Shown piece by piece: positions 1 through 64,000 of a stretch of DNA of 64,000 bases; position 1 is the first letter of the stretch; the number at the start of each line of letters is the position of its first letter. The stretch is from Bolinopsis microptera. Its lineage: Eukaryota > Ctenophora > Tentaculata > Lobata > Bolinopsidae. Location: the NCBI RefSeq assembly GCF_026151205.1, contig NC_087082.1, forward strand, positions 2,756,001 to 2,820,000. Reading direction: 5' to 3'. A model generated the notes under the pieces. That model was not told where the DNA came from and searched no databases. It worked only from the letters and a program-made list of their open reading frames with translations. Both the position numbers and the translations under genes were made by a program.

Positions 1-849
1 CTTCAATGTCAGAAGAATGACTTGGTATGAGAAGATTTACGGGACTTTTTCAGTGTTTACACTTTTTTGTTGTGCAATGATTGACATCCTCTATCAAACG
101 CTTCGTACAAGTAAAAATTAAATGAACACCTGGGGGACCTTCTATAAAGTTAACAAAAACACTTGGGTTATTAATTTCAACTTCCGGGAGCTTTATTTAT
201 CAACTGTTTATTTGAGTGCATATTTCTCTCATCGGCCATTCGAAATTTCGAAAGTCAGGACGATTTAAGATTTCAAAACTATATTGTGAGGATCAGCTCA
301 AGTCGCTATTTCGATAAAGTAAGCACCCTGTACTATATTCTGCAGGAGATTCGAATACTGTGAATTAAGTTCCGAGATCCGATACATCCATAGATATATT
401 AGCTTTTCTGTGTATCTAAAAACTGCTTATATATTTTTTTGGTGCAACTTTTAACACTGTTTAATTCTATGACAATGATGACTAAGGCTTTACAAAATTT
501 TGGCTTCAATTTCATTCATTTATTTTTTAATTCCTTAGGGAAAGTTACCACTAGAACGATCGCTATACAATATCATTGTTGTGGCAACGTTCGGAGAATA
601 TTTTATGCGCTTCTTTAAATTTTGAATTTTGCGAGCATTTTACTAACTGAAATGAGTAATTTGGGGATTTATTTTTCTATATATTTCCCAGGTTTCATAA
701 TAGATAACGATGAATTGTTTTGCTGTATTCGTTCAGATATTTCGTTTTAAGGGAGTGCTGAACTTAAGTCTTCTTTTTTTATTGAATTATAAATGTATCA
801 ATCTGCATATTTAGGAATTCGTAGGTTTGTGCAAATTTTTCCCTTTTCC
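1..849. other. Intergenic, no gene seen
   Basis: AT-rich sequence with no convincing exon on either strand. The first about 30 bases resemble a stretch of the MYND-finger gene at 26155-26883 (its Cys-Gln-Lys-Lys-Asp-Trp region) but run into a stop, so at best this is the edge of a fragment lying mostly outside the window. Confidence 0.5.
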
Positions 850-2630
850 TCAATACTCTAGTAGCAGAGAGGTGTTGTTGAGTGTGTGCTTTGCTTTATC
901 GAGTTTTTGCTACTGAATCGAGTTAAATAGTTCCAGCTGTGGAAAATAGTTTCATATTAGGCGCATAAAAAAGAAAGTTTTTAAAGGGTTAGAGACTTAG
1001 ATTTGGGCTTGAAATGACCGCAATAATTATATGTTTATATAGGCACTATGAAGGTTTTGTAGGCTCAAAATTCTTACTTTTTGGAGAAAATTCAGAACAA
1101 ATGATTTTCACAGGGTGCAAGTTAAATATACTTCAGAAGCTAATATAACTAAAATCGAGTGTGCAGTTCGATTTCTACAATCTGTACAGACACAGAGTCC
1201 TTTGAAATGCTCTGGATGCTACCTTACCAAAGTATGGCACGTCTTATGACGACAATATCGACTGGCTAACAACGTACTCTCAACCAGATCTACGCGCTAG
1301 TGTTCTGTATAAAGGTCCTATATTAGCTATTACCGACCACAACATTAGTCGCATAACTTGCCCATCTAGCATTTTCTCAATAAGCATTTATAAGAAATCA
1401 GCAAAGCGTGTAATGATAGAACTACAAAGCTCAGGAAACGATGAAGAATGGCCAACTTTTCTGTTACATAATTTACCCGGGCTACGTAAATCAGCAAGAT
1501 CAGGCACTCAACAAGTCAACTACCGAGAATAACCTAAGGAATAAGTAAAACTAGACGGTTAGCACACTAGTCACTATCAACCATATAATGCCACATTTTT
1601 CACTGTCTTCTCACTGTCAAGATAGCACAAGCAGGTGCTGATAAGACATGGGCTCAATTACTTTAATTATTTTAACTTCAAACAAAAAGTTTCCACTCCA
1701 TAACTTACCAGGATTTCGTAAATCAAAAAGAACAGCCGACACGTAATAGCAACCTAACATATGCAGCTCAACTTTCACTATTATATCAGTGTCCCATCTA
1801 AATCACTTATCGTGCCATCCTGACAACACATATTTCACTGCCAACTAGCGCAAACCTATACTGATAAAACACCTACGACAGTATTATCAAGTAAAGAATT
1901 TGATATAAACGTTTAAGCTTTCAAATGTGTTTGCAGATCAGGGTCATCAGAATCAACTGATAAAATATAGACGAAATAACTATGACTATGAGTTCGATGA
2001 CATGTAATTTGCGTGCCCTTCGGGGATCAATATTGATTATTACAATTATTATATATTTTGAGTAAACATTGACTGGTGTAAAAGCCAGCCCCCAAACCTT
2101 CATCTCTATCCAACTTTCACCAACACCCACTAATTGTTGTGCGGCTACCATCAGCACCGGAAGATTCTAGCTCTATCCGGCAGCCTTTGACTACCTTGTG
2201 CGCTATCCAGCTAAGACCAGCACCCTCAAATTCTAGCCGTAGCCTAAAGTACCTAATTAATTCTGATCCAGAATGACCTTACAAAGGACCCTGTGTCTAT
2301 ACAAATTGTAGACATCGAACTGCATACTTCATTTCAACTTGAACCGGCCAGTGAAAATCAGTTTTTCTGAATTTTCTCCAAAAGTAAGTATTTTGAACCC
2401 TCATACTTCATAGTGCCAATATGAACATATTTATTGTGGTTATTTCAAGCCCAAGTTTAAGTCCTTAAGCCATTTAGAAACTGAGATGCAAATTTCTCCC
2501 ATACTCGGCCTAATATGAAATATTGGTGTGGTCCCCCATGGCTGGGACTATTTAACTCGATTCAGTAGCAAAAAACTCTATACAGCAAAGTGCACACTTA
2601 ACATCTCTCTGCCACCAAGGAGTCCAAATA
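850..2630. repeat. Old foldback-type inverted repeat, about 1.8 kb
   Basis: The stretch 860-1235 is matched in reverse complement, with many differences, by about 2265-2625. Anchors include ttaaatagtt/aactatttaa near 925 and 2545, and cagttcgat/atcgaactg near 1165 and 2318. The roughly 1 kb between the arms contains no supported coding frame. The arm divergence implies an old insertion. Ends and target duplication could not be fixed. Confidence 0.6.
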
Positions 2631-4313
2631 ATGTATTTAGAGGACAATTTAATATTCCATCTCAAACCAGTCCACTGAACCGAATTTAGATTCAATTATA
2701 AACAATTCAATAAGCCCAGCTAACTGATCTAGAATAAGAATACTGATCACAATCCTTTATTTAAAAACCGCAACGCTTGCTATTGTAAGTGATTACTTGT
2801 TCATTCTGCTGTAGAGCTGTATTGTTAATTTAAAGCTCATACGATGAACCTTTGCTAGTTCTGTATCTTTATTTTATTTGAAATGTTTAATGATGTTTTG
2901 TTTGACGGAGTGAAATTTTAAAGGTTTGAATATAGTCGCTGATTTGTTCTGAATTTTTATTGAACATCGAGATTTTTAATTCTCCTACCATTACATAACA
3001 TTTTATTTTAATCATTCGTCTTCACCAAGAGTGTCTTGACACCGATCTAGTAACACAATGGCGCTGACATGAATTAATCAACCCAAAATATATTAGTGGC
3101 GAGAATCCTAAAACTTCGACCTCCATGAATTTGTGCAGCCCTGGGGAGCAAACAAGGGACGGGCCTCGCTGTGGTGGTGTGACTATCAGCTGATATAATA
3201 TAACATGGTCTCACAATCTCCTCATCCCACCAAACCAAATCCAGTTTGAGTTAGCAACCCATGAAATCGACTTAGAGAAATGAGGCGCATACAATTTTAC
3301 TAGTTAATGACGCGGCCCGCCAAATTGCCTTAATCGCTGTGCAGATGGGATGAGCTGATTTTGTCAACTGGAGGTGCTCACGTTAACCTTTGGGTCGCAC
3401 AGATTCTTCTACAATTCTCTTGGATTCATTTCGCCTTCGGTGTGTTTCAATGACAACAAAATGGGATTACTTCAGTTTCGATAGGACTAAATCTATCAAC
3501 AATGAATTGTGCAGTGAAGTGCAAAAGGTAGTAATCTTGTTACGGTGTGATTCAAATTAATTTTTGCCATGTTTTGATACGTTTGATATTGATCCAAAAA
3601 TGGTGCGAGAAGATTGAAAATGGCACCAGGAGAATTTCGTTTAGAAGTTCTTATCATCATTGAAGCATGAAGTTGTAAAGAATCGTATTGATATAGACTC
3701 CGTTACATTGTTAAATTTTAAGTTTAACAATGGTTACAGGGCTTATCACTTATTTGAGATTTTATAAACTTAAAATCTCAAATTAGACTTTTTCAGATGA
3801 CATATGGCAAACTGAGTTTGCCATAGGCCATCTTTGATTTTTAAACTGTGCCGCAGACTCATTTTAATATTACTATTAGTGATTAATGACCTTGTTATTT
3901 TGAGAACTGTAGAACCAGGCGCCACTGGACTGTCAGATGTTTTAGTTTTTACACAATCGATATTAAAATTCCGATGGTCTCAGTCTCTTCAACCAACAAT
4001 AGAAAGTGGCACTATTCTCTGAGTCTGTATGAGTATCAAATATTGAGTGGTTGCAACATTTCTGATTCTCAAAAATCGTTTGTTGATGAACACCTGTTAC
4101 ATAATAACACGTTAGCGTTGTTGAAAAATTAGTGATTCGTTTTTGTTGCTATTGTTCACTGCCATTTGTGTGTGCCGTTTTCGGTGGAGAGCAAACTGCC
4201 AGTGCCTTTTTTGTTCAGTAGTGAGTTTTAAATACTATTGCAGTCGGAGCCATTTAATTGGTTTTCATGAAAAAATTTTAATGATGGTTTAAATTCTTGA
4301 AATGAGTTCTGTT
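2631..4313. other. Intergenic region upstream of the NPC1-like gene
   Basis: No exon is supported here. A 62-codon frame at 3834 has no family resemblance and lies in low-complexity AT-rich DNA. Promoter and 5' untranslated sequence of the NPC1-like gene probably lie in the right part, but no clear TATA box or initiator can be assigned. Confidence 0.4.
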
Positions 4314-4600
4314 CAGTGGCGTAACGAAGGGCCCTGCTGACCCCGCTGTGCAGGGGGGCGCCGTCTTAGGGGGGCGCCAAATCGTCGTTTGAATGTGGGA
4401 CAATTTCGAAAACTTAACTAAAGTACTAGCAAAACTGCGCGTTTTGCTCTAGATACACACTTTTTTAGAGATTTTACCGGCGTATCCTCTAAAATCACCT
4501 AATTTGTTCAATTTTAGGGAGGGGCACCAAAAGGGGAAGGGGCGCCAACAGGGGGCGCCTTTTCGGCAGGGGGGCGCCAACAGGCAACGTTACGCCACTG
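4314..4600. mobile_element. hAT-type MITE with 8-bp target duplication
   Basis: The element opens with CAGTGGCGTAACG and closes with its reverse complement CGTTACGCCACTG, a terminal repeat typical of non-autonomous hAT elements. It is flanked by the direct repeat GTTCTGTT at 4306-4313 and 4601-4608, the 8-bp duplication expected of hAT. The interior is G-rich (ggggggcgcc repeats) and non-coding. It lies only 150 bp upstream of the NPC1-like start codon, so it may be part of the promoter or 5' untranslated region. Confidence 0.85.
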
Positions 4601-4749
4601 GTTCTGTTTATATATTTTCAACTTCATTTTTAATTTTAAATTTAGCATCACAGTCACGCTACCAAAATACAAAATCATGTTTAACCTTTTTACCCCAGCT
4701 AACCCCGATTTCGAATAAAATAAGTACAACTTGCATCTGAAGAAGGGAT

Positions 4750-7700
4750 ATGGTTGTGCTCGCAGCGCTGATCCTTCAACTAGCGATTTCAAGCTCTGCT
4801 AGTGACGCTGATCTAACACCTCTGGAAGATGACGTCATAGAGCGGGGTCCTGGTATGTGTGTAACGTATGGGCTGTGCCAGTTGAAGGATGGTTTACCTT
4901 GTGTAAATAATACTGCTGCTCAGCCAGTTCCTGAAGACGAGACGGTCAGGGAGAGGCTCCACAAACTTTGTCCTCATTTAAGGTGAGATTCGATCGCCCT
5001 AATGTTTTGAATTTTATAAAAAAAGGCCCTGCGGGTATGAAAGTAACTTCACTCGACGTATTTTTGAACACCTATTCTGAATCACATGGAATCACCGTAA
5101 AAACCTAAGTCACGTGATAGTTTTTGGGCGAGTGAAATAATATGAGCCGAGATTATGCATTATGACCGCCCAAGTAAATCATCTCCCGCTTTCTCCCAGT
5201 CCCTTTTTAAAACTACCTTGCGAGACATATTTAATTTTAAATAGTACGAAAGTCGGTTGTTTTTTGAAAAAAAAAACAGTATATTTTCGGACTACCAAAA
5301 TTTAGTTCAACTTCACCGTCATTATGCATTATATTATTTTCCCCAAATTATTTTTCGCGTATTTTCCATAATTATGACTTTATCGATTTACTATCAATAC
5401 AGTAAGTTATAAATATGATTTATATAACAAATGAACACTAGTATTCGATCACGAATTGCTTAAAAAATGATTTTATAAATTTACATAGAATTACAAATTC
5501 TATAAACGTCGAAAGACGAACGTCAGGTAAGTAATATTTATACTAACATATTATTAATTATGTTATAAATACGAGTAATAAACTAGTTAAATAATAGTAC
5601 TTATTGATAAAACACCAGATTCCGAACTAGTTAAATAAATTAAAATGGGTCTTGCTCTGGAAACTTTATATTTAATTTTATTAATTTCCTCAAATATTAG
5701 TTTTAATTTATTTTTAAATAAAGATATGAAAAAAAAATCCCCAAATACCATGATGATGATTTAATTTGGGGTACGAAATTTGGCGGGTTTCGGAAAAATC
5801 CCCATATTTTTCATGTTCCCAAATCATTCAGGTCACCGGAATTATGTCGAACATAAATATCTCTCGTAAGGGGTCGTTCACATTTTACGTAATCAGCTGA
5901 GGGGAGGGGGGTTTCCAAATGATTACGCTAGTATAATTTTGATACAATAGCTATGTCTAAAACTGATTACGGAGGGGGAGGGGGTACATAAAATTGTCCC
6001 AAAATTGATTACGTAATAATATGTGAACGACCCCTAAGGTATACGTACTATAACTTCTTCCATTTTGCCTTTTTAGTGAATATTTTAAGCAACTATAATT
6101 TTAACAACTTCGTTCCAGTTCAGCTGATAAAGTGTGCTGCTCCGCTGACCAGATAGATTATCTAGGAAACTCTCTAAAAACGGCCGAATTATTCCTCAAA
6201 TCATGTGACCATTGCTATCAGAACTTCAGATCTCTGTTTTGTGATATAGTCTGCAGTCCTAACCAGGTATTTACGTGTGATAAAGATTAAATACTAGCTA
6301 GTGTCTGTACTAATCTGCATGATTTATCGAATGTAAGGGAGGTCTTTAGAAATAATCCCAAATCAGCGAATTTATCTTGTTTTGATATAGTGAGGCCGGG
6401 TATACAATAGTTGCTACACCTTGTAATTGTAAAGTATATACAATATATACCTCTCGTACACGCGCGCGATCAAAAGGGGTTGCGGCGTGTGTCAATACAA
6501 TAGTAACGTTATTAAATGCTATTGAATAGTGAATGCTAAGTCTCTTTATATCCCCTGAGAGGCTCTGAGGCAAATTCAGCTGAATTGATTCCAAATCTCC
6601 TCAGTCTGAGTTTGTAAATATAGAGGAGAGTGAGAAGATCGAGGAGAACTCTCCCCACGTGACCAGATTTAGCCACTATTTGAGTGAGCAGTACGCCACT
6701 GATTTATACGGAAGCTGTTCGAAGTACCCTTCAGTTCTTTGTGGTCCGTTTTCATGGGGTTGTGACAGGAAGAAAATGTTTGCCTTTCTTGGTGAGTTTT
6801 ATCTTGAAAGCTACGAATCATCCATATTGAAGTGTTGCTTCATTACTAATTACTGACTAACATTTTTTAAATATAAGTCCCTTTAAGATTTAACAATGCA
6901 ATTAATTCTGGGTCCCCAGTTCTATTCACGCTGAAGTTCGAACTTCTGGTTGCATCATTCATTACTTTACATTGTTGATAATATTGCGATATGACCAGGT
7001 GACAACAGTTACACGGTGTTAAAAACAGACTACGTTATCGGGGATGATGACGTCATGCCCTTTGTTAGAGCACCTTCTGATCATCTCATACCTTGCAACG
7101 ATAACACCAACTGGGACAGGTTTGTTAATTCTCATGGTTTGTTAACTCTAACAACTGATAGATTTTTATATCATTTTCACGAGTTTTAACCAAGCCTATT
7201 ATATTGGGTTATATTTTGATTATATTTGTTGAATGTCTATGTGGTTACAATCATACGATGGCAATGAAATTATATGATAAAAGTAAAACCACAAATACCC
7301 ATATTATGCAGTTATCACCATATTTAAATTTTTCCTTTCTTTCAACCGTGTATAGTCAGTGTAATAAGCGCCAAGCGCGAGCACAGAACTTTTTTTTCCG
7401 ATTTCGATAAATTTGGTACCAAAAGTTGTCTAAAAATGTGAATAAAACAAATCCACCGTGTAGTAATTTTCGCTAAAAATGCTACACAGCGCTTGTTCGC
7501 CTCGCGTGCTTTTTTCGCGCAAATTTTTACTTTTTGACCTATAACTTTCACATCATCGAGACGAAACTTTTAGTACTACTACTAATATTTTAAGATTTAA
7601 AGGAAAATTATTTTCAAAATTTTTTAATCTGAACACAAGGGTCCCCCCCTTGTGTGAAATTTGAAAAAAATTTTGAAAAATCTCATTACGATCCTGTAAG

Positions 7701-8265
7701 TGTAAGAATTATTTCAAAATATTCAATATTTTAGGAGTTATAGGCATTTTAAGCAATAAATTACCCACACTCTTGCAATGCACAGGAGGCCTACATACAG
7801 CTCGACGTTATCGTGCTACACGGTGAATTTTCATTATTCACAGTTAGAGGCAACTTTTGGTACCAAATTTATCAAAATCAGAGACAGAAAATTCTGTGCC
7901 AACTCATGACGCTTATAACATAGACTAGTATTTAGTATTCAATTTTTTGTCTTTTTTAAATTCTTATCACAAGTTTGACAGACGATAACAGTGATTCAGT
8001 TAAAAACTGTCACCAACTTAAAACAAATTAAATATTTCGAAATATAAGTTATTACCAAATTTGTTATCAACTGAAACAAGTTAAATAACTCCACTTTCAG
8101 ATGCACGTGTTATTGTTGCGCGGCGTCATGTGATGACACAAGTGGTCAGGACGGGTTTCAGCACAAAACTGGAGTCAGTCTCTCAACCACCCTCGCAACT
8201 GTCAGCCCTACTGTGTACAAGGGGGCACTAGGGTTACAAGTCCCAGCTATAAGTGATATCTGCAG
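4750..8265 (+). CDS. NPC1: NPC1 exons 1-5: signal peptide and NTD repeat 1
   Basis: Exons are 4750-4982, 6119-6266, 6605-6791, 6999-7119 and 8101-8265. A hydrophobic signal peptide ([18 protein letters not shown]) leads into the family opening GMCVTYGLC, then PCVNNT, LCPHL, VCCSADQ, the Cys-x-x-Cys helix (SCDHCYQN) and CSPNQ. The back half has YGSCSKYPS and ends in [10 protein letters not shown], matching the CSCQDC-type end of human NPC1 NTD. The residue at the human Gln79 position is Gln (CCSADQ), so sterol 3-hydroxyl contact is plausible. The ATG at 4750 is chosen because it starts the signal peptide. Confidence 0.9.
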
Positions 8266-11200
8266 GTTACTGGGGGGAACTTTTATGGTTCTATATTCTT
8301 AGTTTACGTGCAGGTGCTTCTCGATTTTACAGCTTTATTGAAATAATTATTCCTCATTATCACAGACTTGGAAATAATTTAATCTAACATCTCGAAGCAC
8401 TTGTAATGCTCGCATATCCTCAGGACTACAATTTCCACACACTGCCCCCACCTGATCACCGCCATCAACGAGACCAGCTGTTCTGACATCACTCTCGACA
8501 TGGCCCCTATTTTCTCCAATCTGAAAACCATGTTTGGTTCCTGTGGCAACTGTCATGACAACGTACGGGTACTGCTCTGTGAGTACCTCTTCTCCCCTGA
8601 CCAGTCGAGGTTTACTAATGTGGAGAGTAAGGAGGAGAAGGGAGAGGAGACACTCATTACAGGTCTGACTTATGAGTTTCTTAGCTGTGATTTTATTAAT
8701 CCTCCTCTTCTTGCTGAAAGGGGTTGTAGGTTTAGGTTAGAATTGTTCTACCTTAGATTTTTATCGGTATATTTTAAGTTTTAACGTTGTTGATTTCATA
8801 TTCTCTAGAAATTTCTGTACACCAATTTATTGTAACGGTATAATATGAGAAGTGAGAACTATACAGATAATGACTTTAATATGTCATTAGTTCTCTTAGT
8901 AGCAGTGCCATTGGTGTACAGAAAATTCTAGAGAATATGAAATCAACAACGTCAAAAACGTTCCTCGAGAGTGTGCCTCCACACCATATTCAATAATGGT
9001 ATATTTTAAACATAAACTGACGATTGAACCTACAATTACCACAGGAATTCAGTTGGTTCTGTCTGAAGAACTAATTAACAAGACATACAATTCTTGCCGG
9101 GATGTAAGGACCTTTGTTGAGCACTGTAAAGGGAAGAGCTGCTCCCTTCAAAGCATACTGAATCATGTTCTTGATGGAACTGGTATGATATACTGTTAAT
9201 AATACTATCACCTGTTTTCACCCAGTTACGGTTATATCCTGGTTCATCTACTCGAGATTTGATCTAAAAACAGAACACACTAACAGAAACAGAAACAGAA
9301 ACAGAACACACTAACAGAAACCTTCAGGTGTACTGGTGCCCACTATCAAGGAACACGAAGCTTATCCTTATGAGAGTCCGAGTATTGATATATTCAAGAA
9401 GTGTAATGTAGGCACTGGTGAGTTCCCCCATATACATTATACACCCCTATACTGTATACCACTTACTTCTTTCTAGGCCTTGTCTTTCTCTTAGTGTATT
9501 AAATGATTGTATTCACATTACTTGCAATAGTTTGAATATGATTCTATGATACATTTGGAAAGGGATCTCAGATTTTACCATATGTTTGATCGATTCCTAA
9601 TCTTATCCTTGATCAACACCCCTCTGTTTATTTTCAGAGAGTGAAGGAAGGTGTAGCTGTGAGGACTGTTCAGCGGCCTGCAAAGTTGACGACGGTCACG
9701 AGCACAAACCTGGACACTGTATTATTGTGGATAACTGTGAAATGGAGTATTTCATGGTGGACGAGAAGGATGCTTTCAAACAGGTCGATATTGAGTTTTA
9801 TTTCTTGAATGCTTACTTCTAGTGGTGCAGTTTTATTTTCATGGAAGTTTGGCGTTTTTAATAGCTATAAAATGTGGTGTTTGTACGAATTGCAAGATTG
9901 AGGCCAGTGGCGAAATACTGTAAAGTGTAGATGCGACACGTAGATCAGTAGCTCTTTTTAACACGATTAATTTCCCAACTAACAGGACCTCAATTCCACT
10001 CTACTACAAGAATTGTGTCCTCTTTACAGCTCCACTGAGATGGGCTGCTGTACTGACGATTCTTTACAGTTCTTAAAATCTCTGATGGATCCCATAAAAG
10101 AGGTAATTCTGCGATTTAAGCTCGACATAATATGATGAGGGATAATTTATTTTTCATTGGGTTTTTTAAAGATGCAACTCTTAGACTGTGCACATCACAA
10201 GGTTTGACAGTGTTAGGAATTTAAAAACTGTAGTTCCTAACCCCTGTCTCTACTTGCAGGCAGCCTCCTGTGCGGTGTGTAAGGAGAACATTGCTGCACT
10301 GTTGTGTTCTTTGACTTGCTCAGGTGATCAGTCTGTATCCTTGGAGATTGCTGCTGAATCTGATCCCAACTGGTGTGATCAGGTCGACTCTTTAAGGTGG
10401 GTTTACTTGTAATACTGAGAGGAATATTCCGAACTATCCTGTAGTTTTTTAATCGAATCTTTTTTATTGCTTAAATTACTTAAAAATAGATCCTTTCAAA
10501 ACCAATCGTGATTCGTGCTCGTTGGAGTCGTTCTGCTCCACTATTAAAATCCAATGAAATAATGAAGTTAACAATAACTGTAATTCGTAATACTTGAAAT
10601 AATCAACTTTAATCAGGTTTTATGCCGAAAGAGACTCGATGCAGAAGATTCTCAGTTCTTGTCGGGACGATGAAAGCTTCTTGGGATCACTTTGTGGTGA
10701 TAATACCGACCAATGTCATCATTTAGAGACTTTTACTCAAAAGCTTTCGGAAAAGGTAAGTTTAGATTTCACGACACAAAACATTATCGACAACCTAAAA
10801 ATTCGAAATCCATACAAATAAAGCATTCGCAAACACTGAACAATCTCCCCCCAGTTATCAACGTCAGATCGTACAATGACACTGCAAATGGAGAAAGTGT
10901 ACAATGACCTAGAATCCCTCTCACTCTCCCCTCTCCCCTGTAACTCACCCTCGGTTCTTGGGGACCAGGGATGCTCGTGTGAAACATGCACTGATTCCTG
11001 TCAAGTAAACGCAGCTGATGGGTACTATCATAGTGCTGGCGTGTGTGCCATGTACAGGTATTTTACAAATACAACTTAAGGGGGGGGGGGGGGCTGACCA
11101 TATTTGATATTAGCAGTGAGCCCCCCCCCCCCCCTCCCCCTTCCAATATAAGCTGCCAAATTATCAGACTTTGTCCCCAGTATAATGTATATCTTGATGA

Positions 11201-14200
11201 GCATGGCATGGCTGTTAATACGCACTCCAGCACGTACTTTGTCCCCAGTATAATGTATATCTTGCACTCCAGCACGTGTAATCTAACCCCTGTTCAGCAC
11301 GTGCAAGAACAAGGAAGGAAAGGAGGCACCTTGTGTGGGGAACACACGAGCTAAGTACCTGACTGACGAAGTGAGGAGTAGTTTGGAGGAGCTGTGCCCC
11401 TCTTTCCAGCCTGGACTGTTGGGGTGCTGTGATGGGAAATCTGTGGAGGTTATGAAGTCTCTTCTGGGGCTAGCTGGAACGGTAATTTGGTACAATTGTC
11501 GTGTTACCTTGACATGGTTTATTTCATGTTGATCATGAGAGACTTGAAATTGTACAATGTACTCTTAACATGAATGATCTAATTTAAGTTACTACGGTTT
11601 ATACTCAACTATTGTTTTAACTTTCAGTTGATAAAGTGTCACAACTGTTACAACAACCTTGCTAAGTTGTTCTGTAACGTCTTTTGTCACGCAGATCAGT
11701 CAACTTATCTCAGCATTCTGGAGAAAGTTGCTGATGGTGATTCAGACTTTTCTGTCTCCAAATTCAGGTGATGATAATTCCTGAGGTGAAAGTTACTCTT
11801 GTTTGATTCATGAATGCTACCATTATTCACCTGTTATATTTAAAAAGTAAATAATACCAGGCATTTTCTCAGTAGCTTTAGATCTGTGTTTTTATCAAAT
11901 CTGTTATCGAATATCACACAGATGATAAGATTCTGTCTGCAACGGCCGCTACACAAAGTAATTTCTATAAACTCATTAAAGCTATACATTGATAAAATTA
12001 ACGCTGCATATTTCATCCCAATATTTACGTCATATTGCCACATGTTGAAAGACGTTATTTCGTAAATCATCTGACTGTGAACCAAAAACTGTGACGTTGT
12101 TTCGTTTGTGGACGGGTAAAAGTTAAAGTCATTGCCATTAATAGAACCACGAGAAGACAAAGTTGACGTATCAAAAATTTGCAGACTAGTTTCATATTAT
12201 AATCATTATAATATTCTTTCAACACACCTATTAACTAATTTCATTGTAATTCCAGCTACCACGTGAAGGAAAGCACAGGGAAGGAACTGTACGAGTCATG
12301 CCTGAATGATAGAGGTGGTATCACTGACCTCATCTGTATCACCAAGTTTGGGAAGGGCTGCACCAGCTACCTTGACTTTATCCACGCTATAGGCGACAAT
12401 GGAGTCACTACATTTGATATCCAGTTCAAATTTGAAGTGGAAGATCCGTTCGTGCTAGATGATCCCAAGTTGCTTTCTTGTAATGAAGAGTTTAATGGTA
12501 GCTATACAGTACTGCCCATTCAAATTTTTGGTTATTTTCTAATGTCCATGTTAGTCCAAGTAGAATAAAAATGCAACTTATTTCAAACTGTTAGGCCAGA
12601 AATTTAACTGCTGTTTTCTATAACTGTTTAAAAAATGTATGATTGTCCAGTATTATCATGCTAATCAAAACAAAATTCCATTCCATTTGTTGTTATCTTG
12701 TAACCTCTAGGTTACTCGTGCATGTGTGAGGACTGTCCAGCCGCATGTGTTAACGACTTCGACGACCACTTCGTCCACCAGCAAGGAGTATGTCTGATAA
12801 ACAGTGAAAATATTTCTAATGGAACAAAGTCGTTCAGCGTTCAGAGCTCTGAACTCATGGAACAAGTCTGTCCCGGTAGGAAACCTTTTATTTAACTTAT
12901 TTTATTTATTTGTTTTTTATTCAACTTTTGTCGAGGTCTCGTAAGGTTTCTGTCTCCCGGTTTGAACGATCTGTCACACTCTTTTAATGCAATTTTACCT
13001 TGTTATTATCAAATAATGAACGCTAAATTCTTCCAGACTTACGTAATTTGAAAGAGGTGTGTTGTACCAGCAAAGATCTTGAGTTGATCCAGAAAGTGCA
13101 CGAAGATCATCAGAGCACACTCGGTAACTGTGGAGCATGCTACAATAACATCAAGCGGTATGTGAACTTTTGTTTTATATTATGAATCATTACCAAGAAT
13201 TTAAGTTCGATCGAAAGCTTAGTATAGCTTAGTATAGCTTAGTATAGCTTAGTATAGCTTAGTATAGCTTTAGAAGTTTATTTTAAATTTGGTTAAAATG
13301 AAAGTAATATTTGTATAGTTTTTTCATATTTTCTATTCTAGGTACATGTGTCACGTAGCTTGTAGTCCAGATCAGTCAACTTTCACTACCATTGCCATGG
13401 ATACGAATACAAATAAAAAACAGATTAACCATTTCTTGAATGACAAGTCTACGCTCGCTGATTCATGCGCTTTTCACAACGAGCCGAAAGAACCCATTAA
13501 TGATTCTCGGTTCTATTCTGAAATCCTGGGATTGTAAGTTTCAAAGTTTTATTAAGTGTCAACATATCATGATCAAGTCATAAGAAAAATTGCATTTTGT
13601 ATGCATCAAAATGCTTAATTGTTTTAATCAATACGGTTTAATTTCAACAAAGTGGTCTCCCAAAACGATATCAGCATACCTGTTATATATTAAATAAATT
13701 GTTAATAATTAACTTATATTAAGGGGGGGGGGGGGGGGGGTTCACCCTGATTATTTTGTGAAACTTGGTTTCGAGATAGCAGTTGACCAACAAACTAAGG
13801 CCGGTGACCGCACTTTTGAGGGGGTCCCGGACCCCAACCGTCAAACGGTGCCCGCGGGGCAGCCACACCCATATTTGGTCCAAATTAGGCCCAATTTAGC
13901 CAAATACCCTGAACATGCCCAAAACCCAGATTTTAGGTGCTCTACTTGTAGCTAGTAGTCCCCTAAACTCGTATATGAATTTTCATCAAGATTAGACAAA
14001 AAATGACTGAGTTATGAGCCAAAAACCATATGCCCATATTTGGGTATACGCACCAAATTTGATCGATTTTGGCCCATAAATTGGTCAAATATCAATATTT
14101 TTGAATGAAACCAACTTTATATGGAAGGTAAGCCTATACAACACATTTTCTATGATTATCAGCTCAGTATCTACCTAACTGTGGATTCTATGTTCAAATA

Positions 14201-17200
14201 ATCGCAAAAAATGAACAAAATTGCTCATATCTCAGTTCGCGATATTTGCGAAACTGATTTCGCTCAAAACAATAGAACTCAATAGGGTTTCAATATTTTG
14301 ACATGAAATTTTCAGAATCAACGTAGAATCGCATTTCGACCTAAAGTTTTAATATGGAATTTTGAGTTAGGCCTTTAAAAAAATTTGGCGGCCAAATTCT
14401 GAAAAATACCCGGCAAATTTCAGAATTTGGCCGCCAAATATATTGAGTTCTATTGTTTTGAGCGAAATCAGTTTCGCAAATATCGCGAACTGAGATATGG
14501 GCAATTTTGTTCATTTTTTGCGATTATTTGAACATAGAATCCACAGTTAGGTAGATACTGAGCTGATAATCATAGAAAATGTGTTGTATAGGCTTACCTT
14601 CCATATAAAGTTGGTTTCATTCAAAAATATTGATATTTGACCAATTTATGGGCCAAAATCGATCAAATTTGGTGCGTATACCCAAATATGGGCATATGGT
14701 TTTTGGCTCATAACTCAGTCATTTTTTGTCTAATCTTGATGAAAATTCATATACGAGTTCAGGGGACTACTAGCTACAAGTAGAGCACCTAAAATCTGGG
14801 TTTTGGGCATGTTCAGGGTATTTGGCTAAATTGGGCCTAATTTGGACCAAATATGGGCGTGGCTGCCCCGCGGGCACCGTTTGACGGTTGGGGTCCGGGA
14901 CCCCCTCAAAAGTTCGGTCACCGGCCCTAGTTTTTTGGTCAAATGCTATCTCGAAACCAAGTTTCACAAAAAAATCAGGGTGAACCCCCCCCCTCCCCCC
15001 CCCCCCCCCCCCCCCCCTTAACTAAATTTTACCCCTGCACTTTCCTAAAAGTAACTAAACCCCTCAGTCTGATATCCGAGCTGTACTCCGGCTTCTCATA
15101 CTCCGTGAACGACAAGAACTTTAGGACAGACGGAATCAAAGCAACGAAGCCAAAGAACTTGAGGAATTGTTATGATGATGGGGAGGAAAAGTATGCTTTT
15201 GTTATCATGATTATAATTATTGTAATTAAGATCACAGTCTTATAGGTAGTCGAGCATAAAACTTGTATTTTAAAAGTCGGGAAAGAATTGAGGGGCATTC
15301 ATAAAAGTAACCCGGTGCAATACGGTGAGTATATACTCACATTGTATGAATGACCATTGACCCCTAAAAATTCTTTCTGATTATCTTTTTGCACGAAAAT
15401 TGAAATATTTTCTTTCTATGAATTTAGCTTATTTCGCCATTAATTTACATAATCGAAATCTAGGTGCGATTGCGGTCACTGCGAAGAAACGTGCACTAAC
15501 GATAACTACCAACACTCTGAAAACCTTTGTCTTTTCTACGATACTTGCGAAGGTTTTTGGGATATATCTATATTTACAAATAACTTGATCTTATCTACCT
15601 GGGTTCTGAATACTTACATATTTTCAACGTACATTAATACCTCACCTATTCTACCTGGGTAAATAATGATCCCATCACAATATCTTAAAGAAACATCTCT
15701 CCTCTTCAGGTGACTTTCCGTGTGTTAACATCTCTCCTCCTCAGGTGACTTCCCGTGTGTTAACAGCACAGCGCCCCGCCCAGTTTCCCCATCAGACGAG
15801 AAGTTCTACAACGACCTCCTCTCCACTTGCCCCCAGTACACCAATAGTTCCGTGTGCTGCACCCACAGTCAGCTAGAGAGCTTTTCTAATAGGGTCTCCG
15901 CAGCCAAGGCTATCATTGGGGGTTGTCCCGCCTGCTATGCTAACTTTGTTAATATTTTCTGTCATCTGATGTGCGATCCGAATCAGAGTGCGTTTCAACA
16001 GGTGGTTTCTGAAAGTAATTTGTATATTGAGGGGGAGATAAAGGTGGCCGATAAAATAAGATATCATGTGTCTGATAAATTTGCTGTGAGTAAAGTTTCT
16101 TATTGTATATATTAACTTGAAATGAAAGCTCGATTTTCGGACTATTTTAATCGAAAGTAGTGCTAAAATTGAACAAATTAAAAATTGTCGCGAGTTTTGT
16201 GGTTTGATTTTAAAGAGGCCGTGAATTTTCGGACACGCGGCTGTAAACTCATAAACTGTGTCTTGAAAAGATCATGAATTATATTTTCAGCAAGCTACTT
16301 ACGACTCTTGCAAGAACGTAAGATCAGGCAACACAAAAGCCATTAACCTGATCTGCGACTCTTTAGACTGTGATCTGGATAATTTCTACGTTAGTTTGGG
16401 AATCAACAAATACACTGATCTCAAGGTCTTCTATGAGATATACAGTCCTGATAGTAAGTCCTGATAGTAACCTGGTTACTTAGTAACTAACCTAATAACC
16501 TGGTTATTTAGTAACTAGCTGAGTAACCTGGTTACTTAGTAACTAGCTTAGTGTCTTAGTGTTCAGTCCTGATAGTAAGTGACAGATACTCTCCGATCTG
16601 GACGATTAAAGAAAATGTCTACATAAATACGATAAATAACGGCAAATAACGACAAATTCCCTATCTTAAATTATTAAGTATGTAATAGAAAACAAAATCA
16701 TTAATGGTCAAAATATCACATCTCTTTCTTATATCTGATTATCCAGTAATTCAACTTATCTGATTTTATTTCAGGTGAAAAGGGACAAATGTACAGCGAG
16801 ATGAACATCAGCCCATTGGAAGGAGTCAGAATTCACCGCTGTAATGATACTGTAGATGGTAGGTGTACACTATACAGCCCACTACTATAAACGAGGAATT
16901 TAGTGTTAAGAGAGGCAGAAGATTGGATATTACTGTCCCCTCACCCCTAGTCAGCTCTTCGCCGTTAATTTCATACCCAGATATCAAAACCGATTATTTC
17001 CAACTGTTTCTCCACTTCTCGAATTTTCAGGAGAAGCCTGCAACTGTGACGACTGTCCTGCATCCTGCGAGAAAGATGACGACGACGACAACAACAACGA
17101 CAACAACGACAAACAAAGAAACTACGACAAATACACCCTCCCAGCAGCTGGGATTGCGGGGTTACTCCTCACTGTTGGGCTACTCTTTATGGCACACATT

Positions 17201-20200
17201 TCCTCTGAAAGAGAGGGGACCAGTACAGATTTGGTCCTGACTAATCTGTCTGCCAAGAGTTCGGCTCCGTTAGCTGAGAGCGACAATCTGTACAACAAGA
17301 TGTACCCCACTAAGTACTCTGACAAGGCCAATAAAGATGGTGGTGACGCAGAAGAGGTCCCCATCAAGGTCGTCCCCGAGAGCCCTCCAGTTAATAGAAT
17401 TCAACTTTTCATCAGGTTTGGATTCACTTGGTTCTACTTCATCTACATCTATAATTATGATTCAATCTGCTCAGAAGTCTCATACGTGCTGCATATTTAC
17501 CATAAGAATTATTTATAGTCTGTAAGACACAAAACTCTCTCAGGACCGTTTTCAAGTGCTGGGCTAACCTGGTGTACGAGCAGCCCCTTCTAGTCCTAGC
17601 AGGATTTGGGGTGTTTGTAATGGGCTGCAGTGTCGGACTCATCTTCTTCAGGATTACTTACGATCCTGTGGAGCTGTGGACTACTCCTACTAGTCAGAGC
17701 AGGATTAATAAGGTTACTTAGGTGACACATCGTTTTTAAGTACGGGCTGATAGCAATCTGCCGTCTGCGTGCACTGTAGTTTGAGCCTTTGAGGGTCCTA
17801 ATCAGCTCAAATAATCAAATATATAAAGGAGATGAACTATTAATTGGACCTGCAAAACTGCACGGGACGTCAAAGATATGTAAAAGTGTTGATCTATAAT
17901 CTGGAGAACTGGCTCGTTAAGTTTTATCGTAAAACGAGTAAATCTAATCTTATTTCAGGAGTATTTTGAATCAACGTTCGGAACGCCATACAGGGTGGCT
18001 CAGTTGATATTCTCCGAGAAAGTGCCTGGAACTTCGTTTGACGAGAATGGAAAGACATACAGCTCTATCCTGAGGTTTTGGGCGAGTCTTTGATTATTCT
18101 AAAATTGAGATTTAAGATAACTCAATAAGCTGCTATACCGTATTAACCTGAAGGCATGTTAATTGTAATCGCCAGTTCACCTCGTATTGTCTGAATTTTT
18201 TAAACGATTCAGTAAAAGCGTTGAACCATTTCTGCCATGATACATGTGAAAATTACCGTAATGAATCCAATTAAAATTATCCACTTTTTAAGGGAGGAAA
18301 ATATGAAACAGGTTTACCATGTACAAAAGCAACTCCTCGAAACGGTATCAGCAAGATCACAGATGAACAAAACAATCAAATTGTCTGATGTTTGTCATAA
18401 ACCTCTTGGTTAGTCTTAAATATAAGCTATGATATCTGCTCGATTTTTAACATCAATTCTTATCCCCCAAGAATACATGATAACTTATAGTTATGATAAG
18501 GCAGTTTTTCAAAAGGACCATTTTTAGAATTTCACAAATCTTTACAGAAACAAACTCCAGGAATCCACAGTAATAATGCTACATTCTTCAGGATCTCACG
18601 ACTTGAAAGAGCCCGTTAACAACTGCATCATCCTGTCCCCCTTCCAATGGAGGTTCAGTGAGTACAGTGGAGCATTCTTTGAGGACCAGACTACCCCCGA
18701 CCTGCCCACTTATCTGGACTTGTTCGAGCGTTGCGGTCAGCTGGACTTGTCACCTGACTGTTTCGGCTCCTACCGGGGGCCAATTATGACTGATACGGTG
18801 TTTGGTAAGTAAATATTGTAATTTGTGGGTTCGTTTTATACCATTATTCATCATATTAAGTGAGTCCGGTGATGCAAATTTGTGTTCTTCTTTGGAAGGT
18901 GAATTTTGAAAATTCGGCTTTCCTCAGAATTTTGAATTTGGGGGATTTCCGTTTATGCTCGAGGTAAGGTTTATAGAACTAGTAGGCGGATCAATATTTA
19001 ATTCTACTCTAGGAGGGTATGACAATATTTAATTCTACTCTAGGAGGGTACGACAGTAACTCCGACTCAAATCTGGAATATCTCACCAACAGTCGGGCAA
19101 TAATCCTAACCTTTGTGATAAGCGGGGAGGCGGTCCACAGGGACCAGGTTCTTGCGTGGGAGAAAGAGTTTGGGATCTTCATGAAGGAGATCAAGATGGA
19201 CAATCTCACTGTCAGCTACAACTGTGATCGTGCTTTAGAGGTAAGCTATCTGTGTCATTTCAGATGCTATGTTGGTTCTATCACGATCAATAGCTTTACA
19301 GCCGGGTTTTGAGGACTTTTTTACTGTGCATAACACTATACAGTGTGTATACGGATGAGCAGTCTTTTTACAATGTTAAACTCCAGATCCACTCACTAGC
19401 TGAAGTAGCTCTGATACATCGGTTTATAACCTGTAAGACTGGCCAGTGGCCTTTTACTATTGAAATTCTTATATTGTGCCGTAACAATTAATAATTATCC
19501 AGCGCTGGATAGCGACAACTAGCGCTGGATGGCGACAACTAGCGCTGGATAGCGCTAGTTGTCGCCATTCAGCGCTAGTTGTCGCGTTTTGACTATCGCA
19601 AAAGAACCAAAATTAGTAATTGTTTTATTAACAACAAATTAAAACTTAGTAATTGTTTTATTAACAACAAATTAAAACTTAGTAATTGTTTTATTAACAA
19701 CAAATTAAAAATTAGTAATTGTTTTATTAACAACAGGACGAACTGGATAGAGCATCACACGCTGATATCATGACTATAGTTATCAGTTATATTCTCATGT
19801 TTGTGTATGTCAGTACTACTCTGGGAAGACTGGCTTACTCGCCTGCCGCTTGCTTCATTCAGTCCAAGGTACATTTCAGGGGCTCTTTCATGTTGGTTTA
19901 TGTACAAAGTGGCTTATTGTAAAGATCAAGAAATTGGCTTAACTCATTTCTCATAGTATGATTATTTTATGCAAGCAAACCTTCAATTCGGCTTTACGTC
20001 AAGTATCAACAGATGTCCGTTCTTAAGTTAGATTAAAAGTCTTCACTCTTCCTCGCTTGATGTAAAAAGAAGAGTTATCGGATTGTGCGCCCTTAATTAC
20101 CCCCTATTATTACAGGTATCTATAGGCCTGGTTGGAGTTACTCTTGTCCTCATCAGTGTTAACTGCGCTCTCGGTATGTCCACTGGACCATTCAATAGGG

Positions 20201-23200
20201 ACTCTTTGATAGATTTTAAACTTGAATATGAAACTGTTGTGTAAATCATACTGTGAAGAAGTTGATTCTCACGGAATATTTCTCCTGCAGGTATAACATC
20301 CTACTTTCAACTTCCTGCCACACTGATTGTTATTGAAGTGGTTCCTTTCCTAGTCCTTGCTGTTGGGGTTGACAACGTATACATCTTAGTTCAGGTATAT
20401 CTTATTAGCTAGTTTATATATAATATATACAGGGTGTCCCAAAAAAGACTACCCAATAAAAAACCTTTGATGGGCAAAAATTTAGGTAGATCTTTCAGCG
20501 CAGAATTACTTTAGAGACTTTTAAAATGAGAGAAAATCGAAATGTCTTAAAATACAACTTAAAATTAGCAACTTATTATACATACAAGTCCGTCCTCGAT
20601 TTATATAGACATTTATATATTTATTTATATATCTTTATATTAAGACTAAAGTAACCCGTGCCTACAGCCGGGACTTCGCTGTCGCAGTTGAAATGCAAAA
20701 ATATAAACCCGCCTATTATATTCGAAAACACACATTACATTTTCGTAGTTAAAACGGTGCGAAAGTATATATATCCACCAGCGTGCGCTTTTTCGCATAG
20801 CGGGCTCTCACCAGCCCGCTGTCAAAGGGCCCGATATCTCTACAGCCCGCTCATGATATAGCCCGCTAACAAGTGACATTTAATTTGACCAGTAGCAATA
20901 TAGCCCGGAGTTCTCTAAAATATTTTCAGTTTCTGTATCGTCTCCATGTGAAATTCCTTATTACACTGACTATATTATATACATTTTATTTTTGTCTCCG
21001 GTAGGGCTGCTCATGCAGCTCGTGAGCAGATGACATGATACTTTGATTTATATCAAAGTTATTATAACACACTACATAATACACATCAGCACTATAATCC
21101 CCCTATATTATTGATATTCATCGTCACTGACATTACATTCATTATTCCCACGGCCCAGGAATGCAGTGCATCTCCAGCCCCTATATACGACACAGCCCTT
21201 TATGATTGGCTTACATTGAACACGTGACGTGTTACCATGGTTACAACAATTAGTGGCGACCTTTTCTATAGTTGACTTTTATACAAGCTCCATTGTTTAT
21301 TTATAAAATTATATATTAACTGTAATACGCCCGCTGGTGGATATAATCCACATCACCTCGACCCGCGGGCGGAAAAATCGTATAGCACTCGGGCCCGATG
21401 GGCCCTCCGTGCTATACGAAAATATGTCCTCCTCGGGCTAGCGCCCTCGGGGACATATGAAATATTGCACGCGCGTGCGCGTGCAATATTTTGTTCCGCC
21501 CGCGAGTCTCCGGTGATATGTATATATATACATATCACCGGAGACTCGCGGGCGGAACAAAATATTGCACGCGCACGCGCGTGCAATATTTCATATGTCC
21601 CCGAGGGCGCTAGCCCGAGGAGGACATATTTTCGTATAGCACGGAGGGCCCATCGGGCCCGAGTGCTATACGATTTTTCCGCCCGCGGGTCGAGGTGATG
21701 TGGATTATATCCACCAGCGTGCGCTTTTTTACATAGCGGGCTCTCACCAGCCCGCTGTCAAAGGGCCCGATATCTCTACAGCCCGCTCATGATATATCCC
21801 GCTAACAAGTGACATTTAATTTGACCAGTAGCAATATAGCCCGGAGTTCTCTAAAATATTTTCAGTTTCTGTATCGTCTCCATGTGAAATTCCATAAGAC
21901 AACAACTTACAAGTTACTTAGAACTATAGTTGAAACCGGTTTAATTCAATTTCATTAACGATGAATTCAATTGCAATAATCGTACTGTGAGCTAATTAGT
22001 GTAGTTTCTGTTTATTGTAGTTTTCTGTTTAGTGTAGTTTCAGCCCCTATATACGATACAGCCCTTTATGATTGGCTTACATTTAACACGTGACGTGTTA
22101 CCATGGTTACAACAATTAGTGGCGACCTTTTCCAGAGTTGACTTTTATACAAGCTCCATTGTTTATTTATAAAATTATATATTAACTGTAATACGCCCGC
22201 TGGTGGATATAATCCACATCACCTCGACCCGCGGGCGGAAAAATCGTATAGCACTCGGGCCCGATGGGCCCTCCGTGCTATACGAAAATATGTCCTCCTC
22301 GGGCTAGCGCCCTCGGGGACATATGAAATATTGCACGCGCGTGCGCGTGCAATATTTTGTTCCGCCCGCGAGTCTCCGGTGATATGTATATATATCCACC
22401 AGCGTGCGCTTTTTCGCATAGCGGGCTCTCACCAGCCCGCTGTCAAAAGGCCCGATATCTCTACAGCCCGCTCATGATATAGCCCGCTAACAAGTGACAT
22501 TTAATTTGACCAGTAGCAATATAGCCCGGAGTTCTCTAAAATATTTTCAGTTTCTGTATCGTCTCCATGTGAAATTCCTTATTACACTGACTATATAATA
22601 CATTTTATTTTTGTGTCCGGTAGGGCTGCTCATGCAGCTCGTGAGCAGATGACATGATACTTTGATTTATATCAAAGTTATTATAACACACTACATAATA
22701 CACATCAGCACTATAATCCCCCTATATTATTGATATTCATCGTCACTGACATTACATTCATTATTGATATTCCCACGGCCCAGGAATGCAGTGCATCTCC
22801 AGCCCCTATATACGACACAGCCCTTTATGATTGGCTTACATTGAACACGTGACGTGTTACCATGGTTACAACAATTAGTGGCGACCTTTTCTAGAGTTAA
22901 CTTTTATACAAGCTCCATTGTTTATTTATAAAATTATATATTAACTGTAATACGCCCGCTGGTGGATATAATCCACATCACCTCGACCCGCGGGCGTAAA
23001 AATCGTATAGCACTCGGGCCCGATGGGCCCTCCGTGCTATACGAAAATATGTCCTCCTCGGGCTAGCGCCCTCGGGGACATATGAAATATTGCACGCGCG
23101 TGCGCGTGCAATATTTTGTTCCGCCCGCGAGTCTCCGGTGATATGTATATATATCCACCAGCGGGCGTATTACAGTTAATATATAATTTTATAAATAAAC

Positions 23201-26200
23201 AATGGAGCTTGTATAAAAGTCAACTCTGGAAAAGGTCGCCACTAATTGTTGTAACCATGGTAACACGTCACGTGTTAAATGTAAGCCAATCATAAAGGGC
23301 TGTGTCGTATATAGGGGCTGAAACTACACTAAACAGAAAACTACAATAAACAGAAACTACACTAATTAGCTCACAGTACGATTATTGCAATTGAATTCAT
23401 CGTTAATGAAATTGAATTAAACCGGTTTCAACTATAGTTCTAAGTAACTTGTAAGTTGTTGTCTTATGGAATTTCACATGGAGACGATACAGAAACTGAA
23501 AATATTTTAGAGAACTCCGGGCTATATTGCTACTGGTCAAATTAAATGTCACTTGTTAGCGGGATATATCATGAGCGGGCTGTAGAGATATCGGGCCCTT
23601 TGACAGCGGGCTGGTGAGAGCCCGCTATGTAAAAAAGCGCACGCTGGTGGATATATTAGCGAAAGTATATATGAGCAACTAATTGATATTTCATGCACCC
23701 GGGTGTGAGCCAGTGCTCCCCATCGCACATCGGGGCATGTAATATCAATTCTGCTTTCCTGCCAAATTTGGCTCGAAAGTGTGATAATATATTATATCAT
23801 GGGCACTGGGGCAAACAGGTCCGATGATTAATGTGCTGCCATTCTTTAGACCAATTCAATATTGGTAACAGTACGGGTGAACTACCTGGCCATGACCAGG
23901 GTGGTTATAGGCTGGTGGAGTACTGCGTTCTAAAATGTTGAAGAGATACATTTGAATATTACAAATATTCTGATCATTTCCAGTTCAGATAATTTCTAGC
24001 TCGAAGCAGATAATGGCAAATTAAATGGCAAGGAAGATGAATACTGACTAAGAACTATAAAGCAGACTATTAACTATACTCGATAAAATTCTAAGTCAAC
24101 GATTACAAGTTGCATTGATTAAATCATTCTGAAATAACAGACAGTCAAGAATCAAAACGGACGATAACATTTTTGATGTGAATTAGGGCGTGTGGTGTAT
24201 AATGTGGACTGATAGATTATAGACACTAATTATAGCTCCACAACTCTATTTAAATACAAGAACTAGGAAATACTTTCACCTTATCGCAGATACACATTTA
24301 TGATAAGGACTCTGATGTATTTAATCAACACTTGAACGGATGTTCTATACATTGTATATTTTCGGTAGTAATGATCAAGTATAAAATTACCTCACACCGA
24401 TTAATATGCAGGATGTAATAATTACGTATCAAACGCGCTCGTGGCGGAATATTCTAGACGCCAATAATTACAAGTCCCATTCTCGATAAATATATTAATA
24501 TTCAATGCACTACGTATCACTTATGAGTAGAAAGCAAATTGCGCGGCATACAGCATTCACTGTGTCATAAATGTGATGAGCACGTGAGATCTTAATTGTA
24601 CGTATTGTATCTTCGATATCTGAAATACTAACTCATCGAGAGCTATATATAGCGTGAACATTATAAACATAAATAAGTTCGACATGTCTAGTTTGCTTTG
24701 GTGACATTTATAACTAACGTTTGATCAAATTCTGCTTTCCCGGCCAAATTTGGCTCCAAAGAAAGTGTGATAAAACATTAATCACATGTCTTCTCATGCG
24801 ATATCAACATTTTCAAAACTCGGCAAGCCTCGTGATTGAAAATGTCGATATAACCCTCGGCAAGCCTCGGGAAATATCGAAACTTTCGCTAACTCGGCAA
24901 GCCTCGTGGGCGAAAGTTTTGATATCGCATGAGAAGGCATGTGATAAATGTATAATATAACATAATATAATGTATCGTATAGTAATACGATACGCGGCAT
25001 ATTTCAAAGTGTAGGGTACTTTTTATACATATTTCCTTGCTCTGTAGTCTGCTATTACTTGTTTTTACACAGAAGAACTAAGAATAAATCATACAACCCT
25101 CCCTAGGGGCTTCGTGACTATTTCACGACCTACTTTGTAGAATCCCTCCCATTCCTCACAGAATGAGTCTTACACTCACGATCGAGTTCTTCAGTTGTCT
25201 TATGTGACTTTTGTTACCTGAGTAGTCTCCCTTGACGATTGGTCACATTTCAGTTTGCAAGATGAAAAATGTATATTTTCGTTAAGTCATAGCTACTCTG
25301 TTGACCGATTTTAGAGTGCTGTTAATAATGAAAATTTTATAAGATAAAGTATTTGATAAAAAGAATTTTAATAATAATCATAATAATCTGTTACTCAGCA
25401 AAGTGGTCACTTTTTGACGTAACAATGACATTATGTCATTTAGTCATGGATATTACATGTCATGACGCAGGTTGCAACCCCTGTCATGACAACGTAATAT
25501 CTATGACTATAAAAAATATAAATGATATAAACTAAATCACGGGCTTTTAACGCGTCGTTCATTTAGTTATTTGGTATCATATATACCAAACCAATTTGTT
25601 CTGCCAGCCAAACAAGTCTACTCTGCAAATATAATTTTTTTTGTTTTGTTTGGGGACCGGTACACCGGCCAATGTTTACAAAATCATATGATACATAAGA
25701 GTATAATTTTATTTAAAATACGTGAATATGAGAATTGGAAATTATGATGTAACCTTTTACATTCATTCATAAAAAATAAAAAACCAAAACTTTCAAAATT
25801 AAAACTTGCATACGGTATAATGATACCGTATCATGATTTATTAACATAGTAACAAATAAAGTGACAAATAATTTGATTTGATACGACAGATGATCACACG
25901 CACTGTTTTATAAGCTACTTGTGTCGGATTAACGATAGTGGGCAGTGCAGATTCGATAGTATAGTGCTCTGTATCAGTATAGTGCTCTTGTGACTTGTTT
26001 GAAGTTAATCTTTTGAAGTTATTTCTCAATTATTCTATTTCGTTTCTGTTCTCTTTTCTTGGCTAATGTTAGTGAGGATCGACTTAAGTATATCAAATAT
26101 TACATAGAATTTGAAAGACGTTTTCGGGATTGTTCAACTATAATCTTTTGCAGAATGAGCGATTTGATTAGTAAAGCGTGCGGCTCCTGTAATAAAAAAG

Positions 26201-29200
26201 GACCAAATTTACTGACATGTTCAGTCTGTAAATCAGCTTGGTATTGTAATGTTCAATGTCAGAAGAAGGACTGGAAAAGTCACAAACAGTGCTGCAGAAA
26301 GTTCGGTACTGAAGCACAAAAGGGGCATGATGAAACAGGGGAAGAACAGACTTCACGTACTTGCCTAGATAGGGTGTGCGCATCTTGTGGCAAAACAGGG
26401 ATAAAGTTACGAATATGTGAAGCTTGTAAATCAGTGAGATATTGCAGCTCTGCTTGCCAGTTTAGAGATTGGGGGACTCATGAAAAAGACTGCGGAGCGG
26501 TAAAAGTTTATCCGGAGATTTATTTCTACGAGGGAACTATGGATAGAAATTTCGTAACCGGCAGAGTCACCACACCCGAAAGAGAAAATTGTGAAAAGTT
26601 TATCGGTAAGGAAATGAACATGATAGTAAAGATTCAAACCACTCTAGACAAGCAAGACTTAAAGTCATACATGAGGGTCTACAACGAATTTTGTCACTAC
26701 GATGTTAAAATAGGAGTGTATGACAAAAACTATGACATCATCTATGAAAAGGTTCTTAAAGATGGACTGCCATGTGTTCAGAAACATCCTCTCTTTAGGA
26801 AACTATATTGTAAGGCCCACCTTAATCCTGACTTTTCTCTGGATTTATACCTCAACTGCACCTACAGCATAACACACTGGTAATATTCTTCTTGGTATGT
26901 ACTTGAAAACGGGACTTGTAAAAAGAATTTATTATTATTATTATACCAAATTCTCATATCTTTCATAACATAATTTGATATTTACTGTGTATTTTTTCTC
27001 TGGCTGAATCGTTCACCTATCACGTAAGCATAGGGGAGGGGGTTTGGAAAAGCTTACGGAGCTATTTGTAAAAGGGCTTACGGAGGGGGCGGGGGTGCAG
27101 GTGGTGTCAAAAAATTGCCAATAAAACATGTGGCCTTAAAATTATTATTTATCTTCATTCCAATGATGCTTCAAAAACCATTGAAAAACTCACGGGCTAA
27201 GGATCACACTATATATCTTGATAAAAGGCTGAATTTGTGGAAATCTGGTGACTTAACTGCTATAATCAGTGAAGGGCGTGAGATTCAGAACCGACTTGAA
27301 GAGGCACGTAAAGCCCAGGAGAGATCCCTTGCCACCAGGTTTGCACAGCTTATGATCCACGGCAAAGTATCAGCAGCAACCAGGCTCATCAACCGACAAT
27401 GTGGAGGACTGTTGGATGTTGATGAAATGGTCATTGAACAACTAAAGGAAAAGCACCCCTCTGCTAAGTCTGCAACAGATGAAATTCTGATCACAGGTGA
27501 TAAAGCAGCAGTTGAAGAAGTTATATTTGAAGCCATTGACTCAAAATTAGTGAAAAAGGCTGCTAAGCTGACATCAGGCTCAGGTGGCCCAACGCTTGTA
27601 GACTCTGAGTGCTGGCAACACATCTTATGCTGTTGTGCTTTTAGAAATTCCCAGGATCTTCTCGCTGAAGCAATTGCCAGATTAGCCAGGCGCATATGTA
27701 CTCAAGATATTAATTTCCAATCAATAGCAGTGCTTACAGCTGGTAGACTGGTTCCCCTAGATAAATGTCCAGGCCTTAGGCCAATTGGTATTGGTGAGAT
27801 CTTGAGACGGATTATTGGGAAGTGTGTGATGATGGTGTTAAAGAAAGATGTTCAGAAGGATGCAGGACCACTTCAAACATGTGCAGGTCACGAAGGGGGA
27901 ATTGAAGCAGCAATACACGCTATGGCAGAGGTTCATGATAACAAGGACACGGAAGCCATTTTGCTAGTGGATGCTTCCAACGCATTCAACGCTCTCAACA
28001 GGACCGCTGCTACCAACAACATGCAGTACGTTTGCCCACCACTTGCTAAATACTTTGAGAACACCTACAGGGAACCAACAGACCTCTATGTAGCTAATAG
28101 CAAGGGAGTGATCATCAAGAGCAGTGAAGGTTTCACTCAAGGAGACAATATTGCCACTGGTGGATATGCTCTTAGCACCAAGCCACTTATTGACCGCCTG
28201 CGAAACATTATCAAGCAAGTGTGGTTTGCAGATGATAGTGCTGCTGGTGGGAAATTGGAAGCAGTGTATAAGTGGTGGAAGGAGTTGCTCCAAGTAGGAC
28301 CCAAGTATGGTTATTTTCCTAATCCATCTAAGAGCATTCTAGTAGTAAAGGACCCTCAGATGATTGACCAGGCCAAGGCACTGTTTGGAGAGTTCAATAT
28401 GCAAATAACATCAGGTACCAGGCATCTTGGAGCAGTACTTGGCAATACAGGTGTCAAAGATCAGTACATTACCGATAAGGTTCAAGGGTGGTGTGACGAC
28501 ATCAAGATGCTAGCTGATATTGCAGAATCTGAGCCTCAAGCAGCCTACTCAGCCTACATCTCTGGCATCCAACACAGATGGAAGTTTGTTCAAAGGACTG
28601 TGCCCCACATCTCTGAAGCCATGGAGCCGCTAGAACATGAGATAAGACAAAAGCTCCTGCCAAAGATGCTGGGCAGGGAGATCTCAGACTTAGAAAGAGA
28701 CGTGTTAAGTCTACCAATAAGATTGGGAGGATTGGGCATTGGTAAACCCCACGAAGAATGCCACTCTGAGTATACAGCCTCCAAGCTACTCACCACTGAG
28801 CTAACAAAAGCAATAGTGGACCAACAGGAAGTTTACACTGCATCCAGTAACCTCACCAAATCGGGGAAAGAAATGATCAAAACATTGAAGAATTCCGAGC
28901 TCCAAGCCAAGTTTATTGCTATAGCTGAAAGATGTGGCACCTCCTCTAAGAGAGCATTACTAGCAGCAAAAGAAAAGGGAGCGTCCATTTGACTTAACAC
29001 ATTGCCACTTCAGCAGTATGGCTACACTCTGAACAAAGAGGAGTTTCGAGACAGTGTCTGCTTACGCTACAGTTGGTGGATACCAAACACTCCCATCACC
29101 TGTGGATGTGGGAAAACAAGTGATCTTGACCACCTTCTCACCTGTAAGCTAGGGGGCTACGTGATAATGACCCACAACAACATCAGAGACACAATGGCAA

Positions 29201-32200
29201 ATCTCCTTCGTGAGGTATGTCATGATGTAAAAGTTGAACCCCAGCTACAGAAGGTAAATGAGGGTGACTGCCTCAACCCCAAGACTATAACAGGTGACCA
29301 AGCTCGGCTTGATGTATCTGCTAGAGGAGTTTGGACTCCATTTGATAAGACCTTTCTTGACATAAGGGTTTCACACCCCAATTGCTTATCAAACAGGACA
29401 AAAACTCTTCAAGAAGTATACGAAGAGAACGAGAAGGAGAAGAAGGACGAGTACTTGGAGAGAGTGTTGAATGTGGAGAAGGCTACCTTCACCCCGGCTG
29501 TATTCCTCACATCTGGAGGAATGTCTAAAGAGTGTAAGCAGTTCGTCAACAGAGTAGCAGACCTCATTGCAAGAAAAAGGAAGGAAAGGTACTGCGATGT
29601 AGTAAGACACGTGAGAACTAGGATAAGATTTGCAATGTTGAGAACAACTCTTATTGCTCTACGAGGGTACCGAGGAAAGAAGGTGGACACCAAACGTGAG
29701 ATTCAGCTATCAGAAGTTTCATACAACCTCATCCCTGCCCCTATAATGGAGTAGATCATGTGTTTTGTTAAAATGCTTTTGAAAAAATTATTGGTAGCAA
29801 TGAATTGTGCTCTGGCAATTGCAACACTTAAAATTTTATAGTGCTCTGCCAATTGCATCACTTGATTTAATTGAATGTATATATACTGTTTGACACACTT
29901 TTCACTAGAAGTAAAAAATAAAAATAAAACATGTAAACGATCTCTTACAAAGTAAATGTACCCCTCAATTAAACTGACTTATACCTGCTGGAAAGCGCGG
30001 CAACTATCAAGGAACTTGTTGACGTCAGGTATCAGTACGGACAGGAAGTTCTGAAGTTCAGTCAGCTGAACAGTGGTTCCCGGACCAGGTACGGACAGTT
30101 TCTGCTCCACAAACGTCACCACTTGCTGTCTGAATACGGTCATTGAGCCGGACATATCGTCTAGTACCTGGTGTGGGTTTAGGGCTTACGGAGCGGGGTC
30201 TAGGGCTTATGGAGGGGGCCGGCTGGTGAGTGGGTGGGAAGGGCGTAGGGTCAATGTAACACCCCTTAAAACTCTAGAGATTAAGATGGAAAAATGAACT
30301 TCTTATGGTACTGGTAGCAGCATGCGTTAATTACGATGATTGTAAGTTTTAAACGTTATCAGGTCGGCCCATGGTGATATTTTCTTGCGCGTGCGAGAGA
30401 GGATCCCTGATGTCCTTTCTAGTTGTAATCTCCGGATTATGATTAATCACTCAACACTCAACTATCACGTGACTTTTCTAACCATTCTCTAGGTGGCCCT
30501 AAACGACTATTCGAAACCCTAACCCTCTAATCTGATCCCAACCAAATCCCTATTAAGAGTGTTGTACTCTCCTTTCACGAGTGTACACGTCATTTTAGAC
30601 TACTAGTCCTTCTTCCTATGGTTTTATTGGCCTTTTGTTCTATACCTCATTACACACGGTTAGCAAGCTGTCAAGGAACCCTCTTAAAGTGCTTCAAGCA
30701 AAAGCTACTTCTAACACAGTGGCTTTATTATGTCCTTGCCATGAAGATGGCGAACTTGCTGGCGTGCGTACCTCTCCTTAAAGCTTTTACAATAGGACAC
30801 GGCGATGCTTCTGTTGGCTGTCACCAGCTCACGTACCCGAGATATATGCGCCTGCAATAAAGCCTGAAACTGATGGAGGTCTCCACAGGTTTTTGCTTCT
30901 TTCTTCAGACCTTCAAGGATAATCGGGACCTTTCTTGGTTTATACTCGTTAGTCGTGCTACCAACTCTAAAGGTATCGTCTGTCTCTTAGTACCAAACTC
31001 CATCTTCCTATCAGGAACAGGGATTTTAACGAGATCCTCCAACACTGTAGGATGTGGAGTAGACGGAGGGAGAGGAGGATTATTTTCCTTTGTGACACAG
31101 ATAATCTCAAGGTACTTCGGAGGTGGATCGCCTCTGATAGTTCGAATAATCTTCACAGTAACAGGAAAATTAGGTTTCGGACGTTGGTATTCTATCTCTG
31201 GGGGGGGGCCTAATTTTGCCCTATTTTCATATTATTTTAAATTTGTGGCTACCTTACTCTGTCAGTACACTTACCAAGGAACATGTGGGCCCATTAAAGC
31301 AAGAAAATCAATGACTATCGCATAAAAAAAATCCATAATTTATGCAAATTCGGCCTATCGTCCATTTTTGGGTTTCAGGCCTGCTGGGGAAATGACCATT
31401 TGTGAGCACCTCTTGGTACTTTTAGTTTTAGCATCAACTGAGGTGTTCAGGAGTAAGATGAGACAAAAAGAAACAGTTTGCAATCAAATTCATGACAAAA
31501 GGCCCAGCGCTCCGAATGGTGGACGAGCCCATAATTTGAGGACTATTTCGGACAATTTTTGACATTTTAAAAATGAGGACTCAAAATGGTTTGCTTAAGT
31601 TTTCAGAAGTCACATACGAATCTCCCAACCCTCCTTGGTATAGTAAATATACTAAGACACGAGTACCATTAAAGGAAAGTTGAGGAAATGAGGAGGGTTT
31701 CTCACTGGGGCGTCTTTTTTGGGACACCTGTATATCATCAGCTATAACCACATGACCATAATTTGCACGAAAACAACAGTTTATAAACATCTAACCTTTC
31801 TTTCCTCTCAGTCTCTACAGAAGAAGCTGGAAGAGAGAAAAGAACATAAAAAGGAACCGGACTTTTTGAAAGACCTATTGAGAGACGTTCTGGAAGATGT
31901 GGGTCCCAGTATGCTCATGAGCTCAACATGCCAAACTGTGAGTACTGCAGAGTGGGGATATGACATAGCCGATAGGAAAGAGAGCTGGAGGAAAATATTT
32001 AGTTAGATCTACGATTTATTTGGAGGAAAGAGAGCTGGAGGGAAATATTTAGTTAGATCTACGTTTTATTTGGATTAAAATATTAAATAGCAACATGAGT
32101 TATTGTTATATCAGGTTGCATTTTCTCTTGGAGCACTGTCGACAATGCCGGCAGTGCAGAACTTTGCTTGGAATGCAGCGCTGGCAGTCTTCATTGATTT

Positions 32201-35200
32201 CCTTTTCCAAATCTCAGCTTTTGTTGTTATCTTGACTATCGACACTAAACGAGAACTCGCTAGCAGGTTAGTTACATTTCATTGTTTTTATCTCTTGATT
32301 TATCCGTATTGGGTTGGTGATGCGACGATCTTTTTTGTTTTACTTTCATAGTCATAGTTATAGCTGTATAACTATAATGGTTATATTTATCTTTAAATTC
32401 ATCATTCCTATTTCCTCCATTCTATAGTGGACCCCGACTGCAGTTATATACACCTTTTTGTAAAAATTTGTCACAGTTTTTCAATCACAACAAATCAATA
32501 CTCACAATTCACATACATATTATGCAGCTAATTTAAAAGTCTTCTGCCAACAATCTACATGTGGAGGCTACAACTTTGTGATTTGAACAGCCCGCAAAAA
32601 ACTGTTTTGAATGAACTTGTGATTGCTTCCTTTGCTTTGGCGGCAAACAATCCTAGTTTCACGACAAATAATGCTATTCCGTCAGTGACATCACCAACTT
32701 CTTTGTGCAGACACAACAGTTTCGTTTCGTCCTCTCCCCCTAAAAAGAGTTTTTTAAGGAGCGGGAGGAAATATTTAAGCTTATTAGTAACTAAAATGAA
32801 GTGCAGGCAATCTTCATATTAAAGATGTCACGTGACATATGATTCAGACAGTGTTAATGGTAAAACAAATTCGGATGTTAAATTCTGTTGAATAGAGCCT
32901 CAGCCTCGCGTTTTACGATCAACTATCAAGTTTTTGACTAAACAGAATTGACCGACATTGAGAATCACATACAGAAATTTAATTTTTTTTTATTGAAAAT
33001 CTTTTCAAACAATACATACATGATTACACAATCGAATGAAATAAAATTGTTTACGAATTCTCTAAAATACGTTTAAATATCTTGAACGTACTGTATAATC
33101 AGAACACATGATATGTGAAACAATTAATTATTATTATCACTTCGAGATGGCAGGGCCTACTCTCATGCTGTCTATAGGTGATGATTAATCCTTGAAAAAT
33201 TCAATGTGGATACATGCGAATATATATTCTAAATAACATAATATGTGTATGAACAATTTCACTTGCAAAACATGGCCCGTAGAGCAAGAAAGATAAATCA
33301 AATTACAACAAATTAAAATAAGGTACGCTCAGAAAACATACCGTAAACTAAAAATATGCACATAAAATATGGATTATTAGGACAGTGTAAAAATTACCTT
33401 TGCAGTCGAAGACTCCATCGCAGATTCTACCTCTTGGCACACACGTACCAGACTCATAATCACAAATCATCCCTCCACAATCCTTATTGATTGGTGGACT
33501 TGTGGGCTCATCCGGGTAAACAATAATTACACCATTAACAACCCCCTGATCAAACCCATCACTTCTGCTGTGGTTGTACCCAGTATTTCCGTCACAACTC
33601 GATTCGTCAGTTCCTTCCGGACAATCGTCCACGAAATCACAAAACCAGTCCTCTGACACACACTCTTCAGGGTAACCAGGACAGGGGACTTTTCCAGATA
33701 TGGAGCATTTTTCGGGTTCTTCGGTGGAGGATATAGAAGGACTGGATTCGGAACTTGTGCTAGTTTTGGACGTGGTTGAAAAAGGGGTGCTGGAGGAGAG
33801 ACTTGGGGTGGTGCTTGAAGATGAAGTTGAGGATGTTGTTGTGCCTGAAGATGAAGTTGAGGATGTTGTTGTATCTGAAGATGAGGTCGGGGATATCGGT
33901 GTGCTCGAAGATGAAGTTGAGGATGTTGTTGTGCCTGAAGATGAAGCTGAGGATGTTGTTGTGCCTGAAGATGAAGTTGAGGATGTTGTTGTGCCTGAAG
34001 ATGAACTTGGGGATGTTTTTGTGCCTGAAGATGAAGTTGAGGATGTTGTTGTGCCTGAAGATGAACTTGGGGATGTTTTTGTGCCTGAAGATGAAGTTGA
34101 GGATGTTTCTGTGCCTGAAGATGAAGTTGAGGATGTTGTTGTGCTTGAAGATGAAGTTGAGGATGTTGTTGTGCCTGAAGATGAACTTGGGGATGTTGTT
34201 GTGCTTGAAGATGAAGTTGAGGATGTTGTTGTGCCTGAAGATGAAGTTGAGGATGTTGTTGTGCTTGAAGATGAAGTTGAGGATGTTGTTGTGCCTGAAT
34301 ATGAAGTTGGGGATGTTGTTGTGCTTGAAGATGATGTTGAGGATGTTGTTGTGCCTGAAGAAGACGTTGGGGACGTTGTTGTGCCTGAAGATGAAGTTGG
34401 GGATGTTGTTGTGCCTGAGGATGAAGCAGCAGATGTTGTCGATTTTGTAGCAGTTGTCGAACTTGTGCTTGTGGCAGGAAATGTGGTTGAAGGACTACTG
34501 CTTTTAGTCGTGAATATTGCTGAAGGACTACTGCTGGTGTCTGAAGTTGAAACAGCTGTTGTTGATTCTAAGGTTACTGTTGTTGCATTTGAGGCAATGG
34601 TGACAGCTTCATCAGCACCAGAAGTTATTATATCTTTAGCAGAGGGTTCTGTAGAATCTTCATTCGAGATTGCAGCTGATGCCACGAGATTTGTGCAAAG
34701 AATCCAAATGATAAATCTAAGTTGTATCCATCTAATTCGCATTTTCCTTGTGTAAATCGAATTTAAAGGTTCCTACAATCTCAAGTAGAACAATTGAACT
34801 GCAAAGGAATGTTTGAATTAAGAGTGATGATAAGGAGCACAAATAAAACAACAAATATTCATGCCATGAGGAGGAGAATTAAAATATTAGAGTTGGTCAA
34901 ATTAACGGGTGTGAGCATTGTTCTGGTATATTACACTGGTTACTATTAAAGTGGGTCCACACTCCACAGATTTCCATGATGGAGATAGTGTTTACTGTGT
35001 TGAGAACGTGTATATTGTATAAACTAAGGACTAGGAACCGACCGGATTGGGGTTTTGGCTGCCGGACCGGATTCAGCCGGATTTGGATCTCAAATCCGGC
35101 AAGCCGGATTTTGCCGGACCGGAACCGGTGGTTTTAGAGTGAAATAAAAGGCAGCCGGATTTTGCCGGATTTTGCCTGTTTTTGCCGGATGTTGCCGGAA

Positions 35201-38200
35201 AATTTCCTTCCTTTCCACGCCTAATCTTCATCGAGCACTTCTTGCAGCTTGCATAAGGGATCCCATTTTCTTCAGAGTAGAACAACCAGACGGACGATGT
35301 TTTAGATTTACTACTACTCGACTCGACTTAGGGCGGCTTCAACGTCCGAACAGATATAGTTTTTTTACAAATCTTCCTATCTACTACTAGACATTGCTTA
35401 AACAAGCAGTACGTAGCAGACACAATATAACACGAGTAGACACGAGTCACGACACTGGACGAGTAATAATCAGAAATGATATCTAATTGGCATATGCTGC
35501 CAGACCCCTGATTGAGCGCGTTTGTGCGAATTCCCTTTTTTCATGCAAGTCTGAGTATCATTGGGTCACGTGACTTACAACCAGAGGTGCTTAATAAGGT
35601 TGTTCGTAAGCAGGCACTGTCTAGTACAGTACTAATCACCGTCTGGCGTCTAGAGCTGAGTCACGTGATTGCAGTAATGAGCTAATTAAGTAGCTACCCA
35701 GACCCTGAACACGTGACCTTCATATTTCGTATTTCATAATCAGAAGGTTAAATACTGCCAATTTTGCGATTATAGCCGGGGGCTAGCCCAGGGAGGTGGC
35801 CCAAAATATTTTCCGGTTTTTTCTAAGTCCGCACCTACCCCTCGATACACTATTCTGTATTCTGGACTCAAGGTTTCCCCCGGTAATGCGATCTCGGAAG
35901 GCAGGCCTCCCCTTTGCAACACGAGCTCGGAAGCGGGAGCTCTCGATACAGGAGGTACGTCTCGAGAACGACTCGGACCGAAAACTTTTAAGTTAAAATT
36001 TTTCGAAGTTTTTCTGAAAACCACTTTTTTCCACGATTCAGGCTACCCTGTTCATTATTAGCCGAAAATATTTTTTCGGTTTTTCGAAGTCCCCACCTAC
36101 CCCTCGATACACAATTCTGGACTCGAGGTTTCCCCTGGTAATGTGATCTCGAAAGGCAGGCCTCCCCTTTGCAATACGAGCTCGGAAGCGGGAGCTCTCG
36201 ATACAGGAGGTACGTCTCGAGAACGACTCGGACCGAAAAACTTTTAAGTCAAAATTTTTTAAATGTTTTTCTGAAAACCACTTTTTTTCCACGATTCAGG
36301 CTACCCTGTTCATTATTAGCCGAAAATATTTTTTCGGTTTTTCGAAGTCCGCACCTACCCATCGATACACAATTCTGGACTCGAGGTTTCCCCCGGTAAT
36401 GTGATCTTGGAAGGCAGGCCTCCCCTTTGCAACACGAGCTCGGAAGCGGGAGCTCTCGATACAAGAGGTACGTCTCGAGAACGACTCGGACCGAAAAACT
36501 TCTAAGTCAAAATTTTTTAAAAGCTTTTCTGAAAACCACTTTTTTTCCACGATTCAGGCTACCCTGTTCATTATTAGCCGAAAATATTTTTTCGGTTTTT
36601 CGAAGTCCGCACCTACCCATCGATACACAATTCTGGACTCGAAGTTTCCCCCGGTAATGTGATCTTGGAAGGCAGGCCTCCCCTTTGCAACACGAGCTCG
36701 GAAGCGGGAGCTCTCGATACAGGAGGTACGTCTCGAGAACGACTCGGACCGAAAAACTTCTAAGTCAAAATTTTTTAAAAGCTTTTCTGAAAACCACTTT
36801 TTTTTCCACGATTCAGGCTACCCTGTTCATTATTAGCCGAAAATATTTTTTCGGTTTTTCGAAGTCCGCACCTACCCATCGATACACAATTCTGGACTCG
36901 AAGTTTCCCCCGGTAATGTGATCTTGGAAGGCAGGCCTCCCCTTTGCAACACGAGCTCGGAAGCGGGAGCTCTCGATACAGGAGGTACGTCTCGAGAACG
37001 ACTCGGACCGAAAAACTTCTAAGTCAAAATTTTTTAAAAGCTTTTCTGAAAACCACTTTTTTTTCCACGATTCAGGCTACCCTGTTCATTATTAGCCGAA
37101 AATATTTTTTCGGTTTTTCGAAGTCCGCACCTACCCATCGATACACAATTCTGGACTCGAAGTTTCCCCCGGTAATGTGATCTTGGAAGGCAGGCCTCCC
37201 CTTTGCAACACGAGCTCGGAAGCGGGAGCTCTCGATACAGGAGGTACGTCTCGAGAACGACTCGGACCGAAAAACTTCTAAGTCAAAATTTTTTAAAAGC
37301 TTTTCTGAAAACCACTTTTTTTCCACGATTCAGGCTACCCTGTTCATTATTAGCCGAAAATATTGTTTTGATTTTTTTCGGTAAAAAAAACTGAAATCCG
37401 GCAAAAATCCGGCAAATTTTTTTCCAGCCGGAGCCGGAACCGGAACCGGATTTTGAAGCCGGATATCCGGCCGGAACCGGATTCAGCCGGATTTCCGGTC
37501 GGTTCCTACTAAGGACCCATCATCATAATGTTGAATAATATCAAATATGGAGTTGGTTAAATCTTCCGGCAAGGCAGGGAAGAAGGAATTAAATAATAGC
37601 AGTTTCAAAAGTTGAGTATTTTTTTACAGGAGCGACATCAGCTGTTACAAGTTGAGAGATGCTGACATGAGAAATAGAAAGGGACCAGTTCGTTACTTTA
37701 TACAGAACATTTGGGCGGAGACGCTCTTTACCGAATCTTACCTTGGCAAAATTGTAAGTCATTCGTAAGTTATTTGTTACGGGCAGGATTATTTACTGCC
37801 AGTTTTCATCTTTTTTATACATATGTATAGCGGAATTTTGAACAGATAAAGTTTTTTTAAATATTTTTCCATGATAGGAATTTGCTATTATTTGCTATAT
37901 TAGTGTATCGCCGATTAAATTTCAAAATCTCAGCGCGGATGACAGACAATTATTTATTGAAACTGTCCCTTGTACTCAGTCAGAGTTTTATACCATTAAG
38001 ATTTAAGGCACTACTATTAATATTATTACGATAACGATCTACTCCCGAACATGGTAAAGTGTACTGAATATTTAAAAATCAGATAAAACAAGCTGAGAGT
38101 TGTGGCTTGTTTTCAAATCACCACCTGTCAGGTCCGAGCACTGCTCGTCTCCTTCTTCCTGGTTTGCACTCTGATGAGCGGTGTTCTCATCACCCACACG

Positions 38201-40651
38201 GGGATAGGACTGGATGAGTCCATGGCACTCCCCTCTGATTCCCATGTCAAGTCTTACTTTGATGACATCTTCGAGTATCTTAACCTGGGTCCGGAAGTGC
38301 ACTTTGTTTTTAGGTATGTTGAAGTCTGTTTTCTCTGTTGAAGATATTTGTTTCTGTTTTAACAACTCTTTTGATCAAAAGGGTCCCACTAAAGTGTGGA
38401 AGCCCTGCGTTGTTCAACAAATATAAGACAATTCTATAGCAACATGGATGTGTTCTTCAAAGGAAAACGTATTGCAAAACATAGCCATAAACAGTGTGTT
38501 GGTTTGTCTTTCTCACAAGTAGACACCAGAATTAAAATTAACACTAACAGAGAACTTATACACACCTCTCTAGGAGCCCGAACAAGGGTGTAACTTTGAA
38601 TGTCTTCGACGAGAAAATTCATGACCAGCTGCTGGGCTCGACCAACTCGATGTACAACCTGATGAAGTCTTACAGCAATGACAAGCGAGAGAAGTACTTG
38701 ACGGGCACTGTTGGATCCTGGCTTTCACAGGTCTGAATCTCAGTATTTCATATTACTTTCCTAGAAATTCGGTAGAAAATTATATTTTGGCTTGCTCGTG
38801 GCAATAGTACCCAGACTACAGAGATTATGATGGTCTAAGCTTTTTCCTTGTGTACTGAGTAGAAATATTAGAAGAGCTCAGTGATTATGAGCCCTAAATT
38901 GTAACCAGTATTTAACGATTTATCAATTCTGATTTCTGTTCTAACTGAAATATTGACCTCTTCACCTTTTCTCTGTTCACAGTTTGAGGATAATTGGATC
39001 ATTTCCCCGACCTGTTGCAGACACGCCCACAACGACTCGCTCGTGTTCTGTCCCAGCAGAGACATTGATTCGGTAACTAATCATTAAACCATTTGTTCAT
39101 TTCCATTATTTATCTTGATCGTCCTGACGAAATTGTCACCCATCTCACATCTAGTTTTACATTTACTCTATTCCTTGTAAGATGCAGGGAGGGTTTAGAT
39201 ATAAGGGGGAAAAAGCCGTGCTCTCACTTTTTAATAGATAAATCAAAGAATCCTAACTTTGCAGGTCTGTATAGAGTGTGATAAGAATCCTAACTTTGCA
39301 GGTCTGTATAGAGTGTGATAAGAATCCTAACTTTGCAGGTCTGTATAGAGTGTGATAAGAATCCTAACTTTGCAGGTCTGTATAGAGTGTGCTAAGAATC
39401 CTAACTTTGCAAGTCTGTATAGAGTGTGATAAGAATCCTAACTTTGCAGGTCTGTATAGAGTGTGATAAGAATCCTAACTTTGCAGGTCTGTATAGAGTG
39501 TGCTAAGAATCCTAACTTTGCAGGTCTGTATAGAGTGTGATAAGATTCCTAACTTTGCAGGTCTGTATAGAGTGTGATAATAATCCTAACTTTGCAGGTC
39601 TGTACAGAGTGTGATAAAAGAACCCGCGGGGAGGACGAGGACTTTTCTCAAATTTACAAACACCTTACCTGGTACCTGGAGGACGTACCGGAGACCAATG
39701 CTGATATGTAAGTACCGATATATATTTCCAACATAGATCTAGAAAAAACTTTGCACCGTTCACTCCGTCAATAGTGATCCCATTAAGAAGTTTTATGGAG
39801 CAAAGATTAAGCTTGCACTTCACGTGGCTCAACACATTGTTAACTCTTGAAGGAGTCAGTGAGAATGACACTGTTTCAAGTCCGTACTAAAGTGAACAAC
39901 TCGCAGGTGTATATACGGTGGTAAAGCCCAGTACGGAACAGCCGTGAAGTTCGCTCAGTCTAACCTCGGAGTAACTGCCGCCTACTTTACCCTATCCCAT
40001 CCCCGTTTATCTGGTTCTAACGACTTCATCGCTTCCAGGAGAAACTCTCTTAAACTAGCAGATCACATTAACAAACTGAACAAGGATATAGAGGTCTTCC
40101 CGTATTCATCCGCCTACCATTTCTACGAACAATATGATACAATCGTCACGGAAACCGCAGTAAATCTCAGTATTTGCATTTTAGCGGTGATGATTGTCAG
40201 TTTCTGTATGCTCGGTTTCCAGTTTTATCCCTCCCTGGTTATACTTATCTCCATCACCATGGTGATTGTGGACATGATGGGTGTCATGGTGATGGTCGGT
40301 ATTCCTCTGAACGCTATCTCCCTAGTGAACCTGATCATGTCAGTTGGTATTGCTGTGGAGTTTTCTGCTCACATCGTCAAATCGTATGTCAGCAGCCCGT
40401 TCACTTGTCCCAGACGCAAAGCCAAGTTCGCTCTGGTAACAACTGGGCCAAGTGTTTTCAGTGGAATAACTTTGACCAAATTTGTGGGGATCGTAGTGCT
40501 AGCTTTTGCAAAATCCAAGCTTTTTGAGATGTTTTATTTCAGGATGTTTTTATCGGTCATAGTGCTCGGAGTAACTCATTCGTTGATATTCTTACCAGCT
40601 TTTCTGTCTATAGATTTTATGGGCTTCGTCAATAATGGATTTTATCTATGA
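4750..40651 (+). CDS. NPC1: NPC1-like sterol transporter with six tandem N-terminal domains (41 exons, 2,360 aa)
   Basis: NPC1 exports cholesterol from late endosomes and lysosomes, taking it from soluble NPC2 through its luminal N-terminal domain (known for the family). I placed 41 GT-AG exons totalling 7,083 nt; phases agree at every junction and only one stop, the last codon, occurs. Order: signal peptide (residues 1-18), six NTD-like repeats (about 35-1320), Asp/Asn-rich linker, TM1 (about 1335-1357), TM2, middle luminal domain, sterol-sensing domain (about 1705-1890), C-terminal luminal domain, final TM bundle. Known NPC1 proteins are about 1,280 residues; the excess is five extra NTDs. 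The protein ends in FYL rather than a di-leucine type lysosomal signal. An ATTAAA lies about 80 bp after the stop. Exon coordinates are in the segment entries. Confidence is high for family and repeat structure, lower for individual splice sites. Confidence 0.93.
5870..6034. mobile_element. Harbinger-like MITE in NPC1 intron 1
   Basis: Ends are GGGGTCGTTCAC and GTGAACGACCCC, with TTACGTAAT-like continuation, flanked by TAA on both sides (5867-5869 and 6035-6037). A 3-bp TAA duplication fits PIF/Harbinger MITEs. The same terminal sequence opens part of repeat family E at 47034, 53104 and 61859, but only one end is present there. Confidence 0.75.
7350..7928. mobile_element. MITE with about 75-bp imperfect terminal inverted repeats in NPC1 intron 4
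   Basis: Around 7360-7430 the sequence reads ataagcg through GATAAATTTGGTACCAAAAG; the reverse complement of this recurs around 7850-7925. The interior is non-coding. Target duplication is unclear. It accounts for most of the length of intron 4 (7120-8100). Confidence 0.65.
8101..9783 (+). CDS. NPC1: NPC1 exons 5-9: NTD repeat 2 (degenerate)
   Basis: Exons are 8101-8265 (shared), 8424-8662, 9045-9182, 9328-9417 and 9638-9783. Family signs are [29 protein letters not shown] and the closing [10 protein letters not shown]. The usual double Cys before the Gln79 position is SCSDITL: one Cys and the Gln are both lost. The opening G-x-C-x-x-Y-x-x-C segment is not recognisable. It has the same exon layout as repeats 1 and 6, with two exons for the back half. 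Probably structural or altered in ligand choice; that is inference. Confidence 0.8.
8783..8952. mobile_element. Short hairpin MITE in NPC1 intron 6
   Basis: The arm beginning aacgttgttgatttcatatt is matched in inverse orientation by a stretch ending aatatgaaatcaacaacgt, each about 45 bp, around a spacer of about 80 bp. It is non-coding. It sits between exons 6 and 7 of the NPC1-like gene. Confidence 0.8.
9268..9325. repeat. AACAGA-rich simple repeat just before NPC1 exon 8
   Basis: Short tandem copies of acagaa, with the flanking phrase cacactaacagaaac duplicated, end directly at the CCTTCAG acceptor of exon 8. Confidence 0.7.
9638..11057 (+). CDS. NPC1: NPC1 exons 9-13: NTD repeat 3
   Basis: Exons are 9638-9783 (shared), 9986-10102, 10260-10396, 10617-10755 and 10855-11057. 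Visible family motifs are [55 protein letters not shown] and the closing [10 protein letters not shown]. The Gln79 position is Ser. Unlike repeats 1, 2 and 6, an intron splits the double-Cys helix from the Cys-x-x-Cys helix (phase 0), and the next intron is phase 2; repeat 4 shares both positions and phases, which suggests the two are sister duplicates. Confidence 0.85.
10855..12875 (+). CDS. NPC1: NPC1 exons 13-17: NTD repeat 4
   Basis: Exons are 10855-11057 (shared), 11298-11481, 11628-11767, 12256-12497 and 12711-12875. Motifs are [56 protein letters not shown] and the closing [10 protein letters not shown]. The Gln79 position is Ser. The exon layout matches repeat 3. The acceptor of exon 14 is read as the AG at 11296-11297, which alone restores the [16 protein letters not shown] sequence in frame. 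Confidence 0.85.
11160..11297 (+). repeat. Direct duplication in NPC1 intron 13 ending at the exon 14 acceptor
   Basis: The phrase actttgtccccagtataatg followed by tatatcttg occurs twice, and cactccagcacgt also twice, within the last 140 bp of the intron. The real acceptor is the TTCAG at 11293-11297. Poly-G and poly-C tracts at about 11080-11140 lie just upstream. Confidence 0.65.
12711..15552 (+). CDS. NPC1: NPC1 exons 17-21: NTD repeat 5 (shortened)
   Basis: Exons are 12711-12875 (shared), 13037-13157, 13342-13533, 15068-15190 and 15464-15552. Motifs are [38 protein letters not shown] and the closing [10 protein letters not shown]. The Gln79 position is Asp. The repeat is shorter than the others and its back half is hard to align. 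Exon 19 would hit TAA if read on, but an excellent donor (GTAAGT) at 13534 precedes it and joins exon 20 in frame across a 1.5-kb intron that holds a foldback element. Confidence 0.8.
13215..13270. repeat. 10-bp tandem repeat in NPC1 intron 18
   Basis: About five head-to-tail copies of agcttagtat. Non-coding, between exons 18 and 19. Confidence 0.85.
13723..15017. mobile_element. Foldback element 1 (1.3 kb, TTAA-flanked) in NPC1 intron 19
   Basis: The block starts in a G-tract and ends in a C-tract, each bordered by TTAA (13719-13722 and 15018-15021). Arms of about 560 bp are near-perfect reverse complements (for example ttcaccctgat at 13741 against atcagggtgaa at 14975), with about 150 bp between them. 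Apparent frames in both arms on opposite strands are the same sequence read twice and are not genes. TTAA duplication is the piggyBac signature, but no piggyBac-type terminal motif or transposase is present. Confidence 0.85.
15464..17415 (+). CDS. NPC1: NPC1 exons 21-25: NTD repeat 6, acidic linker and TM1
   Basis: Exons are 15464-15552 (shared), 15745-16085, 16291-16453, 16775-16858 and 17031-17415. Repeat 6 is the most canonical after repeat 1: [28 protein letters not shown] with Gln at the human Gln79 position, [30 protein letters not shown] and [10 protein letters not shown]. Exon 25 then encodes an Asp/Asn run from GAC/AAC triplets instead of the proline-rich linker of vertebrate NPC1, and TM1 ([19 protein letters not shown]). 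Being next to the membrane, repeat 6 occupies the place of the single NTD of ordinary NPC1. Confidence 0.9.
15694..15763 (+). repeat. Tandem 35-bp duplication of the exon 22 splice acceptor
   Basis: Two head-to-tail copies carry CTC(T/C)TCAG|GTGACTT, with AGs at 15708-15709 and 15743-15744. They differ by two bases. Only the downstream acceptor keeps phase, because 35 is not a multiple of three. Confidence 0.85.
16440..16580 (+). repeat. Repeats derived from the exon 23 donor and a 27-bp intronic unit
   Basis: The phrase cctgatagtaa, which spans the exon 23 end and donor, occurs three times (16447, 16460 and about 16568). Between them an imperfect unit with aacctggttacttagtaacta is repeated three times. 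Only the first donor joins exon 24 in phase. Confidence 0.7.
17544..19240 (+). CDS. NPC1: NPC1 exons 26-30: TM2 and middle luminal domain
   Basis: Exons are 17544-17712, 17959-18074, 18293-18408, 18592-18804 and 19044-19240. Exon 26 gives TM2 followed by [16 protein letters not shown], closely parallel to the family's VRVTTNPVDLW stretch. Later exons show [16 protein letters not shown] and NCDRALE, matching the middle luminal domain that in vertebrates contacts NPC2. The luminal domain is about 240 residues, the usual size. Exon 28 is short, and its start at 18293 was chosen because it keeps phase and gives a sensible junction. Confidence 0.85.
18992..19046 (+). repeat. Tandem 31-bp duplication of the exon 30 splice acceptor
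   Basis: The phrase caatatttaattctactctag plus the first exon bases (gagggta) occurs twice, with AGs at 19011-19012 and 19042-19043. Use of the upstream AG would shift the frame, so the downstream one is taken. Confidence 0.85.
19499..19585. repeat. Compound direct and inverted repeat in NPC1 intron 30
   Basis: Three copies of agcgctggat(a/g)gcgacaact are followed by two copies of the inverse, agcgctagttgtcgc. The region could form a stable hairpin. Non-coding. Confidence 0.75.
19605..19736 (+). repeat. 33-bp tandem repeat (four copies) ending in the exon 31 acceptor
   Basis: Each unit reads ttagtaattgttttattaac and continues aacaaattaaaac. In the last unit the aacaaatt becomes AACAACAG and serves as the acceptor for exon 31. 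Because 33 is a multiple of three, the array also gives an apparent open frame, which is not a gene. Confidence 0.85.
19737..32266 (+). CDS. NPC1: NPC1 exons 31-35: sterol-sensing domain
   Basis: Exons are 19737-19868, 20116-20173, 20291-20394, 31812-31937 and 32115-32266. They encode TM3 to TM7, the sterol-sensing domain shared with SCAP, HMG-CoA reductase and Patched. The highly conserved stretch [16 protein letters not shown] is intact, including the Pro matching human Pro691. Exon 34 (GPSMLMSST) and exon 35 ([20 protein letters not shown]) follow the family closely. The 11.4-kb intron 33 between exons 33 and 34 is mostly mobile DNA, yet both exons are intact and in phase. Confidence 0.92.
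20640..20770. repeat. Dispersed repeat fragment
   Basis: The phrase actaaagtaacccgtgcctac continuing through cgggacttcgctgtcgcagt is related to 52230-52290 (tagtgtaacccggcctacgg and so on). Non-coding. Confidence 0.5.
20773..23658. repeat. Palindromic repeat mosaic with 14-bp flanking duplication
   Basis: The block is bounded by inverted ATCCACCAGCG / CGCTGGTGGAT ends and by the direct repeat gcgaaagtatatat at 20759-20772 and 23659-23672. Inside are four units rich in the motif agcccgct: about 20780-21330, 21715-22200, 22395-22970 and, reversed, 23160-23650. Units 1 and 3 share one middle section; units 2 and 4 share a different one (with ctatagttgaaaccggttta). They are separated by full or half copies of a GC-rich palindrome. 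No coding capacity beyond frames that appear identically on both strands. Confidence 0.8.
21333..21718. repeat. Near-perfect 386-bp palindrome
   Basis: The centre lies between 21525 and 21526 in gatatgtatatatatacatatc. The arms, about 193 bp each, contain cgacccgcgggcgg, gggcccgatgggccc and cacgcgcgtgcgcgtg. Half copies lie at about 22200-22395 and 22965-23160. The two 77-codon frames on opposite strands are the same sequence, so neither is a gene. Confidence 0.9.
23660..24780. other. Non-coding sequence in the intron 33 block
   Basis: No exon is supported. The phrase aattctgctttcc, continuing ggccaaatttggctc, occurs near 23749 and 24729, an imperfect direct repeat. Confidence 0.5.
24781..24945. 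mobile_element. 165-bp MITE with 27-bp terminal inverted repeats
   Basis: Ends are atcacatgtcttctcatgcg and its inverse (one mismatch: gaaggcatgtgat). The interior holds three copies of ctcggcaagcctcg. Apparent short frames on both strands come from this inverted structure. Confidence 0.8.
24946..26154. other. Upstream region of the MYND-finger gene
   Basis: No coding exon found. A short palindrome at 25809-25829 (cggtataatgataccg) is present. The sequence just before the MYND start codon, cttttgcag|aatg, is a good splice acceptor, so the gene may have a 5' untranslated exon in this stretch. Confidence 0.4.
26155..26883 (+). CDS. Protein with two MYND zinc fingers
   Basis: Protein of 242 residues if started at the ATG at 26155 ([12 protein letters not shown]). 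Finger 1 has CGSC, CSVC, YCNVQCQ and HKQC; finger 2 has CASCG, CEAC, YCSSACQ and HEKDC, so both keep the full C6HC zinc ligand pattern. MYND fingers mediate protein-protein contacts in transcriptional and other regulators. The C-terminal 120 residues resemble nothing I recognise and end without further domains. It lies inside NPC1 intron 33 on the same strand, is uninterrupted, and could be a retrocopy or a native nested gene. The reading frame remains open upstream but lacks another ATG. Confidence 0.75.
   Translation: MSDLISKACGSCNKKGPNLLTCSVCKSAWYCNVQCQKKDWKSHKQCCRKFGTEAQKGHDETGEEQTSRTCLDRVCASCGKTGIKLRICEACKSVRYCSSACQFRDWGTHEKDCGAVKVYPEIYFYEGTMDRNFVTGRVTTPERENCEKFIGKEMNMIVKIQTTLDKQDLKSYMRVYNEFCHYDVKIGVYDKNYDIIYEKVLKDGLPCVQKHPLFRKLYCKAHLNPDFSLDLYLNCTYSITHW
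26884..27114. other. Short G-rich repeat fragment upstream of the LINE
   Basis: Phrases such as gcttacggagggggcggggg recall similar ones at 30180-30250 and the interior of the Harbinger-like MITE. Probably MITE remnants. No gene. Confidence 0.4.
27115..29754 (+). pseudogene. LINE reverse transcriptase with restriction-like endonuclease C terminus, one in-frame stop
   Basis: The first frame (27115-28992) holds a reverse transcriptase: [18 protein letters not shown], a motif A region [20 protein letters not shown], and the catalytic motif WFADDS in place of the common YADD. In the same frame after one TGA (28990-28992) it continues to 29754 with a zinc knuckle (CGCG...DHLLTC) and [10 protein letters not shown]...FLDIRV, which look like the CCHC and PD-(D/E)xK endonuclease of R2-type LINEs. 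The start is probably internal, since no good ATG precedes the conserved KNSRAKDH. One stop in about 880 codons makes it a young, barely decayed copy. Clade assignment is tentative. Confidence 0.8.
29755..29984. other. Likely 3' untranslated region of the LINE
   Basis: AT-rich, with two imperfect copies of gtgctctg(g/c)caattgca and an AATAAA at about 29916-29926. No coding frame. Confidence 0.45.
29985..31197 (-). pseudogene. Exons of an unrecognised minus-strand gene, possibly broken
   Basis: Three coding-like blocks read on the minus strand. The first, 31197 to 30911, follows a CCCCCAG acceptor and includes [11 protein letters not shown] and [18 protein letters not shown]. The next, about 30905 to 30837, includes [16 protein letters not shown] and ends at a GTACGT donor. 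The last, 30167 to 29985, follows a CACCAG acceptor, includes [14 protein letters not shown] and [20 protein letters not shown], and ends at a GTATAA donor. Blocks 2 and 3 join in phase 0. Between blocks 1 and 2 the frame shifts near 30908, unless a 59-bp intron is present. Composition suggests a helical cytosolic protein; I do not recognise the family. Further exons may have been displaced by the LINE. Confidence 0.4.
31198..31729. other. Right flank of the intron 33 block
   Basis: No exon is supported on either strand. The last 25 bases form the right mariner-like terminal repeat. Confidence 0.4.
32267..33136. other. NPC1 intron 35, left part
   Basis: Both strands are open over about 32540-32820, but neither frame has a recognisable domain or firm splice sites. 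A TTTATT at about 32986 reads as an AATAAA on the minus strand and could serve the mucin-like gene to its right. Confidence 0.35.
33137..34742 (-). CDS. Secreted mucin-like protein with LDL-receptor class A repeats
   Basis: Exon 1 runs 34742 to 33398. It encodes a signal peptide (start [16 protein letters not shown]), about 300 residues of Ser/Thr-rich sequence built from a 30-bp repeat giving units such as [10 protein letters not shown], then an LDL-receptor class A repeat ([29 protein letters not shown]) and the start of a second ([22 protein letters not shown]). The second repeat is cut by a good donor (AAAG|GTAATT) at 33397. A small terminal exon at about 33171-33137 would join in phase and add D-S-M-R-V before a stop, but this is weak. 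The Ser/Thr block should be heavily O-glycosylated; LDLa modules bind calcium and ligands. The gene is nested antisense in NPC1 intron 35. Confidence 0.75.
33820..34440. repeat. 30-bp coding minisatellite, about 20 copies
   Basis: The plus-strand unit gtgcctgaagatgaagttga, continuing ggatgttgtt, repeats with few changes (gaacttgg, gtgcttgaag and similar). It encodes the Ser/Thr block of the minus-strand mucin. It has no stop in several frames, so long antisense frames also appear on the plus strand; those are by-products. Confidence 0.95.
35032..37508 (-). mobile_element. hAT element with BED-finger remnant and internal 258-bp tandem repeats
   Basis: Terminal repeats TAGGAACCGACCGG and its inverse are flanked by the 8-bp duplication CTAAGGAC (35024-35031 and 37509-37516), as for hAT. 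Subterminal regions are dense in ccggat/atccgg motifs, likely transposase-binding sites. A minus-strand stretch, 35285 to about 35190, reads [15 protein letters not shown]...RGKEGNF, the N-terminal BED zinc finger of hAT transposases; the rest of the transposase is gone. About 1.6 kb of tandem repeats fill the interior. Confidence 0.85.
35800..37353. repeat. 258-bp tandem repeat, six copies, inside the hAT element
   Basis: Units start with gccgaaaatattttttcgg at 36061, 36319, 36577, 36836, 37095 and, partial, 37353; a diverged first copy starts near 35800. Spacing is 258-261 bp and the inner copies are almost identical. Short frames recurring in each unit on both strands are not genes. One diverged unit also lies in the second hAT copy at 57.8 kb. 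Confidence 0.95.
37630..40651 (+). CDS. NPC1: NPC1 exons 36-41: TM8, C-terminal luminal domain and final TM bundle
   Basis: Exons are 37630-37753, 38132-38313, 38574-38730, 38983-39072, 39598-39707 and 39907-40651. Exon 37 contains TM8 and [14 protein letters not shown], parallel to the family's GLDQSLSMPDDS. Exon 39 has PTCCRH and exon 40 VCTECDKR, the Cys-rich luminal part. The long last exon carries [14 protein letters not shown], the TM9-13 bundle, [12 protein letters not shown] and [19 protein letters not shown], all diagnostic of NPC1. It ends without the usual long cytosolic tail. Confidence 0.92.
39255..39635 (+). repeat. 37-bp tandem array of the NPC1 exon 40 acceptor, ten copies
   Basis: Each unit has cctaactttgcag|gtctgta and then tagagtgtgataagaat: polypyrimidine, AG acceptor and the first 19 exon bases. 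The tenth unit, with the AG at 39596-39597, is the true exon 40 start, since only there does the sequence run on into KRTRGEDED. Entry at the upstream AGs that I checked meets a TGA within 54 nt. Confidence 0.9.
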
Positions 40652-40943
40652 TAATTTGTTTCGGGAAGTTAAAGATAATTTACTTTGGGCTAACCTTTTT
40701 TCGATTGACGCGCTTTTTTCAACAGATTTTATTAAAAGCGAGTGAAAAATAATCTAATGTGCTTTCGTTTATTATTAATATTAGTATAACTATACAGTAG
40801 CTATTAAATCGCTTTTATTATTTGTTCCAGAGGGTACAAACTTTCTGTATATGTTTTTCTAATTTTTAAAAGTAATTATACTTTTCCCTCTTGGTCTTAA
40901 TGACAAGAAGAAAGGAACGGGCAACATCTCCCAAGATCGGGTT
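40652..40943. other. NPC1 3' flank
   Basis: An ATTAAA at about 40731 is the best candidate polyadenylation signal for the NPC1-like gene. The right part probably belongs to the Penelope-like element's 5' region. Confidence 0.4.
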
Positions 40944-43178
40944 ATGAATTATTTTAGTGGACAGATTGCTCGATACAAACGTGGCAGAGGGAATGGAAAG
41001 AAGAAAGTTCAGCCTAAGAAGTATCTGGATACCATAGAGTCTGATATTAACAGGCTGAAAGATAACATCTCTTCAGAACATTCCATATACAAAACATTAA
41101 AATGTTATAGCTTATCAGATTTAGACACTCTCTACTCTTTGAGTCAAAATAATTCAGGATTGATTTACAACGAATGTTCTTCTTTCTGTTCAACATTTTC
41201 CCCCAAATACCATCAGAACAAATCTGAATCCAGTAATAGAGAATTTATAATTGTTCCATTTAATTGCAAATTCATTGATAATCTTAACCTAAAATCTATT
41301 TTCTCTGACACTTCAGTCATTGATTTGCTTCCCATTTTGATTCAGTCTTTTACACCATTACAGATTTATTATCAGTATAATGATCCTATAAGTCTTTCTA
41401 TTTGTAACTATGCTTCATTCTTAAAGAAACGTTCTATTTCTGATATTAAATCTATTTTAGGTAGTCCATGCGATTGTCACTCCTCCCCTTTCAATTATCC
41501 TCCTCATGGACATGTAGTTACTGGTAATTTAGATATTGTTGATAATGTTGAACTTAGCGAAGTACTTTCCTACGGTTGTAAATACAGAATTCCCACATTT
41601 AAATCTCCAGATGAGATATATATGTCAGTTACCGAAGCTGTCGATAAATTTATAAAATCAAAAAGTAGAAAGTACTGTCAAAAAGAAGTAAAGTTCAGCG
41701 ATTGGAAGGAAAAAGTGTTATCAATAGTTTCCAATCGTATTGAATATTACAAGAAAAACTTTCCTAAAACATTTGAAATAAAAGAAAACACACTGGAAAA
41801 AGATGATGTTAAAAGAAGTCTTAAATTGCTGAAAAGTAAATACATTATTTGTAGTATCGACAAAGCTTCTGGTAATTTTTCATTTATTTGTAAAAAGTTT
41901 TATGTAAAAACTCTTGTCAATGAAATGGGTTTTGATCCTAATACTCTAGAATGTATAGGTAATGATACATATAAACCCTGTAGCGAAGACGAGACTCATT
42001 ATGTCAATAAAATATCTGAGAGTCTAAAGGAGAGATTTAATGTACAAGTTGAAGATAAAAACTTGCGACTAGCACGCATCTTCTGGAACCCTAAGCTTCA
42101 TAAGAACCCTTAAACAAGGCGAGGTTCATTGCAGGTGCCCGTTTTTGCGTTACGAAACAACTTAACGTCCAAGTTAACTGTTGTCTGAAACTTTTGAGGA
42201 AATACTTCAAGAAATACTGCGAGGCAATCTACAACAACAGCGGTATAAACATGTTTTGGAGCATAGATTCCTCAAGTGAATTCCTTGAAGCTATCAAAAA
42301 CAGCGATGTTTATAATATACAAGTATATGATTTTACTACTCTTTATACCAGATTAGACTTGATTGAAGTAGAGAATATGATTAATGAAGTTGTTGATTTA
42401 ATACTTTCAGACCGTAATAGATATATTTGTATTTCTAAAAGAGACAGTAATACATGTTTCTTTTCCAATAAAACCTATGATTCTCATGCCTGCTTTAGTC
42501 AAGATGACCTAAAAGAGGCTGTTAAATTTATTATTTATAACACTTATGTCGTCTTCGGTGGGATTGTATTCATACAAACCAAGGGTATTCCTATGGGTGG
42601 AAATTCAAGTTCCCCTATAGCTGATCTCACTGTTGGCAAAAAGGAATTTAATTATATGAAACGTTTACTTCAGGAAAAGAAAATGGGATTAGCAAAGATA
42701 TTATCCAATAATAAACGATATGTTGACGATTTATCTATTATTAACTACCTTTACTTTCATCATTTGATTAAAGATATTTATCCTAATTCATTGGAGATGG
42801 AGCGAGCTGGTTCCAATAATCAAATCATTAACTACCTTGATTTAAATATTAATATTTCCACAGAAGGACTAGAAATATCAGTGTATAACAAAACTGATGA
42901 TTTTAATTTTCATGTTGTATCCCTTACATTTCCTCACAGTAACATCCCAACCGAGGTTGGCTACAAGTTCAAGTCAAGTTCTTAGATATGGTAATGTTTG
43001 CACTAGATTGGATATCTTTACCTCCCATCTTCACAAAATATTCAAAATTCTAATTGATAGAGGATATAGCCGTGATAGACTGATTAAAGGCATTAAACGT
43101 TGTCTGAGGAAATATGATAACGTTTTCAGGAAGTTCGGTATTCTAGATGACCATAACATTATTAAAGAACTCCCCTGA
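40944..43178 (+). pseudogene. Penelope-like reverse transcriptase, frameshifted
   Basis: Three frames follow each other: 40944-42113, 42120-42985 and about 42950-43178. Together they show the N-terminal region of Penelope-like RTs (WNPKLHKNP, then ARFIAGA after a frameshift at about 42112), motif A (VYDFTTLYTRL), motif B (GIPMGGNSSS) and the catalytic KRYVDDLS. A second frameshift near 42980 precedes the thumb-like end (HKIFKILIDRGYS). No GIY-YIG endonuclease follows, so it belongs to an endonuclease-lacking type or is truncated. It starts about 290 bp after the NPC1 stop on the same strand. Assignment to Penelope-like rather than another RT lineage rests on motifs only. Confidence 0.65.
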
Positions 43179-43339
43179 TATCTTTTGATTTATTGAAACA
43201 CGGGTACTAACTCTGCTAAACTGAACAAATTCTGAAACTTAGGTGAATAAGTGTACAACGTGCTAAACCGAAGTTCAGACTGACCAGTGAAAATGGGCGA
43301 GCGTACCAAGTGTCATTTTAATTAGAAGTTTTAGTCAGT

Positions 43340-43677
43340 GATTTATTATTGAAGCTTGTAATTACAATATCTAATGCTCCTATAAATACTTTAATTAATT
43401 GTTTGTTCCGTTATTCTTTTTCCTTCCTCTTTTCCTTGTCATCCCCTTTAGTTTTAAGATTCTTGCTATAAATGGCTACAGCTAACACTATTAATGCTAA
43501 GTACCAAACAACAAGTGGGAGGTGGATCGTTGGTATACCATTAAATCGATTTAACACCGCAATTCCAGTCGCAAGCCTGGGACCACTACTAGCATAGTCA
43601 CAACATCTACAAAGCTGCCATATAGCCTGACTGACAATTTTCTCGACTGACTGACAATGTTTCTTCTTTTTCCCCAT
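43340..43677 (-). CDS. Small single-pass membrane protein, hypothetical
   Basis: An 88-residue frame (43677 to 43411) starts in a good context (taaATGG). It has a basic N-terminus (MGKKKK), a Cys-rich middle (LCRCCDY), one transmembrane segment (LPLVVWYLALIVLAVAIY) and a highly charged Lys/Glu tail (DDKEKRKEKE), suggesting N-out, C-in orientation. A TTTATT at about 43342 gives AATAAA some 65 bp after the stop on this strand. The region lacks obvious transposon homology. I do not recognise the family; it could be a small integral membrane protein of the SMIM kind. Confidence 0.45.
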
Positions 43678-44029
43678 TTAGAATACAAAGATTAGTACAT
43701 TTTAGCTTATGATTAATATTATATTTTTACCTATAGTTTACCTAGATTTCATATGTTTTTGATGTTACGTCATGAAAACCGTTAGATCCTAAATCCTAAA
43801 ATTATATAGTTACGGGCATGTTATCTCATTGTACAGTACATAGCGATTAGTATTAGACACCTCTTAAATAAATCCAAGTCTGAGTCTTATTTTCTAATCG
43901 TACACCTTTTTCGTCCTTTTTTTCGTCCTTTTGGGCACAATTTAAAATTTTGGCCAGGGTGTCGGTGATGAATTTGAAACGAAATAAAATTTATTTTTCC
44001 AGGCTAGCCAAGTCTTTTGTGTGGGGATA

Positions 44030-44480
44030 CCTTATCGGGCCTTATTTAGACGGGCATTAAATGAACGGACATAATTATGAACGGACATTAATATGAACGC
44101 TAGAAGGCATTCAAAACCATCAAAAATATGAATTTTTTCCATTTTTTTTTGACTTTTTTATTTCAGCAAATAATTTTTAAATCCATTTTTTTACAGTAAG
44201 TAAGAAAAGTGGTCGTTAAGCAGTAAAAATGTTAAAATATGTGTACATGATCAGTGTCTAATATCACATATCATCTTCATCAAATGTGTTTTCGTGCATG
44301 AAATAGTCCATGCTTAAAGCATCAGTGATTTCTAACTTTATGGAAACCTTTTTTATCAAACTACCCCGGTCCTGCATTTCAGTGTTAACTTTTACAAGCC
44401 ATTCGGCGTGAAGTGGTTTAATCTGAGACAACTTTAAGTTAACATCACGTGGAGCTTTCCTAGCCTTCATTAAATGGCTA
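44030..44480 (-). mobile_element. Truncated pogo-like element with transposase C terminus
   Basis: It opens TA|CCTTATCGGGCCTTATTT, the same terminal repeat as the element at 60613-61422. A minus-strand frame (44470 to 44264) includes NLKLSQIKPLHAEWLV, typical of the C-terminal end of pogo/Tigger DDE transposases. Sequence matches 60640-61060 and then breaks off into repeat family F. Confidence 0.65.
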
Positions 44481-44980
44481 CGTTCCTTGCAACGCGTGAT
44501 CCTTTAATTGAAAAACATGATTTTATTTCTTGGTAATTGACTTGAGACTGGCACCGCGCTGCAATTAGATTGTGCATGGCACCGAAAATGGGAAAGGTTT
44601 CTGCAACAACTTGATTGGATTTGGCGAGGTGCCGTGCAAGCTCATCCCCTTGGTATGATTTTCCAACGTACAGAAAGGTCTGATAATAACGTACCGGCTA
44701 ATCCCGGCCCGGTCAACATAAAATAAAATGAAGAAGCTGTTAATAAAAAACGATTTTACATAATGATAAACCCTAAGATGAGAAATACGTACGGTACGTA
44801 CCTATAAAATAGCTGTACGGTACGTACTTTTAAACTTGAGCTGAAAGGTACAGTGCTTGCAATTGAAAAAAATGCACAAAAACCACGTTCACACATCACA
44901 CGACAACTTTCATGGAAGCTAAATTCGCTTATTGCCGCATTTCAATTTATACCATTAGATTTAGAGCAGTTATATATATA
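44481..44980. repeat. Repeat family F, copy 1
   Basis: Opens atggctacgttccttgcaac and ends ttagatttagagcag. Related copies are at 50715-51440 and 58668-60078. It contains repeated gtacggtacgtac phrases. No conserved reading frame is shared by the copies, so I treat it as non-coding mobile DNA. Confidence 0.75.
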
Positions 44981-46918
44981 TTTTTTTTTTTAATTAAATA
45001 CTTTTCAAATTTTACAGAGTACAGCAATAGATGAATATAAAATAGAATCGTTCAAAATATCGCCCCCATCTGTAAAATATGATGGGCACCCAAACACGGT
45101 AAACACATAGTGAACTATGTCCGCAGTAACTTGGACCCATTACATCGAATTAATCTAAATCCAAAAATTTATGAAAAACTATTTAATAACAAACAAATCC
45201 ATGGTGAATAACTGTGGATATATAGTCAAAATTGGTATTTCAATACGTCAAATTCCAGATACATTAGATACAGGTCTGATATGGTCATTAATGTGTGAGG
45301 TGTGCGGGTGAAGTGTGATATGATGTTGAAAGTATAGGAAGGTAGATAAAAAAATTAATAAAACAAAAATAATAATAATATGGGGAGCAAAGAGACTAGG
45401 CTAGGCTGTTGTTTCACTATCCAATAAATATTTCCATAGATGCTTAGTGACCTCAGCTTTGAAAACACTTGTAGACACAATCTGTCTTACCTGTAAAGGG
45501 AGTCCATTCCACAGTATATGGGTTCTGTAGAAAAATGATTTTGCCAGTGGGCTATTTGAGGTACATAAGGTGTGTGAATTCTGACTTAACTTAGGTAAAA
45601 TTGATGACACAATAGACAGACTGTCGAGGTGGCAACGTCTTAGTCGAGAAGTGCCCTGATATAAAGTGAGATAGTGAGGCAGCCATACAGGAATTAAATT
45701 GTTCAGAACTTTGTGGAAAAAAATAAGATCATTCAAGTCAAACTTTTGAGACAAAGGGAGAATGTCGACAAGCTTGCACTTTTTGACATATTGCTCAGGT
45801 GGATAACTGCGGCCCTCTTCAGACAGAATCCATTTAATAGCTCTCTTTTGGAGACTTTCTAATTTATCACTAAGTGATTTATTACAAGGGCGCCAGATTA
45901 TGGAACAATTTTCGAATTGGCTACGAACCAGGGAGAGGTAAAGCGCCCGGCGACGTTTCTGATCAATGACAATATGGCCATCTCTTCTGACCATACCAAG
46001 TTGTTGGCAGGCCTTAGTATAAATTCTGTCGCACTGACTATTCCAACTGAGCTTAGGAGTAACATCGACTCCAAGATCTTTTTCTAACTCTACATACACA
46101 AGAGGAGAGCCATCAAGATTATATGCGAATGGAGGAGATAAAGATGGTTTTCCTGAAACAATAAGCACTTTACATTTTGCTGGATGGAATCGCATTTTGT
46201 TTCTAAGTGCCCAGTCAGAGAGATAGTCTATATCCATTTGTAAATTGGTATTATCAGAAGATGAATGTATTTTACGCCAGATTTTTGTATCATCGGCATA
46301 CAAAACAATATCAGTATTATCCGAAAGGCCAAGAGGAATATCATTGATAAACAATTGACAATACAAAAAGTAAGGGACCAAGGATAGAGCCCTGGGGGAC
46401 ACCAGAATTAACTGAGAGGGTAGATGACATCTCATTACAAATAACCACTCTTTGGTAACGGCCTTGAAGGTAATTGGTAAGAAATTTGAGAAGTGTACCA
46501 TCAATGTTATATAAGGTCTTTAGCTTATGAAGAAGGATATCATGATTTACAGAATCAAATGCCTTAGCAAAATCAAAATACACAACATGATTGATAATGT
46601 TTTCGTTAAGAGACAATGCCAGGCTATCACAAAAATCAACCATATTGGTTGTGCATGACTTGTGCTCTAGAAAACCATGCTGCCTGGGATCAAGAAGGGT
46701 ACTTGTCAAAGAAAGCAGTTTACGTTTAACAATGCGCTCAAAAACTTTCATGACTAAACAAGTAAGGGATATTGGTCTATAGTTTTCAACCTCACTTTTC
46801 TTACCTTTCTTAAATATTGGGACAACATTTGCAAGTTTCCATTCTTGTGGAATGTAGCCGCTGTTGTAGGATCCACGAAAAATGCATGTTAGAGGGTAAG
46901 CTAAACCTACGGAACAAA
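44981..46918 (-). pseudogene. 5'-truncated CR1/Jockey-type LINE
   Basis: On the minus strand, from about 46910 downward, the RT reads SGYIPQEWKLANVVPIFKKG, ENYRPISLT, RQHGFLEHKSCTTNMV, FAKAFDSVNHD, SGVPQGSILGPLLF and, after a frameshift near 46370, INDIPLGL and the catalytic YADDT. It ends with the usual WNGLPL region and a stop at about 45401. About 400 bp of 3' untranslated sequence end in a poly-T tract on the plus strand (44983-44993), i.e. the poly-A tail. The 5' endonuclease half is missing. It is inserted between repeat F (left) and repeat E (right). Confidence 0.85.
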
Positions 46919-46929
46919 TATAATACGTA

Positions 46930-48118
46930 CGTATAAAAACAACGTACTACAATTTCAACTGCTGATGATTCTTTCAAAGAAATTTCTAATAAAATAGTAA
47001 ACTCAGTGCCAACAATTTAAAATGAAATCAAAGGGGTCGTTCACATATTACGTAATCAGCCGACGCCAGGGGAGAGGGGAGTTTCCAAATGATTACACTA
47101 GTGTAATTTTGACACAATACACAATAGATGTGTGCAAAACCCATAATCATGGGTAGAGTGGACTGCTGCCAGACGCCAGTGTCTCTCTTTCCCAAACAAA
47201 AGGAAATGATATTAATTTGATTGACCGTTCTCAAATGCAAAATGATACCGAGAATGAAATCGGTCGCTCGCTTTTCCCATTCATTCACGGCTAATTACGA
47301 ATAGTAATAAGTTTTGATTAATTACATCAATCACATGCTCGGTATCATTTTTCATTTGAGAACGGTCAATCACCAATATTTTTTTACAAATTCAGTCGCG
47401 GACCTTATGTGATTTAATGCAGCCTCCGCCCCCAATAATTATGAATCAACGGAAATTTGCCTTGTGTCACAGCGAAGGTATGTGTTTTTCGATCTAGGAA
47501 AAATTTGTAAACATCATTGAAGAATTCAGGAGACATGTACCTTGCTCGGATATTAGATTATGAAAATATGTGGAATCTATTTATCAAAGAAGTGGATTAA
47601 TAAACAGGAAACTTATGCTTTGTTTTTCATAAAGTAGAGGGCGGATGGAATTGTTGTTACCTTGACGGTGACCTGGACAATAATAGGTTAGCAGTCTGCA
47701 CTCTGCAGGATTATATGGATTATGGACACATTCATTGGAGTTTGAGGATATTGGTAAATATTAGGATAATGATTAGGATAATCGTCTCATCCTCTAGGCA
47801 AATTTTGTCATATAACGACATCGTGATCAGATGATTAGATATCTCTTAAATTCGGCCGGCAGTGAGTTGTAAACTTTGTCACATTATAAAAACTAACAGA
47901 GTTAACATCATTGTCCTAATCTGGTACCTAATCTTCTACAGCGGTGTACCCCATAAAGTGTGACTTTTTTCCACTTCTATAATTTTGACAAAATCTAACT
48001 TCATTGTATTTGTTATTTTTAACTGAATTTTGTCGGAAATATGATTGAATTGATAATATCAATAATGACTAAAAATATGACTATAGTGATTAAGTATCTG
48101 CTAAAAAAAGCCAGCCAT
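46930..48118. repeat. Repeat family E, copy 1
   Basis: The span from acaacgtactacaatttcaa to ccagccatctcaaaaatt recurs at 53000-54330 and, truncated, at 61750-62710, with high similarity. It holds half of the Harbinger-like terminal motif (ggggtcgttcacatattacg) and a hairpin at 47219-47371. The minus-strand frame near 47028-47288 varies in length and frame among the copies, arguing against coding function. Confidence 0.85.
47219..47371. mobile_element. 153-bp hairpin MITE inside repeat E
   Basis: Ends gattgaccgttctcaaatg and the inverse catttgagaacggtcaatc, followed inward by aaaatgataccgag / ctcggtatcatttt. Present also in copy 2 (about 53290-53445), but internally deleted in copy 3 near 62048. 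Confidence 0.75.
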
Positions 48119-48144
48119 CTCAAAAATTGGTAATCGTACTGTAG

Positions 48145-49009
48145 TGCGACACGTACTCTAGTGCGACACGTACTCTAGTGCGAAGTCCGACAAAAACACC
48201 CTCTGTCGCAGTACAGTACGTGTCGCACTACGATCCAGGTAGCGTACTCTAGTGCGACAAAATATCCTGACTTATTTCCAAGTTCAGGTCACATCCTATC
48301 CTTCTTATGGACCATTAAGTGATTCGTCGGGTCGGTTCACGTCACTTATTTCGAAGTGATCTTGCGAATACGATTCGTCGGTTCACATCACGTGTTTCGA
48401 AGTGATCCACTGATCATAATTCCTTCGGGTCAGCCACGTATGCAGTGTGTGATCCACTGGGTAACTCGTAAGCAGCATATGATCCTCATTCCTATTACAC
48501 GCATCGTATGAAGATATATCTCCGATTGGGATAACAAGTTCATATGCTTGGGCCATATATAAGGTCACGATGATCCTACCAAAGCATCGAACAGCCTCGG
48601 AGATGGATTCCTTTGCTGACTACTACGAACGTACCTGGGTCGGAACACAAACCTCCTCCCCCCTCTACACCCACTGGATCTGGAATCAACGGGATGCTGT
48701 CATGGCCGGACTCCCCAGAAGTTCCAACATTGCTGAGGGTTGGCACAACGGTTTTCGATCCTTGATGGGCTGCACCAACCCTACTATCTGGAGATTTATC
48801 GACGTCCTGAAGAAGGAGCAGGATCTAACCCAATGGAAGATCAACCAGAAGATGCTCAGACAACCACCTCCTCGCCGACTGAAGAAGTGGACCGATTACG
48901 ACCGTCGCTTGAACGCTGTGATTGATAGCTACGATGATTATGACAGAATGGATTATTTGAAGTGGAGGTTTCGCACTAGGGTACATGTCGCACTAGAGTA
49001 CGTGTCGCA
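48145..49009 (+). mobile_element. Deleted MULE-type transposon
   Basis: The left end carries tandem TGCGACACGTACTCTAG units (48145-48190), and the right end carries the inverse (48971-49009: tcgcactagagtacgtgtcgca). The enclosed frame is the tail of a MULE/FLYWCH-type transposase. No clear 8-9 bp target duplication is seen: the left neighbour is repeat E, the right neighbour a host-gene fragment. Confidence 0.7.
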
Positions 49010-49058
49010 GGAAAGGCCACAGATTTCCCAGAATGGCACGCAGTTATCCAATACGTAA
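48570..49058 (+). pseudogene. C-terminal part of a MULE/FLYWCH-associated transposase
   Basis: About 146 residues show FADYYERTWVG, PLYTHWIWN, the diagnostic SSNIAEGWHNGFRSL and NPTIWRFIDVLKKEQDL. This is the tail of transposases found beside FLYWCH fingers in invertebrates. The catalytic DDE part is absent, so the product cannot transpose. The last 16 residues (after 49009) come from antisense sequence of an unrelated gene fragment. Confidence 0.75.
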
Positions 49059-49272
49059 TGGCTTCTTCGGAAAACTTAATTTCCATGTTAGTAGATCCAA
49101 CAGTGCCCGAATCGTCACGGAATTTTATTATCATGGCTGAAAACCCGCCAATTTCAGCATCGGTCTTAATCTGTAGAGATACAACATCCTCAAAATCTAC
49201 AGAAGGCGATTTCTGAGTGCCGTCTATTACCTATGAATAGGTATGTTTTAAATTTGCAATTTAAGGGCTTAA
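49010..49272 (-). pseudogene. Fragment of the secreted-protein gene at 55761-56408
   Basis: The stretch aaaggccacag through gccgtctattac matches 56116-56327 at roughly 85 percent, and ctatgaataggtatg through aagggcttaa matches the 5' flank at 56433-56470. The part encoding the signal peptide is deleted between. It abuts the MULE end on the left and a foldback element on the right. Non-functional. Confidence 0.8.
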
Positions 49273-50700
49273 GGGGAGATACATAAGCCCTTATACATAC
49301 ACCAAAAACGTTTTTGCTCCGAACATCGATTTTATTTTATATTATGGTTAAATAGACAAAAAGAATAAGATTGCAAACCTTCAAAATTTTCTAAAAATAT
49401 TCCCTCATCGAGAAAAAAAATATTTTTCTTTTTCGAAAATTTTTAAAATTTGGAGAAGTCTGTCACTGTAATACCGATAGTTCGGCCATTTTGAAAGTTT
49501 TTTGGCTGATTTTGTTACTGAACATTACTTACGATCCATACAAGAAGCCATTGAAAGGATTATATAATTGAACGATAAATGACGAAGTTACAGACCAAAC
49601 AAGGTCGAAAAAATAAAAATTGAAATTTTTCCCACTTCTAAAGTTGTACATTTCACCAATCACCCGGGTCAGCAGATATTGCTTCAAAAATTGTTGTGAG
49701 TGTAGCTGATGATCATATCAAACTTTTTGGAGTAGGATTTCTCTCAGATTTGAGGTTTAAGCTATGCAATGTAGCCTCAAACGACTTAGTAAAATTCATC
49801 GTAAAAAAGGGCAAAAAAGGGCAAAAAAGGCAGATTTAAGGCTTAAAATGCCTATAACTCAAAAAGTATCAGTTTTTTTGAAATAATTTTTACAGGATCG
49901 TAATCAGCTTGGTAAGAAAAATCTTTTAGTACGACATTTATAATATTTAAAGACACAAAATTTGTAAATAAATGTGTACAATTTGTACAAAATTTATACA
50001 AGGGGGGACCCTTGTGTTCGAGCTAGAAAATTATTTAAGACAATTTGTCTTCTAAAAGCACCTATTTGGTACTAAAAGATTCGTCTTACCAAGCTGATTA
50101 CGATTCTGTTAAAATTATTTCAAAAAAACTGATACTTTTTGAGTTATAGGCATTTTAAGCCTTAAATCTGCCTTTTTTGCACTTTTTTACGATGAATTTT
50201 ACTAAGTCGTTTGAGGCTACATTGCATAGCTTGAACCTCAAATCTGAGAGAAATCCTACTCCAAAAAGTTTGATATGATCATCAGCTACACTCACAACAA
50301 TTTTTGAAGCAATATCTGCTGACCCGGGTGATTGGTGAAATGTACAACTTTAGAAGTGGGAAAAATTTCAATTTTTATTTTTTCGACCTTGTTTGGTCTG
50401 TAACTTCGTCATTTATCGTTCAATTATATAATCCTTTCAATGGCTTCTTGTATGGATCGTAAGTAATGTTCAGTAACAAAATCAGCCAAAAAACTTTTAA
50501 AATGGCCGAACTATCGGTATTACAGTGACAGACTTCTCCAAATTTTAAAAATTTTCGAAAAAGAAAAATATTTTTTTTCTCGATGAGGGAATATTTATAG
50601 AAAATTTTGAAGGTTTGCAATCTTATTCTTTTTGTCTATTTAACCATAATATAAAATAAAATCGATGTTCGGAGCAAAAACGTTTTTGGTGTATCTCCCC
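49273..50700. mobile_element. Foldback element 2 (1.4 kb, TTAA-flanked)
   Basis: Starts GGGGAGATAC and ends GTATCTCCCC, flanked by TTAA (49269-49272 and 50701-50704). Arms of about 650 bp are near-identical inverses, with the turn near 50000 (acaaggggggacccttgtg). The left arm carries a 16-bp insert (taagcccttatacata). The unoccupied site is visible in the intact gene flank at 56460-56475 (gggcTTAAcaag), showing that exactly TTAA was duplicated. No transposase. Confidence 0.9.
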
Positions 50701-50714
50701 TTAACAATTAGTAG

Positions 50715-51440
50715 AGATTAGTAATGACTGTATCTTAACTTAAAACCATGAAACTTTACAACAGTACTGTCCGTTGTAGTAGACGTTGAAGAAAGACACA
50801 GGAAGAACAGAAAGAGTTTAAAGCATTACTTGAAACATGCAATATGGCCCGCAAGACAGGAGCCATACTAAATTACTTTAAATCTATCGTACCCTGCAAC
50901 GTAGCCAGTTTTATATAAATGGCTACGTTCCTTGCAGCGCGTGATCCTTTAATTGAAAAACATTATTTTATTTCTGGTGGTAATTGACTTAAAACTGGGA
51001 CCGCGCTGCAATTAGATTGTGCGTGGCACCGAAAATGGGAAAGGTTTCTGCAACAACTTGATTCAATGATTGGATTTGGCGAGGTGCCGTGCAAGCTAAT
51101 CCCCTTGGTATGATTTTCCAACGTACAGAAAGGTCTGATAATAACGTACTGGCTAATCCCGGCCCGGTCAAAATAAAATAAAATGAAGAAGCTGTTAATA
51201 AAAAACGGTTTTACATAATGATAAACCCTAAGATGAGAAATACGTACGGTACGTACCTTTAAAAATAGCTGTACGGTACGTACTTTTAAACTTGAGCTGA
51301 AAGGTACAGTGCTTGCAATTGAAAAAAAAGCACAAAGACCACGTTCACACATCACACGACAACTTTCATGGAAGCTGAATTCGCTTATCGCCGCATTTCA
51401 ATTTATACCATTAGATTTAGAGCAGTTGTATAATACGTGC
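50715..51440. repeat. Repeat family F, copy 2
   Basis: Opens taatgactgtatcttaactt and ends ttagagcagttgtataatac. It matches 58668-60078 and 44481-44980. It includes the hairpin gtagccag...atggctac at about 50901-50926. The apparent minus-strand frame of 130 codons is not conserved in the other copies. Confidence 0.8.
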
Positions 51441-52999
51441 GGGCAAAAATGTTCCAGAAGGGTTGGACTGCATGTGACATTGGATTTGGCGCTTTGAACT
51501 ATGTTGGTTGAAAAAGTTGGCAGATGTTGTTTACGCGATTTTGAGCGCATTCTCATTGTGTAAAACAAACTTTAGAGACTACGAATATTTTATGAATAAA
51601 AGAAGGATGAGGCTGATGCCTCAGCTTGCTGAAAAACTAGTGTTTATTTACTCCAATAAGCACATTAAAATGTGATACTGATTTTATCTGTCACTGCTCA
51701 TTTTTATTTCTCACTGTTAATTTATTATCTTAATAATTCCTTTTTTCGACTACTACCTCAAATAAAATTATGATTATACTAAAGGAACATTGCAAGTACT
51801 CCACTGACTTTGAAAAAAGTTACATTTTTGCCCAAAAAAGGCTGAACCCTATAGGGCCTGTACGGTACGTACCTTTAAAAGTTGCTGTACCGTACGTACT
51901 TTAAGCTTTTAAGCCCAGGACCGTACTTGTCATTATAGCATAAAGAGATCACGTCAGGATGCCTTAGGAGGTAACTAAGTAACTCTGAGTATGAGTTCAA
52001 GGAGGAAAGTAACAGTTCCTGCTTGAACCTAGCGGGACCGGTGCACTAATCAGCACTATCAATTAGACTTTTCGTTTCACTAATTTTTTCGGGGAAGGAG
52101 TATTGACTATTGAGAAGCCAGGGGTGTTCCGCAGAAGCAATATTACGAGGCAATTGGATCTCATCCGCCCTTTGATTGTGGAATTTAATTAAAATTCCCT
52201 ACCAGGAGTAGGACTATATCAGTATACTAGTGTAACCCGGCCTACGGCAGGGATTTCACTGCCGCAGTTAAAAAGGGTAGGAGTAATTACCCGCTGAGTC
52301 AAAACCCGGATTAGGCGAGCAATTCTATTCGGAGTGCCCTCACGTATCCAATAGTATGCTTAAAAATTAGTAATTCTTAATCAATAATCAATAGAAATTA
52401 ACCCTTAATATTAACCCTTAATATTAACCCTTAATATAACCCTTAATATAACCCTTAATATAACACCATGCACCACACCAGCCTATCATATTTGTGAACA
52501 TGCATTACATTGTCGTATGAAAGTATGAACTCTCTCTACAGTCCAAACAGACCGTTTGAGCACTCCCTCCCCTAATAAGTTTATAGTATTATATGACCAT
52601 GTAATATATACGCCATGTAATATATACGCTACATATGCAGAGAGAGAGAGAGCTAGCCCCGTAACTCTTGCCGTTCTTCTCAAGCCATTTTATGTAACAT
52701 ATTTTGTGGTACAAAACCATCAATTAAACCACTTACCACCGGCCGATTTTTATAAAATTTGCTTATTGGCTTCGTCAGAGTTTTGTCGGCACTATACCGA
52801 AAAAACCAGTCCCGTAACTATTACCGTTTTTTTTGTATAACCGTTCGGAAATTACACACAGACACACACACAGACACATACACAGACACACACACATTCT
52901 GGTGTTATTAAGTTGATCTGTATATAAATATATCAGCCATAGTCCTACAGACTGGTAATCCAATTGTCCAGGTAACACAAATTCCAACTGCTCTCTAAT
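51441..52999. other. Non-coding, with simple repeats
   Basis: No exon is supported. There is a tandem ttaatattaaccc array at about 52395-52465 and a CA-rich microsatellite at 52855-52895. The stretch near 52230-52290 resembles 20640-20700. Confidence 0.5.
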
Positions 53000-54330
53000 T
53001 TATAAAAAAACAACGTACTACAATTTCAACTGCTGATGATTCTTTCAAAGAAATTTCTAATAAAACAGTAAACTCAGTGCCAACAATTTAAAATGAAATC
53101 AAAGGGGTCGTTCACATATTACGTAATCAGCCGACGCCAGGGGAGAGGGGAGTTTCCAAATGATTACACTAGTGTAATTTTGACACAATACACATAAATA
53201 GATGTGTGCAAAACCCATAATCATGGGTAGAGTGGACTGCTGCCAGACGCCAGTGTCTCTCTTTCCCAAACAAAAGGAAATGATATTAATTTGATTGACC
53301 GTTCTCAAATGCAAAATGATACCGAGAATGAAATCGGTCGCTCGCTTTTCCCATTCATTCACGGCTAATTACGAATAGTAATAAGTTTTGATTAATTACA
53401 TCAATCACAAGCTCGGTATCATTTTTCATTTGAGAACGGTTAATCACCAATAATTTTTTACAAATTCAGTCGCGGACCTTATGTGATTTAATGCAGCCTC
53501 CGCCCCCCAATAATTATGAATCAACGGAAATTTGCCTTGTAAATAGGTTAGCAGTCTGCACTCTGCAGGATTATATGGATTATGGACACATTCATTGGAG
53601 TTTGAGGATATTTCAAATAACGGAGTAGTTCGCTGTTTATTAGTCTCATGATTGAAATACTGATATCTGGATATTATCCGGTTGGAAGAGACAAGGACAA
53701 GTGAAACAAGGAAGTTAGGAGTAAGGGCAAATTTTCGGCGTCAACGCCATCTTCAGGCTCAAATTATTTGTTATATAGTAGTGTTGAAAGTATTAATACT
53801 TTCAACACTACTATATAACAAATAATTTGAGCCTGAAGATGGCGTTGACGCCGAAAATTTGCCCTTACTCCTAACTTCCTTGTTTCACTTGTCCTTGTCT
53901 CTTCCAACCGGATAATATCCAGATATCAGTATTTGAGGATATTGGTAAATATTAGGATAATGATTAGGATAATCGTCTCATCCTCTAGGCAAATTTTGTC
54001 ATATAACGACATCGTGATCAGATGATTAGATATCTCTTAAATTCGGCCGGCAGTGAGTTGTAAACTTTGTCACATTACAAAAACTAACAGAGTTAACATC
54101 ATTGTCCTAATCTGGTACCTAATCTTCTATACAGCGGTATACCCCATAAAGTGTGACTTTTTTCCACTTCTATAATTTTGACAAAATCTAACTTCAAGTT
54201 CATTGTATTTGTTATTTTTAACTGAATTTTGTCGGAAATATGATTGAATTGATAATATTAATAATGACTAAAAATATGACTATAGTGATTAAGTATCTGC
54301 TAAAAAAAGCCAGCCATCTCAAAAATTACA
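53000..54330. repeat. Repeat family E, copy 2
   Basis: Nearly identical to 46930-48118 apart from the palindromic insertion at 53613-53931 and small indels. It lacks the interval equivalent to 47480-47670 of copy 1. Confidence 0.85.
53613..53931. mobile_element. Insertion containing a perfect 280-bp palindrome, 12-bp target duplication
   Basis: Repeat E copy 1 supplies the empty site: the phrase tttgaggatatt, single at 47740, is duplicated here at 53601-53612 and 53932-53943. The insert has a 42-bp non-palindromic left part (tcaaataacggagtagttcg...) and then a palindrome centred on agtattaatact between 53794 and 53795, with no spacer and no mismatch seen. Each arm carries cctgaagatggcgttgacgc followed by cgaaa, resembling a hammerhead core (CUGANGA, stem, GAAA). 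Inverted long terminal repeats plus a one-sided extension recall Penelope-like elements. Confidence 0.75.
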
Positions 54331-55053
54331 TATTGTAGACTGCACTACTGCAGTTATCGACATTATTTATGGCCGAGATCCAATTTCTTTTAAATGATCT
54401 CCTGAACATGTTCCGAAAGTTTTATGGTGATCGATCAACAAATTTAGGAGGGTAAATATTTGTAGACCCGATTTTCACTACATACGGGATGATGATTAAT
54501 CACTCTACACTCGACTGTCACGTGACTTTTTCAACCCCTTCTCTAGCTGGTCCTGAACGACTATTCGAAACCCTAACCCTCTAATCTGATCCCAACCCTA
54601 ACCCTAACCCAATCCTTAACAAAAGCATATACTGAAACCCTAACTAGATATTTGACTAACTTCCTTATACGGTCATATCACGTGATCGAAACAGTTTTTC
54701 GTTGTATCACGTTGCGACCCCCACGGTCGTTTCACTATGGTCCTGACGATACAGGGGGAGCCGCGCACTAATTCGTGCGCGGCGGGTCATACAACGTATG
54801 ACATGTTTTTCGCCAATATCTCGTCAGGGGAGCATTTTAACCCTATGTCATGGAGGGTGATTCGGAATCAACGTCCGAAAATACATCGATTGAAGTTGGT
54901 TTCAACTGTCGGGGGCCCTTTTAGAACAATCTCGAAGATCGACTGTAAAGTGATTTAGCACGCTCGCAGTTCACGGGCACGTCAAACTATTATGCGCGTA
55001 TTAAAATCAACATTTATCTTCGTATCTTAGATTTTAGATGTTCAACTACCCAG
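54331..55053. other. Non-coding, with telomere-like motif
   Basis: About 54568-54612 contains several CCCTAA units (aaccctaaccctctaatctg, cccaaccctaaccctaaccc). A related shorter stretch is at 30515-30545, in the same sequence context (gattaatcactc...gtcacgtgactttt), so this is a dispersed repeat rather than a telomere. A 73-codon plus-strand frame at 54737 has no recognisable features. Confidence 0.5.
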
Positions 55054-55431
55054 TCACTGGTTGAGGTCTGTAGAAATCAGTCGCAGAAAGTCATAAAACG
55101 AAGAAAACAGTATCTTTGCAATGCTCCTGCTCCAGTAAGTTCTCCAGTTAGTGTTTATACCACACGTTGAGCCTGAAATCAGGTAGTTGATCACCTCCAC
55201 CCCGTTACAGTGTACCACTAGTCTGATACCTGAGGTTCTAGTTAACGTTACCCTCCATACCTTGTCTGTTGCAGTAGGTAGGTCAGTACTCAGTAGGGAA
55301 GTTAGTGTTGTACGAGCTACAACTCCAGAAAGCCGGTAAGGTTTCCTGGGCATGTAATGTGTAAAACTAAACGATCCATTGTCAATTGTCATATGGGTTG
55401 CCGTTTTGGGTGATACAATAAAGAATGCCAA
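55054..55431 (-). pseudogene. Partial paralogue of the neighbouring secreted-protein gene
   Basis: A frame of about 125 residues aligns with the middle of the 215-residue neighbour: DLPTATDKVWRVTLTRTS against NLPSEVEKVWTITIVEG, then HCNGVEVINYLISGSTC against LCNDIEVLDFLMSAETC. It lacks a signal peptide, an ATG in good position and the hydrophobic tail. It may be an exon of a second gene whose first exon I cannot find, or a remnant. Confidence 0.55.
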
Positions 55432-55760
55432 TATTTGAGGAGCCGATAAAATTTCTCAATTATCGAATTTCTACTCATCACAACTAACAATATTATATAT
55501 AACAACATTATATTGTAACCCAAAGTCTTTTTTTTTCTGAAAATTTCTTTCTAAATAAATAAACTTCACTAAAAACTATTCATACTACCTAAAAAATGAA
55601 AGTTATACGAAATATAATATTGATAACGTTACAAAAATTGTAAAACAATTACGTAACAGAGGTGTTTCATACTCTACAAACAGTTATGTACTCTACAAAT
55701 TTCTATGTAAGTCTTTAAACATCAAGAGTCTACAAACATTAACACTGTTCCGCAGCAACT

Positions 55761-56408
55761 CTAGAAAATCAAGTTCAGCACACACAGGAAACTAGCGAGA
55801 ACAATTCCGCTGGCTTTGCAGTTTAAGGCGTAAGAGTAATGCCCCATATCTCCCCCCTCCTCGTTATCAGTGTCTTCAATAACTTCATCCTCTTGCGTCT
55901 CCCTGTAACCGACGATAATTGCACCGTACCTACTCACCATCTCTATCCTTGTGGCTACAAAACCCTCCCATGCTGTTTTGAACGCACTATGTGTACACGT
56001 TTCAGCTGACATCAGAAAGTCCAGAACTTCGATATCATTGCAAAGCACTGTTATCCTTGGTCCTTCTACTATGGTAATGGTCCACACTTTTTCAACTTCA
56101 CTCGGTAAATTGGTAAAGGCCACAGGTTTCGTAGAATGGCACGCAGTTATCCAATACGTAATGGCCTTTTCGTTAAACGTAATTTCTATCATTTCACCTT
56201 TGCCCGAATCGTCACGGAATTTTATCATCATGTGTTCATACCCGCCAATTTCAGCATCGGTCTTAATCTGTATAGATACTACATCCTCAAAATCTACGGA
56301 AGGCGATTTCTGAGTGCCGTCTACTACCTCTATTTCTTCCCATGAGTCTGCTTCAGCTTTGTCGAGTGATAAGGCAACTATTAGCATTACTGCTAATAAA
56401 TGGACCAT
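55761..56408 (-). CDS. Secreted, probably GPI-anchored protein of unknown family
   Basis: Single-exon frame of 215 residues. An N-terminal signal peptide (MVHLLAVMLIVALSLDKAEA) is followed by an extracellular domain of about 150 residues with conserved Cys in WITACHST, VLCNDIEVLDFL and SAETC, then an acidic stretch (DEVIEDTDNEEGGD) and a C-terminal hydrophobic tail (ASGIVLASFLCVLNLIF) after small residues, the arrangement of a GPI signal. The alternation of VW-x-I-x-I and L-C-N-x-I-E-V-L strands suggests a beta-sandwich. No known family recognised. Two relatives lie in the window (55054-55431 and 49010-49272), so it belongs to a locally duplicated family. Confidence 0.7.
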   Translation of the reverse strand: MVHLLAVMLIVALSLDKAEADSWEEIEVVDGTQKSPSVDFEDVVSIQIKTDAEIGGYEHMMIKFRDDSGKGEMIEITFNEKAITYWITACHSTKPVAFTNLPSEVEKVWTITIVEGPRITVLCNDIEVLDFLMSAETCTHSAFKTAWEGFVATRIEMVSRYGAIIVGYRETQEDEVIEDTDNEEGGDMGHYSYALNCKASGIVLASFLCVLNLIF

Positions 56409-57169
56409 CTCGCTCCTTCTTTTCTCCTAGAAAATGAATAGGTATGTTTTAAATTTGCAATTTAAGGGCTTAACAAGTATAATGTAAACAAACAAAACCC
56501 CGATTTACTGCGAACCCCGATTTACCGTGGATGTTTAATTTCCCCCAGTTAATGAGAAATAAAGACAGTCAGATAACAACAACCTAAGTATATGTACTTA
56601 GGTTGTACTTATATCTTTATAAATCACACTGTGGCACGTTCAGAGGAGCAACGAATTAAAAAGTAATCAACGAAATCTGTAACAAGGACAGAATTATGTG
56701 CAAGCTAAAACTAAGTGTTATCACATGCAGGCGCCATAGAAACCATCTCAACGCAGGACAACGTCTTGAATGCGCTTCAAGTGTTCCTTGATAGACGTTT
56801 GTTAATTATTTGCAGGCGATCACGTGACATATTGCTTGTGATTATTTGGTGAGTAGTGACCTGATGAGCCTATTGGCGACTATCTAGTAATTGCTAAGCA
56901 AAAGGTATTAAATATTCATTTTACAATTTTGGTATTCAAAATATCGGAATACCAAAATACCAACATTTTCCAACGTTTTATGAATACAACTTAATACCTC
57001 CGTTTATTTTGTGATTAGCATGAGTATTGATTAAAATCTAATTTGTATTTTAAAATTCAACGAAAACGGGGATTGGATAGTCTTCCCTTCGTGATCCTCA
57101 CAACAGAATTGAGATTTTACGTCTCTGCAAAGGATTATAAATCGAATGCAACCAACAAAATACTCCTGA
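56409..57169. other. Upstream region of the secreted-protein gene, no other gene seen
   Basis: Contains its likely 5' untranslated region and promoter. A short inverted repeat acctaagtatatgtacttag is present at about 56582-56605. No exon. Confidence 0.4.
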
Positions 57170-57500
57170 ATCCTGATGGACGATTTTTCTATTCATAGGT
57201 GGAGCCTGATATAATAAAGTTTTTAGGACACAGTAGAAAATAGGTATCGTATTCTGAGTGTGCGACAAAATTGACCAAATCTTGCCTTATAACCGTCGAA
57301 TCCCTGCTCTTTAACCAATAATGTTTTATGATTGTTAGATTGATCTAATTAGTCATCTTCTACATTTCAGACCAAGGAATACCGATTAGGCAGCTATAGT
57401 TAGCAGATATTCACAAAAATGTAAACTTGTAGTTGTAACATTATAGTGCATAACAACAATAAAGTTTCTTTGTTTTGAATTTCTGAACATGCTTGGTTAA
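57170..57500. repeat. Repeat family G, copy 1
   Basis: The stretch with ggacacagtag, gattgttagattgatctaat, catttcagac and caacaataaagtttctttg is related to 63640-63960. The shared aacaataaa near the right end looks like a 3' end with a polyadenylation signal, so these may be 5'-truncated retroelement tails. Confidence 0.6.
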
Positions 57501-57616
57501 TATTTGTAACCTATATAACCTCAACTTCCAATGAACATGTCCATTAATAAAAATAAAAAGTCCTGGCTAACCGGCACTGGCAGTTTTGCTGGTAAATCGA
57601 AGGTGTATCTACCATA

Positions 57617-57990
57617 TAGGAACTGACCGGATATCCGGCTGAATCCGGTTCCAGCCGGATATCCGGCTTCAATATCCGGTTCCGGTTTCGGTCGGGTTTC
57701 CGAAAATTTTGCCGGATTTTTGCTGGATATTTCTTCAAAAAATTGTATTTCTAAAATCTTGAAATGCATAGTTTTCTCGAATCCTTAAAAGCTTACAAAA
57801 TTATTACAAACGTACCTCTGAGGGCAGAGCTCCCGCTTCCGAGATCGTTTTGGAAAAGAGAGGCCTGCCTTCCGAGATCGCATTACAAGTAAATGGAGGA
57901 AGCCTCGAGTCCAAAATTGTGTATCGAGGGGTAGGTGTTCGGAAAACCGAAAAACTATTTTCGGCTAATAATAAACAGGGTAGTATGAAA
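57617..57990 (+). mobile_element. Truncated second copy of the hAT element, inverted
   Basis: Starts TAGGAACTGACCGG, followed by the atccgg-rich subterminal region and one diverged 258-bp-type unit (gagctcccgcttccgagatc, gtgtatcgaggggtaggtg). It is the reverse complement of the right end of the 35032-37508 element. No right terminal repeat is present. Confidence 0.75.
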
Positions 57991-58189
57991 CAAGGAGAAA
58001 AACATTTTAAAAATGTTTGACTTTGTTTTTTTTAAGAACCGTCCCCAATCTCGTATTGATAAATAACTAAACTATTGTTGTCAGGCACTATAGTGGTTAA
58101 AATGTACAATTTTTGTGACTTTGTTAACTATAGCTGCCCAATTAGCATTTCTTGGTCTCAAATAACCGAGTATAATACAGCCCATTAAA

Positions 58190-58660
58190 AATTAGCTTGC
58201 ACTCAACGCAACGTAATTGCTTAATTACCACAAAACCGATCAAAATTACGTTCCAACAATCATTGCAGGTGGACTTCAGCGTTCAATACCGTTACGATGG
58301 TTACTATGCAACTTCCTATTTCTCGTATAATTTGCACGGTCGTACAAAGAGAATTTTTCGAATTATAAGTAAGACTAGAAAACCCGTGGTCACAGGGAGG
58401 AAGCTAATAGTATTTTTTGTTAGTAAGTTTAAATCGCGTCAAAAATCATCCTACAAAACCGAAGATACAGCCAATTAAAATATTGCTCGTACTAAACACA
58501 GCGTAATATCAACAAAATCTATCAAAATGACTTTAAAACAATCATTGCACAATACACGTGCATGTGCGTGTAATAACCCTCGCTACCATGGTTACTACGC
58601 AAGTTCATATTTTTTCGTCTGATTTGCACGTGGGCGGTCGTACAAAGAGAATTCTCTGAA
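58190..58660. repeat. Imperfect tandem duplication of about 290 bp
   Basis: The phrases cagcgt/caacgcaacgtaat, caatcattgca, ggttactatgcaa and ggtcgtacaaagagaatt occur once around 58200-58360 and again around 58495-58655. Non-coding. Confidence 0.65.
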
Positions 58661-58667
58661 TTATAAT

Positions 58668-60078
58668 ATAGACTAGTAATAACTGTATCTTAACTTAAAA
58701 CCATAAAACTTTACAACAGTACTGTCCGTTGTAATATAGACGTTGGGGAATGACACAGGACGAACAGAAAGAATTTAAAGCATTACTTGAAACATGCAAT
58801 ATGGCCCGCAAGACAGGAGCCATACTAAACTACTTTAAATCTATCGTACCCTGCAACGTAGCCAGTTTTATAAATGGCTACGTTCCTTGCAACGCGTGAT
58901 CCTTTAATTAAAAAACATGATTTTATTTCTTGGTACAGTAGGGTGTCAGAATTATTGGCGTGTTTGAAATTTTATGTGTATTTTATAATGAAATCAATAT
59001 TTTTCGACGGGTCATAACTTTACTTCTGAATATCGAAATTACAAAATTCAAAAACTGGTCTGTAGACAATCGTCTGAACTTTTTCTTAATTTCAGAATTT
59101 TGTGTTGATGTACCTCAAAACCCATTATTTAGGCCGTTATTTAAAGGGTCGATTCCATACTTGGTTAGATTTACGAAGGAGTAAGGGATTTATGTGTAAT
59201 TTTTTTTCGGTGAATTTTTTCTGAAATTATTCTTTCGACTAAAGTGCACAGCTCTTCAGGCGATAGCGAAACATATAGAAAACTATCGATTTTATAAAAG
59301 CTCTCTTTCTCCTCTAACTGACGCAATAAAATATAGTCAGGCGGACTCATCCCGGAATTCAGGGGAAGCAGCCGAAGGCTTCACGTCCAATAATCCAAAC
59401 TTTTCTCTTTCGTCGTGATTATCGACGAAATTTAACTTTTTTCGGACTTCATTTTTAGACTGAACTGTAGTATGAAGGATTATCTCTTGAATGATCAAGA
59501 CTCCATAGGAAACTGACCCTCAGGAGTCAAGTAATGATCGTTTCTAAAAGCTTGGGTAAGCTAAAATTTTACGCAAAATTGTCTACGCGCCAATAATTAT
59601 GACACCCTGCTGTAATTGACTTAGACTGCAGGCACCGCGCTGCAATTAGATGCGTGGCACCGGAAATGGGAAAGGTTTCTGCAACAACTCGATTGGATTT
59701 GGCGAGGTGCCGTGCATTGTGCAAGCTCATCCCCTGGGAGTTGGTATGATTTTCTAACGTACAGAAAGGTCTGATGATAACGTACCTACCGGTTAATCCC
59801 GGCCCGGTCAAAATAAAATAAAATGAAGAAGCTGTTAATAAAAAACGGTTTTACATAATGATAAACCCTAAGATGAGAAATACGTACCGGTACGGTACGC
59901 GGTACCTTTAAAAATAACTGTACGGTACGTACTTTTAAACTTGAGCTGAAAAGTAAAGTGCTTGCAATTGAAAAAAAATGCACAAAAACCACGTTCACAC
60001 ATCACACGACAACTTTCATAGAAGCTGAATTCGCTCATCGCCGCATTTCAATTTATACCATTAGATTTAGAATTAGAG
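58668..60078. repeat. Repeat family F, copy 3, split by a mariner-like MITE
   Basis: Matches 50715-51440. It is interrupted after ttatttcttggta by the element at 58936-59612 and resumes with attgacttagactgc. Confidence 0.8.
58936..59612. mobile_element. Mariner-like non-autonomous element, 677 bp
   Basis: Ends CAGTAGGGTGTCAGAATTAT and the inverse of CAGCAGGGTGTCATAATTAT, flanked by TA. The other F copies (44530-44560 and 50968-50995) show the unoccupied site tggTAattgac, so the insertion and TA duplication are exact. The 74-codon frame inside has no transposase features. Confidence 0.9.
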
Positions 60079-60612
60079 CAGTTGTATAATAGTATAAATA
60101 CGATAAAACGGGTATCACTCTAACCTCATTACAAATACATATACACAAGAGGTACAGTATTACTTTCAATTCGATCGAATGCTTTAATTTGAATCCTAAG
60201 TTACCGGGATGTACAAAAGAAACAGAAAATTCGAACAATAAGTTTCGAAAGTTTTTTAAAAAATATAAACTTTGACGAACAAATAAAACTAGTAGCTCGT
60301 CGGCCACGTCACAGTGTTCTCGAGCAGCGGTAAACTTTTGTAACCATAACCTAACAGTAACATGCTACTTCAAGAACTACCTCTAACGGGACAAGCGATC
60401 ATCTTAAAAAGTTAAAACCCTGCGTCACGTGGTACCACGTGGCGAACCACGTGGTACCGCGCGGCGCAGTCTTTAATAACTAACCTAAAGAACCTGACAA
60501 ACACGTGTCTACTCCGCAAAACTATCGAAAATCTACACTAACCTATCTAATTCTAATCTTACACTCATCCTAACGTTATTTTCCACTAAACTAGAATATT
60601 CTAAAATGACTA
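60079..60612. other. Non-coding
   Basis: No exon. A compact inverted and direct repeat of ccacgtggtacc occurs at about 60427-60465 (ggtaccacgtggcgaaccac). Confidence 0.45.
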
Positions 60613-61422
60613 CCTTATAATCGGACCTTATTTGGACGGACATTACATGAACGGACATAATTGCGGCCGGACATTATATTATTAATATGAACGCTCGAAG
60701 GCATTCAAAACCATCAAAAATCCGAATTTTTTTCAATTTTTGACGTTTTTTTAATTTCAGCAAATGATTTTTTATACAGTAAGTAAGAATAGCAGTCATT
60801 AAGCAGTAAAAATGTTAAAATATGTTTACATGTTCAGTGTCTAATATAACATATCATCTTCATTAAATAGGTTTTCGTGCATGAAATAGTCCATGCTTAA
60901 ACAAGCATCAGTGATTTCTAGCTTTGTGAAAACCTTTTTTATCAAACTACCCTGGTCCTACATTTCAGTGTTAACTTTTACAAGCCATTCGGCGTGAAGT
61001 GGTTTTATCTTAGACAACTTTAGGTTAACCTTAACATCACGTGGAGCTTTCCTAGCACTGTTTCATTAGCTCCCCTCAGTAATATGAACTATAAAAACGT
61101 CAGACAATGTCCTTGGCAACACGATTTACCGTAATATCTAGAGGCTGGAACAAGTTTGTCATGTTGGCGGGGACTAGCTCATGAACTATGTTGTTGAGTG
61201 TCATGATTTCGTTGACTTTTTCCGCCAAGTGACCCTTGAAAACATCATATACTAGTAGAGTTTTCTGTGCCTCCGGCAGACCAAGGAGAAAAAATTTCAA
61301 CGGACTTTAACTTGGACGGACATTAATTGAACGGACTTTATTTGTACGGACATTAAGATGAACGCTAAGGCCTCCAGCGTTCATTGTTCAAGTAATGTCC
61401 GTCCAAATAAGGTCCGATAAGG
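60613..61422 (-). mobile_element. Pogo-like DNA transposon remnant
   Basis: Terminal repeats CCTTATAATCGGACCTTATT and the inverse ending aataaggtccgataagg are flanked by TA. A second inner set of tgaacggacatt phrases repeats near both ends. A minus-strand frame (61300 to 61100) reads LLVYDVFKGHL, NNIVHELVPANMTNLFQPLD, the third catalytic region of pogo/Tigger DDE transposases. Most of the transposase is deleted. A shorter relative is at 44030-44480. Confidence 0.8.
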
Positions 61423-61749
61423 TACTACGCTAATACCCTGCTGTAGCCAGCTTACCAGCGTTCTTCTTCTCTTTGGGTCGCTCGTCTAAACAAGTCAGTT
61501 AGGAATTGGGATCTAATCAGTGCAGTAAGAAACTTTCATTTAATTATGTGATCTAGTTATTCAGGTCATGATCAAGATCAACGACTGAATAAGGGACTAT
61601 ATTAGTCTACACTCCTATCCTATATTTTCTTTGAATTTCCTGACCCAATAGATCAGTGATGTAAGATCACATACGGAATGATAATCTAATTGTCCAGGTA
61701 ACACAAATTCCAACTGCTCTCGAGCGTGCTAAATCACTCTACAGTCTCT
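61423..61749. other. Short non-coding spacer
   Basis: Nothing recognised apart from the start of repeat E context (gtccaggtaacacaaattcc, also at 52967). Confidence 0.4.
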
Positions 61750-62710
61750 CTCTACTTTATAAAAAACAACGTACTACAATTTCAACTGCTGATGATTCTT
61801 TCAAAGAAATTTCTGATAAAACAGTAAACTCAGTGCCAACAATTTAAAATGAAATCAAAGGGGTCGTTCACATATTACGTAATCAGCCGACGCCAGGGGA
61901 GAGGGGAGTTTCCAAATGATTACACTAGTGTAATTTTGACACAATACACAATAGCTGTGTGCAAAACCCATAATCATGGGTAGAGTGGACCGCTGCCAGA
62001 CGCCAGTGTCTCTCTTTCCCAAACAAAAGGAAATGATATTAATTTGATTGACCGGTCGCTCGCTTAATTTCCCATTCATTTACGGCTTACGAATACTAAT
62101 AGTAATACGTTTTGATTAATTACATCAATCACATGCTCGGTATCATTTTGCATTTGAGAACGGTCAATCGCCAATATTTTTTTACAAATTCAGTCGCGAA
62201 CCTTATGTGATTTAATGCAGCCTCCGCCCCCAATAATTATGAATCAACGGAAATTTGCCTTGTGTCACAGCGAAGGTATGTGTTTTTCGATCTAGGAAAA
62301 GATTTTAAACATTATTGAAGAATTCAGGAGACATGTACCTTGCTCGGATATTAGATTATGAAAATATGTGGAATCTATTTATCAAAGAAATGGATTAATA
62401 AACAGGAAACTTATGCTTTGTTTTTCATAAAGTAGAGGGCGGATGGAATTGTTGTTACCTTGACCATTGACGGTGACCTGGACAATAATAGGTTAGCAGT
62501 CTGCACTCTGCAGGATTATATGGATTATGAACACATTCATTGGAGTTTGAGGATATTGGTTAAAATTAGGATAATGATTAGGATAATCGTCTCATCCTCT
62601 AGGCAAATTTTGTCATATAACGATATCGTGATCAGATATCGCTTAAATTCGGCCGGCAGTGAGTTGTAAACTTTGTCACATTATAAAAACTAACAGTAAC
62701 AGAGTTAACA
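61750..62710. repeat. Repeat family E, copy 3
   Basis: Matches 46930-47940 with an internal deletion in the hairpin near 62048 and an end at ctaacagtaacagagttaac, where the similarity stops. Confidence 0.8.
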
Positions 62711-62929
62711 TGGCCCCTTGCTGCCGTGTTTGACACAAATTTTGAATTTACAGTTCATAGGATATTTTCACAAAGCCCCCTCCGAGATTGCAACATTGCC
62801 ATGTTACGAAAATGTTCGCCGCGTTAACAAAATATGCGCCATTCTTAATCTTAGCACAATATTTGCCATTTTATGATTTATTTGCAATGCTGCGTGCGAT
62901 GATGCAAATATTTTATAAGGAGGCAAATA

Positions 62930-63210
62930 TTGTGGTATGAAATCCAAGTTGAAATACGGCAATGCTGTTCGTCCAGACCAGATACCAAATGAGCTCGTAA
63001 AATATGCACAGCTGACAGCAATATGCGATATGCGTCCATCATAAATCGTTCGTTTGAGCTCAACGAACATTTTTCATCATTTTCAGAAGGCTTTCTGACT
63101 CCTCTTCTAAAGCCAAGAAAACCTAACGGTCCAATTAAGACTGTGATGCCACTCTGTCTGTTGAATGGTACGAGAAAAATACTTTCCCTGATAACAGTAA
63201 CACTACACAA
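62930..63210 (+). pseudogene. Fragment of a LINE reverse transcriptase
   Basis: One frame gives LKYGNAVRPDQIPNELVKYA, a form of the N-terminal RT signature (GKAxGPDxIPNELLKY). After a frameshift near 63025, the frame 63023-63217 gives GFLTPLLKPRKPNGP and LLNGTRKILSLIT, the next conserved RT block. Motifs A to C are absent, so this is a short, decayed remnant. Its clade cannot be told. Confidence 0.65.
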
Positions 63211-63639
63211 AACTTAGAGGCAGGTTGCTGAGTTGCTCAATGACAATATACAGGCTCATGGCGAAATGCTTATAAAGTATAAACTATAATAAAAACATTA
63301 GACCCGACCAAAAGATTTTCGATGGTATATCTCTCACGGTTTTCGTGAAAATTTATGTTAAAGTTGATGCCGTACAGTGTCAGTAAAATGGTAACAGAAA
63401 TATATGAACATCGTCTTTACATAATACATAATCATATAGTAAAATATAACCATGTGGGCTCACTATGGAAATTATCTGGTACCTAATCTTCGGCAATGCA
63501 TCCAAAATTTAAAATGCCATAAAATGTGACAAAATTAACCTTATTAACCAAATATCAATAACCAAGTGCGTGTATTAGGGAACTAATATATTTAAGGGCT
63601 GCAATCGATAGAATAAATATCACATAATGAGTTAAAAGG
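63211..63639. other. Non-coding
   Basis: AT-rich sequence; nothing recognised on either strand. Confidence 0.4.
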
Positions 63640-63960
63640 TTCTCGTGGACACCATGATACAGTAAAAAAAAGAGCTATCGTATTATAAGTGTGACAAATT
63701 TAACCAAATATTGCCGTTGGATCATGAGGACCCTTTAACTAATGGCGTATTATAATTGTTAGATTGACATAATCTACTATATTTCAGACTACAATTAACT
63801 AAGTCAGTAAGTCACAAAAATGTGACATTTTAAACATTATAGTGCGCTGCCAAACAACAATAAATTTTATTTCTGAGCAGTGCATATGGGAGATGGGAGT
63901 ATGGGTCACGTGACTAACAGGCTAATAATCAGAACTTCTGAACGTGCTAGGTTAATAGAT
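63640..63960. repeat. Repeat family G, copy 2
   Basis: Related to 57170-57500: ggacaccatgatacagtaa, gttagattgacataatctac, tatttcagactac and caacaataaattttattt. Shares the AATAAA near the 3' end. Confidence 0.6.
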
Positions 63961-64000
63961 GAAAAAATTAAGCCACTATCGTCGAAAACGCTATTATTTC

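Follow-up and report, generated by a model that had tools for sequence, protein, structure and literature searches.

A predicted NPC1-family gene encoding six tandem NPC1_N domains in Bolinopsis microptera

The window, that is, the whole stretch of 64,000 nucleotides that we analysed, contains a locus which is shown, at the level of the sequence, to be one intact gene of the NPC1 family with six tandem NPC1_N domains (R1 to R6). Known NPC1 proteins have, to our knowledge, a single N-terminal domain (NTD), and we know of no intramolecular relay in any NPC1, NPC1L1 or NCR1. Human NPC1 (NTD structures 3GKH and 3GKI; full-length structures 6UOX and 6W5R) has its NTD, middle luminal and sterol-sensing domains in the same order as the predicted protein, but one NTD rather than six, and the same count of one against six sets the protein apart from NPC1L1 (NTD 3QNT) and yeast NCR1 (NTD 9F40). 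No title or abstract opening in the open-access literature listed described an NPC1 protein with multiple NTDs, in keeping with the claim of an earlier note on this DNA that the architecture is undescribed.

Gene model and continuity of the locus

Rebuilt from open reading frames, splice signals and a codon table, the gene runs from 4750 to 40651 on the forward strand in 41 exons, all GT-AG and with consistent phases. Its coding sequence of 7083 nt corresponds to 2361 codons including the stop, giving a predicted protein of 2360 residues, and there is no in-frame stop across the 41 modelled exons. Training of the codon table used a different NPC1 gene from this genome; a dynamic programme scoring codons and splice signals was followed by manual placement of exon ends, guided by NPC1 motifs and phase. 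The model reproduces the totals of the earlier note (41 exons, exactly 2,361 codons, consistent phase), which were known when it was made, so that the agreement is a check and not a blind prediction. The intron at 20395-31811 contains a reverse-transcriptase element; automatic chains of 53 and 31 exons, which crossed this element and low-complexity DNA, were dropped. By codon score the modelled frame beat the other five in 22 of the 25 NTD exons and in 34 of all 41 exons, a comparison that is partly circular because the same table helped to pick the exons. Weak splice sites were seen in exons 21 and 27, with exon 21 scoring -1.4 and -2.1 on its two sides. Overall, the sequence supports the gene structure well; the parts of the gene are as follows.

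4750..4803, + strand: signal peptide, residues 1-18 (ATG at 4750; hydropathy peak at residues 1-19; cleavage site estimated)
4804..8131, + strand: R1, residues 19-240, exons 1-5; NPC1_N 135.5 bits
8132..9681, + strand: R2, residues 241-455, exons 5-9; NPC1_N 71.3 bits
9682..11001, + strand: R3, residues 456-669, exons 9-13; NPC1_N 62.8 bits
11002..12748, + strand: R4, residues 670-889, exons 13-17; NPC1_N 116.8 bits
12749..15494, + strand: R5, residues 890-1087, exons 17-21; NPC1_N 56.7 bits
15495..17068, + strand: R6, residues 1088-1315, exons 21-25, adjacent to the membrane portion; NPC1_N 136.8 bits
8101..8265, + strand: exon 5, closes R1 and opens R2 in a single open frame
9638..9783, + strand: exon 9, closes R2 and opens R3 in a single open frame
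10855..11057, + strand: exon 13, closes R3 and opens R4 in a single open frame
12711..12875, + strand: exon 17, closes R4 and opens R5 in a single open frame
15464..15552, + strand: exon 21, closes R5 and opens R6 in a single open frame
17031..17415, + strand: exon 25, closing part of R6, then an Asp/Asn-rich linker (17069-17137), first transmembrane segment TM1 (17138-17194) and the next loop
17544..40651, + strand: exons 26-41, NPC1 core (middle luminal, sterol-sensing and C-terminal luminal domains and the remaining transmembrane segments)

The six repeats thus occupy exons 1-25 (4750-17415), and each of the linking exons 5, 9, 13, 17 and 21 holds the closing C-x-C-x-x-C...C block of one repeat together with the opening of the next. 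Given that neighbouring repeats are fused within these single exons, and that exon 25 fuses R6 to TM1, the repeats do not belong to separate genes. The hydropathy profile agrees with a single gene: the sole signal peptide seen is the N-terminal one, the maximum over residues 30 to 1315 is 1.28, and from the signal peptide up to TM1 at residue 1339 no stretch is strongly hydrophobic.

In a protein alignment that also held the NTDs of paralogues, NPC1L1 and NCR1, the repeats were 21-31% identical to each other, and a self-comparison of 4750-17415 found no DNA similarity linking the coding portions of one repeat to those of another. This high divergence, together with the absence of similarity between exons, argues for old duplications and not for an assembly stutter. 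The self-comparison did reveal intronic repeats, and it showed that exon 22 carries at its start a duplication of about 39 bases. Two intron positions, in the same phase, are common to R3 and R4, one before the Cys-x-x-Cys (phase 0) and one before the following helix (phase 2); by inspection of the exon table and the repeat alignment, most other intron positions differ between repeats.

It could be argued that several genes or pseudogene pieces were misjoined by the choice of exons or by the assembly, given that some splice sites are weak and that the gene model was derived from the sequence alone. Against this stand the five single exons that tie neighbouring repeats, the tie of R6 to TM1 in exon 25, the 41 exons free of stops, a window with no N in its 64,000 nt, and the lack of DNA repeats between the exons of different repeats, and we consider such misjoining highly improbable. 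Of the grounds on which the earlier note would have given up its proposal, two can be addressed here: the linking exons speak against separate genes, and the divergence of the repeats and the window free of N against an assembly error.

Domain matches and family membership

Searched as a whole against Pfam, the protein matched NPC1_N (PF16414) in six stretches with 526.7 bits (E 1.1e-158), and when the repeats were scored singly all six passed the NPC1_N cut-off of 27 bits, with scores of 56.7-136.8 bits. The profile check proposed in the earlier note thus bears out its six NTD-like repeats, the middle ones included. The core gave matches over cut-off to NPC1_MLD (111.9 bits), Sterol-sensing (142.9 bits) and Patched (82.6 bits), while an ACR_tran match to the full protein fell below its cut-off. 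R5 and R6 each had one chance-level match to another Pfam family.

Against the NCBIfam NPC1 model (TIGR00917) the full protein scored 1031.8 bits, over the cut-off of 1016.5, and the membrane part alone 735.1 bits; the latter also aligned to residues 334-1249 of human NPC1 with 568 bits. Both the domain matches and the family score agree with the earlier description of the membrane portion as that of an ordinary NPC1. Several details differ from the human protein. The linker before TM1 is rich in Asp and Asn here, whereas that of human NPC1 is proline-rich. The C-terminal tail is short compared with the human one and ends in NNGFYL, without the lysosomal dileucine tail of human NPC1, which we take to be a trait of vertebrate NPC1 and not one that defines the family. 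The core carries Gln at the position of human NPC1 Glu742, and sterol transport itself could therefore be altered.

Among proteins of known structure, both R1 and R6 matched the NPC1L1 NTD best in the PDB, sharing the pocket Gln with it, and R4 matched the NCR1 NTD best. NPC1L1 serves intestinal cholesterol uptake (PMC3078110).

Cysteines, sterol pocket and the likely roles of the repeats

With the nine disulfide pairs described for the human NPC1 NTD as reference (PMC6163316, PMC7228765), R1, R4 and R6 have all 18 canonical cysteines, covering all nine pairs, and R1 has one cysteine more. R2 is without C25, C31, C42, C74 and C113 and has one cysteine outside the canonical set; R3 is without C42 and has gained one outside the set; R5 is without C31, C42, C177 and C184. 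The earlier note had assigned a double-Cys helix, a Cys-x-x-Cys helix and the closing block to every repeat; the closing block is indeed present in the five linking exons, but the double Cys is Ser-Cys in R2, and opening cysteines are missing from R2 and in part from R3 and R5. The NCR1 NTD is described with eight disulfides rather than nine (PMC11512107), so that nine are not strictly required in an NPC1_N domain.

Eight of the ten lost cysteines make up complete pairs (25-74 and 31-42 in R2, 31-42 and 177-184 in R5), C113 of R2 and C42 of R3 being lost without their partners. Four complete pairs were lost against 0.94 expected (P 0.0008, 400,000 random draws), in a test which assumes random and independent loss where the losses in R2, R3 and R5 may share descent, and in which C31 and C42 of R2 lie near a hand-picked exon edge with a weak donor (0.2). 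The cysteine totals are 19 for R1 and even for R2 to R6 (14, 18, 18, 14 and 18, respectively). The paired loss and the even numbers together suggest that the folds of the repeats have been maintained despite the loss of cysteines.

In human NPC1, Asn41 and Gln79 bond to the sterol hydroxyl (PMC5438648). The Gln79 column, which we placed four residues after Cys75 in an alignment that does not itself include human NPC1, holds Gln in 7 of the 11 rows with a residue there (R1, R6, the C1, C4 and C11 paralogues introduced below, NPC1L1 and NCR1); it is Thr in R2, Ser in R3 and R4, and Asp in R5, and a fragment designated C12 has no residue at this column. At the Asn41 position, before Cys42, there is Pro in R1, R4, R6 and yeast NCR1 and Ser in NPC1L1. 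Given the residues of NCR1 and NPC1L1, Asn41 is not a general marker, and given the Pro of R1, R4 and R6, Gln79 by itself says little about whether sterol is bound. As to the proposal of six sterol-binding heads, Gln79 is kept only in R1 and R6, and binding by all six is not supported.

On balance we favour, at somewhat better than even strength, an intact six-NTD NPC1 in which R6 is the working NTD, R1 a second capture head, and R2-R5 an arm or domains with altered pockets. At the level of the sequence, the luminal or extracellular N-terminus has expanded from a single NPC1_N domain to six in tandem. R6, beside TM1, would most likely act as the ordinary NTD, taking up sterol that then reaches the sterol-sensing domain by way of the luminal domains. 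R1, at the distal tip, is probably a second sterol-capture head, since it has kept the pocket Gln and all canonical cysteines. R2-R5 are more likely to form a long arm, to bind other sterols or lipids, or both, than to provide four equal cholesterol pockets, because Gln79 is replaced in all four and cysteines are changed in three (R2, R3 and R5). Taken together, the protein would reach further and offer more capture sites, all leading to one exit in the membrane.

In the models cited in PMC7215871, NPC2 delivers sterol to the NTD, from where a tunnel leads it to the sterol-sensing domain. A rival reading is a bucket brigade, with all six heads binding sterols or lipids and passing cargo to R6 and the tunnel, and with the pockets of R2-R5 tuning affinity or specificity. 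That all six repeats exceed the NPC1_N cut-off, that the repeat alignment contains framework residues invariant across the six, and that the linkers between repeats are short, D/N-rich and of similar make-up would fit such a chain, but the replacement of Gln79 in four of the six repeats speaks against it, as does the established fact that a single-NTD NPC1 works without a chain, and we regard the brigade as unlikely. We give the same low weight to a lineage-specific six-NTD relay with distal capture by R1, altered specificity in R2-R5 and membrane-proximal delivery by R6.

Alternatively, R2-R5 might be degenerate spacers or a ligand-free stalk for adhesion or as a receptor, in a protein that may act at the cell surface. 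The lower NPC1_N scores of R2, R3 and R5, the loss of the pocket Gln and of cysteines, and the NNGFYL terminus lacking a dileucine tail are all consistent with this proposal; the loss of cysteines mainly as pairs and their even numbers, from which the folds appear to be maintained, are not what it leads one to expect. We consider it somewhat unlikely. A natural protein in which one core carries six NTDs in covalent linkage would offer a direct test bed for sterol capture, relay and hand-over, and bears on the question of how sterol gets from the NTD of NPC1 into the membrane tunnel.

Other NPC1 genes of the genome and the origin of the repeats

NPC2 is the usual sterol donor to NPC1; a Pfam search did not find it, a result that does not by itself show its absence. 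Searches for COX1 and for nuclear receptor domains, zf-C4 among them, were likewise negative, and the same caution applies to them. Other genes point to an animal and probably to a ctenophore: the genome gave 14 matches to TGF-beta and 32 to the glutamate-receptor ligand domain, and one of its glutamate receptor genes has the iGluR ML032222a, whose name is that of a Mnemiopsis gene, as best PDB match (407.5 bits, against 243.5 for the best kainate receptor of vertebrate type). A second glutamate receptor gene matched kainate receptor 2 best (195.4 bits) and ML032222a less well (181.6), so that the ctenophore signal comes from a single gene. A search of the genome by reading frame with the family profile gave eight matches. 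It recovered three of the six repeats of the gene described here, because exons split the repeats, and also missed the C4 NTD. Three further NPC1 genes, C1, C4 and C11 (the last at 3.75 Mb), have both NPC1_N and an NPC1 core. Within the DNA examined, by tblastn (E <=0.01, 0.05 or 0.5) and by reading of open reading frames, one NTD was found in each against six here, counts that are lower bounds since tblastn could miss an NTD that has diverged strongly. The C11 match at 3.75 Mb reads across two stops, taken as an intron, and the C12 pair yielded only an R1-like fragment.

In a tree of NTDs, for which those of the paralogues were joined by hand and are incomplete, R6 grouped with the C4 NTD (support 83) and with C4 and C11 together (82), and R1 with the C12 fragment was split from the rest (96); most inner branches had support of 50 or less. 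On the simplest reading, R1-R5 were added in front of R6, the original NTD. The gene shows that evolution can multiply the NPC1 NTD.

A short motif recurs at the openings of several of the domains. His-x-x-Gly opens R2-R5, not R6; the NPC1L1 NTD starts with His-x-x-Gly-x-Cys, as do R3, R4 and R5, and a similar motif, His-x-Pro-Gly-x-Cys, lies close to the beginning of the NTD in the C1 and C4 paralogues.

The membrane core at the position of human Glu742

In the protein with six NPC1_N domains (NTDs), residue 1840, encoded by exon 34 (31812-31937), is Gln, and in this it differs from human NPC1, where the counterpart is Glu742; the surrounding alignment reads CQTVAF in the six-NTD protein versus SETVAF in human NPC1. 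The Glu is retained at this position in the separate NPC1 paralogue on contig C11 of the same genome.

Duplicated splice acceptors

A 37-base unit at 39246-39617, present in about 10 tandem copies (97% match), includes the exon 40 acceptor and the first bases of that exon, and exon 40 therefore has about 10 consecutive possible acceptors. At exon 22 a stretch of about 39 bases is duplicated (15692-15765), giving two acceptors, 15710 and 15745, and use of 15745 preserves the NPC1 frame.

NTD fragments on contig C12

Two fragments resembling R1, the N-terminal NTD repeat, were found at two loci of the same genome:

L003 3751-5370 (C12 at 3.62 Mb): R1-like NTD fragment, copy 1
L004 (C12 at 3.55 Mb): R1-like NTD fragment, copy 2

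The fragments are near-identical (94-99% in pieces), begin with signal-peptide-like sequence and lack the second Cys of the Cys-x-x-Cys; no membrane part was found for them at L003 or L004. They may represent either an NTD-only gene or a decayed copy.

Downstream ORFs and intron elements

Directly 3' of the NPC1 gene, 40863-42985 holds two long ORFs, which measured between stop codons span 416 aa and 293 aa; neither gave a match in a Pfam search. Intron 33 (11.4 kb) carries a putative retroelement at 26017-29754; its first ORF matches the MYND finger twice, and the next ORF gives a weak reverse-transcriptase profile match (26.5 bits, below the cut-off of 29.6). The inverted repeat in intron 19 (13723-15003; 563 bases, 98.4%), flanked by G runs and C runs, is probably a fold-back element.
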